In this document: positions 1-64,000 of the stretch, piece after piece
Layout of the letters: each line of letters begins with the position of its first letter
Numbering within the stretch: position 1 is the first letter of the stretch
Source: Polytrichum commune
Lineage: Eukaryota > Streptophyta > Polytrichopsida > Polytrichales > Polytrichaceae
Assembly: GCA_950295325.1 (NCBI GenBank)
Contig: OX485805.1
Span: 51,606,758-51,670,757, forward strand
Direction: 5' to 3'
Length of the DNA stretch: 64,000 nucleotides
Made by a program: the position numbers and the translations under genes
Notes under the pieces: generated by a model
Told to the model about the DNA's origin: nothing
Seen by the model: the letters and a program-made list of their open reading frames with translations, nothing else
Database searches by the model: none

Positions 1-2140
1 TCTTCATCACAAATGGTACCATAGTACCACTTTTTAATTCAATGGGCAATGAATAAAAGTTTTGGTCACTGTGGGGATGATTGTGGGGATGTCTTTTCTA
101 GAAATATTGTCCACAATGTTTGGTGAAACATGTGAAAGCTAGTTCAAGGGGTAAGGCAAGGACAACATGGGATGTCTCATGGGCTATGATATGATGAAGG
201 CACACGGAGGTAGATCTACTTCTCAAGGTTCCTTACAACATAGATGTTGAAAGGTGTGCCTCATGAGCTTACCTTGCAGGAAGAGTGTTTATTGGTAACT
301 AGTGTGGTGATGATATGACGTAAGTGTTTGCAAAATCAAGCTGACCAACTATCTCTAATCTGACTCAAAAATGAACTTCGACATTGTTGGTCATAACAAC
401 GGGAATAATTTTCCAGCTGGTGCTTTGGAGTACTGATGACGCTTTTGGAAGAATCGAAGTTATTCCCATCTTTGAATTTAGGATTGGCAGGATGTTTACC
501 GAGTATAGATAATGAATATGGTTTCAGTGCAACCTTGGAGGTGCGTTTTACACACCACTGCCACGATGGTTTAGTCGTGGTTCAGGTCCACTTTAACCCA
601 CAACTACTCTTTCTTGTTTTGTTTACATGCCACACTCACAACCACTCTTTCTTGTTTTGTTTTGTTGGCTATGTCTGTAGGATAGAGACTATGCATCAAC
701 TTCTTCGTTTCAAGAGCAAATTTCTTAACCACTTTGCGTTCACACTTGGACGTACTTGTTCTTGTTATTTTTGGTCCACTTTATTTAATGTGGATGTTAA
801 CTATAGTTTATATATATATAGAGAGAGAGTGCTATAATTGCTCCCTAAAATGCATTGAAAGAAATCTAGTTAACTTTAGTTATTTCGGCAGTTCTTGATT
901 ATTTATTTTAAATTTTTCGGGTGATAAATGAGTAGCTTCAATCCTTGACCCACATTTGAGAAGAAGGTGCACAAAATCCAAGAGAGGTTTAGTATAGTAA
1001 ATAGCCATGTATTGACATGAGCAAAGTGGATAACTACAATTATAGTCTTTCCTAGTAAAGGACAGAGCCTCACGGTTCTACCGTTTTCTTGTTTATATAG
1101 TTGAAGAGTGTCTTTGTCCTCATCAATTATCTCTCCAAATGGTGCAATCCGTAGAGTGGAGACAAACGCTTTATAAGTAGTCGTGGTTATGGTTGTCATC
1201 AACACGCCTCTTTCCTACCTTATCCCTCAATATTAGAACTAAAGAAAGTAAACTACAACCAACAACCACCAAAACGACTACCAACAACCATCCAACATGC
1301 TAACATGAAACGACTATCAACTAACTCATGTTGTTCATAATAATTGTGAACAACGTCCGTTATGAGCCCTCACATTGTTAATAAACTCTACATCCATAAT
1401 CAATATAGACCCACATACTCTTCAAACTTGAAACTGATGACCTCAATGCAAGGTGTCAGATAAACGAATTGTGGCTCCCAAAGGAACAAGTCTTTCGTCA
1501 ACATCTCCCATCACGACAAGATTGAGCGATACTCAAATGTGAGAATGTTGTGTTAGAAATTCCTTACGAAGCACAATGTTACCTGTGATTGATAACCCTA
1601 TCATGGCCTCACCCCTGCATCATGTACAAAACATGTAATGGACATGTGTCTCCCGGCCTCCATAAAATACAAACCCAACCCAACACCCATTTGTGGATCC
1701 CACGGGTTAGTAGGTTGGGCGCACATACGATGCCTACAATGACGTGTGGCAAGGGATTCTCACATCCATTACCTAACTTAATTCAAAAGAATGGAGCTAC
1801 TCTGGAAAGTGATCAAGCAGAGGTTTCTGGCCACGGCGAGCTTTCCATCTATCACATTCAATTTCAATGAATGTGCTCCACATTTTAGAGAAACCGGTCT
1901 TTCATTTTTTTTGTAGGAACTGAAATCGAGATCTGATGGATTCAAGGGTGGCTGTAGTTTCAGACATGATGAGATGTGAATGATAATGTGGATAACGGTT
2001 TCCTGCCAGAAGAGGATTCAGCAAGCCTTGAATAATTGGGAAGGATGTTGTGTTCTCATTTCAGAAACTCCTCTTCTGACATTGATTCTGTACATGTCCA
2101 GGAGGTAATCACTTTCGGAATTCCTGGTTGTTGTTCACCC
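1..2140. other. intergenic, no gene recognised
   Basis: AT-rich sequence with frequent stops in all frames. The longest open frames (133 aa at 436-837 and 93 aa at 1589-1870) have no recognisable motif and a composition typical of chance frames. I see no terminal inverted repeats, tRNA or tandem repeat here. Confidence 0.5.
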
Positions 2141-2194
2141 CTACTAAAATGGGCACCTATTCCACAATTCTATGCTATCTGGATCACGATTCAC

Positions 2195-2277
2195 GTTCTA
2201 CATTTTGTGTAGGATAACCCTTAAAAACGCGGGCGCCCAACTGACGGGAAGGTGACTAATTCCATCCCTAATCTACA
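2195..2277 (-). other. conserved 3' flank block of the ERF paralogues (copy 1)
   Basis: Read on the minus strand, this block downstream of the first ERF gene contains a CGTCAGTTGGGCGCCCGC-like core followed by GTTTTTAAGGGTTATCC. Near-identical blocks lie downstream of the ERF genes ending at 32,765 and 36,952. It is probably 3' UTR or downstream sequence duplicated with the gene. Confidence 0.6.
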
Positions 2278-2378
2278 AAAAAATTGCTCAGGATTCTAGT
2301 TGAACAATCCATCTGGTGGATGCTTTTCCTGGAATAATTTGCTACTTCCCTAAAAGAATGCGCTTGCAAGCTTCATGA

Positions 2379-3176
2379 TTATACGAAGCACCACAAATCT
2401 GCCAGTCGGTTTGATGTGCTCCCATCGCCCTCAATCGATCCTGGAAAGTCCTGCAACAAGGGTTGGGGCTCAAAATAATAATTTTCCATTGCATCCACCA
2501 TTTCTGCTTCCTTCATCATCGCTTCAAAGAAATCGACCGGTTCCTGAAGCGGTTCCAGCTCCCCAAATGCGGCGTCGATCCAATCCTCCATAGCTCCCAC
2601 CTCATCTGCTGAGCTCGTTGCCTCTGAGACTGAGCAAGTACTGGATCGATTGAAATCTTGGGAACCGCAGTTCGATGAAGTAATGGACGAACGTTCACTC
2701 TCATCCTCATCAAAGCATTGTGTGGGAGGGATGAAGAGAGGTTCGGCTGCGGGGACAGAGGATATGGCAGCTGCGGCAGCGACAGCTTGAATGTCCTTGG
2801 CAGACACGGGGTTTGACAAATTTGAGGGAATTCGAGGCGGGGAGTCGGGGAAGTTCAAGCTCGCAATAGCTGACTTTCCTTTCAAGCACACCACACCCGC
2901 ATCGTACGCCCTGGCAGCCATCTCGGCCGTGGCGAATGACCCCAACCAAATGCGCTCCTTGGTGTCTGGATCTCTAATCTCCGTGACCCACTTCCCCCAA
3001 GTCCGCATGCGCACCCCCTTGAACTCCGTAGGATTCGCAGGCGAAGAAATCGAGGTCCGCCGCTTGGCAACCGAGAGGGAAGCCTTCTTCGCACAAGTTT
3101 TCTTAACGGGCCTTAGCAGAAGATCGCCGCCCCGTCTGGCCACCAAGGAGGAGTCCGGTTTCGCCTTCTCCACCAT
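2379..3176 (-). CDS. AP2/ERF transcription factor, DREB A-5 (ERF group II) type, copy 1
   Basis: Intronless 265-aa nuclear DNA-binding regulator. The single AP2 domain spans about residues 52-110 and starts [12 protein letters not shown]. It has the [25 protein letters not shown] and CLKG signatures of DREB A-5/group II, with Val at position 14 and Asp at position 19. Before it is a basic Lys/Arg/Ser-rich stretch, a likely nuclear localisation signal. After it come a [11 protein letters not shown] helix, a Ser-rich linker and an acidic C-terminus ending LADLWCFV, likely activating. No clear EAR repressor motif is seen. The start chosen is the ATG at 3176 ([10 protein letters not shown]), which aligns with all paralogues; the frame stays open upstream only through a TTG. 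The family usually binds DRE/GCC-type elements in stress responses. The target is not inferable here. Confidence 0.93.
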
Positions 3177-3344
3177 CTCCAAGCAACCCTTCCCTGCTCC
3201 TCAGATTCAAATGACCCAAACCTCTCTTTTCTGCTCTCTTCTGCCGCACACAGTGAAATCAACTTCGTATTGTGCAACGCCGGGAGTGTTGTTTTCTTAT
3301 GTGTTGGTTGGCGAAATGTTGTCGAGAACATGAGAATCGGGATG

Positions 3345-3356
3345 CCTTATATATGG
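3345..3356 (-). promoter_or_regulatory. TATA box of ERF copy 1
   Basis: On the minus strand the sequence reads CCATATATAAGG, about 170 bp upstream of the ATG. The other ERF copies have a TATAAG-type box at 125-230 bp upstream. Confidence 0.6.
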
Positions 3357-3429
3357 AGGAGAGAGAAGCGTCGATTCCTGCCGAGGTACTGATTCCTGAA
3401 AGAGTAGCAGCATGTGACAATTAAGAAAG

Positions 3430-6400
3430 AAGCGTGGGTCCCAGAGGGACGATTGATTCCTGGCCCAGATTACCTACAGGGAAGCCATGTGGCGGAATCG
3501 TGGAAGGCGCGGTATCTTCTCCCACCCCTTCGAAGGTCAGATCGCTTTTACATTTTCTCACCTGCTCTGATCAATTCCTGGTACAAATCGCAAAGCAATA
3601 ATGTGGCATTAAGCAAGATTCATGCTGAACCCACATGTGCAATTCTGGGGTTCAAGATCACCAAAGAGAAGGCCACTTCCAAGCGATCCTACAGTCTACT
3701 GGTCAAGAATGGAAGTTTGAATTTACATCAGGCTCAAAGTCCATTAAAGTATGTGGAATGACTAAGTGATGGTTATGTCGCATCAATTCCCAGGCTATTG
3801 TACGAAGATGTGTAAGGTTGTTTAATTCTTCTTTGTGCTGAAATGTCCATAGAGAACCCGCATAAGTAAATCTCATGTTTTTATAATTTATATTCTTCTA
3901 CTGAGAGCATGCACATGGGAAACTTTACTCATAGAAAAACTAAAAAATCACTAAACAAATGTTTCATTCTCTAGTTTGAGATAGAACACTAGACAGGGTA
4001 GGTGGCGCTAGTACCTAGTATTTGTGTTTTGGATGAAGAGTTGTCACAACGGAAGCTATGTATATGACATTCTTCTTTGTTCCAAATCAACTATCTCGTT
4101 CACACCGATCCCAAAATTACTTTGCACTAAGGAATGTTGTATATTTATCTACGAAACAATTTGAAATTTTGTAAACAGGAGATCCCATGGTCGTTGACAT
4201 AGTCGCGTCTCAAAGTTCTAGAACAGTTGGCCATCCACAATGGCATTTTGATTGGGCGGTCTGGAGATGGCCCAGGACATAAATTTATATGCACGGCTGT
4301 GAAAATAGGCCTATCTGAGTACATGGACTCAGACTATTCTATTACATTCGTTGTTATGATCATACACTAATGAAACTTGATCCTTCCTAACTTTTGTATG
4401 GATTGTCCAAGCAATGCATTCTTTGGTGCATTGGGACCATCCTCAAATGTGAACAAGCATGTCATTTACAAAATATAATCAGTTTTACAATGTAACCACT
4501 ACTTGTCCTTGAGTGGAGGGTTGCTTGCAACCAATTTGTTGTACCTTTGTTGCTAACCGCTGCCTTTACTTCCTATGTGGAGCTAAAAGGGGGCATGCAA
4601 CACAAAATATCCTTGGACAATTATTTATTGTTTGCATACTGACTTAATATATGGGTGAAACATCACATTGGATAGTCCATTTTGAAAGAGTGCAACTAAA
4701 TAAGGTGTTTCTCCAATAACCAACATTCCACAAGAGAGAGGTGAGACTATTGGCTAGTCAACTTGAAAGAGACAAGTGTTTTGTGTAGGGTGAATGTTCA
4801 CAACACCTACCAAAGGGGAGGGTGAACCAGGAAAGGCAAGGTGAAAACATTGATTTCTAATGTAGAGCTCGAGGATTAGTATTTTAGCTAAATTAACTCT
4901 TAAATCGGGGTCAAAGACCCAAGATCGATCTAACTAATTAAAACACCGTATGTACGTTACTTGATTTGCCTTTCAAAGCACCGTTTTTGCATATGTGAAA
5001 TTCTCGTGAATAAAAGACATGTACATGATGAGTTACTGTTAATTATTTCTATCAATGCACATATTTGTTCCTAATAATGTGTATCACACTCCAAAATATA
5101 AAGATAAAGATAAAGATAAAGATAAAGATGTTGCCAACTACAAGTTGGCGTGAATGAGAGACGCTAGATTGATTAAAGCCGCAAGCTCAAATATAAACCG
5201 GATGCAAATTTACGGAACATGGCTAAGGGACGAGACCTATTGCGTCTCATTTGATGCTCCAAACTATTGCTAAATGTGACAACATATTTACATATAAGAA
5301 GCAACTACTAAGCCTCAAGATCTGTAGAAAAAGTGAGAGACGAAACCCACAAAATTTGTACACCCATTGTATGAAGCTTGATGGCCATATATAGCCACAA
5401 ATTTAGCAATCCAAAGCACAAGCACACATGCGACGTATGAGAGAGTACTAAAATATAACATTGCTCTTGAACTTTTGTAAAGCTTGTACAATCCAACTCT
5501 CATGTAATTGTTTTGGCAAGTGAAATCTACTTTACATACACTTTAAAACACCTTAACTCACTTATCAAATGATGGAGACCTTTGTATTTTCAAATGTTAC
5601 CCTGACTCACATGATGGCCTCACACACTTAGCACCTACTGGCATTGATAACTAAAATATGCAATAAACATGTGAAATTCTCTAAAAGCTTCATTCAAAAT
5701 TTTCACATATACAAACAACTTATCAACCTTTACGTGTAGAGGGTTTGCTCCAAAGCTTGATTTGATGAATTTAATTTAATTACCAACAACAAGATCACCT
5801 TTCAATCCCATGTGCAATGTAACACTAAATATTGAACAATGTGCAAGATCAAAGCCTAAATCCATGGAGAGTCAAATGGCAAGTGAGAGTTACAATTTGT
5901 ACACAAATTTGGAGCATCTTTAGCACCTATCAAGGTGTCGATGAGACCTCTATGATTGATCCAAAGGTTTACCTGAATTAGATGGCCTCAAACATATCAA
6001 CACCCAGTTAGCACAATGTTAGAAACCATTGAAATTGACAACTCAACATGGCCTGAGGAACGAGTATCAGATAAAATTGTGATATCCTGCAAGAACTTTT
6101 ATATGTTGATACCCGTTATTTTCTTTTTTAAGACAAAGGAAACAAGCTTCACTTCATTGCCGAAAGACCAAACAAGGCCACAAAGACCCGAAAAGTGAGC
6201 AAGAAACTGTCACGGGTGCATCCAATGAAACCACAGGACCTCATGAAGGTTACACAACCTAAGAATGATTAACCATTAGCCTCAAGCTTGATAACAAGAA
6301 TCTAGGTGTTATTAGACTTCTATATCACTCTGCAGCAAACCAAGATGTACATATAGAGAGATAATACATATAGCATCCTCACAACTCGCTAAAAGCATGA

Positions 6401-7060
6401 GTCCTAGTCAACCTGTCTGGTGAAAATCATCCCGCATCATCGAAAATTCTAAAAATCTACCATTGTAGTATATTTTGCATGAACACTCACCAATGCAAGA
6501 GTTGCCTAGGTCTCACATGCTCTCATGTGCTCATAGTGACTTCATGCAGGGGACTTGTGGGTTTTAGTGAAAGTGACGACATTCGTTATCAATAGATTAA
6601 AAGTTTGAAATTCTGAAGAACTTCATCAGGCTAGAGTTTTCATGCAAGCGATACCGTACCCTTCATGGGTATACAATATTACAGTATGCAGTATGGTACA
6701 GGGTTTGCTTTGAAGCTGCTTCGTGTGAGGAGTCTCCTTGTTGTCGACTACCAGATTATCAACATTCTATGGTTCTTTTAAAATCCCTTGTCAATGCCAT
6801 GCTGGGGGTCCTGACTCCTACTTCGTCTACTGTACTGTACTACCCTTGATACAAAAATCCTGCTGGGCTCCTAACACTTCTACTGTGCTATACTACGCGT
6901 GTGTGGCTACAAAATTCTTGCTGGAGTCACTCCTCATTGTACACTCAATTTCACAGGTGTTCATTCCTAAAAACCTCGCCTCTCTGTTGATGTCTCTTGG
7001 AGACATCGTATGCGTGTCGGTGGACCTGAGTTTTGTAACGCTTGAGTGATGCACAGGTTG
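3430..7060. other. intergenic between ERF copies 1 and 2, no gene recognised
   Basis: AT-rich sequence without convincing coding frames; the longest are 60-115 aa and featureless. It contains one microsatellite at about 5.1 kb. I find no complete transposon ends. Confidence 0.5.
5097..5129. repeat. microsatellite (AAGATA)n
   Basis: Five near-perfect tandem copies of the hexamer AAGATA. Confidence 0.9.
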
Positions 7061-7180
7061 CAGATCGATAGCTTGGATCAACTGTTTCAACAGTCTGGGA
7101 AGACAGAGGCTTGCTCATGAAGAGCATGAGTACCGGACAGGAAGTCGGTAAAGACGAATTGCTGACAAGTGATTTATGAT

Positions 7181-8008
7181 CTATGGGTTCCACAATTCTG
7201 CCACAGAATTGAAGCTGTACTCTATCTCAAACGATGAGGGCTCAAGGTAAAAAGCAGCTATGGCGTCCACCGCCTCCGGTTCCTTCAACAACCATTGTTT
7301 GAGATCCACCGGCTCCCCTGCAAGTGCGTTGGTCCAAAAATCTCCCTCGGCTGGCACCTCCTCAGCTGCCAAGCTCATCTGCGGCGGATTCGATGCAGGG
7401 AGGGCAGCGATCGTCGAGTCCTTCACCTCTGCAACCATACCTTGGTGGTCATCGGAAGCCAAGGCAGAGGGGTTCAAAGCAGCATAGAGATCTAAAGGAG
7501 CAGAAGAATACAGAGAAGCTGCAGAGGCCTCGGGAGAAGGTTGTGTGGGAAGAGGGATGCAGAGGGGTTTGGCTGCGGGAACTGATGATGTGGCCGCTGC
7601 TGCAGCGACAGCTTGAATGTCCTTGGGAGACTTGCTGGGCTGATGAGGGATTTGAGGTGGTGAGTCAGGGAAGTTCAAGCTGGCGATGGCGGACTCTCCT
7701 TTCAAGCACACGACGGCAGCATCATACGCCCTCGCTGCCATTTCGGGAGTGGAGAATGACCCCAGCCAAATACGATTGCGTGTCTCCGGGTCTCTAATCT
7801 CCGTCACCCACTTCCCCCATGCTCGCATTCGCACTCCTTTGAACGCCGTAGGCGTCGCAGGCTGAGCAACCGGAGTCGAGCTCTTCCGCTTGGTCGGTGA
7901 CGATGACGAAGTCTTCTTACCAATACCTCGGGAGCTTTTCACCGGCCCAAGCAAAGCTCCCCCCCGTCTGGCCACCAAGGACGACTCGGTTTTCGCCTTC
8001 TCCGGCAT
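7181..8008 (-). CDS. AP2/ERF transcription factor, DREB A-5 type, copy 2 (divergent)
   Basis: Intronless, 275 aa, starting at the ATG at 8008 ([17 protein letters not shown]). The AP2 domain (about residues 55-115) begins [19 protein letters not shown] and keeps RIWLGSF and [10 protein letters not shown]. The N-terminus ([13 protein letters not shown]) and the post-AP2 [13 protein letters not shown] helix show it belongs to the same paralogue family. It is the most diverged copy: the middle is longer and Ala/Ser/Pro-rich, and the C-terminus ends SVAELWNP instead of ADLWCxV. The acidic tail is retained, so it is probably still an activator. It lacks the conserved 3' block found behind copies 1, 4 and 5, consistent with an older duplication. 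Confidence 0.92.
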
Positions 8009-8133
8009 CGTGACACAAACTCAAATCGCCCAAACCACCTTAGAACACCTCTAATTCACGAGCGCCAAACCCTAAACCTTAATCTGCTACCTCAACACCT
8101 GAAAAGAGCAATTCTGCAAACCACTTTCCTCTA

Positions 8134-8139
8134 CTTATA
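8134..8139 (-). promoter_or_regulatory. TATA box of ERF copy 2
   Basis: TATAAG on the minus strand, about 125 bp upstream of the ATG and next to a CCA microsatellite. Confidence 0.5.
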
Positions 8140-8140
8140 C

Positions 8141-8164
8141 CCACCACCACCACCACCACCACCA
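8141..8164. repeat. microsatellite (CCA)n
   Basis: Eight perfect CCA units immediately upstream of the TATA box of ERF copy 2. Confidence 0.95.
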
Positions 8165-8169
8165 TCTAA

Positions 8170-9080
8170 ACAAAGCCTACATAAGCGCCCGGAAGCTCCT
8201 TGAATTATAGGCCTCCCCTTACCTCACTTGGATTTGAAATACCGAACTCCACAATTGCGGTGATCAAGTTACCGCCAAGCTCTTCATCATCGCTGCAACC
8301 CGTAGCACCTCACACTTGGGGCAGTTTGTGAAAAAAAAAATCCCTCCCCCTGTCTGGCCCGCCCGGCCAAACGATTGTGGAAGCCACTGCCATGTTCCTG
8401 CGACCGTGTGCGACCGTGTCGCATGTAGTCTTGGCCTCATCCGCCCGACGATCGATCAATTGCGTGGTAAAAAGCGAGAGTAATTCAAACCTGCCTCGGA
8501 CCGGAGAGCAGAAGGCGCACGTGGGGTAATAGAATTCGGGAGCATGCGCAAAATCCTGTGGCGCCACGCGTCCCAGATGTGAGCGATGGAGCGCGTCGCT
8601 TCATTGGGAACGTCGGGGAACTTCGGGGAACGGCGCTAATGTGCCCAAGTGACCTTGGGTGGTGAACTTGGGCTTTCCGTTTACACTTTACCAGGAACAT
8701 GTTTGTGGGCTTTGGCCCAATTGTGAGGCTCATGGTGATGGGGACGGACCGCGTCTTGGCTCCCGAAATTTGCGATAAGTATGAAGCATGTGAGATAAAT
8801 TTAGAAGTTGCCATGGCCCGCCACGTGCTACCGTGGGCCACTCTTTTCCCCGTAGAATATGTCATAGGAAATCGTGGATGGGACAAATGGTTGCATACTA
8901 GTCACCCATGTCAATTTCCACGTAGCTTACCCTCGCATGAAGGCCACATTGCATTGTAAGTACACACTCATCATAATCCAACTGTGCTTAATTTGTGTAA
9001 CATGTTGTTAAGTATTCGGTTGTTATTAAATGTCCCAGTTTGCAAATGTTGGGGGTCGAAATCACGAATCGGGTCGGTGC
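8170..9080. other. GC-richer upstream flank of ERF copy 2, no gene recognised
   Basis: Higher GC than the surroundings, especially about 8,320-8,900. Open frames on both strands are below 135 aa and featureless. One CACGTG core lies near 8,518. Probably distal promoter or unrelated sequence. Confidence 0.4.
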
Positions 9081-9084
9081 TAAC

Positions 9085-9832
9085 AACCCAATGCCCACAT
9101 ACTGCGCTGAAAGTTAACTTTCGTGAAATCGGAAAGGGATGTTGGTATGCCATGCCACAAAGTCGGAACGGTGACCACACCTAGTTGTTCTGTATCATCA
9201 CTTGTATTCACAATTCTATTTGAGAATAGACTGAGAATTTGATCTCCATTCTTTACCAAACAAGGTGGATACCACTTCTACATAAGTAGTTGAGATATTT
9301 GGACATTAAAACCTTTTGTGAGCCCAAGCCCACGAACCCAATGTCCACATACTGCGTTGAAAGTTAATTTTCATGAAATTGGAAAGGGATGTTGGTATGC
9401 CATGCCACAAAGTTGGGACAATGACCACACCTAGTTGTTGTGTATCACTTGTATTCACAGTCGTATTTGAGAACAGATTGAGAATTTGATCTCCATTCTT
9501 CACTAAACAAGGTGGATACCACTTCTGCATAAGTAGTTGAGATATTTGGACATTAAAACCGATTTCGTGAGCCCAAGCCCACGAACCCAATGTCCGCATA
9601 CTGCGTTGAAAGTTAATTTTCATGAAATTGGAAAGGGATGTTGGTATGCCATGCCACAAAGTTGGGACAGTGACCACACCTAGTTGTTGTGTATTACTTG
9701 TATTCATAATCATATTTGAGAATAGATTGAGAATTTGATCTCCATTCTTCACTAAACAAGGGGGATACCACTTCCACATAAGTAGTTGAGATATTTGGAC
9801 ATTAAAACCGATTTTGTGAGCCCAAGCTCGTC
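9085..9832. repeat. tandem repeat, about 250 bp unit, three copies
   Basis: The landmark AACCCAATG(C/T)CC recurs at 9085, 9335 and 9584, giving periods of 250 and 249 bp. The copies are highly similar, and the second and third are closest. A 157-aa minus-strand frame here simply translates the repeat and is not a gene. Confidence 0.9.
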
Positions 9833-9944
9833 ATGTGATAGTTTTGTTCGGATACAATTGTGAATGACACTTTGAATTTGTGAATGGGGAAATTATACCA
9901 TACAATAGGGTTATGTGTGACGGAAAAGCAGATGAAGACATGGG

Positions 9945-10600
9945 TTTAGTCCCAAATCCTTAATTCATGAGAATTGTTACAAAGTCGCCCAAGTTTTCTT
10001 AAACTATTATTTAAATAAATCCAAACTTTATGGCCAATTTTGGACTAAATGGTCGTTTCACATCCGCTTTAATATCTCCACTATGATGCCAAATGTTTGC
10101 ACACATTATGTCCAATGTATTGTAATATACAATCACCTACATATAATGGATACATGGAGAGGGCAAATAACAATACTTGAAGCACGAGTGTTCACTTTTT
10201 ACAAGTTTACTCGCTTATTTCCAAACCCATCATAAGTCCATAATTACCTATATACTAGTTCTTAATGCTTAAATCATCATACACAAAGAGTGGTATTGAG
10301 CTATAGAAAGGCGGCTTTCTAGTTTGTCCTACTAGGATGGGTGGGCCAAGCTAACCTTGCATAGGCTAGGGTCGATCTGAGATTTAAGCAGTTGGCCCCA
10401 TGTGCATACCTTATTTTAGATCCTAAGATTTTCTCAAAGTTTGAGGGATGGAAAGAGGAGGTTTCAAAAATTTCACCCAACTTTCCAAATAAGCTCCGAT
10501 ACACAACAAGCTAACAAGCTCTTAATAAAAAAGTTTTTCGCAAAGAAGGATCAAACCCACAATTTCATCTTTCGTTGGGGGACTTCATGGATAACTTTGA
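9945..10600 (+). repeat. dispersed repeat family R1, copy 1 (interrupted)
   Basis: It starts with GGGTTTAGTCCCAAA and continues with CACAAAGAGTGG and a GTCCTACTAGGATGGGTGGG-like core. Copies lie at 13.15-13.61, 13.61-14.03 and 30.04-30.44 kb. Relative to the 30 kb copy it carries about 250 bp of extra sequence between roughly 10,005 and 10,255. Confidence 0.75.
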
Positions 10601-10631
10601 TATTAAGAATTTTTGTACCCATGACATACTA

Positions 10632-10849
10632 CACTAAATATCATATTTAGTGTCAATTACTATTTGGTGTTATACGGTGCTATATCTTTATGATATTGAT
10701 GGATTTTTTTACCAAGCAAAGTTGTTGATGTTTCTACAATGTTCAAACAACCAAACTGAAAATTCTTTTGTAAACTATGGGAATACATTTCATTGATACA
10801 ACATCATGTAATTCCAAATAGTAAGTGACACTAAATATTATACTTAGTG
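10632..10849. mobile_element. MITE with palindromic ends, 218 bp, TA target duplication
   Basis: The ends are inverted copies of about 38 bp: CACTAAATATCATATTTAG... on the left, matched by the reverse complement on the right. Each end is itself near-palindromic. The flanks are TA on both sides (10630-31 and 10850-51), compatible with a TA-duplicating Stowaway-like MITE. A CACTA-type origin with a 3 bp duplication is less likely. Confidence 0.7.
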
Positions 10850-10999
10850 TAGTTGTAATCGTAAATTGAATAACATGCTTAGCACAAACTATCATGGGAT
10901 GTCATTTTATTGAGGACAACATTTGATGTATTTTTAATGTTGGAGCGCTATCAATAGTCATTTCATAATATTATGATCATTTATGGTCTGACATGACCT

Positions 11000-13140
11000 T
11001 AAACTACTGGATGATAGTGGAGAGGTACCCAAACCAAACGGAGTGATTGGTAGTTCAATTCCCGGCCGCAAAATCGTTAACTTTATAGAATTGTTTGATT
11101 GATTGATAGATATTCAATGATCGTTTTGTAGGCCTCCACACAAATATGGAGAATCGATTTTTTATGTTATTTTTTCCCACATTCACAAGCTCTCGTTCAA
11201 AGGTAGAGAGTAGACGATGTCGTTATTTTAGTATTTGTGGAGGGCTTGGCCCATTGGTCCCCTCTCCCCTCCAAAAGAACTTTGCACGAATCCCCTAAAA
11301 GTCTCCTTGAAAGTGGGCCTTCCGGTGGACTAAGGAAATTTCTCCCAAGTTTGTGGGCTCATTCAATCGTAGCATCCGGACCCACATGGCCCAAAATGGA
11401 ATTCCCTCATACTAAATCAATCCAATTCCATAAAATAGTAGTTTTCGGTGCATTTTAGTTTATGAATAGTTTTGCGGCTCAACAAATAAAGACAAGTTGG
11501 GGCCCGGAACCCAAGGTATTCGTGAGTGCTTGATTTTGTGGAGAATCATTGTCAAGTCTTCACCAAAATGGTTGCCGCAACAAAGAAACGTCACGCAAAA
11601 AAAATGGTCCTCTTGAAGCCTCAATGTAGTAGTCGGGCTTGGAGACGATTTGTCGGTGACCGTTCCAAAATGTGGACTAGCAATTAGTCCCAACTTGGAT
11701 TTGGAATTGCACTCGCGGGTGCCCGAGGGAGTTAAGTTCGGGCCCTCCTTGTGGCTAGTCCATCAAATTTGACTAGAGTTTACTAATGACGGTTGTGCCT
11801 AACAACACATAACCCTATTTCCGTACATAATTGATATGTTGAGACTACATTTACAATCATAAACCATCACTTAAGAAACATAATATTTGGTGATAACAAC
11901 TGCGGATGTCCTCTTAGTGGGAGCCAAGTTGAATTTGAACCCGTTTGAGATCCTTCCTTTGTGCATCTTAATCACGATTCCGAGTCCGTTGTGACTAAAT
12001 AATTGCCTTGTTCTCTCTAGAGATTGTCTCTACGTCTGTAGACAAGTTGAAAGAATTGGAATTCGAGGCTTCAAGAACACAATTTCGTGACACGATCTTC
12101 GTCACGATGACAAATTCATGATGCATTGGACTCGTGATCTCAAACGAGAACTCGGAAACGCTCACAAAAGGTCGTAAACTATGATTATTGGAGCTTCAAA
12201 GCCCTCAACAACCGTTGATTGCTTTTGCATCCATATATAGGCCATGTCTCGTAGTTACATCGTGGTTTCGAAGTTGATCGTATTAGTGGAGGATTTGTAG
12301 GAGTTTCTGAAGTGTTTTGTGATTAAAAATGTCATTTTTGCATAGAAACATCCGGAATCTATAATATTTTATTTGTGAAGATTAGAACACTGAAAATAAA
12401 TTAACTATTTGACAACAGTTTGTCCAAATCACATTGGGAATACGGTATTTGTCACAAATGAAAGGATTTTTGACACCTTCCATCAAGAGAATGATAATCG
12501 TGCCCAAAACTGACAAGGTTTAGGTTTGATGATATTCCCTTGTAATTACCTGAAACTAAATAGCATATAGACCACATTTGATATGCATGAATAAAACATT
12601 GACATATTCTATAAGCTAGGTGGACCTACTTTGGTCACTTACCTTGGTCTGGGAACCAACGTTCAACCTATATTTGAGTGTGTGTGGATAAAAAAAAATG
12701 GACATAAATAGAAAGAAGGAGGGGAGAGGGGGGGGGGGGAGAAACACGTGTTTAAAAGAGATTGGATTACATACTCAAATTCTCTTAATTGTTCTAAGTT
12801 CAAGAATCAAAATAATGGGAGGAACAAATGTGGTGAGTTAAGAGGAAAGTCATTTCTCACTTTGATAATGCATAAGATATTCCTATGAGCTCCAAAATCT
12901 ACAAGGAAATTGAATACCGCCTTAGTACAGGCTTGGTACGCCCTACTACTAATATGTGTGGCCAAGCTTGACAGATTGACCACACATTGGTTTGCTACAC
13001 ACAAGGTGACTGTGTGTTGCTTTATGGTGGCTTTCACTATAGGGCCTTATGGAGCTCTAAAATCTAGATTTGAAGCAATATGCCGCATTCCATCAACCGT
13101 TCACCAATGGAAATGGAAGTGACTTTGAAAAATGGCATGA
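11000..13140. other. intergenic, no gene recognised
   Basis: AT-rich, without supported coding frames. It has a short G-run near 12,730. I see no element ends. Confidence 0.45.
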
Positions 13141-13149
13141 CAAAAAGAA

Positions 13150-13610
13150 TACGGAGGTGGTGGTTTATTACATGCAAAAGTTCCAAATGTTGCACTCCAA
13201 TAGAGTTATCCATGAAGTCCCTTGAAGAGGGATAACACCGTGGGCTTGATTTTTCTTTAACAAAACTTTCTATTATGGGCTCATTAGCTTGTCGTGTATT
13301 GGAGCCGATGTTGAAAGTTGGTGAAACATTTAAGATCTCCTCTTTCCACGTTACAAATTTTGAGAGAATTTTAGGATCTAAAATAGGTATGTGCATGGGA
13401 CCCATCGCCTTGAATCCCTCATCGGTTTATGCGAGGTTAGCTTGGCCCACCCATCCTAGTAGGACAAGCTAGAAAGCCGTTTTTTCATAGCCTGACACCA
13501 CTCATCGTGTATGGTCATTTAAGCATTTAGAAAACTTGGGTGACTTTGTGTTAGGCTTGTTTCTCATAAACGCAAGGTTTGGGACGAAACCCATGGTTTC
13601 ATCTGCTTTA
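13150..13610 (-). repeat. dispersed repeat family R1, copy 2 (inverted)
   Basis: The reverse complement matches the 10.3-10.6 kb and 30.1-30.4 kb copies. Shared features are CTAGTAGGACAAGCTAGAAA at 13,454 onward, CACCACTCATCGTGTATGG, and TTTGGGACGAAACCCATGG at its 5' side. Confidence 0.75.
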
Positions 13611-14030
13611 ATTTTCATTTTATTTTTTAGAATCTCTAATAGAGTTATGCACATGGTCCCTAAAAGAGGGACAAAAGCATGGGTTCGACCCTTCTTTGAG
13701 AGGACTTTCCATCAAGAGCTCATCGGCTCGTTGTATGTCAGAGCCTAACTTACTTTGAAAGTTGGGTGAAACTTCTTGGATCTTCTCTAGTCATCTCAGA
13801 ATTTATGAGAACTTTAGATCTAACATACATTTCATTCTTGAGACCCACCACCCTAGATTGACCTATATATGCAAGGCTAGCTTGACCCATCCATCTAGTA
13901 TAGTAAGCTAGAAAGCATCTTTTTAGTAGCATGACACCACTCTTTGAGCATGGTAATTTAAGCCTTATAAAAATAAAAATAAAAATAAATAAACCCTCAG
14001 TGACTTTATGCATAACCTCTCAAACTCATG
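13610..14030 (-). repeat. dispersed repeat family R1, copy 3 (inverted, diverged)
   Basis: Follows copy 2 in the same orientation with the same landmarks in more diverged form (TATAGTAAGCTAGAAAGCAT, GACACCACTCTTTGAGCATG). The two may be a tandem pair. It contains an AAATA-rich microsatellite at 13,968-13,992. Confidence 0.65.
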
Positions 14031-14333
14031 TTTTAGTGAACTCACCACAAGTTTGATGCCAAGACTTCATGCGCAAATCTAATATATGAGAGCCAAAAAC
14101 ATGTATCATGTGGACATTTAGTTGTTATGCAAGCACGACAAAAATTCCGAATTGGTACGCATGAGTATCAATACATGTGTGGTTAGTGATTGTGGAAAAT
14201 GTGAACGGTGGATCTTTGATAATGAGTAGCCACCCCGACAACTTATCGATGTCAATTCTCGTGGTCAAAGGCAAAATTCTACATCTATTGACAATTGTAA
14301 GTGTGGCAATTACTCAAATTTATTGGGGACATG

Positions 14334-14466
14334 CACTAGTAGAAACGTGTTAGTTTCATGACACGACAATTTAACACAAGGTGACTAAATGACATGGGTT
14401 GGTGTCATGGTTGCTTCATGTTAGATTGTCATGTCATGTCATGAAACTACCACATTTCTACTAGTG
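14334..14466. mobile_element. CACTA-type MITE, 133 bp, with ATG target duplication
   Basis: Terminal inverted repeats of 29 bp, 27 of them matching, begin CACTAGTAGAAA, the typical end of plant CACTA (En/Spm) elements. The element is flanked on both sides by ATG (14331-33 and 14467-69), the 3 bp duplication expected of this superfamily. It has no coding capacity. Confidence 0.9.
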
Positions 14467-14474
14467 ATGGTTTT

Positions 14475-17400
14475 GCGATGTGAATGACTATTGGTGTGAC
14501 AACTATTGGTGTGCTCAAAGGGTTTGCAAGGTGGGTGCAAGGATTATGGGTGGCATTTGGGTGTTGGTGGCAATCACATGCACAAATTTCATGCAAGTGT
14601 TGAAAATTTGCATGAAAGTTACTTTTACAGTTCGGTAGACAAGCGACCAGTCCCACTTCTCCTAAGATTTTGAGCACTTATTTAATACATGATGATTAGC
14701 AAATTCAACACGAGATTGTAGCCATTTTCCTCGTATTTGTAGACTTGATATGAACATCTTATACATGATCAAAGTGATGATAGTGTTTGTTCTTAAATGA
14801 TCATAGAGGTCCTACCTCCTCTCACTTCCCCCTTCCCCAATCATGTTGATTATTGAACCTGATACAATTTACAAACTTCGAACACATACGCCTAGTTCAA
14901 TCCATCTTAAACACTTGTCTTCTTGGTGTCAGATCTTTGATCTTACCTCAACCTCACACCACTTAAATATAGGTGTTCAATTTAGACAAGTAAGTGGATT
15001 AGGCCCATCTACCCTAACAATTGTCGGAGAGCAAGTAATAGCGAGCAAGCGAGGAAATTGGGAGATATGTGGGTAAAAATGGAATACATGCACGTGGTAC
15101 ATGAGTGACTTGTAGAAGACAACATGCGATAATGGTGATGCAAAAATCACGGTAAATCTAATGTGTGTGGGTGAGGATGGGGTTGGGTGAAATTAGGTGA
15201 GTGCATGTATTAAGCGCCACTCCGCTTTCTTAGCGCCCAAGGCCCAAAATTATAACAAATCAACTCAAATCATAAAGTAAGGTGGCAACTTGTGGTGGGA
15301 AGCTCCCCAACAAAACAACCCTCAACTCTTTAACCACCCACTAGATAGATGGCAAAAATTTGGACATCCTTTCACATGGAAGTTTGCACTTGTTGTCCCT
15401 GGAAAACAAGAAGCGGTGCTTAACATGAGTGTAGGAGAAAGTTGAGGAGGGGGAGTTGATCGTCTCTCTATCATGGAACCCGGAAAGTAATTTTCATTTG
15501 GGCAGAACAAATTTTAATTTCGTAAGCTTGGTGTGGACTTGAGATACATATATTACATCAAATATCTTCATGTTGGCACATTCTTAGCATTCAAACCTTG
15601 CCCAAAGCTTTCGTTTTTTGGATTTAAAATTTCTACAATCTTAAGGTATAAAGTTCACTTAATATGATTTTGTCAAGGCAGTGCTTGAAGACATTGGCAA
15701 AAGCCTCACCAATGTGGGCAAACTTTATTTTGCTTTGTTGGAATGACCATGACATGGAAGTGTGCTCTTAGAAGGTCAAAAACAACCAGTCGGTGTTTGA
15801 AGGTGAAAAATTGTATTTGGTTCATTGTTCTCCAATTCCAAAAAATACTTCAAGTTAAGAAATGCTAGGTCCATCACCACACATCTTCCAAAAAGTTCCC
15901 AAGCTCATTTATATGTTCATGAAAAAAAAGAAAAAAGAAATGATCAAAGTCATAATTAAAGTCAAGTGTGGATGTGACTAAAAGCAAAAACACTTTGACC
16001 ATGTGTTTATTACTGGGTCTTAACATGACAGAGGCAAGCTATACAAGAATAGAAATGCATTGAAATTCATAATGTATTCTTGTGGTGTTCTTGCGTTTCA
16101 CCTTATATCCCAACCTTCTAAGGATAATCATATTATGTTCTTGTTCTTTCCCTCCTAGTTATGGATAAGGCATTAAATAAAAGCTCTTGAGAAGAGTGAT
16201 ACCTTCTTTGTAAGGTTGACGATTGTAGGAGAAACTTTATAAATGAAAAGTGTATGGTCTTTGCATGGTCGCTACATCCAATTGATGAAGGGCCAAGATG
16301 CAATCTTGGTGGCTTCAGTAGTAGTAGTGGTGGTAGTAGTAGTAGTGGCAGTAGTGGAAAGTAGTAGTATGCCAACTTCCATAGGGCCTTGGTGGCTTTA
16401 GAAGATCTTTGAGATGTAGTGTTTTATGGTAGAAAACAAACACAAATTGAAGGAGATATCATCATTTGAGCATGGGAGTGCACTATTGGTTGGCCAACCC
16501 AATCACGTGGATGCACAATAAAGGTATAAATAGAGCATCTCTTGTACATCGTACACTAAGGGATATATATTGTTTAGGGTTAGGGTTGGGGTTGTTTGTA
16601 TAGTAGCATGTTAGGAAAGGCGTCAACAATGTAAACATACTTTAGGCTCCCTTTCAACCTATGTAGGACTTTCGAAAAGCTATGAATGAACACGTGGTTG
16701 TTGATTATGTGCAAGAAATTTAGTAGGGCATTTTAACTCGTATGGGTTGATTAGCTTTATTTGTACAATCAATTTATATTGTATGGAAAGTGAGACCTTT
16801 ATCTAATTTTTGCATCTATGTTTAATCTCTACATTTGCATGCATACTTTTGTTTTTGTTACAATTTATATTTTATATACAGGGGTATAAATTTGAAGGTG
16901 AAGCACAAACATTACTTTTTATCCTCATGAAGAGTGAACCTCTTGAACATGTAAGGAATTAAAAGTTTCTTGCAGATAGGTTCAATGACATGAACACCAC
17001 TTTTATTGAGCACGTGCTCGCTTCAGAAAAGCCACTTGTTGAACATAGCCTAGATATATAGCCTTCGATTCACGGAAGACTACTAGGTGGGGTGGGGGGG
17101 GGGGGGGGGGGCTAAATTTGAGGCGCCGTAAATAATAGGAAATTCAACTGGATTTGCTATTAGTTTCGCACAGAAAAAGGGATTGGGAGAGTACGGGAGA
17201 CAAAGAATGTTGGGGAAGTAGCTCCAAGGTCGAGACTAACTATTACTTTACTTGTTCCACTAGTCATGGCCTTTGCAAGGAACTTTACCTCACGGGAATC
17301 GGTATGATAACTTCACCATGAGTACTTCTTGTAACTTGTCCACCCGAAACTCCGTAATATCAACCCCCATAATGTCAAACACTCTCTAATATCCCAAAAC

Positions 17401-18270
17401 CCTATGGAACAACTGTTCGTAGTTCAAATCTTACTCCTCATTGTCACATTTCCTTCCCTTATATCACGGAATCTGTCATTAATGCAAACCACTCAAGAAG
17501 TCAATCCACACCCTCGCATTGCGCCATGTGTCAACATGTGGAGTGTCACCTTCTTATTCTTATTCTTCTTCTTATGCCACTTGTTGACTATTGGTGCATG
17601 TGTCCGTCACATCACCCGGGAAGGTCAAGTGGATTGAACCCCACTAGCGTAGGTAATGGGAGAACGAATTCAAATGGTCCTCACATCTCCTTTGTGTTAT
17701 TCCATAATGTCACATGCTACACTAATTTTGTAGTATCACGCATTCATGTTAACACTACAAAACTTTGTAGTATCACATGCATTGTGGTTGCCACATGTGT
17801 GATACTACGGAGTTTAGAATGTACTAATTAGTACTTGCATGCGTTTAATATTCCTTTGTTATTTCATCGCTTGTAGCATGACTCTTTCTTTCCTTAGACA
17901 CACAATCATGATCGTAAAATTTAGTAGAGCATGAAGGAGGCATGTAGTTTTCAGGGGTTTTTATTTATTATATATATAATATGTGATCACATTTTGAGTG
18001 ATGTGGCATCCTTGTAAAATTGTATTTCTTAAAATGTTTATAAAGAGGATCCACTATAGGAAGTACAATTGAATGCAATAAAGATATGGCCCCATTTATA
18101 TACAATAAAGAAAAAGAAATACAAATACAAATACGAAGGGAGCCTATTACGATGAATACAAGACAAAACTCTCAATACGTTGCTTATTGTTTTGAACAAT
18201 CCATACCAATACATGTCATTTATTGATATTCTCAAACATGTGGTTGTACACAACACTTGGAACATTACTC
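14475..18270. other. intergenic, no gene recognised
   Basis: AT-rich. It contains an AGT/GGT microsatellite around 16,317-16,360, an 18-base G-run at 17,094-17,111, and a small hairpin around 17,766-17,815 built on GTAGTATCACA. No frame longer than 101 aa and no recognisable domain. Confidence 0.45.
17094..17111 (+). repeat. poly-G tract
   Basis: Eighteen consecutive G residues. Confidence 0.95.
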
Positions 18271-18275
18271 ACACT

Positions 18276-18371
18276 CTATAATACCAATGGAATAGGAATT
18301 AATCCAATCCATTTGTTGCAGTTGCGAACTTCTCCATTGTGATATATGTAATCACAATAGTCATTTGTGAA
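18276..18371 (-). pseudogene. fragment of the MULE-type transposase zinc region (element D)
   Basis: On the minus strand this stretch encodes a peptide containing NDYCDYIYHNG and a following KWIGLIPIPLVL. It closely parallels HNDYCDYMNRNG and EWAGSTPIPFVV in the transposase of element B (about 59,500-59,600). Only about 30 residues are conserved and the frame stops on both sides, so this is a decayed fragment. A terminus of the same transposon family lies 0.8 kb to the right, which supports a rearranged remnant. Confidence 0.7.
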
Positions 18372-18729
18372 CCCCATCATTGGGAATCCCATGGCTATAG
18401 GAATAGACACTAGAGAATCGATACTAGAGAGTGTATTACCACATATTTTTCCTTCTCTCACTAAGGTAGAGGGTGCTTAAACCAACACTTTACGCTATTG
18501 CACATGCATACTATATGGCTACATGGCATATATATATATAGCAGTCTTTGCTCTAAACACATGTATAAAGAAAGAAAGAAAGAAAGAAATTTAGCCTCGA
18601 TTACATATTTGATGAATATTCAAAGTCAAAACCACTACCTTCCTTAAACCAATATATAGGCCCCGTGTATGACAACCTTGGATATGATGAGCACCCCCAC
18701 CTTCATTGCCTAGAACCAAAACAACATAG

Positions 18730-19125
18730 TTGGGTACTAGGCCCAAGCTAGATCAAAGACCAACAAGTAACAATGCGCAAAGTCACATGGGCACCTCCAC
18801 GATCCCACCTAGTTCTCTTGCAAAACCATCACCTTGCATCGTGGGATATAACCCCACCCCCCTGCAGTGTATAGAATGGCTAGAACAGGCATTGACAAGC
18901 CGTCCTAAACCCACCTTGAACCATCCCGAGATAAAGTGGAGCCCGTTACCTACCCTACATGGAGGTAGTGGAGGTCACTATGAGGTGGCGCCACTAATGG
19001 CACCTAAACATGTCACTCTGTGGGCCCATACACTCCTACACCATGGGGAACGCTTCAAGGTAGTAGAGTGTTGGTGTTTGGGAGGCGTTTATAAGTGTCG
19101 GTTTTGGGTGGGGTGTTGGTTTTAG
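18730..19125 (+). other. unassigned 131-aa open frame inside the element D remnant
   Basis: An ATG-started open frame of 131 residues, Pro/His/Trp-rich, with no recognisable domain. It lies between the transposase fragment and the element terminus. It could be chance in a locally GC-richer stretch. I do not claim a gene. Confidence 0.15.
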
Positions 19126-19139
19126 CACCCTTTGGGCCT

Positions 19140-19208
19140 CTACCTTACTCATGTGTGACTGCTCATTGCTCACTCCTCACTGCACATATGATAGCACTCA
19201 ACAACCCC
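19140..19208 (-). repeat. terminus of a Mutator-like element (element D)
   Basis: The reverse complement reads GAGTGCTATCATATGTG, then GTGAGGAGTGAGCAATGAGC. This matches the left ends at 40,530 and 51,010 and the right end at 62,739. The inner partner terminus was not found. Confidence 0.7.
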
Positions 19209-19209
19209 A

Positions 19210-20100
19210 AATCATCCATTGGTCTCACTTTTAGGGGTTAAAGGTTATGATGAATGATCCAAACACGACATATATAGATTAAACGCTTCAATCATCAAAC
19301 CACCACACAAGTTGGATGTTAACCCAAGAATAATCAATTTCAACAATTAAGTGCTAGAATTTGCAAGACTTTAAACCTCCCACGGTCCCACCCCCCAGAT
19401 AAGAACAAGTCACGAAAGTGAGGGCATACCACTAGACTACTCACTTCTTATGGTTAAAGAATACGAATTGACAAATTATCTGAAGATACAATGAAATCCT
19501 TTGAAGTTAAAACCAAGATGCAAGATGTATTTTTCTACACTACAATCATTCCGGCGACAATTAGCCAAACCAAGAGCACGTTACATATATAGAGCACAAC
19601 CTACTATTGGAAGGAAGTGAAATAGAATCAATTTTAAGAACAATGGTTAGATGCATACGATATGTATTTGATTACGATAATAGGTATTCTCATCTACATA
19701 ATTTGTATAATGTAGTCCCAGGGCGGTTTGGACAAATTGTTGTCAAAAGATGAATATATTTTCAAGGTTCCATTTTGACAATGGTATATTCTACAATAAT
19801 CTCACTTTTCCCTTCAAAAATGAGGTGTGTTTATAATTAATGCCGACACCTCCATGGTGATACAATAATTATTTCTTCATGTGTGCTATATATAAAGACA
19901 TTTATAATCATACAATCAATATGTTTTCTTAATAAGCATGAATATGAAAATAAGATGCATCTCAATCAATTTTCAACTTTGGATGAATATATGAGGAATT
20001 GTTTTCCTCCACTGATGAAATTCTAGTATGTATGTGTTTTTGGAATGAGGATTACCATTTTGTGTCATTTCTCCAACCCCTTCACCCCTCACAACCTTGC
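19210..20100. other. intergenic, nothing recognised
   Basis: AT-rich sequence with no long frames and no visible element ends. Confidence 0.4.
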
Positions 20101-20112
20101 ACTTCTATCTTG

Positions 20113-20399
20113 GATCTGCCTAAAAACCCCCATCGAGCGTGGCTCGGAGGCTAGGTTTGGGAGGGGGTGGCAGGGTTGGGATAAAACATGCCCCCTGTTT
20201 TTTTAATTGGGTGGGGCCTTATTTGATCTCATAAGGGGCTCCCTAGAGTAATTTGGGGCCGCAGGACCCAAATTCAGCAAAAAAAACCAAAAAAAGTCAC
20301 CAAGGGGCTAAAACGGGGAGGGCCAATAAAATGAACCCCACCGAACCTGGCCTCCGAACCTGACAGCTGCAACGCTCGTCGGGGGTATTTAGGGAGCCC
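20113..20399. mobile_element. Mutator-type MITE, 287 bp, with 11 bp target duplication
   Basis: The ends are imperfect inverted repeats of about 27 bp: left GATCTGCCTAAAAACCCCC, right ending GGGGGTATTTAGGGAGCC, both with an inner CGAGCG. CTTCTATCTTG occurs immediately outside both ends (20102-12 and 20400-10). An 11 bp duplication is typical of the Mutator superfamily. The body is G/C-rich compared with its surroundings and non-coding. Confidence 0.85.
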
Positions 20400-20410
20400 C
20401 TTCTATCTTG

Positions 20411-21720
20411 ACTTGCATGCACCTCCCAACTTACTTGCCTCGGTAGATATTCTCCTGTCATAACTTCTATATCTATTTATGTCCATCATGTCACATATAT
20501 ATGCCCTTTACCTATATTAACTCGATCGATATCATGGGGGCCGCACCTTGAATATCACATTTGTGCTACATTGGTGCCCAAATGGGGTTTGATTATGACA
20601 ATGGGTAACAAAATATGCATAGGGCTAGGAGTGTTTAATTTCCATTTTTTCCCTTGACAATGTAGATATATTATGCCCTTTCAAACATTGAAACCCGTAT
20701 GTAAAAAGGCATACAATATATGAGATCATGGAAAGTTAACACGGCCTTAACATGGAGATACTGACCCAACAACTCCATATTCCTTTGAGTTTATGGATGG
20801 CTCATCCACCGTCATCATCCATCCCCGTCCCAACACCCTGGGATTTTGGGTTCGTGGTTTGGTTTCAAGGTTTTGGTGTATGTTAACTGGGGGAGGGGGT
20901 CTAGAGTGAGGGTTAATTATTGTGGAGAATCTAGGTGAAAACTATTACCATTTGGGATGTAATACAAGATATAATGTTGTTGCGTATAAACATTTGGAAG
21001 CCCATTATTTGCAAGCCTATTTTCCCTCGTATTCACATGTTACAATATTACCTTCTTTTCGTTATGATATATAAAACTTATTTCTATTCCTTTATTATTC
21101 CACCCAAAAACTATAGATACATGGGGTATTAATCGAAGGTGACGCACACTTATGAGTAGTGCTTCTAATTAAAAGGTGCCCCCCCCCTCCTTCTAGTTGA
21201 GACAAAATTCCATACGTGGAGGGAGGGCCGTATTATTATTTTATTTTTTAAGAACGATGCACTTTGAGTCAAAAAGTTGGTCCATGAGAGGTTGAGGCCA
21301 TGTGACATGATACAAAATGTATGGGGAAGCCTAAGCCCTCACAATCTTCATGACTTTGTGCACAAAGTTTGAGTCAAGTGTTCACTTATAATAATTCAAT
21401 TACTACTCACATGTACTAACAACATACTAAGTATTAATTGTGCTTAATACACAAATGATACCTTAACACATAACACTAAGAAAAATTTGCGCTTAAATCT
21501 TAGAAATCGTACTTGGAGACGAGAACATGCAATTTTAAAGCAAATTGCATATGTCCATGTTGCCAACCTTTCATGTGCCTTACGTGTACATAAGAAACTA
21601 AGTTTTGCATCCATGCATGGGTGGGGAACATTGGAGTAGACATGCATGCCTTCCACATAGACACATCATGCTATTATTGGACCTCTATGAATTTGGTACC
21701 CAAAAAGTCTACTTTCAAAT
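20411..21720. other. intergenic, nothing recognised
   Basis: AT-rich, no supported coding frame. Confidence 0.4.
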
Positions 21721-23180
21721 GGAATGAGTAGTGTCAAAGTCAAAACAAACTTCAATATAACGTACCCTTGGATATGTGTGCTCAAAGATGTACATATGAT
21801 GTTGATTGGTTAATGCAACCACTCACCTATAGATGTTGTTAAACCCTATGGAAGACCTAGTAAGCGTTTAAAGACATGGTTGGGAAGTAATCCACCTAAA
21901 CATTGAGTGTTTTGGTTTGTGACATCCAAGCCTCCGGGGTGACGTCTCCTAATTATCGCCATTGCGTCATTGGATTAATTAAAGTACTCAACCAAAAGAA
22001 TATATAACAAGGATGATGGTTTTGCACGTAACCTTCACTACAAATGTGTCACTCACATAGAACATTTGCATTTAGTAATGTACGTATGATGTTGATTGTT
22101 TATTTCTGATTAATCATATGCCTATAAAAAGCTATTACTTTTCTTGGAAGACCTAACAAATTCTTAGGCATACGGTTGAAAAATGATCCACCTAAACATT
22201 GAACTTTTGTTTTTGTTGAGCCCCGGGGTGAGGTACCTTTATTTTTGTTGTTACATTGTGTCATGGGATTAGTTAAAACACTCAAACAAAATTATATATA
22301 TATATATAACAAGGACGATAGCTTTGCACATACCCTTCATTACAAATTTGTCACTCACATAGAGCACATGTACTTAGTATTGCATGTATGATGTCGATTG
22401 ACTATTTTCAATGCAACCATAAGTCTTCAAACCCTTGATGCATGTACAACCATAAAGTGGTTGATTTCTGGTCAAAGGGCCAACCTCCATTGGAGATGCT
22501 CCTTTCACACGATGTTTAAGGTGACGATGCATCTTTGACCATTGGGAATGAGAAAAATATATAATTTGTAGATTCTACACTGTTGAGAAAATGAAATTTG
22601 TGTGCCCATAATGTAAACCAAATTCTAGGGATGCTTCAATCATGTGCTTCTTGTAACTTTTTCCTTTGCAACTCCTTACCCACTAATGGCTACATACTAT
22701 CTTTACCACAAATGAAAATTTGGGTGAGATTTCATCTTATTCACATGCTAAAAATCACAAGTAATCCAAATATGATTTAATCGTGTGGAAATATCGGTTA
22801 TAACTCCAAAACATATATTGCCTACTTATGTAGGATTCTACTTTATATTTTACACTCCTTCAAGTAAACAAAAATTACTCATATACATTGCTTTGACTTC
22901 GTTTTTTAAAAGAAGCTCTAGCATTTAGGGTGTTGATTTCCTTAGAAAACTCAATACACTCTTAGACATATGGTTGAAAAATAAAATCTATGCATAATTT
23001 GGTTTTTTCACTACGTAATGGGCCAGACCATGGGATGAAGTCCCCAAATTTTTGCCATTCCATCACATCATGGGATTAATAAGAGCACTCAAACAAAAGA
23101 ATAGACAGTAAAAGAATATGGGCTTTGCGCGTAAACTGTCACTATTGCAAATGGGTTGCTCATGTAACATATACAACATA
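21720..23180. repeat. degenerate tandem repeat, about 300 bp unit
   Basis: Landmarks recur about every 300 bp: GTATGATGTTGATTG near 21,795, 22,087 and 22,387; ATCCACCTAAACATTGA near 21,890 and 22,188; and AACAAGGA(T/C)GAT with TCACTCACATAGA. A fourth, more diverged partial unit lies at about 22,930-23,180. Confidence 0.7.
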
Positions 23181-23984
23181 TGATACTTGCTTTAGAGTGT
23201 CACATTTGTACTTTATGTGCTACAATGTCTCCATGTGGAATCCCCAACTAACCTATTTTATGAATAGAGTTATTATGCCGCGCCTTCCTCATCTTTGCCT
23301 CTTTATGGCGCTTGGAAGCTCCCTTCCTTTGGGACCCACGCTTCATCCACTATTGTCACATGCGTTTTAGAACTCACCCTCAACCTTCCCTCTCCCTTAG
23401 TGTGTATGTTTGACAAACTTCATTTCATGTTCAGCTTCAAATCTAAAGTGTCACGTGATGTTTTTAGGAAACAAAAAGGAATCTCAATTAACATATATAT
23501 TTTATTCTAAAATGTCACCTCAATTTTGGGTTACACAATATTTTAGAAAAACTAATATTTTGAACAATCAAAATATAATCTTGATTTGTAACAACAAAAA
23601 AAACTATCAATCGAGCATAAGTATCCTTCGGTCTTGCATGTTTCTCCTTATGTTGAAGATGGTAGCCCATTCCATTGCATCCACTTCAAGCCCACAAAGA
23701 AATACCCGCATAAGAGCATCAAAGGTCTTCAAGTTCAACCTATTAAGCAAGTGGCTTTGATTGCATTTTGTTTGGAAATTCCTCTCCCACAAATCGCTAT
23801 ACTTGATGGAGTGAGTATAATTTTTTTGCTAAAGTTGCATAAGTTTAGGCCAATTTCTGTGCCATTCCAAATTGCTACCACATATATATGCGCCAAGCCT
23901 CAAATGTTGTTTTGTTCTCACATTCATGTCAAAGTGTTTTCATAAATTCCAAAAGTTCTCCCTTACACATGTCATAATCTTCTT

Positions 23985-24124
23985 CAGTGTATTAAAACTT
24001 CAACAATAACCTTGTGAACCACAATTTGGTATTTGTGATCCGGTCATTATCATCCAGTGTATTAAAACTTCAACAATAACCTTGTGAACCACAATTTGGT
24101 ATTTGTGATTCGGTCATTATCATC
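23985..24124. repeat. tandem duplication, two copies of 70 bp
   Basis: CAGTGTATTAAAACTTC starts at 23,985 and again at 24,055. The two copies differ by one or two bases. Confidence 0.95.
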
Positions 24125-24129
24125 GCTTG

Positions 24130-25440
24130 TATAATTATGAGGGCTAAAAAAGTTTGGTTGCATTGAATACTGGAAGGTATGGGAAACGATCATTTAAAGC
24201 ATGAATAGTTCTTTGCACATAAGATACACCCAATAATATGCATTGTTGTAGTTCTTGGGGTCCATCAACTGCTAATGCATGATTAATACAATCTCCTATA
24301 TTGTATTCATAATTCAATTGAAGATTTCATGTACATTTGCTTGTACGACCAAACATAGGTCCATTCCTGGATAAAAAATGACGTGATAAAATTGAAATAG
24401 TAATATCAATGGTTGCATTAATAGTTGTGATATCAATCATTTTATATTGAAATTTGATATTCAATTTATTCAGCTCTTATAAAACATCTACAAGCAAGTT
24501 CAAGTAAAAATGGAATTTAAATGAGCACATGATCTCATACCAATGCGGCTCTTCATCTTTGCATAGTTCCAATAACGCCACATACACTGTAGTAAGCGGG
24601 TCATGACATTATCTTGAGAAAATTATTAAATTACATGAATTTGCAAAACTATTACATAATCTTCTTCAAATACATTCTTCAACAATCGTTTAAGCTCTTT
24701 AAGTTGATTTGTATTACGGCCCAATCACTAGCCTAGAATACGTGACGGACTTTAGGGACTTGTGATCGAACGATGATGGCATTCAAATCACAGACCCAAC
24801 AATAATGTTGCTTCTAATCTAGCTTCAATTCAAGCATTGTGAATTGTACATTATACATTAAACTCAATTTGAAGGGGATCTTTGCACTATGAAAAATCTA
24901 CCTCAAATCATCTCAGTGTCAAACTGAGACGCCTTAGTTTGACACTTGGATAATATTTAACCCAATATTTAACCAACCAAAGCATCACTCTTTGAGATAT
25001 GTTGGGGCAAATTGTTCATTCACATATATGCACAAAACAATCGTGGACATACATTTGCAAGAGACCGGAAACAATGGTCTTGTCGGCCTTGTACTTAAGC
25101 CTCCACCACCTCCCAGATCACTGTTTCAGTTGTAGAGCCTTCCCGGTTATAAAGGAAATGACACGAACAAGGTTGAAGTTAAGTATGTAAGTGGGTGTAG
25201 GAAGTTCTCCTATTGTTATGGGTTATGTTTTTTGGATACTTGAGCTGCAGTTTATAGTACTTAAGTTGCCTAGTAATATGTGTCATTTCAATTTCTAGGG
25301 TGTCCATTGACGTGTGTTTTGTTTTCTTCACAAATCACAGTATGTGTCAACTTCTAAATTGTGCATGTCAATTGACGTGCATTTTTTTTTTGTGCAAGTT
25401 TTTTTGTGTCAAAAGTGAAAAGCTTGCAAAAACTTTGTCA
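24130..25440. other. intergenic upstream of the ERF pseudogene
   Basis: AT-rich with no supported frame. It contains a perfect 11 bp inverted repeat (AGTGTCAAACT) with a 10 bp loop at 24,915-24,946. Confidence 0.4.
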
Positions 25441-25468
25441 AACATACACACTGCTCCCCCTCCGACTC

Positions 25469-25476
25469 TATATAAA
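25469..25476 (+). promoter_or_regulatory. relict TATA box of the ERF pseudogene
   Basis: TATATAAA lies 212 bp upstream of the pseudogene ATG, the same arrangement as in the intact paralogues. Confidence 0.5.
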
Positions 25477-25687
25477 CCACCGTTATCATAGCAGAATCCA
25501 ACTCATCACCAGAAAACGATCATCGCAGCAAGCAAACAACATTCTTGTCCTTGCACAATTTGCAGTGGAATGCACTGTGTGGGAAGAAAGTTAGAGAAGA
25601 ACAAGAAAGAGAATGGAAAGAAGTGCAAAAGTGAGAGAGAGGTTTGGGTGTATGGGAATTTGAGGGACAAGGGAGGGTTGCTCGAAG

Positions 25688-26478
25688 ATGGTGGAGAAGA
25701 CGAAATTTGTGTCCTCCTTGTCGGTGAAACAAGAATGTGATTCTTTTCTTGGGCATGTTAAGAAATTCTTTGCAAAGAAGGCTTGCTCATCGTTTGCCAA
25801 GCAACGGAGCTCAACTTCTTCGCCTACGAATCCCACATAATTCAAGGAGATGCAAATGCGGGCACGAGGGAAATGGGTTACAGAGATGAAAGGCCCAAAG
25901 ACTAAAGCACACATTTGGTTGGGGTCGTTTTCCACAGTTGAAATGCCAACCAGGGCATAAGATGCGGGTATGGTGTGCTCGAAAGGGGAGTTAGCTAATC
26001 TGAGGTTGAACTTCCCCGACTCAGCTCCTCGAATTCATTCAAAGTTCTTAAACCCCATGTCTCTCAAGGATATTCAAGTTGCCGCTGCCGCAACTACCAC
26101 ATCCTCTGTCCCTGCAACCAAACCCCTCTTCATTCCTCCCACACAATGCTTTGATGAGGATGAGAGTGAACGTTCACCCATCACTTCATCACACTGTGGT
26201 TCCCAAGACTTCGATCAGGCCAGTGCCCGCTCGGCGTCGGAGGCCACCAACTTATCAGATGAGGTAGAAGTTAGGGAGGATTGAATCCACACCGCATTCG
26301 AGGAGCAACTGGCTGAGTTATTCCAAGAGATGATGAAGCAAAAAAACTAAAATAAAAAATGGATGCAATGGGATCTTACTGCTTTGATTCCCAACCCATC
26401 TTCCAACAATTCCAATCACCAAATGACGTTGATGCAATCATGTTAAATTGCATGCGAAATTTGTGGTGGCTTGTATAA
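25688..26478 (+). pseudogene. AP2/ERF pseudogene, copy 3
   Basis: The reading frame is collinear with the intact ERF paralogues from ATG at 25,688 (MVEKTKFVSS) through the AP2 region. It is broken by in-frame stops at 25,838 (just before the FKG of the AP2 domain), 25,958 (the Tyr of the ARAYDA motif) and 26,282. A further TAA near 26,348 lies in the tail. AP2 residues are also damaged: GVRMR became EMQMR, and WVTEIRDP became WVTEMKGP. No frameshift is visible before 26,282. The central KDIQ...[12 protein letters not shown] segment is well preserved. The longest remaining open piece (25,970-26,284) is not a gene. The relict promoter suggests DNA-level duplication rather than retroposition. 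Confidence 0.93.
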
Positions 26479-26479
26479 T

Positions 26480-28450
26480 CAAGCAATGATCATTTCAGCA
26501 TACATTGAAGATGCTAAATGCAGGTTGAATGTGGTGCAAATATTGAACAACAGAAGACTCCATGTGGGCACAATCAGGTTAGCATAAATACTCTTTTATG
26601 AAAAAAAATCCACAAGAAGACTGAGTGTTCGATTCAATGATGAAGGTCACCATAATTTTTGTAGACTAGAGGTTGAATTAATGGTAGTTATTTAGGTGGC
26701 CGATTGGCTTTCCACACACAAAGTTCAATAGAATGCTCCATGGATTTTTGAATGGCCAAATTTATGATTTAGTCATGGTGTTCAAACACCTTGGATTTAG
26801 AGGTAATCCAACACTTTGAAAATGTAGCTCTCGTTGTTTTCTCCACCCCATGTGCATAATCAAAACGCTCCAAGCTCAATATATAGTTGTTGAATTGAAA
26901 CACATCACTCTCACATCTAATACAATGTGATGGATAAGGTGTTCAAATTTCTTCTTTGATGGATTGGCACCTACGATTGGGTCCAACACACCTGAAATGA
27001 ACAATACATAAACTTGCATTTTGTTGTAGTACATCTGAGTAATAACATATTGGATGCAAGATAGGAGGTTACCGTGACAACTCTTGACCACCATAAGACA
27101 AGTAGCATGGAACTCTCTAATTTGGAATAGTAATGTGCCAACCTCCATGTGAATGGGGCTTGACCCAAAATAATATCAAATGGTCCAATGTGAAAGGGAC
27201 CGAGGAACTCTTTAATGTAATAGAAGGTGTAAATTAGCCTCCATGTGGATAGGGTTGAGCCAATGTACTTACAAGTGGTCCACTATGAATGGAACTAAGG
27301 AACTCTCTCTTGAGGCATGGGGGAGATTATAGAAGAGGAGAAGACGGCCACAATGGCATCAATCTTCTTGTTGTTACCTCTCCGTAGCTCATGGTTGGGT
27401 GATACGTGTTGAAGAAACCTTAGTAGAGCTTGAAGAAAACCAAAGCAAAACTCAATGCTCCGAACTTAGTTGTTCATTAAAAGCAAGGGAAGTACAAGAT
27501 TTATACTAAACTAACTCTAATCCTGGAAGTTATATTAAAGGTACAAGAGTGACTACCCTAATAGATTTCTTGGTAACAAAAAGGTGGGCATAAAGGTTTC
27601 AACATGTGCCACTACATTTTCTTCTAGGATTGCAAGATTGTAGCATATACTAATTGGGACAAAAGGAAGGCATAATTGATCCTCAACACCAACATAACTT
27701 GCCATGCATTGAGACCTTGAACCATGCATCTCAAGCATCTTTGAGTGTCTCTTAGTATGAAATTCTACCAACTTGTTTCACATTCAATCTAGGGAAGCCA
27801 CAACTACTCGGTTTAAAGTGTCTCATGTGACTTGGGTTTGATACTTGGTGTAAATTGATCCATTTAGACATTCACACAGCTGATACTTATTAGAGTTTAT
27901 CCTCTAACTCAATGTGACTTTTTGGACGTGTGTTGGTTGTGTTGCATTCAAGACTTTCATGTTTGGTATGTTTCTATGCATTTTATGATAGTGTGGAGGT
28001 TTGAGCGAAGAACAATCTATATTGGTGCATCAAGGCCAAACTCATTTGGTATGCCACGAGTTTGGCTCATAATGAACCGAAGTAGGTTGCTCCTCATTCA
28101 AATTCAAACATTATTCGAGACATTTGATTGTATCTTACTGTTGTTCTATGACAATGTAGTAGTTAATATCCCCACCATGCAAATTTGTCATGATGTAAAG
28201 TTCTTGAATTTTGTTTCAATATTCTAATATTTATAAGGTTGATTGTTTCAAACTTGGATTGATATAAGATAAATTGCAATGAGTAATTGATCACCATCAT
28301 CAACATGTTTTTTGGTGACGGGATCGACTCAACAGGTTTATAGAAACAGAGGTAGGAGTATGCTCTTTCTCCACTTCAGTCCACAAGTAATTGTGAACTA
28401 GAGTTCTACATGTTGTTGATCTTTCAAAATTCTTCTTCCATGTCCAAATT
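26480..28450. other. intergenic, nothing recognised; short duplication at 27.1-27.3 kb
   Basis: No supported coding frame. A diverged tandem pair of about 96 bp (landmarks CCTCCATGTG(A/G)AT and GAGGAACTCT / AAGGAACTCT) lies at about 27,117-27,310. Confidence 0.4.
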
Positions 28451-28460
28451 TCCATTTAGT

Positions 28461-29041
28461 CAGGGGCGGAGCCAAGGGGGGTTGAGCCCCCTACATCAAT
28501 AGTAGAAAGCTATGCCAAACAACTACATATTTTTCTTTTTCGTTTTGCGATTGCAATGTTGTAAATTCTGGGGCATGTAGTATACTGTTGGAAAGGCGTT
28601 TTCAAGACCTTTCCAACGGTACATTACAAACCCCCAAATTCCAAAAATTTAAGTTGGTAGAACCAAAAAAATAATGCAATCGTTTAGCAACTGCAAAGCA
28701 CGCTGGTCAAAAGGACCGCAATGGGAAAACAATTACGGTTCTTTTTTGCAATGTTTTCTACAAGTGCATTGAAGGAAAGTTGGGCATATGCTTATTATTG
28801 ACGATGATTGGATGGTCGATTTGATGATCATCTATATCAAAAAGACGATTGCCAAAGCTTTGAATATTAACGACATTATCAATTTTTCTCATGGGGATGT
28901 TAGCTCGATGCGTTCAAATCTATTAATAAATAATCAAATTCAACCACCTATTGAAATTTGAAAATAAAACATACATTGGATTTTTCTATATTATGAGGTC
29001 GGCGCCCCCCCCCCCCGGTCAAAATCCTGACTCCGCCCCTG
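28461..29041. mobile_element. non-autonomous hAT element, 581 bp, with 8 bp target duplication
   Basis: It begins CAGGGGCGGAGCCAAGG and ends GACTCCGCCCCTG, a classic hAT terminal inverted repeat. CATTTAGT occurs directly outside both ends (28453-60 and 29042-49), the 8 bp duplication of hAT elements. No transposase is encoded. An internal palindrome (TGTTGGAAAGGCGTTTTC and partner) lies at about 28,585-28,620. Confidence 0.95.
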
Positions 29042-29318
29042 CATTTAGTGACTAGCTAGCCATGGTGCATTTGGCCCTCCTTAGTTGACGGAGTGCACGA
29101 AAAGAGAAACACAAGGAACACAAATAGAAGACAGATTTACCGAGTGTTTTAAGACTTTGAATGAGATAGCAATTAGAGTGATTGAAAATGATGGATAGGA
29201 ATTAGGGTCTATTTTCCTCCTCCATGTCCAGACTTTACTTCACGACATGCAGGGATGTGATGGAGCAGGAAAGGTGGCAAAAGTACAAGTACAAGTACAA
29301 GAAGCATCTATTCAATAC

Positions 29319-29528
29319 TTAATTGCAGAGTTTCAACAAAACTGACAGACATGCGTTGATAGCAAATTGGTGTTGATTTAGGGTTTGACAGTTGAAGAGA
29401 GTTCGACCAATGTTCCAGGAAGGCTCGATTCCTAAAATTTGAGCATTTTCAAAATTCTTTGAAGCCTCATTCCCAAGATGTGCAAGAAACACATCTTGAT
29501 CAGCTTTGAGCTGCAAAAAGGAATCCAT
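29319..29528 (-). CDS. possible small ORF or exon, unknown function
   Basis: A 69-aa ATG frame (MDSFLQLKADQDVFLAHLGN at its start) with a more protein-like composition than neighbouring chance frames. No domain is recognised and no convincing splice partner is seen. It lies just 3' of the tRNA-Asp gene in tRNA orientation. It may be chance or a decayed exon. Confidence 0.2.
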   Translation of the reverse strand: MDSFLQLKADQDVFLAHLGNEASKNFENAQILGIEPSWNIGRTLFNCQTLNQHQFAINACLSVLLKLCN

Positions 29529-29659
29529 AAAATTTGCAACCGCTCACAGGAAGATCATCTTCCGATTTCAACATTTCGCTATGTGATCCCTCCGATTCTT
29601 GTTTCCAACACGTCGAGGTGAACTGTAAATTAACCTAGTTTCAATGAAGAGAGAGCAAA

Positions 29660-29665
29660 GAAAAA
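29660..29665 (-). terminator. Pol III terminator of tRNA-Asp
   Basis: On the minus strand a run of T residues follows the tRNA 3' end within ten bases, the usual Pol III stop. Confidence 0.7.
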
Positions 29666-29669
29666 GATG

Positions 29670-29741
29670 CGCCGCTGCCGGGGATCGAACCCGGGTCACC
29701 CGCGTGACAGGCGGGAATACTTACCACTATACTACAACGAC
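29670..29741 (-). tRNA. tRNA-Asp (GUC)
   Basis: A 72-nt cloverleaf on the minus strand. The acceptor stem GTCGTTG pairs with CAGCGGC (two G-U pairs) and is followed by discriminator G. The anticodon loop CTGTCAC carries GTC between stems CCCGC and GCGGG. The T arm contains GGTTCGATCC, which also serves as the B box. It has no intron and no encoded CCA, as expected for a eukaryotic nuclear gene. The sequence matches plant tRNA-Asp closely as far as I can judge. It looks functional. Confidence 0.97.
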
Positions 29742-30039
29742 TTCATGACCATGATAAAGCTTTAAATTATATATTGGTTGAAACCAGAGCATGGTAGAAA
29801 GAAAGTTTAACTGAGATGCAAGCCTTACAAGAAACCATATAGAATATTCTCATACTGTTCAAGTGATCTCATTGGACCCTCTCAAATGTGTTCCTTAAGA
29901 AGTTAACCTAGAAAGATGATGTCTTTGGAGTTAGCACATAGTCCAATTTCATCATAACATGTGTTGTTTTGGTGTGCTTTCATAACTCCAACACTTGCCA
30001 TGAGCTCTATCACTCATTAGACTTACTTGTAAAGTAGTG

Positions 30040-30435
30040 CAAATGAAACCATGGGTTTAGTCCCAAACCCTAAGTTTATGAGAACTAACACAAAGCCACC
30101 CAAGTTTCCTTAATGCTTAAATTATGACACACAAAGAGTGGTGTTGGACAATCAAAAATTGGTTTTGTAGCTTGTCCTCCTTGGATGCATGGGCCAAACT
30201 ATCCTTCCATAGGCTGATCTAATAAGATTTAGGACAACGGGTCCCATGGGCATACCCTATTTTAAATCTTGAATTTTTTCTCAAAGTTTGAAAGATGAAA
30301 AGAGGAAGTCCCAAGAGTTTCACCCAACTTCGAATATAGGCTCCAATAAACCGTGATGAGCTAACAAACTCTTAATAGAAATTTTTCTCAACAAAGGATC
30401 AAATCCACGGTTTGAGGTACTTTACGGATAACTCT
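30040..30435 (+). repeat. dispersed repeat family R1, copy 4 (most complete)
   Basis: It begins ATGGGTTTAGTCCCAAACCC and runs through CACAAAGAGTGGTGTTGG and a CCCATGGGCATACCCTATTTT stretch. It matches copy 1 without the 250 bp insert. No coding capacity, and target duplications could not be fixed. Confidence 0.75.
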
Positions 30436-30665
30436 ATCGCATTCATATAATAGGTATAGGTTGTCCAATTAACAAGAATGACCACATAACTTAAGACCCA
30501 CATACATATATATGGCTTGTTATCCTTCTTGTGTTTGTGTGGTTACGTAACTTGCTGTGTTCGAGAGCGTAACGGTGGAGTGGAACCGTAGGTAGAGTGG
30601 CTCTTCAAATTACACAAAGAGGTCTGGACAGTTCTGGGCAGTTCTTCGATCGGCTCCTTGAGACT

Positions 30666-30724
30666 CTCCAGAAACCTCCACACCAGAACGTCCTCTCTCC
30701 ATTCTCGAACACTCTAGAATTCTC
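30666..30724 (+). promoter_or_regulatory. heat-shock elements upstream of the small HSP gene
   Basis: Two HSE arrays with modules every 5 bp. The first runs CTC-GAA-CTC-CAC-GAA from 30,666. The second, at 30,702-30,724, runs TTC-tc-GAA-ca-CTC-ta-GAA-tt-CTC, with a perfect TTCnnGAA core. A TATA-like CGATAAATG follows at 30,755. Such arrays bind heat-shock factor trimers. The position implies a long 5' leader for the gene starting at 31,311. Confidence 0.75.
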
Positions 30725-30987
30725 CACAGACGTCCATCGCCTCCCATCCACCTTCGATAAATGCCACCCTGCATTGCCTGTTCTATCAATCCTTCGCAGT
30801 GCATTGTCATGCATACATCTTCTTCCAATTCTCTTCGTGTTGTATTTACAGAGTCTCTTGAATTTGTAGGCAGGGTCTGAATTGCTTGATAGCCAGGGTT
30901 TAAAGGAAGTTGCGTTGGTTTGACGCCTTTAGTTTATTCCAATCGAGTTGTAGGCGTTTCGGCCTCGAAGTAGTTCTGCAGTATTTG

Positions 30988-31269
30988 GTACGTTATCCCA
31001 TCTTCAGGCTTTCTAATCTCTGTCGTATCGTCGATTTGGTCGTGGTTGCAGTTAGGAAACATCTTTCTTATTTTATTTGCAGTCAGCAATAGGATGGATG
31101 TAACATTGCACTCAAAATGTCATGTTGCGGCTTTGTTGTTGTCATCTCTTTCATTGATGTCTGCAGTTCGATAATAACGTTTGCATTTGCTGAAATCTGA
31201 TAGGAAGGACGTCATAGCGATTTTATGGCAGATGTGATTCTCACATTCTTCGAAAACTTGATTTCACAG
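30988..31269 (+). other. candidate 5' UTR intron of the small HSP gene
   Basis: A GTACGT donor at 30,988 and a TTGATTTCACAG acceptor ending at 31,269 would remove most of the long leader between the HSE/TATA region and the ATG. It is inferred only from spacing and splice-site quality. Confidence 0.35.
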
Positions 31270-31310
31270 ATTTGGTTAAGCGTGGTGAAGAACCGGGGAA
31301 ATTAAAAAAA

Positions 31311-31781
31311 ATGGCTCTCTCAATCTTCGGCGGACGTGGAAACAGTCTCTTGGATCCTCTACCTTTCGGAGCAATCTGGGATCCATTCGAAGCATTCTCT
31401 TCTCTGGAGCACGGGCCATCTCGGCAATTTGCAAAGGATGTGCACGCGGTCGCTAACACACAAATCGACTGGCGTGAAACCCCGGAGGCGCACATCTTCA
31501 AAGCAGATCTTCCCGGATTGAAGAAAGAGGAAGTGAAGGTGCAGGTGGTGGACGGGAGGACGCTGGAGATCAGTGGCGAGAGAAAGAAAGAGGAGGTGCA
31601 GAAGGGGGACACGTGGCATCGTGTGGAGCGGGCTCAAGGTACATTCCTCCGGCGGTTCCGACTCCCTGAGAACACCAAGGCGGAGGAGGTGAAAGCGCAG
31701 GTGCAGGATGGAGTACTCACAGTCACGATTCCGAAAGTGCAGAAACCAAAGCCACAAGTTCGGCAGATCGACATTGCCTAG
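31311..31781 (+). CDS. class I cytosolic small heat-shock protein (HSP20 family)
   Basis: A 156-aa ATP-independent chaperone that binds unfolding proteins in the cytosol as large oligomers. The N-terminal arm MALSIFGG...DPF is class I-like. The alpha-crystallin domain spans about residues 47-141, with IDWRETPEAH, FKADLPGL, ISGER, RRFRLPE and GVLTVTIPK. A C-terminal IDI motif (residues 153-155) provides the I-x-I oligomer contact. There is no targeting peptide, so organellar classes are unlikely. The start is the ATG at 31,311. An in-frame TTG lies further upstream, but only this ATG gives the conserved MALS start. Length and domain order are normal and no break is seen. Heat regulation is supported by the HSE arrays about 0.6 kb upstream. 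Confidence 0.97.
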   Translation: MALSIFGGRGNSLLDPLPFGAIWDPFEAFSSLEHGPSRQFAKDVHAVANTQIDWRETPEAHIFKADLPGLKKEEVKVQVVDGRTLEISGERKKEEVQKGDTWHRVERAQGTFLRRFRLPENTKAEEVKAQVQDGVLTVTIPKVQKPKPQVRQIDIA

Positions 31782-31859
31782 GCACTTATTCGAGATTTCC
31801 AACCTCGGAGCCTCTTTGACAAGCGGATAATCAGAAAGCGGGATGTACATTTTTGAGTT

Positions 31860-32640
31860 TCTATACCAATGGTGTAGTATGAGATGCAGATTAATGTAGG
31901 ATGTTGAGCAGTACGATTTGGGGAGTTAAATCTGTGGAATTAGGTTCTGTTCTACTCCCTGACTTTGAGACTCACAATTTTGTAAATTTTGAAGTTGCTT
32001 TAAATAAAGACGCAGAGGTTTTGTAATAACGAGCCTGTGAATAGAGATGTCGATGCTTTACAAGAATGCTTTTCGTCTGGTATTGCTGGTGTGAGTAGTT
32101 TGTTTTTCTAACAAAATCTTTGCACATTGTCGAAGTTGTGTGTTGGGTATTCTTGGATTGTATCTTGCAGCAATAAAGCGTCGTACCCCTAACAGGAGAA
32201 TATCAATACACCAACTTTCTCAATTTCAGTCATGACTACGATAGTAATGGACAATTTTCTCCGTTTCAGCTGCTGAGGACGACTTTTGCCATACTGTCTG
32301 TGATGGTTCATCTCGCATCGACATGGAAATGCCGCCATATACCATTATACTTAATGCTGATTACGTCTCCTAATTTCGAACATATGGATGATGACACAAT
32401 TACAAGTGCGATGATTCGTCTGGTGATGAATATTTGCTCATTTGTTGCAGCACAATGCCCTGTCGGATCGACACTGAACTGTGTCAAATTTGAGGGAAAT
32501 ATTATTCTCATTTCAGAAACTCAATCATGGAGTAGTCTGTGACATAGAATCTCCACATGTGTGTGGAGAGGAAAGAATGTCTAGATCCTATTTGCTTTCC
32601 ACCCCTGACGATGGGTTGGTTATAATCTACATGACTGCTG
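31860..32640. other. 3' flank between small HSP and ERF copy 4, no gene recognised
   Basis: Frames below 85 aa on both strands are featureless. It probably contains the 3' UTRs of the two converging genes. Confidence 0.4.
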
Positions 32641-32645
32641 GATCA

Positions 32646-32710
32646 TTCTACTTTTTTGTGTTGGAGAGCCCTAAAAATGCGGGCGTCCAACTGCCTGATA
32701 AGGCACTAAT
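32646..32710 (-). other. conserved 3' flank block of the ERF paralogues (copy 4)
   Basis: The reverse complement contains CAGTTGGACGCCCGCATTTT, then AGGGCTCTCCAACACAAAA. It matches the blocks behind copies 1 and 5. Confidence 0.6.
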
Positions 32711-32764
32711 TTGATGTCTAACATACGAAAATGCTGCTGAGAATCTAGCTGCATATATCTATGG

Positions 32765-33610
32765 TTATAAAAGGCACCACAAATCTGCGAGTTCGTTCAA
32801 CGTATTATCACTCTCCATCGACTCTGGAGTCCGGTAGAAAGCAGGCTGCTGCTCAAAATAATAGTCCCTCATTGTATCCACCATGTCTGCTTGCTTCATC
32901 ATCTCTTGTAAGAAATTATTTGACTCTTGCGGTGGGTTTAGGTCCCCAATTGCGGCGTCAATCCAATCTTCTATAGCGCTTACTTCATCTGCCGAGCTCG
33001 TTGCCTCTGACACTGAGCAGGCGCTGGATTGATTGAAATCTTGGGAACCGCAGTTCCATGAAGTAAGAGACGAGCGTTCACTCTCATCCTCGACAAAGCA
33101 TTGTGTGGGAGGAATGCAGAGGGGTTTGGCCGCGGGAACAGAGGATATGGCAGCTGCGGCAGCGGCAGCTTGAATGTCCTTGGGAGACATGGCGTTTGAC
33201 AAATTTGGAATTCGAGGCGGGGAGTTGGGGAAGTTCAAGGTTGCATAAACTGACTCTCCTTTCAAACACACCACACCCGCATCATAAGCCCTGGCTGCCA
33301 TTTCGGCTGTGGCGAATGACCCCAACCAAATGCGCTCCTTGGTGTCTGGATCTCTGATCTCCGTGACCCACTTCCCCCAAGCCCGCATGCGCACCCCCTT
33401 GAACTCCGTGGGATTCGCAGGCGAAGAAAGAGAGCTCCGTCTGTTGGCAACCGTGAGATTCGCAGGTGAAGAAATCGAGCTCCGTTTCTTGGCACCCGAG
33501 GAGGAAGCCCCCTTCGCTGAAATTTTCTTAACAGGCCCTAGTAGAAGCTGAGCTCCCCGTCTGGCCACCAACGAGGACTCAGATTTCGTCTTCTCCACCA
33601 TCTCCACCAT
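32765..33610 (-). CDS. AP2/ERF transcription factor, DREB A-5 type, copy 4
   Basis: Intronless, 281 aa from the first in-frame ATG at 33,610 ([13 protein letters not shown]). The ATG at 33,601 aligns exactly with the paralogues and could also be used. The AP2 domain begins [19 protein letters not shown] at about residue 71 and is intact. Just before it the protein carries an in-frame tandem duplication of about 15 residues, so SSPAN occurs twice (RRSS.SSPAN repeated), lengthening the basic linker. The C-terminal half has [25 protein letters not shown] and an acidic tail ending ELADLWCLL. It is a likely nuclear activator. It lies divergently to copy 5, 2.5 kb apart. Confidence 0.93.
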
Positions 33611-33789
33611 CTCCACACAACCCTCTCCCTGTTCTCCGAATTCCAAACCTCTTCTTCTCTCTACTGCCACACACAATGAAGCCAATTGTGGATCGTGCAA
33701 GGCGGAGAGTGCTGCTTTCTTGTGCGTTAGCCTTCTTGTGATGCGACTTCTGATGAAATGTTGCTGCAGAATGAGGAGAGTGGATTGCG

Positions 33790-33795
33790 CTTATA
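33790..33795 (-). promoter_or_regulatory. TATA box of ERF copy 4
   Basis: TATAAG on the minus strand, about 185 bp upstream of the ATG. It is followed upstream by an 18-base G-run at about 33,805-33,822 and by an E-box. Confidence 0.55.
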
Positions 33796-33894
33796 AGGGA
33801 AGCCGGGGGGGGGGGGGGGGGTCTCATCCAGCATTTCCTGGTGGAAGCGTACGAACAGCGAGATGAAGCAGCGTGGGCCCGACAAATACTAGGC

Positions 33895-33902
33895 ACACGT
33901 GT
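33895..33902. promoter_or_regulatory. E-box/ABRE-like ACACGTGT in the ERF copy 4 promoter
   Basis: Palindromic ACGT-core site about 100 bp upstream of the TATA box. ACGT cores are bound by bZIP and bHLH factors. Its function here is inferred. Confidence 0.4.
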
Positions 33903-34080
33903 TTCATTTTGGGGGAGGCGTAGGATCCCCGCCCTTCAGGCTGTCCCCAGCTTGTGTTTACACTGCACTAATTATCCCAATTAGTGAGTGTGGGACTAAT
34001 TCCCGAAGTACGCACTGCTTGCCCAAATCTATAGATAATCAGGCTGGACTTTTTATTGAATGATCTCAAATTCATGAATA

Positions 34081-34146
34081 CATGCTCATTTACCATACAT
34101 TTCATGCTCATTTACCGTACATTTCATGCTCGTTTATTGTACTTTG
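34081..34146. repeat. tandem repeat, 23 bp unit, about three copies
   Basis: CATGCTCATTTACC(A/G)TACATTT recurs at 34,081, 34,104 and 34,127; the last unit is diverged. Confidence 0.9.
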
Positions 34147-34283
34147 GGTTCCCGGAATCCTAGATCTTCTAGTGGCATTCAAAACTTCATAGTGTAAAAG
34201 AATTGAGTGTCACTTCACCAATCTCATGCATGCATTATTGACCACTCTCAATAAATAGGATAATTAGTGTGGGTTCTTGGATT

Positions 34284-34308
34284 CATCATCATCATCATCA
34301 TCATCATC
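34284..34308. repeat. microsatellite (ATC)n
   Basis: Eight perfect tandem units. Confidence 0.95.
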
Positions 34309-34309
34309 T

Positions 34310-35800
34310 AGGCTGATTTTATGCAAAGTATTTTTGCATCCCGCATCCTAAACGACACAAAACTCCCAAAACCTAAATTTTGAGAACAATTGACGCTCTA
34401 GACATAATATCAAACAACATTTGCATCTCACGATCAATTTGTTTTTTCCCTCTACATGTTCAGGTGTTTCTTGAATATTTTATGAATTTGTTTGATGTCA
34501 TGATTCATTGCATATCAAGTATCAATGTGTCTTCAATACTTGTACCTCCTAAGTATATAAAAAATGATGCTAAAGGTAAAGATGCTAAAGATAACCCTGA
34601 TTCGGCGATTGGTCTTAAACATGCACCTAAGATATTTGGGTGTTATTTGGTTAGATTTTCATGTTCTCCAACTTCTATTGAATAGGTGTTTACACAAAAT
34701 GACTTTTTACATTTGCGAATCAATACAATGCATCAACAAGTACTAGATTGAAATTCATGCCTCTCCATGTTTGTTGATTCCTAAAGTGACTACAAAATTT
34801 CTCCCTAATATTGTGGTCACTATTGAGTGCAAAGTAGTTAATTACTTTTAAAGTCTTTTGTCCAATCTCTTTTACACACCATCCACATGTTTCGTGGTAC
34901 ATAGGTAAATGGGACGAAGTATGCAAGAAGGGGTCATATGTATTATTATGTATTATTAACGTACATGAACCCCATATAAACAAAAGAAATGTTGGTCAAT
35001 GTTGGGAAGACGAGACATCGCCCTTCAAAAACATGCATGGAATAGTTACTGGCATGCAATCATAAAATACACTTTAGTGTTATTGGTCCAATAGTGTCAC
35101 ATAGCTTAATATAATGAAGCCCATGTATAGGTTACATTCTTTATCAAAACTGTTACATTATCAAGGTTTCCCTAAACCTTGTTGAAAGAACGAATCTAGA
35201 AATCGAATCAATGGAAGTTGGGAAGGACTTCTATGTACATATGCATGTAAATGAACTAATCATGTAAAAATTTGTAACTACAAAATTTTATAAATGTCAA
35301 TAAGAAATATGCGATACATACATTTGGGATGTTGAAATGCTTGAATTGTTTACTTAATATATTAATATATTGACAATACAAAAGGCACGCAACGACATTT
35401 CGGTTTCTTAGGGATTTCCGTAAGTCTCCTTTGTCAAATCACACTCATAATTAAGGGAAACCTAACATTACATCATTCATCTCTCGTTTTGTGGGCCCTC
35501 AAAATGTGACAGTTGGATGCTCGAAATGATGCGCAAGGAAACTCGGGATTCATATTGAGCCCCCAACACCCCACTTTTACATTGTATTGTGAATAATGTT
35601 ATGAACGGTTTGGGAAGCACAAGTGATTGATAAGGAGAACTTGAAGAAGAACATGCTCATATGATGCATGTGTACATGGAACTTGCATGCGCAATGATGA
35701 GTCATGACCTTTTCTCACCTTGTCCCATGTACATAAAACCATCCGCATCATCATCACTCAACCATCATAGGGACCTATGCATAAAGCAACTCAGAGTACA
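34310..35800. other. intergenic between divergent ERF copies 4 and 5
   Basis: AT-rich. Frames up to about 100 aa have no recognisable domain. Confidence 0.4.
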
Positions 35801-35837
35801 CAGTAGGATCGGAGATGCCGCGGTCTCCAGCTTTCCG

Positions 35838-35845
35838 CCACGTGG
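35838..35845. promoter_or_regulatory. G-box CCACGTGG in the ERF copy 5 promoter
   Basis: Perfect palindromic G-box about 95 bp upstream of the TATA box. The equivalent spot in copy 1 reads CATGTGG, as if a CpG had been lost. Confidence 0.5.
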
Positions 35846-35937
35846 GTTCTATCTGGACCCTCTACGAATCATTCTCTCCGTGGACCCCACCCATGTCTTT
35901 CCTAATGGTCACATGCTTCTCCTGCTCGCCCCTCGCT

Positions 35938-35943
35938 TATAAG
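35938..35943 (+). promoter_or_regulatory. TATA box of ERF copy 5
   Basis: TATAAG, 226 bp upstream of the ATG at 36,164. The leader includes an AGA-rich microsatellite at 36,005-36,037. Confidence 0.55.
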
Positions 35944-36163
35944 CCTCCCGCTTCTCCTCATTCCTACCCCAACATTTCATCACGATTCGCAGCGCACACT
36001 AACAAAAGGAGGAGGAAAAGAAGAAGAAGAAGAAGACGACAGCACTCTCGGCTTTTTGCATAATCTGCGCTTGGCTGTGTGTGGGAGTGTCAGCATCGAA
36101 GAGAAGAAGAGAGGTTTGGGTGTTTGGATTTTGAGGAACAGGTGAGGGTTGTTGTGTGTGGAG

Positions 36164-36952
36164 ATGGTGGAGAAGGCGAAATCCGAGTCTTCCTTGGTGG
36201 CCAGACGAGGAAGCGATTTTCGCCTAGGGCCTGTAAAAAACAGTTTTGCGAAAAAGGCTTCCTCCAGGCGACGGAGCTCAATGTCTTCGCCTGCGAATCC
36301 CACGGAGTTCAAGGGGGTGCGCATGCGGGCGTGGGGGAAGTGGGTCACGGAGATTAGAGATCCAGACACCAAGGAGCGCATTTGGTTGGGGTCATTCGCC
36401 ACAGCCGAGATGGCTGCCAGGGCGTATGATGCAGGGGTGGTGTGTTTGAAAGGAGAGTCAGCCATTCCGAGCTTGAACTTCCCCGACTCCCCGCCTCAAA
36501 TTCCCTCAAATTTGTCCAACCCCGTGTCTGCCAAGGACATTCAAGCTGTCGCTGCCGCAGCTGCCACATCCTCTGTCCCCGCAGCCGAACCCCTCTTCAT
36601 CCCTCCCACGCAATGCTTTGATGAGGATGAGAGTGAACGTTCGTCCACTACTTCATCGAACTGCGGTTCCCAAGATTTCAATCAGTCCAGTGCGTGCTCA
36701 GTGTCAGAGGCAACAAGCTCAGCAGATGAGATGGGAGCTATGGAGGATTGGATTGACACTGTCTTTGGGGAGCTGGAACCACTTCAGGAACCGGTCGACT
36801 TCTTTCAAGAGATGTTGAAGGAAGCAGAAATGGTGGATGCAATGGGAACTTATTATTTCGAGTCCCAACCCATGTTCCAGGGCTTCCAACCATCAATGGA
36901 GGGCGACAGCAGCACATCAAACCAGCTGGCAGATTTTTGGTGCCTCGTATAA
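36164..36952 (+). CDS. AP2/ERF transcription factor, DREB A-5 type, copy 5
   Basis: Intronless, 262 aa. The start is the ATG at 36,164 ([17 protein letters not shown]); the frame extends upstream only through a TTG, so this ATG is the first. The AP2 domain (about residues 50-108) begins [19 protein letters not shown] and is complete. The [13 protein letters not shown] helix, [15 protein letters not shown] linker, EDWID...[10 protein letters not shown] acidic segment and LADFWCLV end follow. It is most similar to copy 1 over the whole protein. The similarity continues at least 250 bp past the stop, so copies 1 and 5 are the youngest pair, now about 33 kb apart and in opposite orientation. Confidence 0.93.
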
Positions 36953-37053
36953 CCATGAAGGTTGCAAACCACACTCTCTTAGGGAATTAGCAGATTCTTT
37001 CAGGAAAAGCATCCACCAAATGGATTGTTAAACTCGAATCCTCAGCAAAAGTT

Positions 37054-37140
37054 TTGTAGATTAGGGTCGGATTAATTCATCGTCCTGTCAGTGGGACGCC
37101 CGCATTTTTAAGGGCTATCCAACAACAAAAATGTAGAACG
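37054..37140 (+). other. conserved 3' flank block of the ERF paralogues (copy 5)
   Basis: Contains CAGTGGGACGCCCGCATTTT, then AAGGGCTATCCAACA, in the same position relative to the stop as in copy 1. Confidence 0.6.
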
Positions 37141-37149
37141 TGATCCAGG

Positions 37150-39950
37150 AAGCACGGAAACTTGGATCAGGTACCCCATTTTAGTAGGGGTGGTGAACAA
37201 CATTCAGGAAATTTCCGGAAAATGACACTACCGTATGGACATGCACAGAATCCATGTCAAAAGCTGAGTGTCTGTAAATGAGAACACAACATTCATTCCC
37301 AGTTATTCAAGTGTCGCTGAATTTTCTACTGACAAGATATCACGATGCATGTTATTATTCACATCTCCACACGTCTCAAATGACAGTCACCATTGGATCC
37401 ATCACATCTTGAGTTCAGTTCCTACAAGAACGACCAGTTTTCTAACATTCGATAATAAATGTGATGGATGTCAACCTGGTCGTGGACAGAAACCCCTGCT
37501 CGATCACCTTACAGAGTACATTTCTTTTGCAAATCTATGCTCCAACACGGAAAGTAGAGGCCATGTTCTCAAATGAGGTTTTCCTTTGTTACAAAAGATA
37601 CTCCAACCTGGACTGGTTGATAGACGTTTGATGGATTTGCATAAGCAGTTCAGTGTGGTAGTCAATTTCACAGATGTTTTTGGCCAGCAATTCTGGCAAG
37701 CTAAGGGATTTCTGACACCATATTTTCAATCTTTGGGTTCTGCTCAATCTTGTGGTGATGGGAGAGATGGATAAATAACTCGCTCATTGGGCAGCCACAA
37801 TGGGGCTACAAATCATGCATCAGGCACCCCGAGTTGAGTTTCAAGTTTCAACAGAACTGAAGTATGTATTGAGATTCATCTAAAGTTCAATCTCCACTGT
37901 GATGAGCACATGCCGTAAGGTGCTTCGTGCTTTCAGAATCTAAATAATTCCACCATATTTCTGCCGGAAATTCCAAGGATTCGTACTGGGACCTCATGGG
38001 TTAAGCACTGACCACTAGGGTACTCACCTTCCTGTGTCAACCAAGGAAAATAACAATTTTATATCCAAAGTGCCGGAAACTCTAGAAATTAGAAATAGGA
38101 TGCCGAACACAAAAAATAATAATTCTGGCCACCAAATGCCGAACCAAGAACCACCTTACCGTAATCGATATTGTTCAACTTTATTATGATCAATCCAATT
38201 AGGTTTTTAGTGTCAAAGCGACATATCATGACAAGCTGGAGTCATTTCTTGACAGAGGCATGGATTTCCACTTCAGACTCTCCAGGCTGCAAGGATACAA
38301 GATTCACCATTTGTACTCAGTACACATTCTGTCGATTCTAGATTCCCAAGACTTCAAAAAGATTCATTTATTCTACATGTTGTAGTTATCAAGGTGTGTC
38401 ATCAACCGGGGATTTGTGACACTCAAGGATTCGCATCAAGGCAAGCTCATTCGGATGAGAGCAACCATTTTAGTCATATATTGCACCGCCGGTTCCTTGT
38501 TTGATGGTGGACAAGATTCCAAAGTTTTGACACATGAATTATTTTATTCCTAGTCTAGTGTGCCAGTAGTGGTCATTCATCATTTTTTCATTTTTCAACC
38601 TGACATTAGGGTGTTTATGATAATAGAGTTAACGCACATAGTGTCCTGAGAAATTTTGGACATAATCAATCAAGATCGTCAACGTTTCTAAGTTCAACCG
38701 ACTACATGTTGACATCTTTCGGTTTTTCTTTATCAATGTGAGGTGTATTCTACAGATTTCTCTAAAACGATGAGCACTTTTCCTGAAGTCTTGAACTTCA
38801 ACCGGTTATTTCTCAAACGCAACCCGTTCATCTTCAACCAGCAGTCGGTTCTCCCTGTTCATTGGTTGGTTGGCCCGAGGCCAAGCCAAGCTTCAAGCCC
38901 CGAGTCTAGGCAGGGACAAGCCTTCACATTAACTTACAGACTAAAGACTTCGATTCTGCCATTAGATTAGCACATGGATCTCAAACTCATTGGCAATCTG
39001 ATTTTAAGACTTGCAGTTGGATTAAACCTTCCATCGTTGATTTTAGATTTGCACATGATCTTAGTTGCTCTTAGATTTTAAACTTGCACTCGCATTTAAG
39101 ACTTTTTTCTCTGATTTCAGGTTGCACTGGAACTTCGAATTGCACTTCAACTTCGAAGTTTACTTAGACTTGCATTTTGACTTAGTTCTTCATTTGCACT
39201 TAGCCTTGTACTTGAATCTAAAAACTGCACTCGAACTACCATTTGCACTTGCATTTGTAAGTACATTTACCATTAAAATTTGGTGACTTAATACTTAATA
39301 TACATAGTTAAAAGGTGACAAATTTGCATAAACCTTTGTCTCGTATCGAAGGTCTCATTGATGCCAGGGATTTGTGACGTGCAAAAGCCTACAAGATATG
39401 AGTTTATCGTCCGTTTATCAGACTTAGAAGAGGGGAGTCGGACTTAGAAGAGGGGAGTCACAATGGTTATGAAGCTTTGTCCGAGTCTTAGAGACGAGGC
39501 AGAACTCTGTAATTTCTTGTCCTATGTCAAAGAACTAAGGAGAGTTTATAACAAGTTGAGGAACAACAGTAGTGTTAATACGAACTCGAGTCACTTGCTA
39601 ACCTTCTTAAAAGTGAGGTCTGGATGATGGACCCAAGCGGAAGAGTTGTCATATAATTGCTCGCAATCGGAAATTTCGAGAGTGATCTGGTCTCATAATC
39701 TTTTGCATAATGAGAGATCCCACAATCTGCTTCAGCATTTCTCATTGTGCAAGGTTGCATCAGTTTAAAGTTGAGCTTGATCCCCTAAAATGAGAGATTC
39801 TCCTAATTTGAGTCCAAACTTTATAGAGTCATTTAATGGTACTCATTGGTAAGCAAGATTTAGTTTTAGAGATCCTTTCCCCTTCTAGAATTGCTTCATA
39901 CGAGACCAATTGGGATAAAAGAATTCAAAACTTGAGATGCCAATTGAACC
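37150..39950. other. intergenic, no gene recognised
   Basis: Frames up to about 100 aa without motifs. A low-complexity stretch rich in ACTTGCA-like words spans about 38,930-39,270. No element ends are seen. Confidence 0.4.
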
Positions 39951-39960
39951 AATTTGGTTA

Positions 39961-40349
39961 TTACAATTTAACGGACTTTATAATCCGACGGTAGGATCTA
40001 GGGTTGGAGTCATGTTGGACAATATAGCAAGTGAGCGTTATTATATACAAAAGATTTAAGGCATGAACTCACTTGCAACCAAGTTGAGCATGATGCTTTA
40101 TGTTGTGGACTTGAAACAACTATTTGTCTAGGAATAAAGAAAGTTTGGGTTCCGGGGGATTCAAAGTTAGTTTGCAGACAAGTCGTTGAAGAATTGAGAG
40201 TAAATGCCGTAAACTTACAAACATTTCATAGCTAGACCTGTGCTAAAACTCAAAGCAAAAATGAATATTTTTCTATTGAATATGTTTCTCATGCTAAGAA
40301 CATTTTGGCTAATTGTTTAGCAAAATCAACATGTATGGGTGAGGCTTAA
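39961..40349 (+). pseudogene. decayed RNase H domain of a retroelement
   Basis: Two frames joined by a frameshift near 40,060 resemble a plant RVT_3/Ty3-type RNase H. The first part reads FNGLYNPTVGSRVGVMLDN, with the first catalytic Asp changed to Asn. The second part reads CNQVEHDAL (catalytic Glu), GIKKVWVPGDSKLV (catalytic Asp) and, after a stop near 40,233, EYVSHAKNILANCLAKS. No reverse transcriptase or LTR is recognisable nearby. A fragment only. Confidence 0.65.
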
Positions 40350-40527
40350 GCTACATAGTTCAAAGGATACTTGCAAACTCACACATAAATTGAGCATTTT
40401 GTCCATAAAAAATCAGTAAAGTTGGGTGGGTTTGGAATAATAGAAATTGAACATACGTCTTCATCAAAGTAGCGCAAGATGGTTGTGATTCATGTTTTTT
40501 ATAGGAAGGACAAGGTTGATCCTGAAG

Positions 40528-40665
40528 CTGGGGGTGCTATCATGTGAGCGGTGAGCGGTGAGCAATGAGCGGTAAGTTGTGAACAATGAGTGATGAATAA
40601 TATATGGAATTACACCCAATATGATCCTATGACCGTGGTATTTTGGCATAATTAATTGCACATTT
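40528..40665 (+). repeat. left terminus of Mutator-like element A
   Basis: GGGGGTGCTATCATGTGAGC followed by GTGAGCGGTGAGCAATGAGC. It continues into a block with CCTATGACCGTGG, which matches CCTATAACCGTGG at the same distance inside element B's left end. The matching right end was not found, so element A is truncated or rearranged. Target duplication undetermined. Confidence 0.8.
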
Positions 40666-41085
40666 CTTTTATAATAATAAAAATGGGGAGAGCAAACAAA
40701 ATGCAATGAACCTATTGAATATCTTACGGTTCTACTTTCAAAATCAATAACTACAAGATTGGCATGAGGGTTTTAAGATGAATTTTAATGTTATTGCTAG
40801 ATTCAACAAAACAAATGTAAACACATTCCAAGTACTGAGACATGAAGGGGGGGGGAGAAGCTAAGTTATTTGGGCACATCGTTTATGAATAATAGGATTT
40901 TGCTCACATAAAATCAATGCCCACTAGTTGTAGTAATGGAAATACAATGCAAAAAAATGGCCTTCATTTTTTGTTTTATTAGAATACCAAATCCAATGCC
41001 GTTCACGTTCCAAACCAACCATATCCACTCCAAGCCAATCCAATCCAATCCAATCAACCATATGGTGGATGGTATTGTCAACTAT

Positions 41086-44000
41086 CTAAATGCCTCCATT
41101 GTCCTCTGACACCTCTAAGTGGAATAACGTCTCCACATTGGGATTAAACTTACGAGACTTTGGGCGGTGTATAGGTGTTGATGCAGTTGCTTGTGCAAGA
41201 GCAACACTCTCTACATATATGGGAAGCAAAAATGACCTAGGAGGGGATGATAGTTGCTCCATCATCTTGCCAACACTGCATTAAAATATACATAATGAGA
41301 GTTAATAATTTTGATGATGCACAAATTTACAAAAGTCATTAAATTCAAATAGATTGGGCAAACTCACGTATTCAAACGTGATTTCCTTGCTACTTTGCAA
41401 GGAGGTTCATCATCATGTTCCAATGAAGGTGGTTGTGATGATTGACCAAGTACAGGTTTCTGAGATGATAACTCACGAAGCGGTTGAAGTATGTTATTAA
41501 AGATAAGATCATCTGCCTCATAACCAGCAAGGTGGCGTCCACTCTTACGACATGCGTGGACAGAGGCACCTGAAAATAAATTCAAAAGACAAATAATCAG
41601 TATATGTTTTATAAGCATTACAAAGAATGATAGAAAATCTATTGAAACATCAAAGCAAACTTATTGAATGTTGATGGTAGTCATAAAGATTGCAAACACA
41701 CCTGTAAAAGCAATGACGTCAATGACTACCGCTCCAGGCTTACATAAAGCCTCGATAAACATCTGCATTAGGATAGGATGTTTTTCACGAGCACCTCGCC
41801 AAGGTATAGAACCATTCATTAGTTGATTTTTCTTAGTTGTGTAGTTAAAATAAACATCGTCTTTGCCAACACATACACCTTGTTTTTCGAACTCAATGTT
41901 TTTGTTAAATGATACTTTCACATCTGCATTCTTTTCACGACAATATAATAAGATTCAGAATTTGCGTAACTGCCACAAACAAACAAGGTACACGTATTAG
42001 TAAAAAATAATTAAAAATTGCATAGATTCAAACTACATTGACAATGTTGAGGAAAAAAGAATTATACTTACTGTGGCAGAAGCATCGGTACCAGAGCATA
42101 ATTTCATGTCATTCACTCTCCACCAATCTCTTAACAAAGTGAAGCCGTAAATAGCCGAATATATACGTACATCTTTACATTCCGGAATGAACAAAAGAAT
42201 GAACGCATCGTCGTGAAGGAACGAAAATGCGAACTCAAACATTGCCTCAATTTCTGAGGTAGTATGCTTATTCCATTCTGGAATGACTAAAGGAAGAGAA
42301 GAAATATGCGGGACAAAAAGACCTTCAGGCAAATCTGCGATCAACAAATTAAAACCTCAGTGCGGACATGCGTCGTTGGACACATATGTGGATCTCATAC
42401 TGTCAAACTGTTGCACACAACAATAACCAATTAATATTGTTTGTAATAAATATCAAATAAAAATATTTCAAGAATGATAAAATATAAAAATATAAATATT
42501 GGCAAAATGCTTATTTGTTTGACAAATTTGTTTGTCTTCAAAAATATTGTTTGAGATGCTCTAGTCACGACGTTAAAAACAGAAGTATTCTCTAACATAA
42601 CTTGAGCAGAGGTATAAGATAATGTTTTTTTGTGAATATTCCAGTTATTTGCATACAATTATCATATTGAGCAAGGTCCACATAATTATCAGATGCACAT
42701 GTTGTAGAAACCACATGTTCTTTGGTTCCACATGTTCATGATGCCACGTTCTCTTGAAAAGGTGTGATAACTTTTTTTGAACCACGTTTCCGTTTCCGAT
42801 CAAATTCTGAAACTACAGTAGCAACAACTTTCGAAGGAATTAGTTTTAAATGGGAAACATCATCACCAACAAAGTACATTTCTTCTTCTTCTTCCGCAGT
42901 ACAAAATTTAAGTGGACATTCCAAAACCAAGGGCATGATTGCAGAATTCTTAAAGACCATGTTTCCATATGAGATGCTTTGAAGATACAAAGATCACTCG
43001 ATTTGTCAATCCAAGCAGCCAAATATTGAAGCAAATTTTGTTCAAAAATTGCGCCCTTTGCCACCAACTCCCGTCGTAGATATCTACAATAAATTTCAAA
43101 AGGAAAATTAAAAATCATATGAACATATATAATTACAATAAAAATCAAAGAACTTGTATAACTAAAGAACATCAAGAATAAATCACTGCAATACATATAA
43201 TGACAACTCTAATTACATCATAATATTCAACCTGTAAAGAACGCGCTTAATGACTAAATCTCCTTCAAGCATTTTTATAAGTTGAGTAGATTTTACAAAT
43301 GATGGATTTCCTCTCATTATAGTCAAAAATATTTTTTCCCATAGCAAAAGTCTCCATTTTTCAATATAATCCGGAAGTACTAGCGTGCCAACATTGAATG
43401 CAATATTTCCTATCTCATCTTTCATTGCTTCAAACTCATTGTTAACGGCTGCTTCCACCTTCACAACACATGAACAGATAAACGCATAAACACATAAACA
43501 CATAAACACATAAACATATTAACATATTAACCTATAAAATCATGCATTTCAACAAAAATGATTATTTTTTATCAACGAAAAATGAAATACATGAGCCCAA
43601 AATGATGCCTTCGATAACCATGCATCTAGTTCAGAATCTTTGGTATCAGTTGAAGTCAAATGTAAAGAAATCCGAGACATAGGACTAGAATTTCACCATT
43701 TAAGCCATCTAGCTTTAAATTGGCCAGGCAAACGAGTAGTGGCTATTTTCTGTAGCTTCTCCAACGTAAGGTCTGGTTTAGGGTTGGATTTCCAATGCTT
43801 ATTAATCTGCATCCAGAAATATTCATAAAATAAAACCAAAATTTAAAAAATATATTACAAAGATTTTAGAAGTGTTGGCATGAAAACATACCTTCGCCAT
43901 GAAATCATCTACATTTGCGGGATCCGCAACTGCGAGCATCTTATTGAAATTTTTTTTTCTGAATGATCTGACAATTGAAGTTATAGCGTTGGCCATTTGC

Positions 44001-44995
44001 TCCCATTCTTCTTTCGCAAATTTTTTTTTATTGGATTTTTTTCTTTGTACAACCTAGAAGCCTCATCCGCAGCAGCCACAACCTCTCTCTGTACATAAGA
44101 AGCATAAACCAACAACAATTATAAATTGAATTTTTTTTCAATCAAACATGAAAATAAATGAAAATAAATACTTGTACCTTATAAATCAATGTAGCAAACA
44201 CATCGACCGTCAAAGGATACCACGTAGTCTTCGATTTTTTTTTCACACAATTTGCATAACTTTCAGAAGAGTTAAGCTCTTTAAATTCATCAAGCTTCAA
44301 AATCTTGATATTGCGTATACGATGAATCTTGTGAGGCAAGTTGGTTTTCACATGATTTAGCTCAGTGGTTCTGACATGCACACAACATATAAATCATAAA
44401 AAACAAGTTGAAAAAAAAAATCAAATTAGATTGCGAGTAAGGTGGTTTCTACTAACCGGTTCACATCATTCATAGCATCGAGGAACACCCCAACTGAGCC
44501 TTTTGGATCCAAAAAAATACAATCCACAGAATAGTACCAATGCTCTTCATCAGAGTTATGGCGTTCAATGTGGCGTAGCCATGCTGTCACCCGATGGTTA
44601 CCTTTCCAAACATAAAACATTTTGCCCTTAAATTTAAGTAAATATTTATCCTTATCCAATTCTTCCTCAAAACGATGATGTACACGTTGCCAATGTTGGT
44701 TCCAAGAGCTAATTGTTTCATATGTAACATCAAGACAAGAACCATCATTTTTGGCAATCGATACATACAAGACACGGTCTCCTTCCCTATAGCCATTGGA
44801 AAATTCAGTTTCCAATAATTGAACATCACCGAAAGTATAATTTACAAAATTTTGCACTTGTAAGATTCTAACAATTTTTTCATGTTTGGAAGGGAAAGGG
44901 GGATGATATGCTCTATTTCTCAAGTTCAAGATTTTACAATAATTACCGAACATTTTATATGAATCTATAGAATGTACTTCAAATGTATAAAACAA
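41086..44995 (-). pseudogene. ParB-like/DNA amino-methyltransferase-like gene, copy A (transposon-borne, near-intact)
   Basis: Multi-exon minus-strand gene homologous along its length to the gene at 51.2-55.0 kb. In order: an N-terminal domain with FYVWKGNHRVTAW (ParB-like GNHR at 44,602-44,591); helical middle exons; a Lys/Arg stretch; then a methyltransferase-like C-terminus. That part has a possible catalytic motif DLPEG (about 42,340), then SAM motif I (VIDVIAFTG joined by a clean intron to ASVHAC) and GRHLAGYEADD. Catalytic motif before motif I is the order of beta-class N4/N6 methylases. The last exon ends at a TAG at 41,086 after a strong GTGAGT donor. Breaks: TGA at 43,695-43,693 replacing a Trp, and a one-base loss in an A-run near 44,035. 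The N-terminus is undefined (no ATG). Confidence 0.65.
44830..44869 (-). repeat. hairpin-family arm inside an exon of methyltransferase copy A
   Basis: On the minus strand, 33 of 40 bases match the arm of the hairpin at 47.5 kb (landmarks CAAGTGCA, AATTTTGT, ACTTTCG). In copy B the same place codes for unrelated residues, so this part of copy A's exon seems to derive from the repeat. Confidence 0.6.
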
Positions 44996-45766
44996 AACCT
45001 AAAGATGTCAATATGTAACATATTGAACTTGGAAACTCTAGGATCGAGACCTATTTTGTTTGAAAATCTCTCAGTTGAGTTAAAAAATTGGTTGAAGTTC
45101 GAGACTTCATGTGAATAACCAATCATTTTAGAGGAATTCAGTACCTAGAACTACAAGATAAAAAAAACTAGAAGATGTCAAAATGACACCACATGTAACA
45201 TGTTGGACTTGGAAACACCAGGATTGCGACCGAATATGTCCCAAACTCTAGGAGTTGAGTTTAAGAAATAACAATGGACAACTTTGAATGTTCTTGCCAT
45301 GACTATTGTCATCACCAACCTCGAAATTCACATATCGAAAATCAAACTGATTTCACATAGATTCAAGCACATTAAACTACAACACTGTTTCAGGAAAAAA
45401 CAGAGGATATCTATCCATTCAAGAATTCCTTTGGCCCTAAAACCTCACAATTTCAGTCACCCTTTCACATAAGTTCCCTCAAGAAGCTATGGAGATAAAT
45501 TTTCCAGCAAGAAATGAATCATGAGTACATTTATTGATTTTTATTTGTTTGCATTTGAACTAGATACAACAACACCTATGCCCTTTGAGTTACCACTTAT
45601 TTTAGAGGAGTTTAGAGAATATTTTTAAAAACTACAATAAAGAAAACTTGTAAGATGTCAACATGTCACCATGGTTGGATCAGGATGTAGACCGGCTATG
45701 CCCAAGAACATCCCGAGCACTGGTTGGAGGGTTGATCACCTCTCCCTCCCCGGCACCAACAAAAAC

Positions 45767-45815
45767 ATGGCAGAATTATGCAAGTGCATAATTATGTCAA
45801 TTGTACTTTGCATTT
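45767..45815 (+). repeat. single hairpin-family arm
   Basis: GGCAGAATTATGCAAGTGCA followed by a TTGTACTTTGC-like end; no inverted partner next to it. Confidence 0.6.
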
Positions 45816-46407
45816 CCACGTAGTGAATGAGTGATTGATTCGGTTTTCATTCCTGAAGTGAAATTGTCAATAAAGTATGTAATTTAACTTAGAAGACAAA
45901 AACAATACGGAAGCTACAACCCTGCATCACTCTACGGAATTAGCTTATTTGAAACCATCATGATGTACTTTCAATCTTCTTAACCTTTTCGACTTCCCAT
46001 ACTTGAAATTGAATTTCATTTCGTTACAAAACCCTCATTAGCATTGATGATATATTTTTGTGACTTACCATTTCAAAAGGAACTTTGTCGTTCTAAACTG
46101 AAACTTAAATTAGTGTGTTGACTTTAATATGTATATTTGATAATAGTTTAGGTGATGCGTTCTACTTTCACGAGTTTTCATATGCATTTGAATTAATTAA
46201 CCCTGATTAAATGTAATCAAGCGTGAAATAACTGTAATTGAACGTAATTGAGATCAAGGCCTGAGTTTTCCAAAAGTATTCATACACATTTGAACTATTC
46301 AAGCCTGATTAAGTGCGAGTAAGGACATTAGACCTAATTCAACATGGTGAACTTCCCGAGCACTGGTTGGAGGGTTGAATACCTCTATCCCCACTCCACC
46401 CACCAAA

Positions 46408-46455
46408 AACCTGGCAGAAATCTGCACTTGCATATTACTGTCAGTTATACTTTCG
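46408..46455 (+). repeat. single hairpin-family arm
   Basis: CCTGGCAGAAATCTGCACTT followed by TGTCAGTTATACTTTCGG; no adjacent inverted partner. Confidence 0.6.
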
Positions 46456-47506
46456 GAAATGGATTCATACTAAAGAAGACTTCTACACGAATATTAGTGG
46501 ACAAATACTAGTGAACAAATGTTGTGCGTAAAACACAAACTATTTTGTTGCAGATGATGAAATTGAAACTGTGGAAAATGAAGATTTAAGTAGCTAACAT
46601 AAAGTAGATAGCTTCCGCTTAGTACATGGAATAATGTGGCACATATTCAATTTATTATTAATTTTAATTGTATAAAAATCCTTCTCCATAAATTGTACCA
46701 GATCTCATGAACTACGAATCTTATATAGATGCACTTAATAGATTAACAGAACTCCCTAATTCTACTAAAATTGTTAATAGATGTTCTCACATTCAATATA
46801 AGAATAAAAACATGTTAAAATTATGACAAGGGAGAACTTGTACATGCAAGAATAGCTTTCATTCAGCCAACAACACCGCCCTGAAACAATATGGAAGTAG
46901 GAGGTTACTAATTTGAAATGAAGAAACCAACTTTTTCTTTAAGATTCTGAATTACCCTAGTGAACAACATTTGAAATGAATCAACACAAACCCTTAACAA
47001 GAAAGAGCATCATCACTTTGACAATGAAGCTAATCATATGAGCTCCAAAACTTGGAAAGAAAAAGGTTGCCACTTGATTTAGGATTGCTAACTATCTCAA
47101 ACTCAATCTAGGACCAAATATCTTGGGGACAGTGGGTACAGAGCTTGAAAATAGTTCTTTCAGGCCCATATTAATGATTCTCTGATTCGTACAGTCCTAC
47201 TGTTTTCAAGTCCAACCGATTAGAGGTTGACATCATCCAGATTTCCTTTATGAAATTAGGGTATGTTCTATAAATTCCTCTATTTCATGTGGTGTTTGAA
47301 CTTCAACTGGCCATTTCTCAAACTGAGCCAGTTCATGTATGAGACTTGGGAACACTGTCATCTCATATTGTGAATGAAGAAATCCATGGCTGAGATCTAC
47401 ACACAAGCAGATCCGACCACTAGTTCCAGATGGGCTAGTTGAGTTTGAGAAATGACCAGTTCAAGCTCAAGACTTAGGCAATACTATTCTAAATCTGCGG
47501 TTGAAG

Positions 47507-47696
47507 GTGATGATGCCCATAAACCTCTCCTGCCTACCTCCATCAACCCAAGATCTGGCAGAATTCTGCAAGTGCAGAATTTTGTCAATCGTACTTTCGT
47601 TGCCGAAAGTACACCTGACGGAATTCTGCACTTGCAGAATTTTGCCAGATCTTGGGTTGATGGAGGTAGGCAGGAGAGGTTTATGGGCATCATCAC
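47507..47696. repeat. long near-perfect inverted repeat (190 bp hairpin)
   Basis: Two arms of 93 bp around a TTGC loop (47,600-47,603). The outer about 50 bp of each arm pair without visible mismatch (GTGATGATGCCCATAAACC... with its complement). Mismatches cluster near TGTCAATC/ACCTGACGG. Overlapping frames of 66-106 aa on both strands are by-products of the symmetry. Either strand would fold into a long RNA hairpin. Confidence 0.95.
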
Positions 47697-47699
47697 TTA

Positions 47700-48350
47700 G
47701 GGTATAGTACCTGCCTAAGTTATATAATGTGATTTCTACTTGTCCGATGTCCATAGTACCATAAGAATGTACAAGTCTCTTTTGCACCTTTGCACATCAA
47801 TTCAAACACAAGATGCTTATGGGAGATGTGCTGAATCTTTATGCGGGACTACAAAATTACTAGCAACCCTGTATCTATTTTTTACTGAATCAGTATTAAA
47901 CTACCACAACAGAAATGTCCACTTCTATATCCCGTAGCTGAATCATGCAATCATATGTCCAAGCGCCCCATAATTTAATTCTAGTATTAAGTGTCATGTT
48001 AGTCCACGAACAGATCTCTAGGAATTTCTAAAGCTAATCAGGACCAAAAAGCAACCTATTTTCCCCCTATCTCGCTTGCATATATTTGGTTAAATATTCG
48101 GAGTGCTACGTAATAGTTGTCAATAGTTTTCACGAGCGATAACTTTGTGCCCTTCTGCTTTTCATGCTGGGATTGGCACTGATTAGCTAGGATTGCAGTT
48201 GTATGTGGTGTTTGTGCTAACAGATGGAGGACGAGCTCTGGAGAGTTTTGTCTTAGCTAATTTCAATGAAGCTCGGAGTCTGTTGGTCCAGGTGAGCTAA
48301 TTTATGTTCTAATTTCTCTATGTTTCTGCGGAGTGGGAAGAGAGGTATTC
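47700..48350. other. spacer between the two hairpins
   Basis: AT-rich, no recognised feature. Confidence 0.4.
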
Positions 48351-48357
48351 ACCATTT

Positions 48358-48465
48358 CAAAAACCTGGCAGAAATCTGCAAGTGCAGAATTTTGTCAGTT
48401 GTACTTTCGTTGCCGAAGGTACAACTGACAGAATTATGCACTTGCAAATTTCTGCCAGGTTTTTG
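48358..48465. repeat. inverted repeat (108 bp hairpin) of the same family
   Basis: Arms of about 52 bp (CAAAAACCTGGCAGAAATCT...) around the same TTGC loop, with the same core GTACTTTCG/CGAAGGTAC. It lacks the outer arm of the 47.5 kb hairpin. Confidence 0.93.
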
Positions 48466-48524
48466 GGTTTAGGGTTTAGGATGGTTACTGTATGCAAACA
48501 TAGATGAGATTTCGGTGACTTGTT

Positions 48525-49150
48525 GATGATGGAATTTGTGACAATTTCTATGTCGAGAAATGCAGCATCAAGAAGGTGGCCAAGAGAGGCTATGGTCGTT
48601 CAGATTAGACTGCATTAAGAGTCTGTGGCTTTATATTCAAATTTCTGGTCTTTTAGAATGAGACTTATGTTTCTGTAGATGATACATTTTGTGACAATCT
48701 CTATGCCCAAAGAATCAATTGGAGCATTCAAGGTAGTCATTACACATTGATGCATCCTCCACCTGAGTGCGTGCAAAGTAAGACTGGCGACAGTGAGATC
48801 CTCTTATGGTTTTGGGATGATGCGTGTAGTCGTTTGGGAACAAGATTTACGGTGTCTGTTGATGAAGCAATTTGTGACAAATTCTATGTCGAAATGCAGC
48901 ATCAAGAAGGTGGCAAAAGAGGCTATTGTCATTCACATTGGAATGCACAAAGAGTCTTTCATCTTTGCGGGGATGCACCTGGTCTTTTAGATGTTAATTT
49001 TTGTAGATGATGCATTTTGTGACAATCTCTACGCCCAGAAACCAAGGTAGTCATCATTACACATTGATGCATGCAGAGTAAGACTAGCTCCAATACGATC
49101 CTCTTATCGTTTGGGAATAACATTTTAGGCGTCCATTTGTGATGCAATTC
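48525..49150. repeat. tandem repeat, about 330 bp unit, about two copies
   Basis: CAATTTGTGACAA(A/T)TTCTATGTCG-type landmarks lie at 48,530 and 48,866, and ATTTTGTGACAATCTCTA(C/T)GCCC-type landmarks at 48,685 and 49,012. The repeat abuts the upstream side of the SMP-30-like frame. Confidence 0.75.
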
Positions 49151-49205
49151 CTCACAAATTTTCTGTGATAAATTTTCTACAGTTTCAAGTAGGCCGTCAA
49201 ACGCC

Positions 49206-49694
49206 ATGGACACCTCGAAGTCGGTCAAGACGTTCTACGAGGCACACGCAGTGGTAGGGAAGGGAGGAATCTGGGACCCAAAGACAGAGAACTACTACTA
49301 CCTCGACATCACGGGGATGACCCTCTTCAAGCTCCACATTCCGACTATGGAAAGGAAGGATTGGCATGCAGGCACACAGGTGGGCACCATGGCTCTAATT
49401 GAAGGCGGAGAAGGGCTTGTGCTGGCCATTGAGGATGGGTTTGCAATCTTTAGCTTCAAGGAAGAGAAGCTCCATGTGGTTGCAACACCCTATGGGGTTA
49501 ACACCGGACGGCGTATGAACGATGGAGTGTGTGACTCCAAGGGCAGGTTCTGGGCCAGACGACTCTTCAAGACCGATGAAAGTAAGTTGGGTGAGGTTTA
49601 CCGTCTCGAGAATGACGATAAGATTGCTACGAAGGTGATCGACAACATTTGCTGCACTAATGGTCTCTTGTGGAGCCCTGACAATAAACTTATG
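49206..49694 (+). pseudogene. SMP-30/gluconolactonase-like gene, N-terminal part only
   Basis: An ATG-started frame covering about the first 163 residues of an SMP-30/regucalcin-type six-bladed beta-propeller (full family length about 290-310). Visible family motifs are NYYYLDITG, RRMNDGVCDSKGRFWA and CTNGLLWSPDNKLM. The Asn of MND and the Asn of TNG, both metal/substrate ligands in the family, are present. The first metal-binding Glu of the usual GEGP-W segment is replaced: the text reads VGKGGIWDP. WAGT is changed to WARR. The frame runs into GTAAGT at 49,695, which could be a splice donor. No C-terminal half is seen before the transposon at 51 kb. Either a truncated pseudogene or a first exon cut off by insertions. 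Confidence 0.75.
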
Positions 49695-49897
49695 TAAGTC
49701 CCAAGCTTCACCTTTTTCCAGTAAGGGATCTGAACTTACTATCCCCAATAACTTCTCGAGCACTGATTGGAGGTGGGAGGGGGTGATTGGACCTCCATCC
49801 CTTAAGTTCGAGATGGCAGAAACATTACCCGCATTGATTGACAACATATAACCTATTGGACTTGGAAACATTAGGATCTCATCAAATGAATGAAAAA

Positions 49898-50305
49898 TTA
49901 GGGTTTGGGGGAGAAAACCTGGATTGGAGAGGTTTTGTCCGCTTCTCCATCATCCCCCTCTCTCTTGCTATCCTCCTTGGCATGATGCTTGCCATCCTCC
50001 TCTTCATCCTCCTCGCCCTCTCCTCCACTTTCTTCTTCTTCTTCTTCTTCTTGCTCCTCCTCCTCCTCCCTCAATTGGCTACCCTCATTGTCATCTTTGT
50101 CTTCATCTTCTTTCTCCTTGTCCTCTTTTATTTGGCCTTCCTCAACTACCTCCAATGTCACCTCATGTATGTTCCCGACTTGTTTCTCCTTGGCCACTCC
50201 GATTGGTCTCCGCATTGATCTGCAGCATGGCAACAACGGTGGTCGGGGAGAAGTGGCGGTGAGAGGTATTGTGGTGCTACCCCTCCCATTAGCCTTCTTT
50301 GCCAT
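49898..50305 (-). CDS. questionable low-complexity acidic ORF
   Basis: A 135-aa frame from ATG at 50,305, dominated by Glu/Asp/Lys (EEEEEQEEEEEEES in the middle), generated by CTT/CTC-rich DNA at about 50,030-50,075. No domain. It could be a disordered tail of element C's minus-strand gene or a by-product of the microsatellite. Confidence 0.2.
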   Translation of the reverse strand: MAKKANGRGSTTIPLTATSPRPPLLPCCRSMRRPIGVAKEKQVGNIHEVTLEVVEEGQIKEDKEKEDEDKDDNEGSQLREEEEEQEEEEEEESGGEGEEDEEEDGKHHAKEDSKREGDDGEADKTSPIQVFSPKP

Positions 50306-50540
50306 CGAGTGAGGCCGTATGGAATGAGAACCCGTTCCAAACCCTAAACTCAATAACCAATGAGATTCTACTTCCACTCTAGGCAATGACTAGGAAATTA
50401 ACATTCAATACATATTAGGTCAAAATATTACTTCTAGTGTGGGTTGGGACTCCACTTCTTCTTCAATGTCTTGGATATCAAGCCTCGTTTCACTTATAAT
50501 TTCCACATCCTCATGTACATAGATGTCAGGTTGTTCCGTA

Positions 50541-50759
50541 TCAATCCCATCTTTGAGGTCCGAGGTCCGTATCTTCAAATGTTAGAGTTCGTGTCGTCGC
50601 ACATATGCCATGTTTTGTAATTCTAGTCAAATTCTTCCCCATCCTCGACCGCTCTAATGTTTTCCGCGTTGAATACTTGGAAGATCCTTTCCGTTTGCGT
50701 TTCTTCAAGGGAGTTGAGAACTGTGAATGTGCGGACACATCTTCGTTGAGCATTTGCAC
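50541..50759 (-). pseudogene. small basic/acidic ORF of element C (decayed)
   Basis: An ATG frame of 72 aa with STPLKKRKRKGSS, followed by an acidic stretch that continues in another frame (DGIDTEQPDIYVHEDVE). Composition, orientation and position resemble the 86-aa ORF of element B (57,844-58,104, TPVRPKRRSRK then acidic). Sequence identity is weak. Confidence 0.3.
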
Positions 50760-50990
50760 AAATCAAATTGGAAATTAATTTGCAAAACAAATAGAAATTG
50801 AACATCTCATGTTTGATTGTTGTTTTGCTTCAAGAATGATTGTCCCTCTTCCACATCCATGTATATTTAATGTCATCATATAGCATAGCAACAACAACGA
50901 CAATAATGTGCCGTAACTATTAGAATCTTAGGGTTTCACGTTTTCATACGTCATAGCTTATTTTTGGCCGTCACACATTTTGAATTTGTG

Positions 50991-50998
50991 TATAAATA
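50991..50998 (+). promoter_or_regulatory. TATA box of the element C transposase gene
   Basis: TATAAATA immediately left of the element B target duplication. Removing element B would place it about 0.28 kb upstream of the transposase ATG at 63,020. Confidence 0.4.
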
Positions 50999-50999
50999 C

Positions 51000-51009
51000 A
51001 TTGTATGTG
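51000..51009. repeat. target-site duplication of element B, left
   Basis: ATTGTATGTG; the flanking match extends to 12 bp (CATTGTATGTGG). Confidence 0.85.
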
Positions 51010-51178
51010 GGGGAGTGCTATCTTATAAGCGGTGAGCAATGAGCAGTGAGGAAGATGAAAATTTTGGTAATAGGGCCACCAATATCCTATAACCGTGGAA
51101 TTGTGGCCTTAAAAATGATGATTTTAGGGTTTAGTAATAAGAGGGTTGAGAAGGATAAACAACATGAAGTCCAAAAAT

Positions 51179-54100
51179 TTATTCATCAGTAGTAGCACTA
51201 GACATGAAACTATCTTTTGCCTCATCATCTATATATATTCGAGCACCTTTGCATTGCGAATTGATTTTGGAACTATAGAAAGATTCTTCATTTGGATCCG
51301 AATCTTCAAGATTCAACATTGCAATTGCAACATTCTCGGCATATGATGGGAGACGCGGGCTACGGCTTGGACTTCGTAGGAATTGTCTATGTGCCCAAAA
51401 CGGGAGACATGTCCTCTTTCCAATCGTATTCCTGAAATCAAATCGATGAAACATGTAAATAATGTGAAAAATAAAAATGAACCAATGAATTGAATGAAAC
51501 GAATGAATTGAATAAAAATTTATTGTATTAAAATTTACTTACACTCAAATTCAAGCATCTCCTCATCCGAGAGGTCATCATCTTCTTTTGTGAGATCTTG
51601 TATATTCTCCTTAGATGACCCCTCTTTCAAAACGTTTTCCAAAAGCGGTTTCAATATGTGCTCAAACATGTCATTATCACCCTCAAATGCAAGAAGATGT
51701 CTACCACATGCGCGTGTTGCTAGGATAGAAGCTCCAGTGGAACATGTCAAATCAACAACGCGTCCATTCGATGGTGTAAGCAATTCAATAAGATCTTGAA
51801 AAAAAACGCGGCGATTTTTTATATGGCCCCCTCCAAGGTCTTCCCGATTTTTGAAGAAGCATGTTTTTTTCATCCACAAAATTGAAAAGCAAGTTTTTGC
51901 TTTTCAATCCAGTGCCCAAAAAAATGGAGTTTGGTTGTCTCGTGGATTTTGTGGTAGTAAAATCCCTTACCAAGACATGAGCCATAAATGCCGGAGTCTA
52001 CAAAAAAAAGTAAATTGTGTTAAAACTATATATAATGCAAATAACACCAAAATAATTAAATAGAAACAATTGTGATGTGTTATACTTACGGTGTAGGTTG
52101 GAGACTCCGGATCCTTGAACACCATGTACGAATTGAGGCAAATAAAAGGCCTAAGAACTTTCATGTTGCCGTTGTGTAAGGTTGAATTCAAAACCTTATT
52201 GGTTTGCATATCGATAGTAGAAAATACTATGAGGACGCCATCATCAGACAAGATGGATTTGCACAAGGACATTGTTACAACCATCCAGTTCTTGTCATAT
52301 TTATTCCAAAGAGGAATTTTAGCAGGTCTATTGGAGAGGTTGAAGTCAAGACCGTCGGGAAATTAGAGAAAAACCAAGTCAACGGCAAAGGGAGTCGGAC
52401 TTCCCATGACATGAAATTCGCGATTGTCATTGAACTGAAATACCACAACATATCACAATATAAAACACAAAATAAAACCCAAATGAAAATAAGAACATTA
52501 GAGAAAATACCAAAACAATAATACTTACGTTTTCAATAAATTCCCGCCCTTGGATCCACTCAGGGGGGCCTACATCCACCCCTTCAGACTTGTTCTTGAC
52601 AGCAGTAGATCGAGCAAATGAGAGCGTGAGAAATTTCTTCAGTATGAATAACTATTTTCTCAAAATATCCGTTGGCGCACGATGAATAGCGTCATAGGTG
52701 CTGAAGTAATGAAATTCCAATACATCGCACCCAGACTTTGAACTTTCGCCTCCAAGTGGATTCTTATCCAAATCATTGGAAAGAACAAGCAATTCTTCAT
52801 GTTGTGAAATTTCCGATTGACCTTGTATTTTGGTTTCAGGAACATGTTTCCTCTTACGACGTTTTGTCTCTTTTGGTTTTGGCTCTCTAAGTTTAAGCAA
52901 CACAATTTGTGCTTGCAAAATTGCAGTATCACGAGGATCCACATTTTTAGCATCATTTATTTGACGGATTGTCTTCTCACTTGACGGACATGCATCCTTA
53001 GGACAATCAAGATACCAACCACAATCTTCATAGTGTGGGAGCGACCAATCCAAACAAATCTCAATAGTGAACATGCATGAATCTTCTGCACCAGTATCAC
53101 GCCAATTTGGGAAAAAACGAGATTCCCCTATAACGCATTTATGTGGAATCAAAACATATCGAAAATACCTACACACAAAAATATTGTAAGTCAAATATTC
53201 TATGACAATTTGACAAATAAAATCAAAAAAATCAAAAAAATAATAAGATTAGGTTCTACCTGTATAATACACGTTTCATAGCAAGATCAATATTAGGTTG
53301 CTCATCCCTACCGTTGTGTTTTTTAACTTTTTCGCTTTGGAATTCACGATAGAATATTGAATTGAAAACCGCAAACTTCCAGGTTTGGATATACTCGGAG
53401 AGAGTAGGCACATCTGCAGGCAACTGAAGAGGATATGAAAGAATATTTTGAAGCTTTTCGATAGCATTTTTTTCCAACTGTGCCCAATATATAGACTTTG
53501 ATAACCAATCATCAAGTGCAGAATCAGAAAAGAGCAATTTCGGGAAATGCGATGCATCTTTGTCAAATTTATTGCCATTCCAAAGCTTGAGCCATCCAAC
53601 TTTGACTTCTGCATCCACATTACTGACAGCAACACGATGAAGTTTTTCTTGTAGCATTTCAAGCACCGAAAATGAAACCCAATGGTGCTTAACTTCTTCA
53701 AGGAAAGCAGAGGTAAGGTTGATGTCAGCAATCGCTAGTTGTTTCGTAAAACTAGAAGATAACATTGCACGTTTTTTGTTGATAGCTGCGGACATTGTTT
53801 TTGAAACTCCGTCTGATGTCCGTTCAAAAGGATGAGTTTCATTGTACTGGTTGAGAGCAATATCGCTAGCCTCAGCAAGTTTTTGCTGAAAAATCAAACA
53901 AAAGTCAATATTTATAAGTACATATAGATGTAATATAAAATGAAGATGAATAAACATAAGGCACATATTAGCAATGGTAGAAGAACTTACACTGTACATT
54001 TAATCCAAAAAAATTGGTCGTGTAAAAGAATATCAAGTATCGACGGACTTCTCCTCACATCGTTTATAACTCTTTGGATCCAGTTGCTTTCTAAAGGAGG

Positions 54101-54994
54101 TCAAAGGCATGGTGCCAATACTTTGCATCCGATATAAAGTATGCACCGAGTTGGTGGATACGTGAAAATTTTCGGTTGACCTAAAAAAACATTAAATTGA
54201 TTAGATTCATGATGATATAATTTGGAAAACAAAATATAAACTAGAAATAAGTGTAAAAAATAGGTAAGAACATTACTTGTTGATGTCATGCATAGCAGTC
54301 AACAAACTTGGAATGTCGTCAGGCTCGGGCGCAAAAATGATAGAATCCACAAAGACATGACGTTCATAATCTTCAGTATATACGCGGTCAATATAATCTC
54401 TCCAAGCAAAAAATCTGTGATTTCCATTCCATATGAAAAACATTTTGTTCTTGTATGACGTCAATGACAAATCTGTATCCAATTGAGATTCAAACAGGGC
54501 ATTGGCTTGAGCCCAATTTGGGCTCCAAGATGCACGAACCTCATTATCCACGAATTGAAAGTTTCCTTTAGAATCGGTGGCCGATATATAAAACACATGG
54601 TCACCATCACGATAACCATTGAAAAAATCAGCCTCCAATTTAGTAATGTCACCCTTCAAAGCAGGACGCACAATCGGCATAGGAACCATGCGACATAAGG
54701 GTACACGCAAGCGAGCATTAGGTCCAGCACGGATTGACAAAATTATGGAAGTGGAATTGACCTTTCGTTTGTTCGTAAGCTCCCACACTTTCTCTTGATA
54801 AGTTTTATTGTCACCATCATTATCTTCATCCGAGTCAAAATCATCGAGGGATTCATTTATTTTTTCTTTTTTTTATTATGAAGATTTGACGATATGTTCT
54901 GATGATGATGAACTTGTTGAGATGGACGATCTTGAGTTGAATGCATTGTGGAATCATCATCAGTAGAAATAGGAGTCGTTCTCTCCAAATCCAT
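51179..54994 (-). pseudogene. ParB-like/DNA amino-methyltransferase-like gene, copy B
   Basis: Multi-exon gene from a plausible ATG at 54,994 (MDLERTTPISTDDDS) to a TGA at 51,179. The N-terminal region has DGDHVFYIS and MFFIWNGNHRFFAW (ParB-like GNHR at 54,425-54,414). The middle exon (53,256-53,920) is helical. A further exon carries a KRRKRKH basic patch. The C-terminus has FPDG (possible catalytic loop, about 52,355), then RVVDLTCSTGAS (SAM motif I, about 51,760-51,727) and GRHLLAFEGD. The permuted order is that of beta-class N4/N6 methylases. A GTAAGT donor at 51,540 joins a last exon whose NTIGK and SYAENVAIA match copy A. Breaks: TGA at 54,035-54,033 (a Trp in copy A), TAA at 54,002-54,000, TAA at 52,365-52,363 in the catalytic loop, and a frame change in an A-run near 54,875. 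Confidence 0.7.
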
Positions 54995-55254
54995 TGATTG
55001 GTCCTAAAACAAATGAAATAAGTTTCATAAATATTTCAAAACCAGTAGCAACACATTAGCAATAACATTACAAAAACAACAACAATAACAACAGAATATT
55101 ACGAACACAAGGAAGAATGACAAAAATTATTCTAGACACTGCCATTTGCACCTTTAAATATTGTACGATTAGGATGGCCGCTCATCCCAAAACTACAAGG
55201 GCAGACCCTGTGCGTTAATGCACAAGGTCAGTGTGTCCAATTATAGATCTACCA

Positions 55255-55530
55255 AAGTTGGGCGCGAGGTTTGGGTCGAACGACCCAAACTGTCCACACG
55301 GTTTCGATCGAGCGACCCAAACCGCCTACAACCAGTTTGGGTCGAACGACCCAAACTTTCTGCGCGTGATTTGGGTTGCTCGACCCAAACTGTGAGCGTG
55401 GTTTGGGTCGTTTGATCCAAACTAGGCAGACAGTCTGGGTCGAGCGACGCAAACCATGCTCATAGTTTGGGTCGTTCAACCCGAACCATGCTCACAGTTT
55501 GGGTCGAACGACCCAAACTGTCCGCAATTT
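55255..55530. repeat. array of 18-22 bp palindromes, TTGGGTCG(A/T)(A/T)CGACCCAA
   Basis: At least seven full or degenerate copies of TTGGGTCGAACGACCCAA and variants (TCGTTTGATCC, TTGCTCGACCC), separated by unrelated 10-20 bp spacers. They lie in the upstream region of methyltransferase copy B. Two perfect copies recur at 60,919 and 60,949 inside the transposase gene. Confidence 0.9.
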
Positions 55531-55739
55531 ACGCCTGATTATGCGCAATTACCCAGTCATCACGAAAGTGCAAACAAACCTTGTACTGCACCTGTAGATG
55601 AGAGAGCTTGCAGCGACGAGCTCAAGTCCGACAGATGAGAGAAAAAAGACTGAATGCTTTGGGGGTGTGGCAATTTATACTACTCGTCCCTGCAGTCATA
55701 TTTAGCGTGGCTCTTCGTGGCCCCGCATAGCCGCTAGAA

Positions 55740-55905
55740 AGTTGTCAGCTTAGACCCTGTGCGTTAATGCACAGGGTCTACTAGCCCAACTTTGCGAAGC
55801 CTCTAGCTAGGCAAGTAGACCCTGTGCGTTAAACGCACAGGGTCTGCGCTGGCAACTTTGAGGGCACTGTGCGTTAGCGCATACACCCTGTGCGTTAAAG
55901 CACAG
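55740..55905. repeat. cluster of CTGTGCGTTAACGCACAG-type palindromes
   Basis: GACCCTGTGCGTTAATGCAC and variants occur about four times here, and once at 55,203. Each is a near-perfect palindrome around GTTAA(T/C). Spacers differ. Confidence 0.85.
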
Positions 55906-56339
55906 GGCTGAGACATGAATTTGATTTTTTTTTAAAGTCTGGAATTGGTAGATTTGCCAAAACTTGTAAAATCTGGAAAAAATGCTAATGGGGTCTAAAA
56001 AAACAAAAATATGCTATATTATCTAAATCTCCGTAGCTACAAATTCTTCTCATATTTTATTCTGGTTTGAAATCATTTTTTTTTTCTCATTCTTCTATCT
56101 ATTTCCTTGTTTTGGGCCACCTCGTAGATTTTGGGTTTCGGGACGACAAAAAAAATTATGTTATTTTGTGTCATTTTCTAGCTCCTATAACGTATTGCAT
56201 GAATACTTGAGTAGACATATTTCTCATTTCTTGCATTCTAACCCCGTTTTGAATAGTTTTTTTGCTCCTACGCTCTGAACATCGATTTAAATTCATACAA
56301 TAGATATTTGTTTTACTTTTAGGCTCTCCTAGTCGTTTT

Positions 56340-56720
56340 CTCTCCCAACTTTTGGCCTTTCTAAGTTGCTATTACAAACCCTATGCGTTAACGCACATGG
56401 TTTCTCCTCCCAACTTTTTGCCTCCTAAGTTGCTCTTACAAACCCTGTGCGTTAACGCACAGGGTTTCTCCTCCCAACTTTTGGCCTTCCTAAGTTGCTA
56501 TTACAAACCCTGTGCGTTAACGCACAGGGTTTTAGCTCCCAACTTTTGGCCTCCCTAAGTTGCTCTTATAAATCCTGTGCGTTAACGTACAGGGTTTTAC
56601 CTCCCAACTTCTCGCCTCCTAAGTTGCTTTTATAAACCCTGTACGTTCTCCTCCTGACTTCTAGCCTTCCTAAATTTCTGTTATATACCATATGCTGCTG
56701 TGCATTAACGTATAGGGTTT
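56340..56720. repeat. tandem repeat, 65 bp unit carrying the CTGTGCGTTAACGCACAG palindrome
   Basis: The GTTAAC centre recurs at 56,387, 56,451, 56,516 and 56,581 (periods 64-65 bp), with degenerate fifth and sixth units. Each unit includes CCCAACTTTTGGCC and AAGTTGCT between palindromes. Confidence 0.93.
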
Positions 56721-56762
56721 CTCCTCTCCAATTTATAACCTCTATAAATTGCTACTACATGA

Positions 56763-57735
56763 TGTCGCGCACCTCTCCATGAGGAGTGCCCGAAACACCA
56801 TGGGCACAAGGGGGACCCCGGAGTGACACCCGGGACTTGTGGCGCCGTTGGTGAGAGGGCCCAAGTGATCCTAGTGTGGGTGAGGGCCCCGGGCGTTGGG
56901 AACGCCTCCCACCCACGAAGACTAGGAGGCACAAGGGCAAGGCCATGAGCTATGCGTAGCTCATGGCGTGGTGATTCTAGAATGCTCAAGAACACCTCAA
57001 TCGGAGGTGTGAGCTAGGAGTTATGGCCATTTGAGTGGGGCGCTGTCCCGGGACAGCGCCCTGGTACAGCAGTGCCTGGGAGGGATTCCCGGGACTGCCA
57101 AGGTTCAAACAGGCATAACTTCCTCAAGACTTGCTCGAATGGAGCAAGTGAGGAGTCCATCGGCATCTACGTGAAGCGTAGATGAGGATGGAGTGGTTGG
57201 TTGTTATGATCAGACATCATACAAGGAAGTTATGATGGTCTGAAGCTGCTGGGGGGTTCTAGGCCCAGCAGCTAAAGGAAAATGTCCACTTGGCCCCAAC
57301 TCTTGGTAGGGAGACAAGAGGTTGGTTGACGGTGGGGTAGGGGCCCCGCGTGAAGTCCTAGAGGCTTATATGGGTGAGGTGGTGTGGCCTCACCCACCCG
57401 AGGCCGAACGGCAAGGCCTCCATGGGCTTTGGCCTATTGTGAGGCCATAGTTGCCTAGTATGCTTCGGGTTGTTGTAGTGTTGCTCCGGCAACGCGATGA
57501 TCAACATAGGATTGGACTTCCATGGATGGAAGTCCACATTGGGGAAATGGGTTACCGATTAAGGGGTGAGTCCCGAAAGCAAAGTAGGAGGGTTGGTTCC
57601 CTCCTATGAACTATTGGTCCGGGGTAAGAGGAGCTATCCATTAGCATGGCGGAATGCGAATGGTTAGCGCTCGTAACCTTTGCTAGAAACGAAAATTGGC
57701 AAGATGGTCAAGGAGGGCTAGCAAGGGTTGCGACA
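56763..57735. mobile_element. solo LTR, 973 bp, with 5 bp target duplication
   Basis: Begins TGTCGCGCACC and ends GGTTGCGACA, giving TGTCGC/GCGACA inverted ends of the TG...CA type. CATGA occurs directly on both sides (56,758-62 and 57,736-40). It is markedly GC-richer than its surroundings and has no coding domain. The arrangement is that left when a complete LTR retrotransposon recombines between its LTRs. Confidence 0.9.
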
Positions 57736-57843
57736 CATGACATGTGAATGAACGTACAAGGTTCTCCGTGCTAACTTACAACTTATGCACTATCAAATTA
57801 TGTGAACGTTGAACTGACTTATCTTTTTGTTTGTCGTCTTCTT

Positions 57844-58104
57844 TTAACTCGTCTTCAATTCGGACTCTGATATACGATCGTCTACATCTTCTTTGCTCTT
57901 TGCACCTTCATCATCCTCCATTGCATCAAAATCCAGTGTCTTCACAGTTTCTTCTACCGTACTCAACAAGTTTCTTTTCCCTTCCTTATTTGCATTCTTC
58001 TTTCCTACACTCAGTCTGAACCTCTTTTTCTCGGAAGTGAAATACAAAGTTTTTCTACTTCTTCTCTTCGGCCTCACGGGCGTTCTCTCTACATCGTCCA
58101 CCAT
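57844..58104 (-). CDS. small basic/acidic ORF of element B, unknown function
   Basis: 86 aa from ATG at 58,104 (MVDDVERTPVRPKRRSRKTL): a Lys/Arg-rich N-terminal half, then an acidic C-terminal half (DFDAMEDDEGAKSKEDVDD). Likely disordered and possibly nuclear. It is transcribed, if at all, divergently from the transposase, whose ATG is 523 bp away. It lies on the same strand as the methyltransferase-like gene, so it could also be a separate first exon of it. A similar ORF lies in element C. No known family recognised. Confidence 0.4.
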   Translation of the reverse strand: MVDDVERTPVRPKRRSRKTLYFTSEKKRFRLSVGKKNANKEGKRNLLSTVEETVKTLDFDAMEDDEGAKSKEDVDDRISESELKTS

Positions 58105-58626
58105 CGTTGGTGTCTATGATATGTTTTCTATCAAGTACTATCATTTATTCTTCCAATGTATCTATGTCACAAAATCCGGCGTATATTAGGATCGCATATT
58201 GTAATTAGCGTTCAATGAACGAGATATTTCGACGCGTTTGTCATTATATGTTTATTTTTGTTTTATCCGCCAAAATTTTCTGACATCTACTTTGTTCTAT
58301 TCATAATGATCAATAATTTATTTTTCCAACCAATTTTAATTCTTTCTACATCTACGTCAGTCCACACATATATATTTTAAATTTCTACCAATACTTTTAG
58401 TATTTGATGTCATTTTGTGTATATCCTGCTCGTAAATATTCTCTGACTATTATTGTGTTATGTCCACTTCTGTATTATTAGATGCTATGTATCACACGCT
58501 TTCATCTCCATTCATTATTGTATCACACGTTTTCATTTCTATTCATTTCCTCACACAACTCTATACAAAAACAACATTCACCCCATATTTTTGTGATGTG
58601 TTGTTCATATGTTCTTTTGATTTTCT

Positions 58627-61600
58627 ATGGTTACCATTAGAGCTCATGAATCTTTTGTTCCCTTCATCTTGCCACTCCAAGATGATGGTCATGTGAGTGT
58701 TTCAGAGGATTTACTTAGTTTGAGATTCAACCTTCAGATAGGAACCATGTATTTAGAGCATGAGATGTACTCTGCAGATGGAGAAGTGTATAAAACGATT
58801 TTGGTTCCAAAAAATAGAACTGATGTTGGTTTTATGTGGATCTTAGGACCTGGTTCATTTAAGGTGATAGGACTTTCTGAATCTCAGATGCAAACTTCAA
58901 CTGTCATTTTGACAAACGAATCCGGTACATCCACAGTTCAAATTTCCTCTATCGCACCTGTTAAGGTGAAACCCCTTGATGATAGTGTGTTTGTGCTATC
59001 AGATTCAAAAGATGACATTTGTGCATCTGTTGATCTTTCAAACACATCGTCATTTCCATTTAGAAGTGTTCATTCTACTCCTTCCCAAAATCCTATACAT
59101 GTAGCCAAATCCCCTTGCGGTCTTATGTACAAGAAGGTGGTTCCCCAAATCTCACATTCTCAACGTCCTCCACTACACCCTTCACCTTCATCTACAGGGT
59201 TGACTATGGTTGATGCCTTGAAGCTGACAAAGTCAAGAAAAAGATCAAAGTCCGATCTTGCATCCATTGATTTTGACAGTATAGATGTTCGTGAAGTCAA
59301 GTACTTACCATCTTCTTTTAATGGTGATGTTTTATTTTTCTTGCCTCCTGTGGCACTCAAAGCTCCAAGTACGTATGGTCGCTCAATGGACGGCATGGAC
59401 AAGATGTGCGATGGTCACCCTTGGTGCACCACCAAAACCACCAATATCCAAAATAACTTTGGACTGTCCTTCCGGCGCTTTACTTGTGTTGGTCATCTCC
59501 AATGTCATAATGACTACTGTGATTACATGAATCGTAATGGGGGCCTCCAAAACAACACTGAATGGGCCGGTTCAACTCCTATCCCATTTGTTGTGAGTGT
59601 TGTTCCCCCTACTAAGTCCACTGTCGAGTGTAAGGTATGTCGTTCCACACCTGTGTGCATTGCTTTGTGTAATGCTCGAATCATATACATCTATTGCACA
59701 TCCGTTGGAATGTCCAGGGCTTGCATTCATCTTGGTGTACATGATCACCCTGTGGCCAATGGCACATGCCGTGAATCATTGGACATGGCATACCAATGCA
59801 TTGTAAATGAAGTATTGAAAACACCCACAACAAAAAATTCAGCCATAGTTATGGCGGCGAGCAAACAATTCTTGGCCGATTACCTTCTCAAATCTCCCGC
59901 AAATGTCGAAGGCCATCACTTGGTTGGTTCATCCTTAGAGGTCGTCATGGACAAATTCAGCACTCTTGCGTCTCCAAATTGTCGTAACTTTGTATCTGGA
60001 TCAAAGCATTTTTGCGTAGTGAAATGGGAACTATGGATAGTATTATGGCGCTCAAAGACCATTCTGCTTTCAAATTCATCCATGGTAGTCGGTTCCCAGG
60101 GCAGTCAAAGGACAAAGTGTTTGTTTTTAAGATGTTTGTAGACCTTCCAGGTAGTGGTGTGGAGCTTGTGAAGAGGATGCAAGTCGGTGGGGATATGGAG
60201 AATTCATGGATTATGTTTGACCATGTCAAACGTTTGAAGGACTGGACGACCATGGCTTGCCATGTGTACGACAGTCGATACTGTAAAGTGTTGACTATTG
60301 CGTGTTGTGACATGCAATCTGAAGATGGTGCAGCACAAATTCTCTTTTGGGAAAATTTGAATGCTGTCATGGCAAAAAATGGTGTACCAAACATAAACTT
60401 CAAAGGGTTTATGGCTGATAGTGCTCAAGCTAATTGGAATGCAGTGAGGGCGATTTACGGGGATGGTGATCCAAGTCTACCTATGGTTGCACGTGAGCGT
60501 ACATATCTTTTCCATTGGTCCGCAAGCTTGGATAAGGTGACCCAAAAGTATATCAAACCATCCTTGCAATTTCAACACAAACAAATATGCAAGGATTACA
60601 AAGACACGAAAACAATGGACGACGCTGAGACCAAGTACCATGTGATTCATTCTTGGTGGTTGTCATCTGGAGCTGCCTCCGAAGAAGGCATCATTGGCCT
60701 TTCAGAGTGGTTGGGATTTTGGCACTTTCGTTACAAACAATGGGATGGCCATATGCTACTTGTAAGTACATATCAAACTTCATTACTCAATGTAATATAT
60801 CTTATGTTTTTCTTATCTTTGTCTTTCTGTGTTGTTCATAGGATATGACAATAGAAGAGCGTGCGGGAATGCCAACATGCAATCTTGCAAAGACTGTACA
60901 CAACAAACAACAAATAGTTTGGGTCGTTCGACCCAAACCTTGTATGCAGTTTGGGTCGAACGACCCAAACCTAGATATATAATCTATCTTATGTTTGTCT
61001 TATCCTTGTATTTGTGTATTGTTCATAGGATATGACAATAGAAGAGCGTACGGAAATGCCAACATGCAACCTTGCAGAGACTGTACACAACAAATGGCTC
61101 CAACAGTCCGACAACAAGATGACTTGTTTATATAAAGCTATAGTGGACAACATGATCCGTGCCTTCATGCAAATTGCAAATTACCGGGCATGGTTGAAAG
61201 GGGGGTCTGATGGTAAAGGTCCTGATTCGGCCTCCTTGAAATTCAAAGCAGCTGCCAGGTGTGGAGATCCAAAAATGTTGGCTAATGCCATGAAGTCTTA
61301 CCCAGGGGCAGAAGACGTCAACACTAGAGATTGTGCATTGGAAGGGTCAGAACTCTTTGGTTCCACCAAACGTAAACTCAACCTACCACCGGGTGCTGAT
61401 TGTGACTCTCATCGACCCGACTAACTAAACTATTCCATTCCTCGTCCCAACACCCGAGCAACTCGTCAACGCATAGAGGAATCGTTGAGTTCTGCAATTC
61501 ATGGTGTGGCTCATACTACATCTGTGTTAGAGACTGATTGTCTTGCTTTCAACTGGCACATTGCAAGATTACCATCCAACTAAGCCAAACGATGTTGGGC

Positions 61601-62397
61601 ACTGCAGGCCATTACATGGACTATGTGCAATGCTAAAATCGGGACTGGAAAACATGGCACACCTGCCCCAGCATACAAAGGGCTTAGGAAGGAATTTCGA
61701 TCTCCCAACAATGTGGAGTATGAATTTTGGTTTTGCCCTGACGACATCAAGCGTTGTGTGAGTGGCAGTAAGAAGAAATATGTGTTGGACTGGCCTATAG
61801 TACCCAACACGTGGCCGGTGAAGATAGGTACCAATCTATTGAGAGAGGATGTTTTGGCACTTGAAGATGCTGGATTTCAACTATAGCAGAGGGAGGCATT
61901 GTCCCCTCGTCGTAGGCTTTCAACAATTGCAACTCTCCCCATCTCTCGCTCGCATTTTTCTATGCTACCAAACCCGGATGCCCACCCTACATTCAGGTTT
62001 GGGAAGACAGTGCGTCGTAATCCAACAACACCGCTACCGGATCACAAAAACAAATGGGAGAGTGTCGGACTCATGGAGGGTTACTATGTGGTTGGGGTCA
62101 CTGCCATTCCATATTCCGGGCTTTGGAATGATAATCAACATTGTCTCCAAGCAAGATATCACATACCATGTCACAATTGGCGACATCCCGCATTGCACAT
62201 GCCCGGATTTCACGAAAATGTCCTCTCATGCATTGGGAAATAAAGGAAAATGGATGTATTGTAAACATCTTTATTATGTGTTTAGATTTTTGTGCAAGGT
62301 GGATTACGAGAGTGACAAGTTCATTCATGCACCTACATATACCTATAACGAGGTCATGCGACTACTTGAACTTGCTGGTATTGTAGAGTGTGAGTAG
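58627..62397 (+). pseudogene. MULE-type transposase with zinc region and SWIM finger (element B)
   Basis: The plus-strand frame begins at ATG 58,627 (MVTIRAHESF). An N-terminal beta-rich domain (RFNLQIGTMY, SFKVIGLSE) is followed by KSRKRSKSDL. A Cys/His region (GHLQCHNDYCDYMNRNG, then ACIHLGVHDHPV) recalls WRKY-GCM1/FLYWCH zinc domains. The core at about 60,280-60,720 has LTIACCDMQSED (first Asp), FMADSAQANWNAVR (second Asp) and RTYLFHWSASLDK, with an EE/E-rich helix after it. A SWIM zinc finger, CTCPDF...YCKHLYYVF, lies at 62,194-62,268. An 80 bp intron (GTAAGT at 60,762) has a duplicated acceptor. Breaks: frameshift near 60,005, stops at 61,422, 61,581 and 61,884, and a frameshift near 62,115. 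Confidence 0.85.
60780..61093. repeat. duplicated intron end/exon start flanking two palindromes
   Basis: About 120 bp containing TTGTTCATAGGATATGACAA and the next exon start occurs at 60,780-60,905 and again at about 60,966-61,093. Between them lie two copies of TTGGGTCGWWCGACCCAA. The first exon copy runs into a stop; the second continues the transposase frame. Confidence 0.85.
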
Positions 62398-62639
62398 TAT
62401 TGCAAATGGTCTATTAAGTACCATATATTTGAATGTCAAAAAATGACATGTTTTGATTTGGATTGTTATAATAAAAATTAGCAATGGACTGGAAGTATTT
62501 CCAATGATCCACGGTAATACGATTCCTTCTTGCTTCATTTGAACTCTTTACATTTGAAAATCTTCAATTCATGTAGTACTATATTTAGTTCATGTACCCT
62601 AAACCCGTGCACCTTTACTATTTTTGAATTCATTATTCA

Positions 62640-62739
62640 TATATTACCGCTCACTGCTCATGTCGTATTGCTCACCGCTCATGTCTTACTGCTCACCGCT
62701 CACTGCTCATTGCTCATCGCTTATAAGATAGCTTCCCTC
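62640..62739 (-). repeat. right terminal and subterminal repeats of element B
   Basis: Read inward: GCTATCTTATAAGCGATGAG, then repeated (G)GTGAGCAATG/ATGAGCGGTGAGCA words, about ten GAGC or GAGT units in 95 bp. Such subterminal arrays are typical transposase-binding regions; this role is inferred. Confidence 0.85.
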
Positions 62740-62749
62740 ATTGTATGTG
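62740..62749. repeat. target-site duplication of element B, right
   Basis: ATTGTATGTG, identical to the left copy. Confidence 0.85.
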
Positions 62750-63019
62750 GTGGCATTCTTATTTAAGGTACATAACACCCTTGCATTATTTCAAACCCTA
62801 CTTGAGCTGTCATTGCAATATTTTAAAGTTTTTAAATATACTTGCCACGTGAATTCTAATAATGGAATCATTACTACTATTCAAATTGTGTTGTCAATAT
62901 ACAAAGGTTGCAGATATGTATTGTTATTGTTGTTTGTGTCCATACTATTTAATGTCTATGTCATGCATGTTTTCCATTCTTCATTTTTATGAGTCTGCAT
63001 TGAATTTATTTATCTTCCG

Positions 63020-63710
63020 ATGGCATCTCTTCGAGCGGGAGACTGCTCTATTTCTTTCACTCTTCCTTTGGGTACAGATGGTTTTGTAGTGGTCCAGGAG
63101 AATTTGCTTAGTCTAAAGTTCAACTTTCGTCTTGGTACCATGTATGTGGAACAAGAATTATTCCAAAAGATTGGTGAGTTGTGCGAAACAGTTTTGATGC
63201 AAAAATCAAGAGTGGATAGTGGTTATTTTTTGTCATTGGGCGCGGGCTCGTACAAAGTCATAGGATTGTCTGAATTGGAGATGGATGCATCCATAGTGTT
63301 GTTGACAAATAAATCCATCACGGCCACACCGCAAATTCATTCTCTTTGCAAGGTCAAATTGGAGGTAGATGATGTGGTGGTCCTTAGTGATTCAGATGAA
63401 GATAGCATCCAAGTGGTGGACATTGCAGGGACTTCATCTTATCCATTTCAATCTCCACGTTCTTTTACTTCTACATCTTCTGTACAACCTCTACATGGCA
63501 ATGAACCCTCCCCTTACAAGCCACTGAACTTGAGTATTTTTTAACAGCACACACGCTCCAAAAAACCTCACGTTTATCCTACGTCATCCATATATTAGAA
63601 GCTCTCAAAATCACTAAGTATCGTAGAAGATCAAAATCTGATCTCACAAATATTAACTTTGATAACATTGTTATAGAGGATGTGAAGTATTTGCCATCTT
63701 CTTTTAATGG
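63020..63710 (+). pseudogene. N-terminal part of a second MULE-type transposase (element C)
   Basis: From ATG 63,020 (MASLRAGDCSISFTLPLGTD), homologous to the first about 230 residues of the element B transposase. Shared segments are LLSLKFNFRLGTMYVEQE, SYKVIGLSELEM and, after a stop at 63,544 and a frame change, TKYRRRSKSDL and VKYLPSSFNG. The frame ends where a CACTA-type terminus begins. The zinc, DDE and SWIM parts are not in the window. Upstream of it, beyond element B, lies its probable promoter (TATAAATA at 50,991). Confidence 0.8.
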
Positions 63711-64000
63711 CACTACTAGAAAATCATGACCAAATCAACAAAAAATCAACAGATCTTTGTCGATCCGGGCACTGCAATGACCGATTTCACTAATTTTTGA
63801 ATTTTTGTAAAAATCAACAGTTTACTGCCTACATTTTGTTGATTAGAATAGTACAATGACCAAATCAACAAAATTTTAGTAAATGTGAAATCTTTTTTGA
63901 ATCTTTTTTGGAATATTCTAGGATCTATTGGAATATTGTAAAATCTTTTTAATTTTTTGCAATTTATGGACTTGTAAGTGTATGGGTATGGAAATAATTA
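63711..64000. mobile_element. terminus of a CACTA-type element, continuing past the window
   Basis: CACTACTAGAAAATCATGAC starts exactly where homology to the element B transposase breaks (the shared ...TCTTTTAATGG). Subterminal ATCAACA motifs repeat several times, as in CACTA subterminal regions. The other end and target duplication lie outside the window. Confidence 0.65.

Follow-up and report, generated by a model that had tools for sequence, protein, structure and literature searches.

Genes and features of the element

The Polytrichum commune window we investigated (the whole analysed stretch of 64,000 nucleotides) contains, at 51010-62739, a damaged copy of a DNA transposon that has two genes and occurs in many copies, here called A type. 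The genes are a transposase and a divergent partner gene, and both are disrupted in this copy by frameshifts and stops. Palindromes of 20-26 bp, usually in arrays, are located between the divergent genes and in the transposase intron; these were missed in an earlier, sequence-only reading of the same DNA. The features are as follows.

51010-62739, + (transposase strand as plus): whole transposon copy, A type; terminal repeats, 10-bp duplication ATTGTATGTG, 40 homologous left ends scored genome-wide
51000-51009, no strand: target site duplication, left copy, ATTGTATGTG (10 bp)
51010-51051 (inner limit approximate), +: left terminal repeat with TGAGC sub-repeats
51182-51430, -: partner exon 7, C terminus; tblastn with intact copy A exons
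51544-51997, -: partner exon 6, methyltransferase motif X/I region, VVDLTCSTGAS, frameshifted; tblastn
52090-52434, -: partner exon 5, methyltransferase motif IV region, DLVFL*FPDG (stop), QFPDG in copies A and B; tblastn
52526-53167, -: partner exon 4; tblastn with intact copy A exons
53259-53888, -: partner exon 3; tblastn with intact copy A exons
53997-54179, -: partner exon 2; tblastn with intact copy A exons
54276-54994, -: partner exon 1, ParB/sulfiredoxin-like domain with GNHR motif, frameshift at about 54842-54860; tblastn with intact copy A exons, fold matches
55206-55907, no strand: palindrome 2, scattered units of CCCTGTGCGTTAACGCACAGGG type (55206, 55755, 55820, 55886)
55269-55523, no strand: palindrome 1 array, GTTTGGGTCGNNCGACCCAAAC, period 32
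56337-56647, no strand: palindrome 2 array, period 65
58627-60761, +: transposase exon 1, frameshift near 60003
60917-60970, no strand: palindrome 1, two units within the transposase intron
61029-62394, +: transposase exon 2, sub-threshold SWIM-type zinc finger, frameshifted, with stops
62637-62739, +: right terminal repeat with GCTCA sub-repeats (tandem at 62637-62721)
62740-62749, no strand: target site duplication, right copy, ATTGTATGTG (10 bp)

This element is itself inserted into a second, J-type element in the same window, whose remains are found on both sides.

41393-44998, -: J-type partner gene, exons within this span, ParB exon at about 44456-44830 (88% identity with the ParB exon of J type across 125 residues); tblastn, frames
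45774-48423, no strand: palindromes of GAATTCTGCANNTGCAGAATTC type, as in J, and a second kind, GTACTTTCGTTGCCGAAAGTAC, twice
62993-63726, +: transposase start in two frames, with 86% identity to J across 183 residues

The outer ends of the A-type copy are GGGGAGTGCTATCTTATAAGCG at 51010 and an imperfect inverted counterpart ending GCTTATAAGATAGCTTCCCTC at 62739. The sequence-only reading had reported inverted ends with a target duplication of 10-12 bp, and other copies bear out the ends and a duplication: in all five copies examined at both ends, strings of 9-13 bp are common to both sides, which after assignment of the end bases we read as target duplications of 9-10 bp. The terminal inverted repeats are short and imperfect (GGGGAGTGCTATC / GAGGGAAGCTATC) and are accompanied by the TGAGC sub-repeats. 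The same reading called the element Mutator-like, a placement based on the duplication size, the terminal repeats and a SWIM zinc finger match below threshold (PF04434, 15.1 and 13 bits, cut-off 19.6) and not on any profile match. Mutator-like elements (MULEs) are described as having duplications of 8-11 bp (PMC6446971), a range that includes the sizes found here. The MULE transposase domain PF10551 has no match in the two transposase exons of copy A at E<=1, and a profile comparison with in-genome frames gave a probability of 0.1, with both alignments shallow and one of the three MULE rows in the wrong frame.

The partner has a predicted ParB/sulfiredoxin-like N-terminal fold, a modest match at the level of the domain. 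The predicted structure (pLDDT 85.6) aligns with 7bm8 at Z 8.4 (94 aligned, rmsd 2.0; the tool warns that a Z below 8 may reflect merely a common arrangement), and the top structure matches are ParB, Noc, KorB, PadC and sulfiredoxin (Srx), interspersed with free serine kinase entries. Foldseek E-values are weak (best 0.059), and the Pfam ParB profile does not match the window's ParB-like exon. The GxxR-type motif, here GNHR, is invariant in 14/14 aligned sequences. For the ParB exon dN/dS is 0.07 between types Lf and N, which indicates constraint, with dS near saturation; within-type dN/dS values range from 0.3 to 1.2, from few changes. The description of the partner as ParB-like and amino-methyltransferase-like is thus upheld at domain level, through these fold matches and through PF01555 (see below).

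Two genes as one mobile unit

The transposase and the ParB-like, methyltransferase-like gene belong to a single mobile unit. We scored 40 left ends among 360 candidates (44 matches, from which 4 short fragments at the same places were removed), using a 201-bp query that itself takes in the final ~29 bp of the partner gene, a caveat to the left-end counts. Among the matches listed for each protein (150 at most), the methyltransferase exon is found at about 600 bp in 39 of these, a ParB exon accompanies 35 and a transposase 30. The right-end query is free of partner-gene overlap; its 40 scored ends, among 409 candidates, have a listed methyltransferase exon in at least 27 cases, a ParB exon in at least 21 and a transposase in at least 15, with none of the three listed in 11. 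The 13 right ends that lack a methyltransferase exon do so at least partly because only listed matches were counted. Seen from the genes, a divergently placed transposase lies near 91 of the 148 methyltransferase exons counted among the matches listed (150, less 2 fragments), compared with a mean of 0.7 and a maximum of 4 in 200 random placements. Also among the matches listed, the methyltransferase exon is in place beside 126 of 135 close ParB exons.

The two-gene element proposed in the sequence-only reading is therefore present in many copies, as the left ends and the five duplications illustrate. Two patterns named there as evidence against it were not seen among the matches listed: ends devoid of the methyltransferase gene (a listed exon is missing at one of 40 left ends, apart from the right ends discussed above), and a gene occurring mostly outside such ends.

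Palindrome arrays and partner types

Clusters of at least three palindromes occur in 13 of 18 element regions, whereas ten shuffles of each region gave a largest cluster of 1; H2 and R, counted without shuffled controls, also have clusters. By type, 10/14 have clusters of palindromes in the same size class, D and G being weak and I showing an array only under a looser test. No clusters were found in type Lf or in copy K (D-type, degraded). When the window is divided into 13 tiles, clusters of at least three palindromes fall only in the two tiles that hold such elements.

For most of the types sampled, it is the type of partner and not the transposase that the palindrome tracks. The palindromes are common to both copies in all six types with a second copy, and 12 cores from 9 types, counted across 21 elements, occur almost only on their own type. 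Exact genome counts of palindromes were 9231, 205/253 and 70, and reversed controls gave 0. The transposases of A and R are 89% identical (dS 0.18 over 507 codons), their ParB exons are 42% identical, and their palindromes differ. Likewise, A and M1 have a transposase dS of 0.43 over 788 codons and partners that are 33% identical with saturated synonymous sites. A prediction noted beforehand, alongside the search, that R palindromes lie upstream of transposase copies with a 794-aa frame, held in 4/4 further copies of this kind. In a later count, R palindromes stood at 11 of the 56 transposases that lack a listed A-type partner versus none of the 94 that have one (50 of the 70 R sites being listed, of which 16 are not upstream of a listed transposase). 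Palindromes also lead to partners. Five of ten new loci with the R palindrome were examined and all five hold an R-type ParB exon (78-94% identical), and one N-palindrome cluster, picked without a listed partner, had an N-type partner (1/1). Palindrome 1 of A is not type-specific: a locus picked by it held an unrelated ParB-like element, type Q, which has the same layout as A-type elements and one palindrome in common with them, and on C1 only 5 of 21 representative places with this palindrome have a listed A-type feature less than about 8 kb away.

Repeats of the TGAGC type are shared by the ends of A, B, W, C, D and the window's J-type element, but the exact motif was not found in E (the R, N and G sequences do not reach their ends). 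Since these ends recur among elements with differing palindromes, the end sequence seems to follow the transposase.

Possible roles of the partner and related systems

That the palindromes usually match the partner type points to an element-encoded protein with the capacity to recognise the element's own DNA. We favour, at a probability of about 0.58, a cut-and-paste two-gene transposon in which the partner is a self-recognition protein that, with its own palindromes, counters silencing and/or controls promoters. By analogy, the best reading of partner and palindromes is an exchangeable self-recognition cassette, acting like VANC anti-silencing or ParB-parS. The partner would bind palindromes of its own type as a dimer and build up along the element, perhaps in the form of a ParB-like clamp, where it would counter host silencing and/or control both divergent promoters; its action would thereby fall mainly on its own family. 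Because an acidic residue replaces the catalytic aromatic one across types, we take the methyltransferase domain to persist as a DNA- or SAM-binding fold and not as a normal methylating enzyme. A more elaborate version, which we regard as tentative and rather doubtful, is a eukaryotic ParB-parS system: a ParB-type clamp with a dead methyltransferase would load on family palindrome arrays, spread and shield the element from silencing, and the cassette of gene and array would pass from one transposase backbone to another and be copied even across unrelated superfamilies (A and Q have one palindrome in common), with elements competing and borrowing through self/non-self codes.

The sequence-only reading proposed that the element may methylate or mark its own DNA. 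An active partner would be an N4-cytosine or N6-adenine methyltransferase that modifies the element or its palindromes, and the mark would serve transposition or protect from silencing. Palindromes are fitting sites for a methyltransferase, both M-type copies exceed the PF01555 cut-off of 26.7 (M4 35.4 bits, M1 32.5 bits), SAM-binding motif I is near-intact in M4 (DLFVGTGAS), and epigenetic modification of their own element has been proposed for algal proteins (PMC12477816). However, PF01555 matches on the chromosomes are limited to two M-type places, out of 5 in all; A-type exon 6 reaches just 13.5 bits, exon 5 has no match, and motif I is changed in A (DLTCSTGAS) and D. Beta-class amino-methyltransferases have the catalytic motif (D/N/S)PP(Y/F/W). 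None of the seven partner types read has DPPY: the equivalent is QFPD in A, DLPE in C, D and the J-type element, DIPE in E, DYPD in R and DIPD in M4, that is xxP(D/E), with the exceptions of Y in copy M1 (DIPY, the only aromatic residue there) and N in the A-type copy L004. The domain thus appears to be a degenerate amino-methyltransferase, and ordinary methylation is unlikely because the acidic form extends across the seven types. We consider an active enzyme distinctly improbable, and the methylation part of the earlier proposal is not supported; self-marking or anti-silencing is still a live option.

The partner could also be a transposition cofactor that binds internal palindromes to assemble the transposition complex, a role proposed for the second proteins of other plant transposons. 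The near-constant methyltransferase exon at left ends, the palindromes within the transposase intron and the same layout in Q agree with this, but the arrays are internal and distant from the ends, and the TGAGC-type ends recur in elements whose palindromes differ; we think this role unlikely. The palindromes may instead be neutral minisatellites, or hairpin small-RNA sources, that hitch-hike with the adjoining partner gene, since linkage alone would make both travel together. Tandem arrays with repeated spacers are consistent with this, as is the rarity of two-arm compensatory changes within arrays (13 versus about 8 expected for independent arms; 311 one-sided). Against it, the same-size-class clusters are absent from the shuffles made, clusters in the window coincide with the elements, and dyad symmetry is kept while the sequence differs between types. 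Neutral repeats seem quite unlikely to us.

The self-recognition cassette that we favour has partial counterparts. The sequence-only reading knew of no described family with a ParB/amino-methyltransferase partner, but such genes are known in algal transposons: Sola1-1_Ec32 of Ectocarpus carries an accessory gene with ParB-like and DNA methyltransferase domains, and similar proteins of green and red algal transposons are cited (Dinatale et al. 2025, PMC12477816). As in the moss, a single protein combines a ParB-like domain with an N4C/N6A methyltransferase domain, and within a large DNA transposon its gene lies on the other strand from that of the transposase. Compared by description rather than sequence, it differs in its Sola1 transposase and brown algal host, and palindrome arrays, partner exchange and an altered catalytic motif are not named in the available part of that account. 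We found no literature report linking palindromes to ParB-methyltransferase partner genes.

By description, VANDAL elements resemble the moss element in their organisation: VANC is an anti-silencing second gene, and tandem arrays of short motifs particular to each family occupy introns and noncoding regions and diverge together with the protein (Hosaka et al. 2017, PMC5735166; Sasaki et al. 2023, PMC10398659). Family-specific noncoding arrays that diverge with the second gene are likewise found in the moss, with A/Q, Lf and K as exceptions. For VANC21 the motif, YAGTATTAY, is 9 bases long and keeps a single orientation in its arrays, whereas the moss has 20-26 bp palindromes; the moss partner has ParB-like and methyltransferase-like domains, neither of which is named for VANC in the available parts of those two papers. 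If our reading is correct, plant transposons would have, in addition to VANC, a second sequence-specific system of self-recognition, assembled independently from bacterial-type parts, and its likely recognition site would be readable from sequence alone. Many partner types, with palindromes of their own, coexist in this genome and would be a ready set of candidate protein-site pairs, bearing on the evolution of DNA specificity, on transposon escape from silencing and on the exchange or theft of recognition cassettes.

In bacteria, parS sites are palindromic. The moss system resembles ParB-parS and Noc sites in its predicted ParB/Srx-like fold, GxxR-type motif and palindromes, but is a eukaryotic transposon with arrays of many sites. 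ParB-like and methylase domains are both mentioned for phage and plasmid polyvalent proteins (PMC5512222), which differ in belonging to bacterial mobile elements. Transposable elements that carry a methyltransferase are also described among retrotransposons of dinoflagellates and charophytes (PMC5890265); there, in contrast to the moss DNA transposon, the captured enzymes are C5 cytosine methyltransferases.

The window element and its copies

The element occupies window positions 51010-62739; its inverted ends are short and imperfect, and a target duplication of 10 bp, ATTGTATGTG, flanks it. Target duplications are also found in four further copies with both ends, and in each of the five copies the string shared by the two flanks is 9-13 bp long; we read these strings as duplications of 9-10 bp, in line with the target duplication claimed by the sequence-only reading. 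Letters denote types of the partner, the second gene, which is divergent from the transposase. The window copy is broken, with frameshifts and stops in both genes relative to copy A, the intact A-type reference, whose partner (seven exons) and transposase (two exons) are both free of stops. An insert of 973 bp with TG...CA ends (TGTCGC...GCGACA) at 56763-57735, bordered by CATGA on either side and corresponding to a gap relative to copy A (boundaries by eye), is probably a solo LTR. Two repeated palindrome kinds lie between the divergent genes of the window copy, and the element itself has inserted between the two genes of a second element, of J type (window 40530-51009 and 62740-63726 onward).

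Features of the two nested elements (window positions)
near 40530: left end of the J-type element
41.4-44.9 kb, minus strand: partner exons of the J-type element
45.8-48.4 kb: palindromes of the J-type element
55206-55907 and 56337-56647: palindrome 2, CCCTGTGCGTTAACGCACAGGG
55269-55523, also 60917-60970 in the transposase intron: palindrome 1, GTTTGGGTCGNNCGACCCAAAC
from ~62993, plus strand: transposase of the J-type element

The partner and the transposase form one mobile unit. A two-gene element had been proposed from the window, and the genome check of ends and both genes found them together in many copies. At the 40 left ends scored among 360 candidates, with a query that reaches into the end of the partner gene, a methyltransferase exon lies ~600 bp inside in 39, a ParB exon in 35 and a transposase in 30. 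The 40 right ends scored among 409 candidates have a methyltransferase exon in 27 cases, a ParB exon in 21, a transposase in 15 and none of the three in 11. Close ParB exons are accompanied by a methyltransferase exon in 126 of 135 cases and by a divergent transposase in 93 of 135, and a transposase lies beside 91 of 148 methyltransferase exons (200 random placements: mean 0.7, maximum 4), the protein matches being the best ~150 of 838-1989 candidates per search. Because of the query overlap and this selection of matches, the copy counts are samples; four short left-end fragments and two methyltransferase-exon fragments were left out before counting.

The Mutator-like label given by the sequence-only reading is provisional: the duplication and the ends fit, but the transposase does not match the MULE transposase profile PF10551 in a profile search or a profile comparison. 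In the latter, locus L051 was represented by its longest frame (319 aa), not by the 275-aa frame that matches PF10551. The genome contains 142 places matching this profile. Comparing A with C, D or M1 (an M-type copy) gives a transposase dN/dS of 0.11-0.12.

The partner protein

The predicted structure of partner exon 1 (pLDDT 85.6) shows a ParB-like fold. The model matches structures of ParB, Noc, KorB, PadC and sulfiredoxin, and its best structural match is to the ParB of Caulobacter (7bm8), with a Z of 8.4 and an rmsd of 2.0 across 94 aligned residues. Free serine kinase structures come close to that score (Z 8.0, with values under 8 flagged by the tool as a caution), and Foldseek E-values are weak, the best being 0.059. 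A Pfam search of the window exon returned no ParB domain, and a PHROGs search with three ParB exons gave no match below E 0.15. The alignment of 14 exon 1 sequences has 28 invariant columns, including the ParB-type motif GNHR; the ParB exons of M1 and the degraded D-type copy K (stops), and that of the M-type copy M4 (split at a piece boundary) were left out, and L042 (no open frame containing GNHR) was also dropped before counting. The dN/dS between the ParB exons of types Lf and N is 0.07, with dS near saturation, and the exon looks constrained between types. Within types, dN/dS is 0.3-1.2, with few changes.

The C-terminal part of the partner resembles an amino-methyltransferase in which motif IV precedes motif I. 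The M-type copies exceed the PF01555 cut-off (35.4 and 32.5 versus 26.7 bits) and match methyltransferase families in PHROGs (best E 3e-5), and exon 6 of the A type shares 36-38% identity with M across 98 residues. The mean pLDDT predicted for this part is only 36.5 (10-row alignment). PF01555 matches five places in the genome, the two M-type copies and three on small contigs. Two small contigs, C10 and C12, have strong PF01555 methylase matches and are perhaps bacterial contamination.

The equivalent of the catalytic DPPY motif reads QFPD in A, DLPE in C, D and the J-type element of the window, DIPE in E, DYPD in R and DIPD in M4; single-copy variants are DIPY in M1 and QFPN in L004, an A-type copy. 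The methyltransferase domain is degenerate. The acidic residue is common to types whose synonymous sites are saturated, a pattern that looks like a retained change rather than decay. Since the seven types read carry an altered catalytic motif, an active methyltransferase, which the family matches would suit, is not our preferred explanation, and on the same ground the earlier suggestion that the element methylates DNA is not supported.

Palindromes mostly go with the partner

Under a strict test, which requires arms of 10 with no more than one mismatch and counts three or more similar palindromes as a cluster, 13 of 18 intergenic regions of the fetched partner types contain clusters, whereas in dinucleotide shuffles, 10 per region, the cluster was never above 1. 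Extra regions, taken without shuffles, have 4 units in H2 (a second H copy), 11 in R and only 2 in D2 (a second D copy). Clusters are present in 10 of 14 types (A, C, E, F, H, J, M, N, Q and R); D has 2 units, and under a looser test I has 4 and G 2. No palindromes were found in copy K. The Lf ParB exon (L025) is 70-73% identical to those of N (L026, L029), yet no palindrome cluster was found in its 8-kb region, and the part of L025 examined showed no transposase. The C-type intergenic region (L009, L010) has, beside two palindrome kinds, a long CA-rich microsatellite-like stretch adjoining the partner gene.

Twelve cores from nine types, counted in 21 elements with the R, D and G palindromes left out, are nearly confined to their own type; the exceptions are A palindrome 1, with 80 hits in Q and 1 in G, and the short cores (8-10 bases) of the M, I and J types, with 1-3 hits elsewhere. 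Exact counts in the genome are 9231 for A palindrome 1, 205 forward and 253 reverse for N, and 70 for R, with 0 for each reversed control. All six types with a second copy have a palindrome common to both copies (A/B/W, M1/M4, H/H2, N/N2, D/D2, and J with the second element of the window), copy K being an exception within D.

A and R have transposases with 89% identity (507 codons, dS 0.18), whereas their ParB exons are 42% identical and their palindromes differ. Between A and M1, the transposases have a dS of 0.43 in the C-terminal parts (788 codons) and are 77% identical in the N-terminal half (dS 0.47), whereas the partners are 33% identical with saturated synonymous sites (565 codons). The partner is thus far more divergent than the transposase, as would be expected if it had been replaced. 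An apparent discordance between M1 and M4 was ruled out, because different transposase parts had been compared; the two are siblings, with a transposase dS of 0.04 across the same 240 codons.

Two loci without a listed partner were picked by palindrome. The N cluster has an N-type partner (ParB exon 93% identical), but at the A palindrome-1 cluster the prediction failed, and the unrelated Q type was found instead of an A-type partner. Among 21 representative places of A palindrome 1 on contig C1, only 5 have a listed A-type feature at most 8 kb away. The R palindrome was expected in advance to lie upstream of those transposase copies whose frame is 794 aa long, and it was found there in four of four further copies. 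In a post hoc contrast using the best 50 of 70 sites, R palindromes lie at most 10 kb upstream of 11/56 transposases without a listed A-type partner versus 0/94 with one (11/45 versus 0/83 in the covered part of the list; Fisher p ~4e-6); 16 of these best 50 of 70 sites are not upstream of any listed transposase. The predicted partner position was inspected at five of ten new R loci. In all five the ParB exon there is of R type: its identity to R is 78-94%, and that to the next type shown does not exceed 51.5%.

A possible self-recognition cassette and its parallels

We consider it somewhat better than an even bet (roughly 0.58) that the partner and the palindromes constitute a self-recognition cassette, an estimate set slightly lower in view of the failed prediction from A palindrome 1. 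The partner protein would bind its palindromes, concentrate on its own family, and there counter silencing or drive the divergent promoters. The main weakness of this explanation is the linkage of gene and array, because both would travel together without any functional tie. Within arrays, two-arm compensatory changes number 13 versus ~8 expected, alongside 311 one-sided changes; compensatory change as proof of selection was not found, and nothing in the array changes points to selection for symmetry.

The nearest molecular parallel to such a cassette is ParB-parS. The nearest experimentally known logic is that of VANC in the VANDALs of Arabidopsis (PMC5735166): arrays of motifs, located in noncoding regions and in introns, diverge along with the protein. 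A ParB-like plus methyltransferase accessory gene in a transposon is already known: PMC12477816 describes one opposite the transposase of Sola1-1_Ec32 in Ectocarpus, and cites similar proteins for green and red algae via Iyer 2011 and Petroll 2025. Among titles and abstract starts of the 10-25 best-ranked papers per search (subscription papers and preprints lying outside), we found no link between palindrome arrays and a ParB-methyltransferase gene of a transposon, and neither partner exchange nor an altered catalytic motif in such transposons.

The Q type, a second superfamily, is a divergent gene pair at locus L028 with flanks L030 and L031 (C1:606500-633900) and represents another kind of transposon whose layout is the same. 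Gene one matches DUF7869 (E 7e-38). Gene two, which is without a match in Pfam and PHROGs, has DGQHS and a motif-I-like stretch, NVFGGSKP, and read by eye appears ParB-methyltransferase-like. The strict search finds 30 units of A palindrome 1 between the divergent genes, and the 27.4 kb of the locus contain 36 exact GTTTGGGTCGNNCGACCCAAAC sites. Either A may have borrowed the sites of Q, or the reverse, or one protein may read both.

Seven contigs (C1-C7) of the 408-Mb assembly are 42 to 78 Mb long. The host is a land plant, perhaps a moss: the telomere repeats are TTTAGGG, and a plastid contig carries rbcL, whose neighbour we take to be accD.
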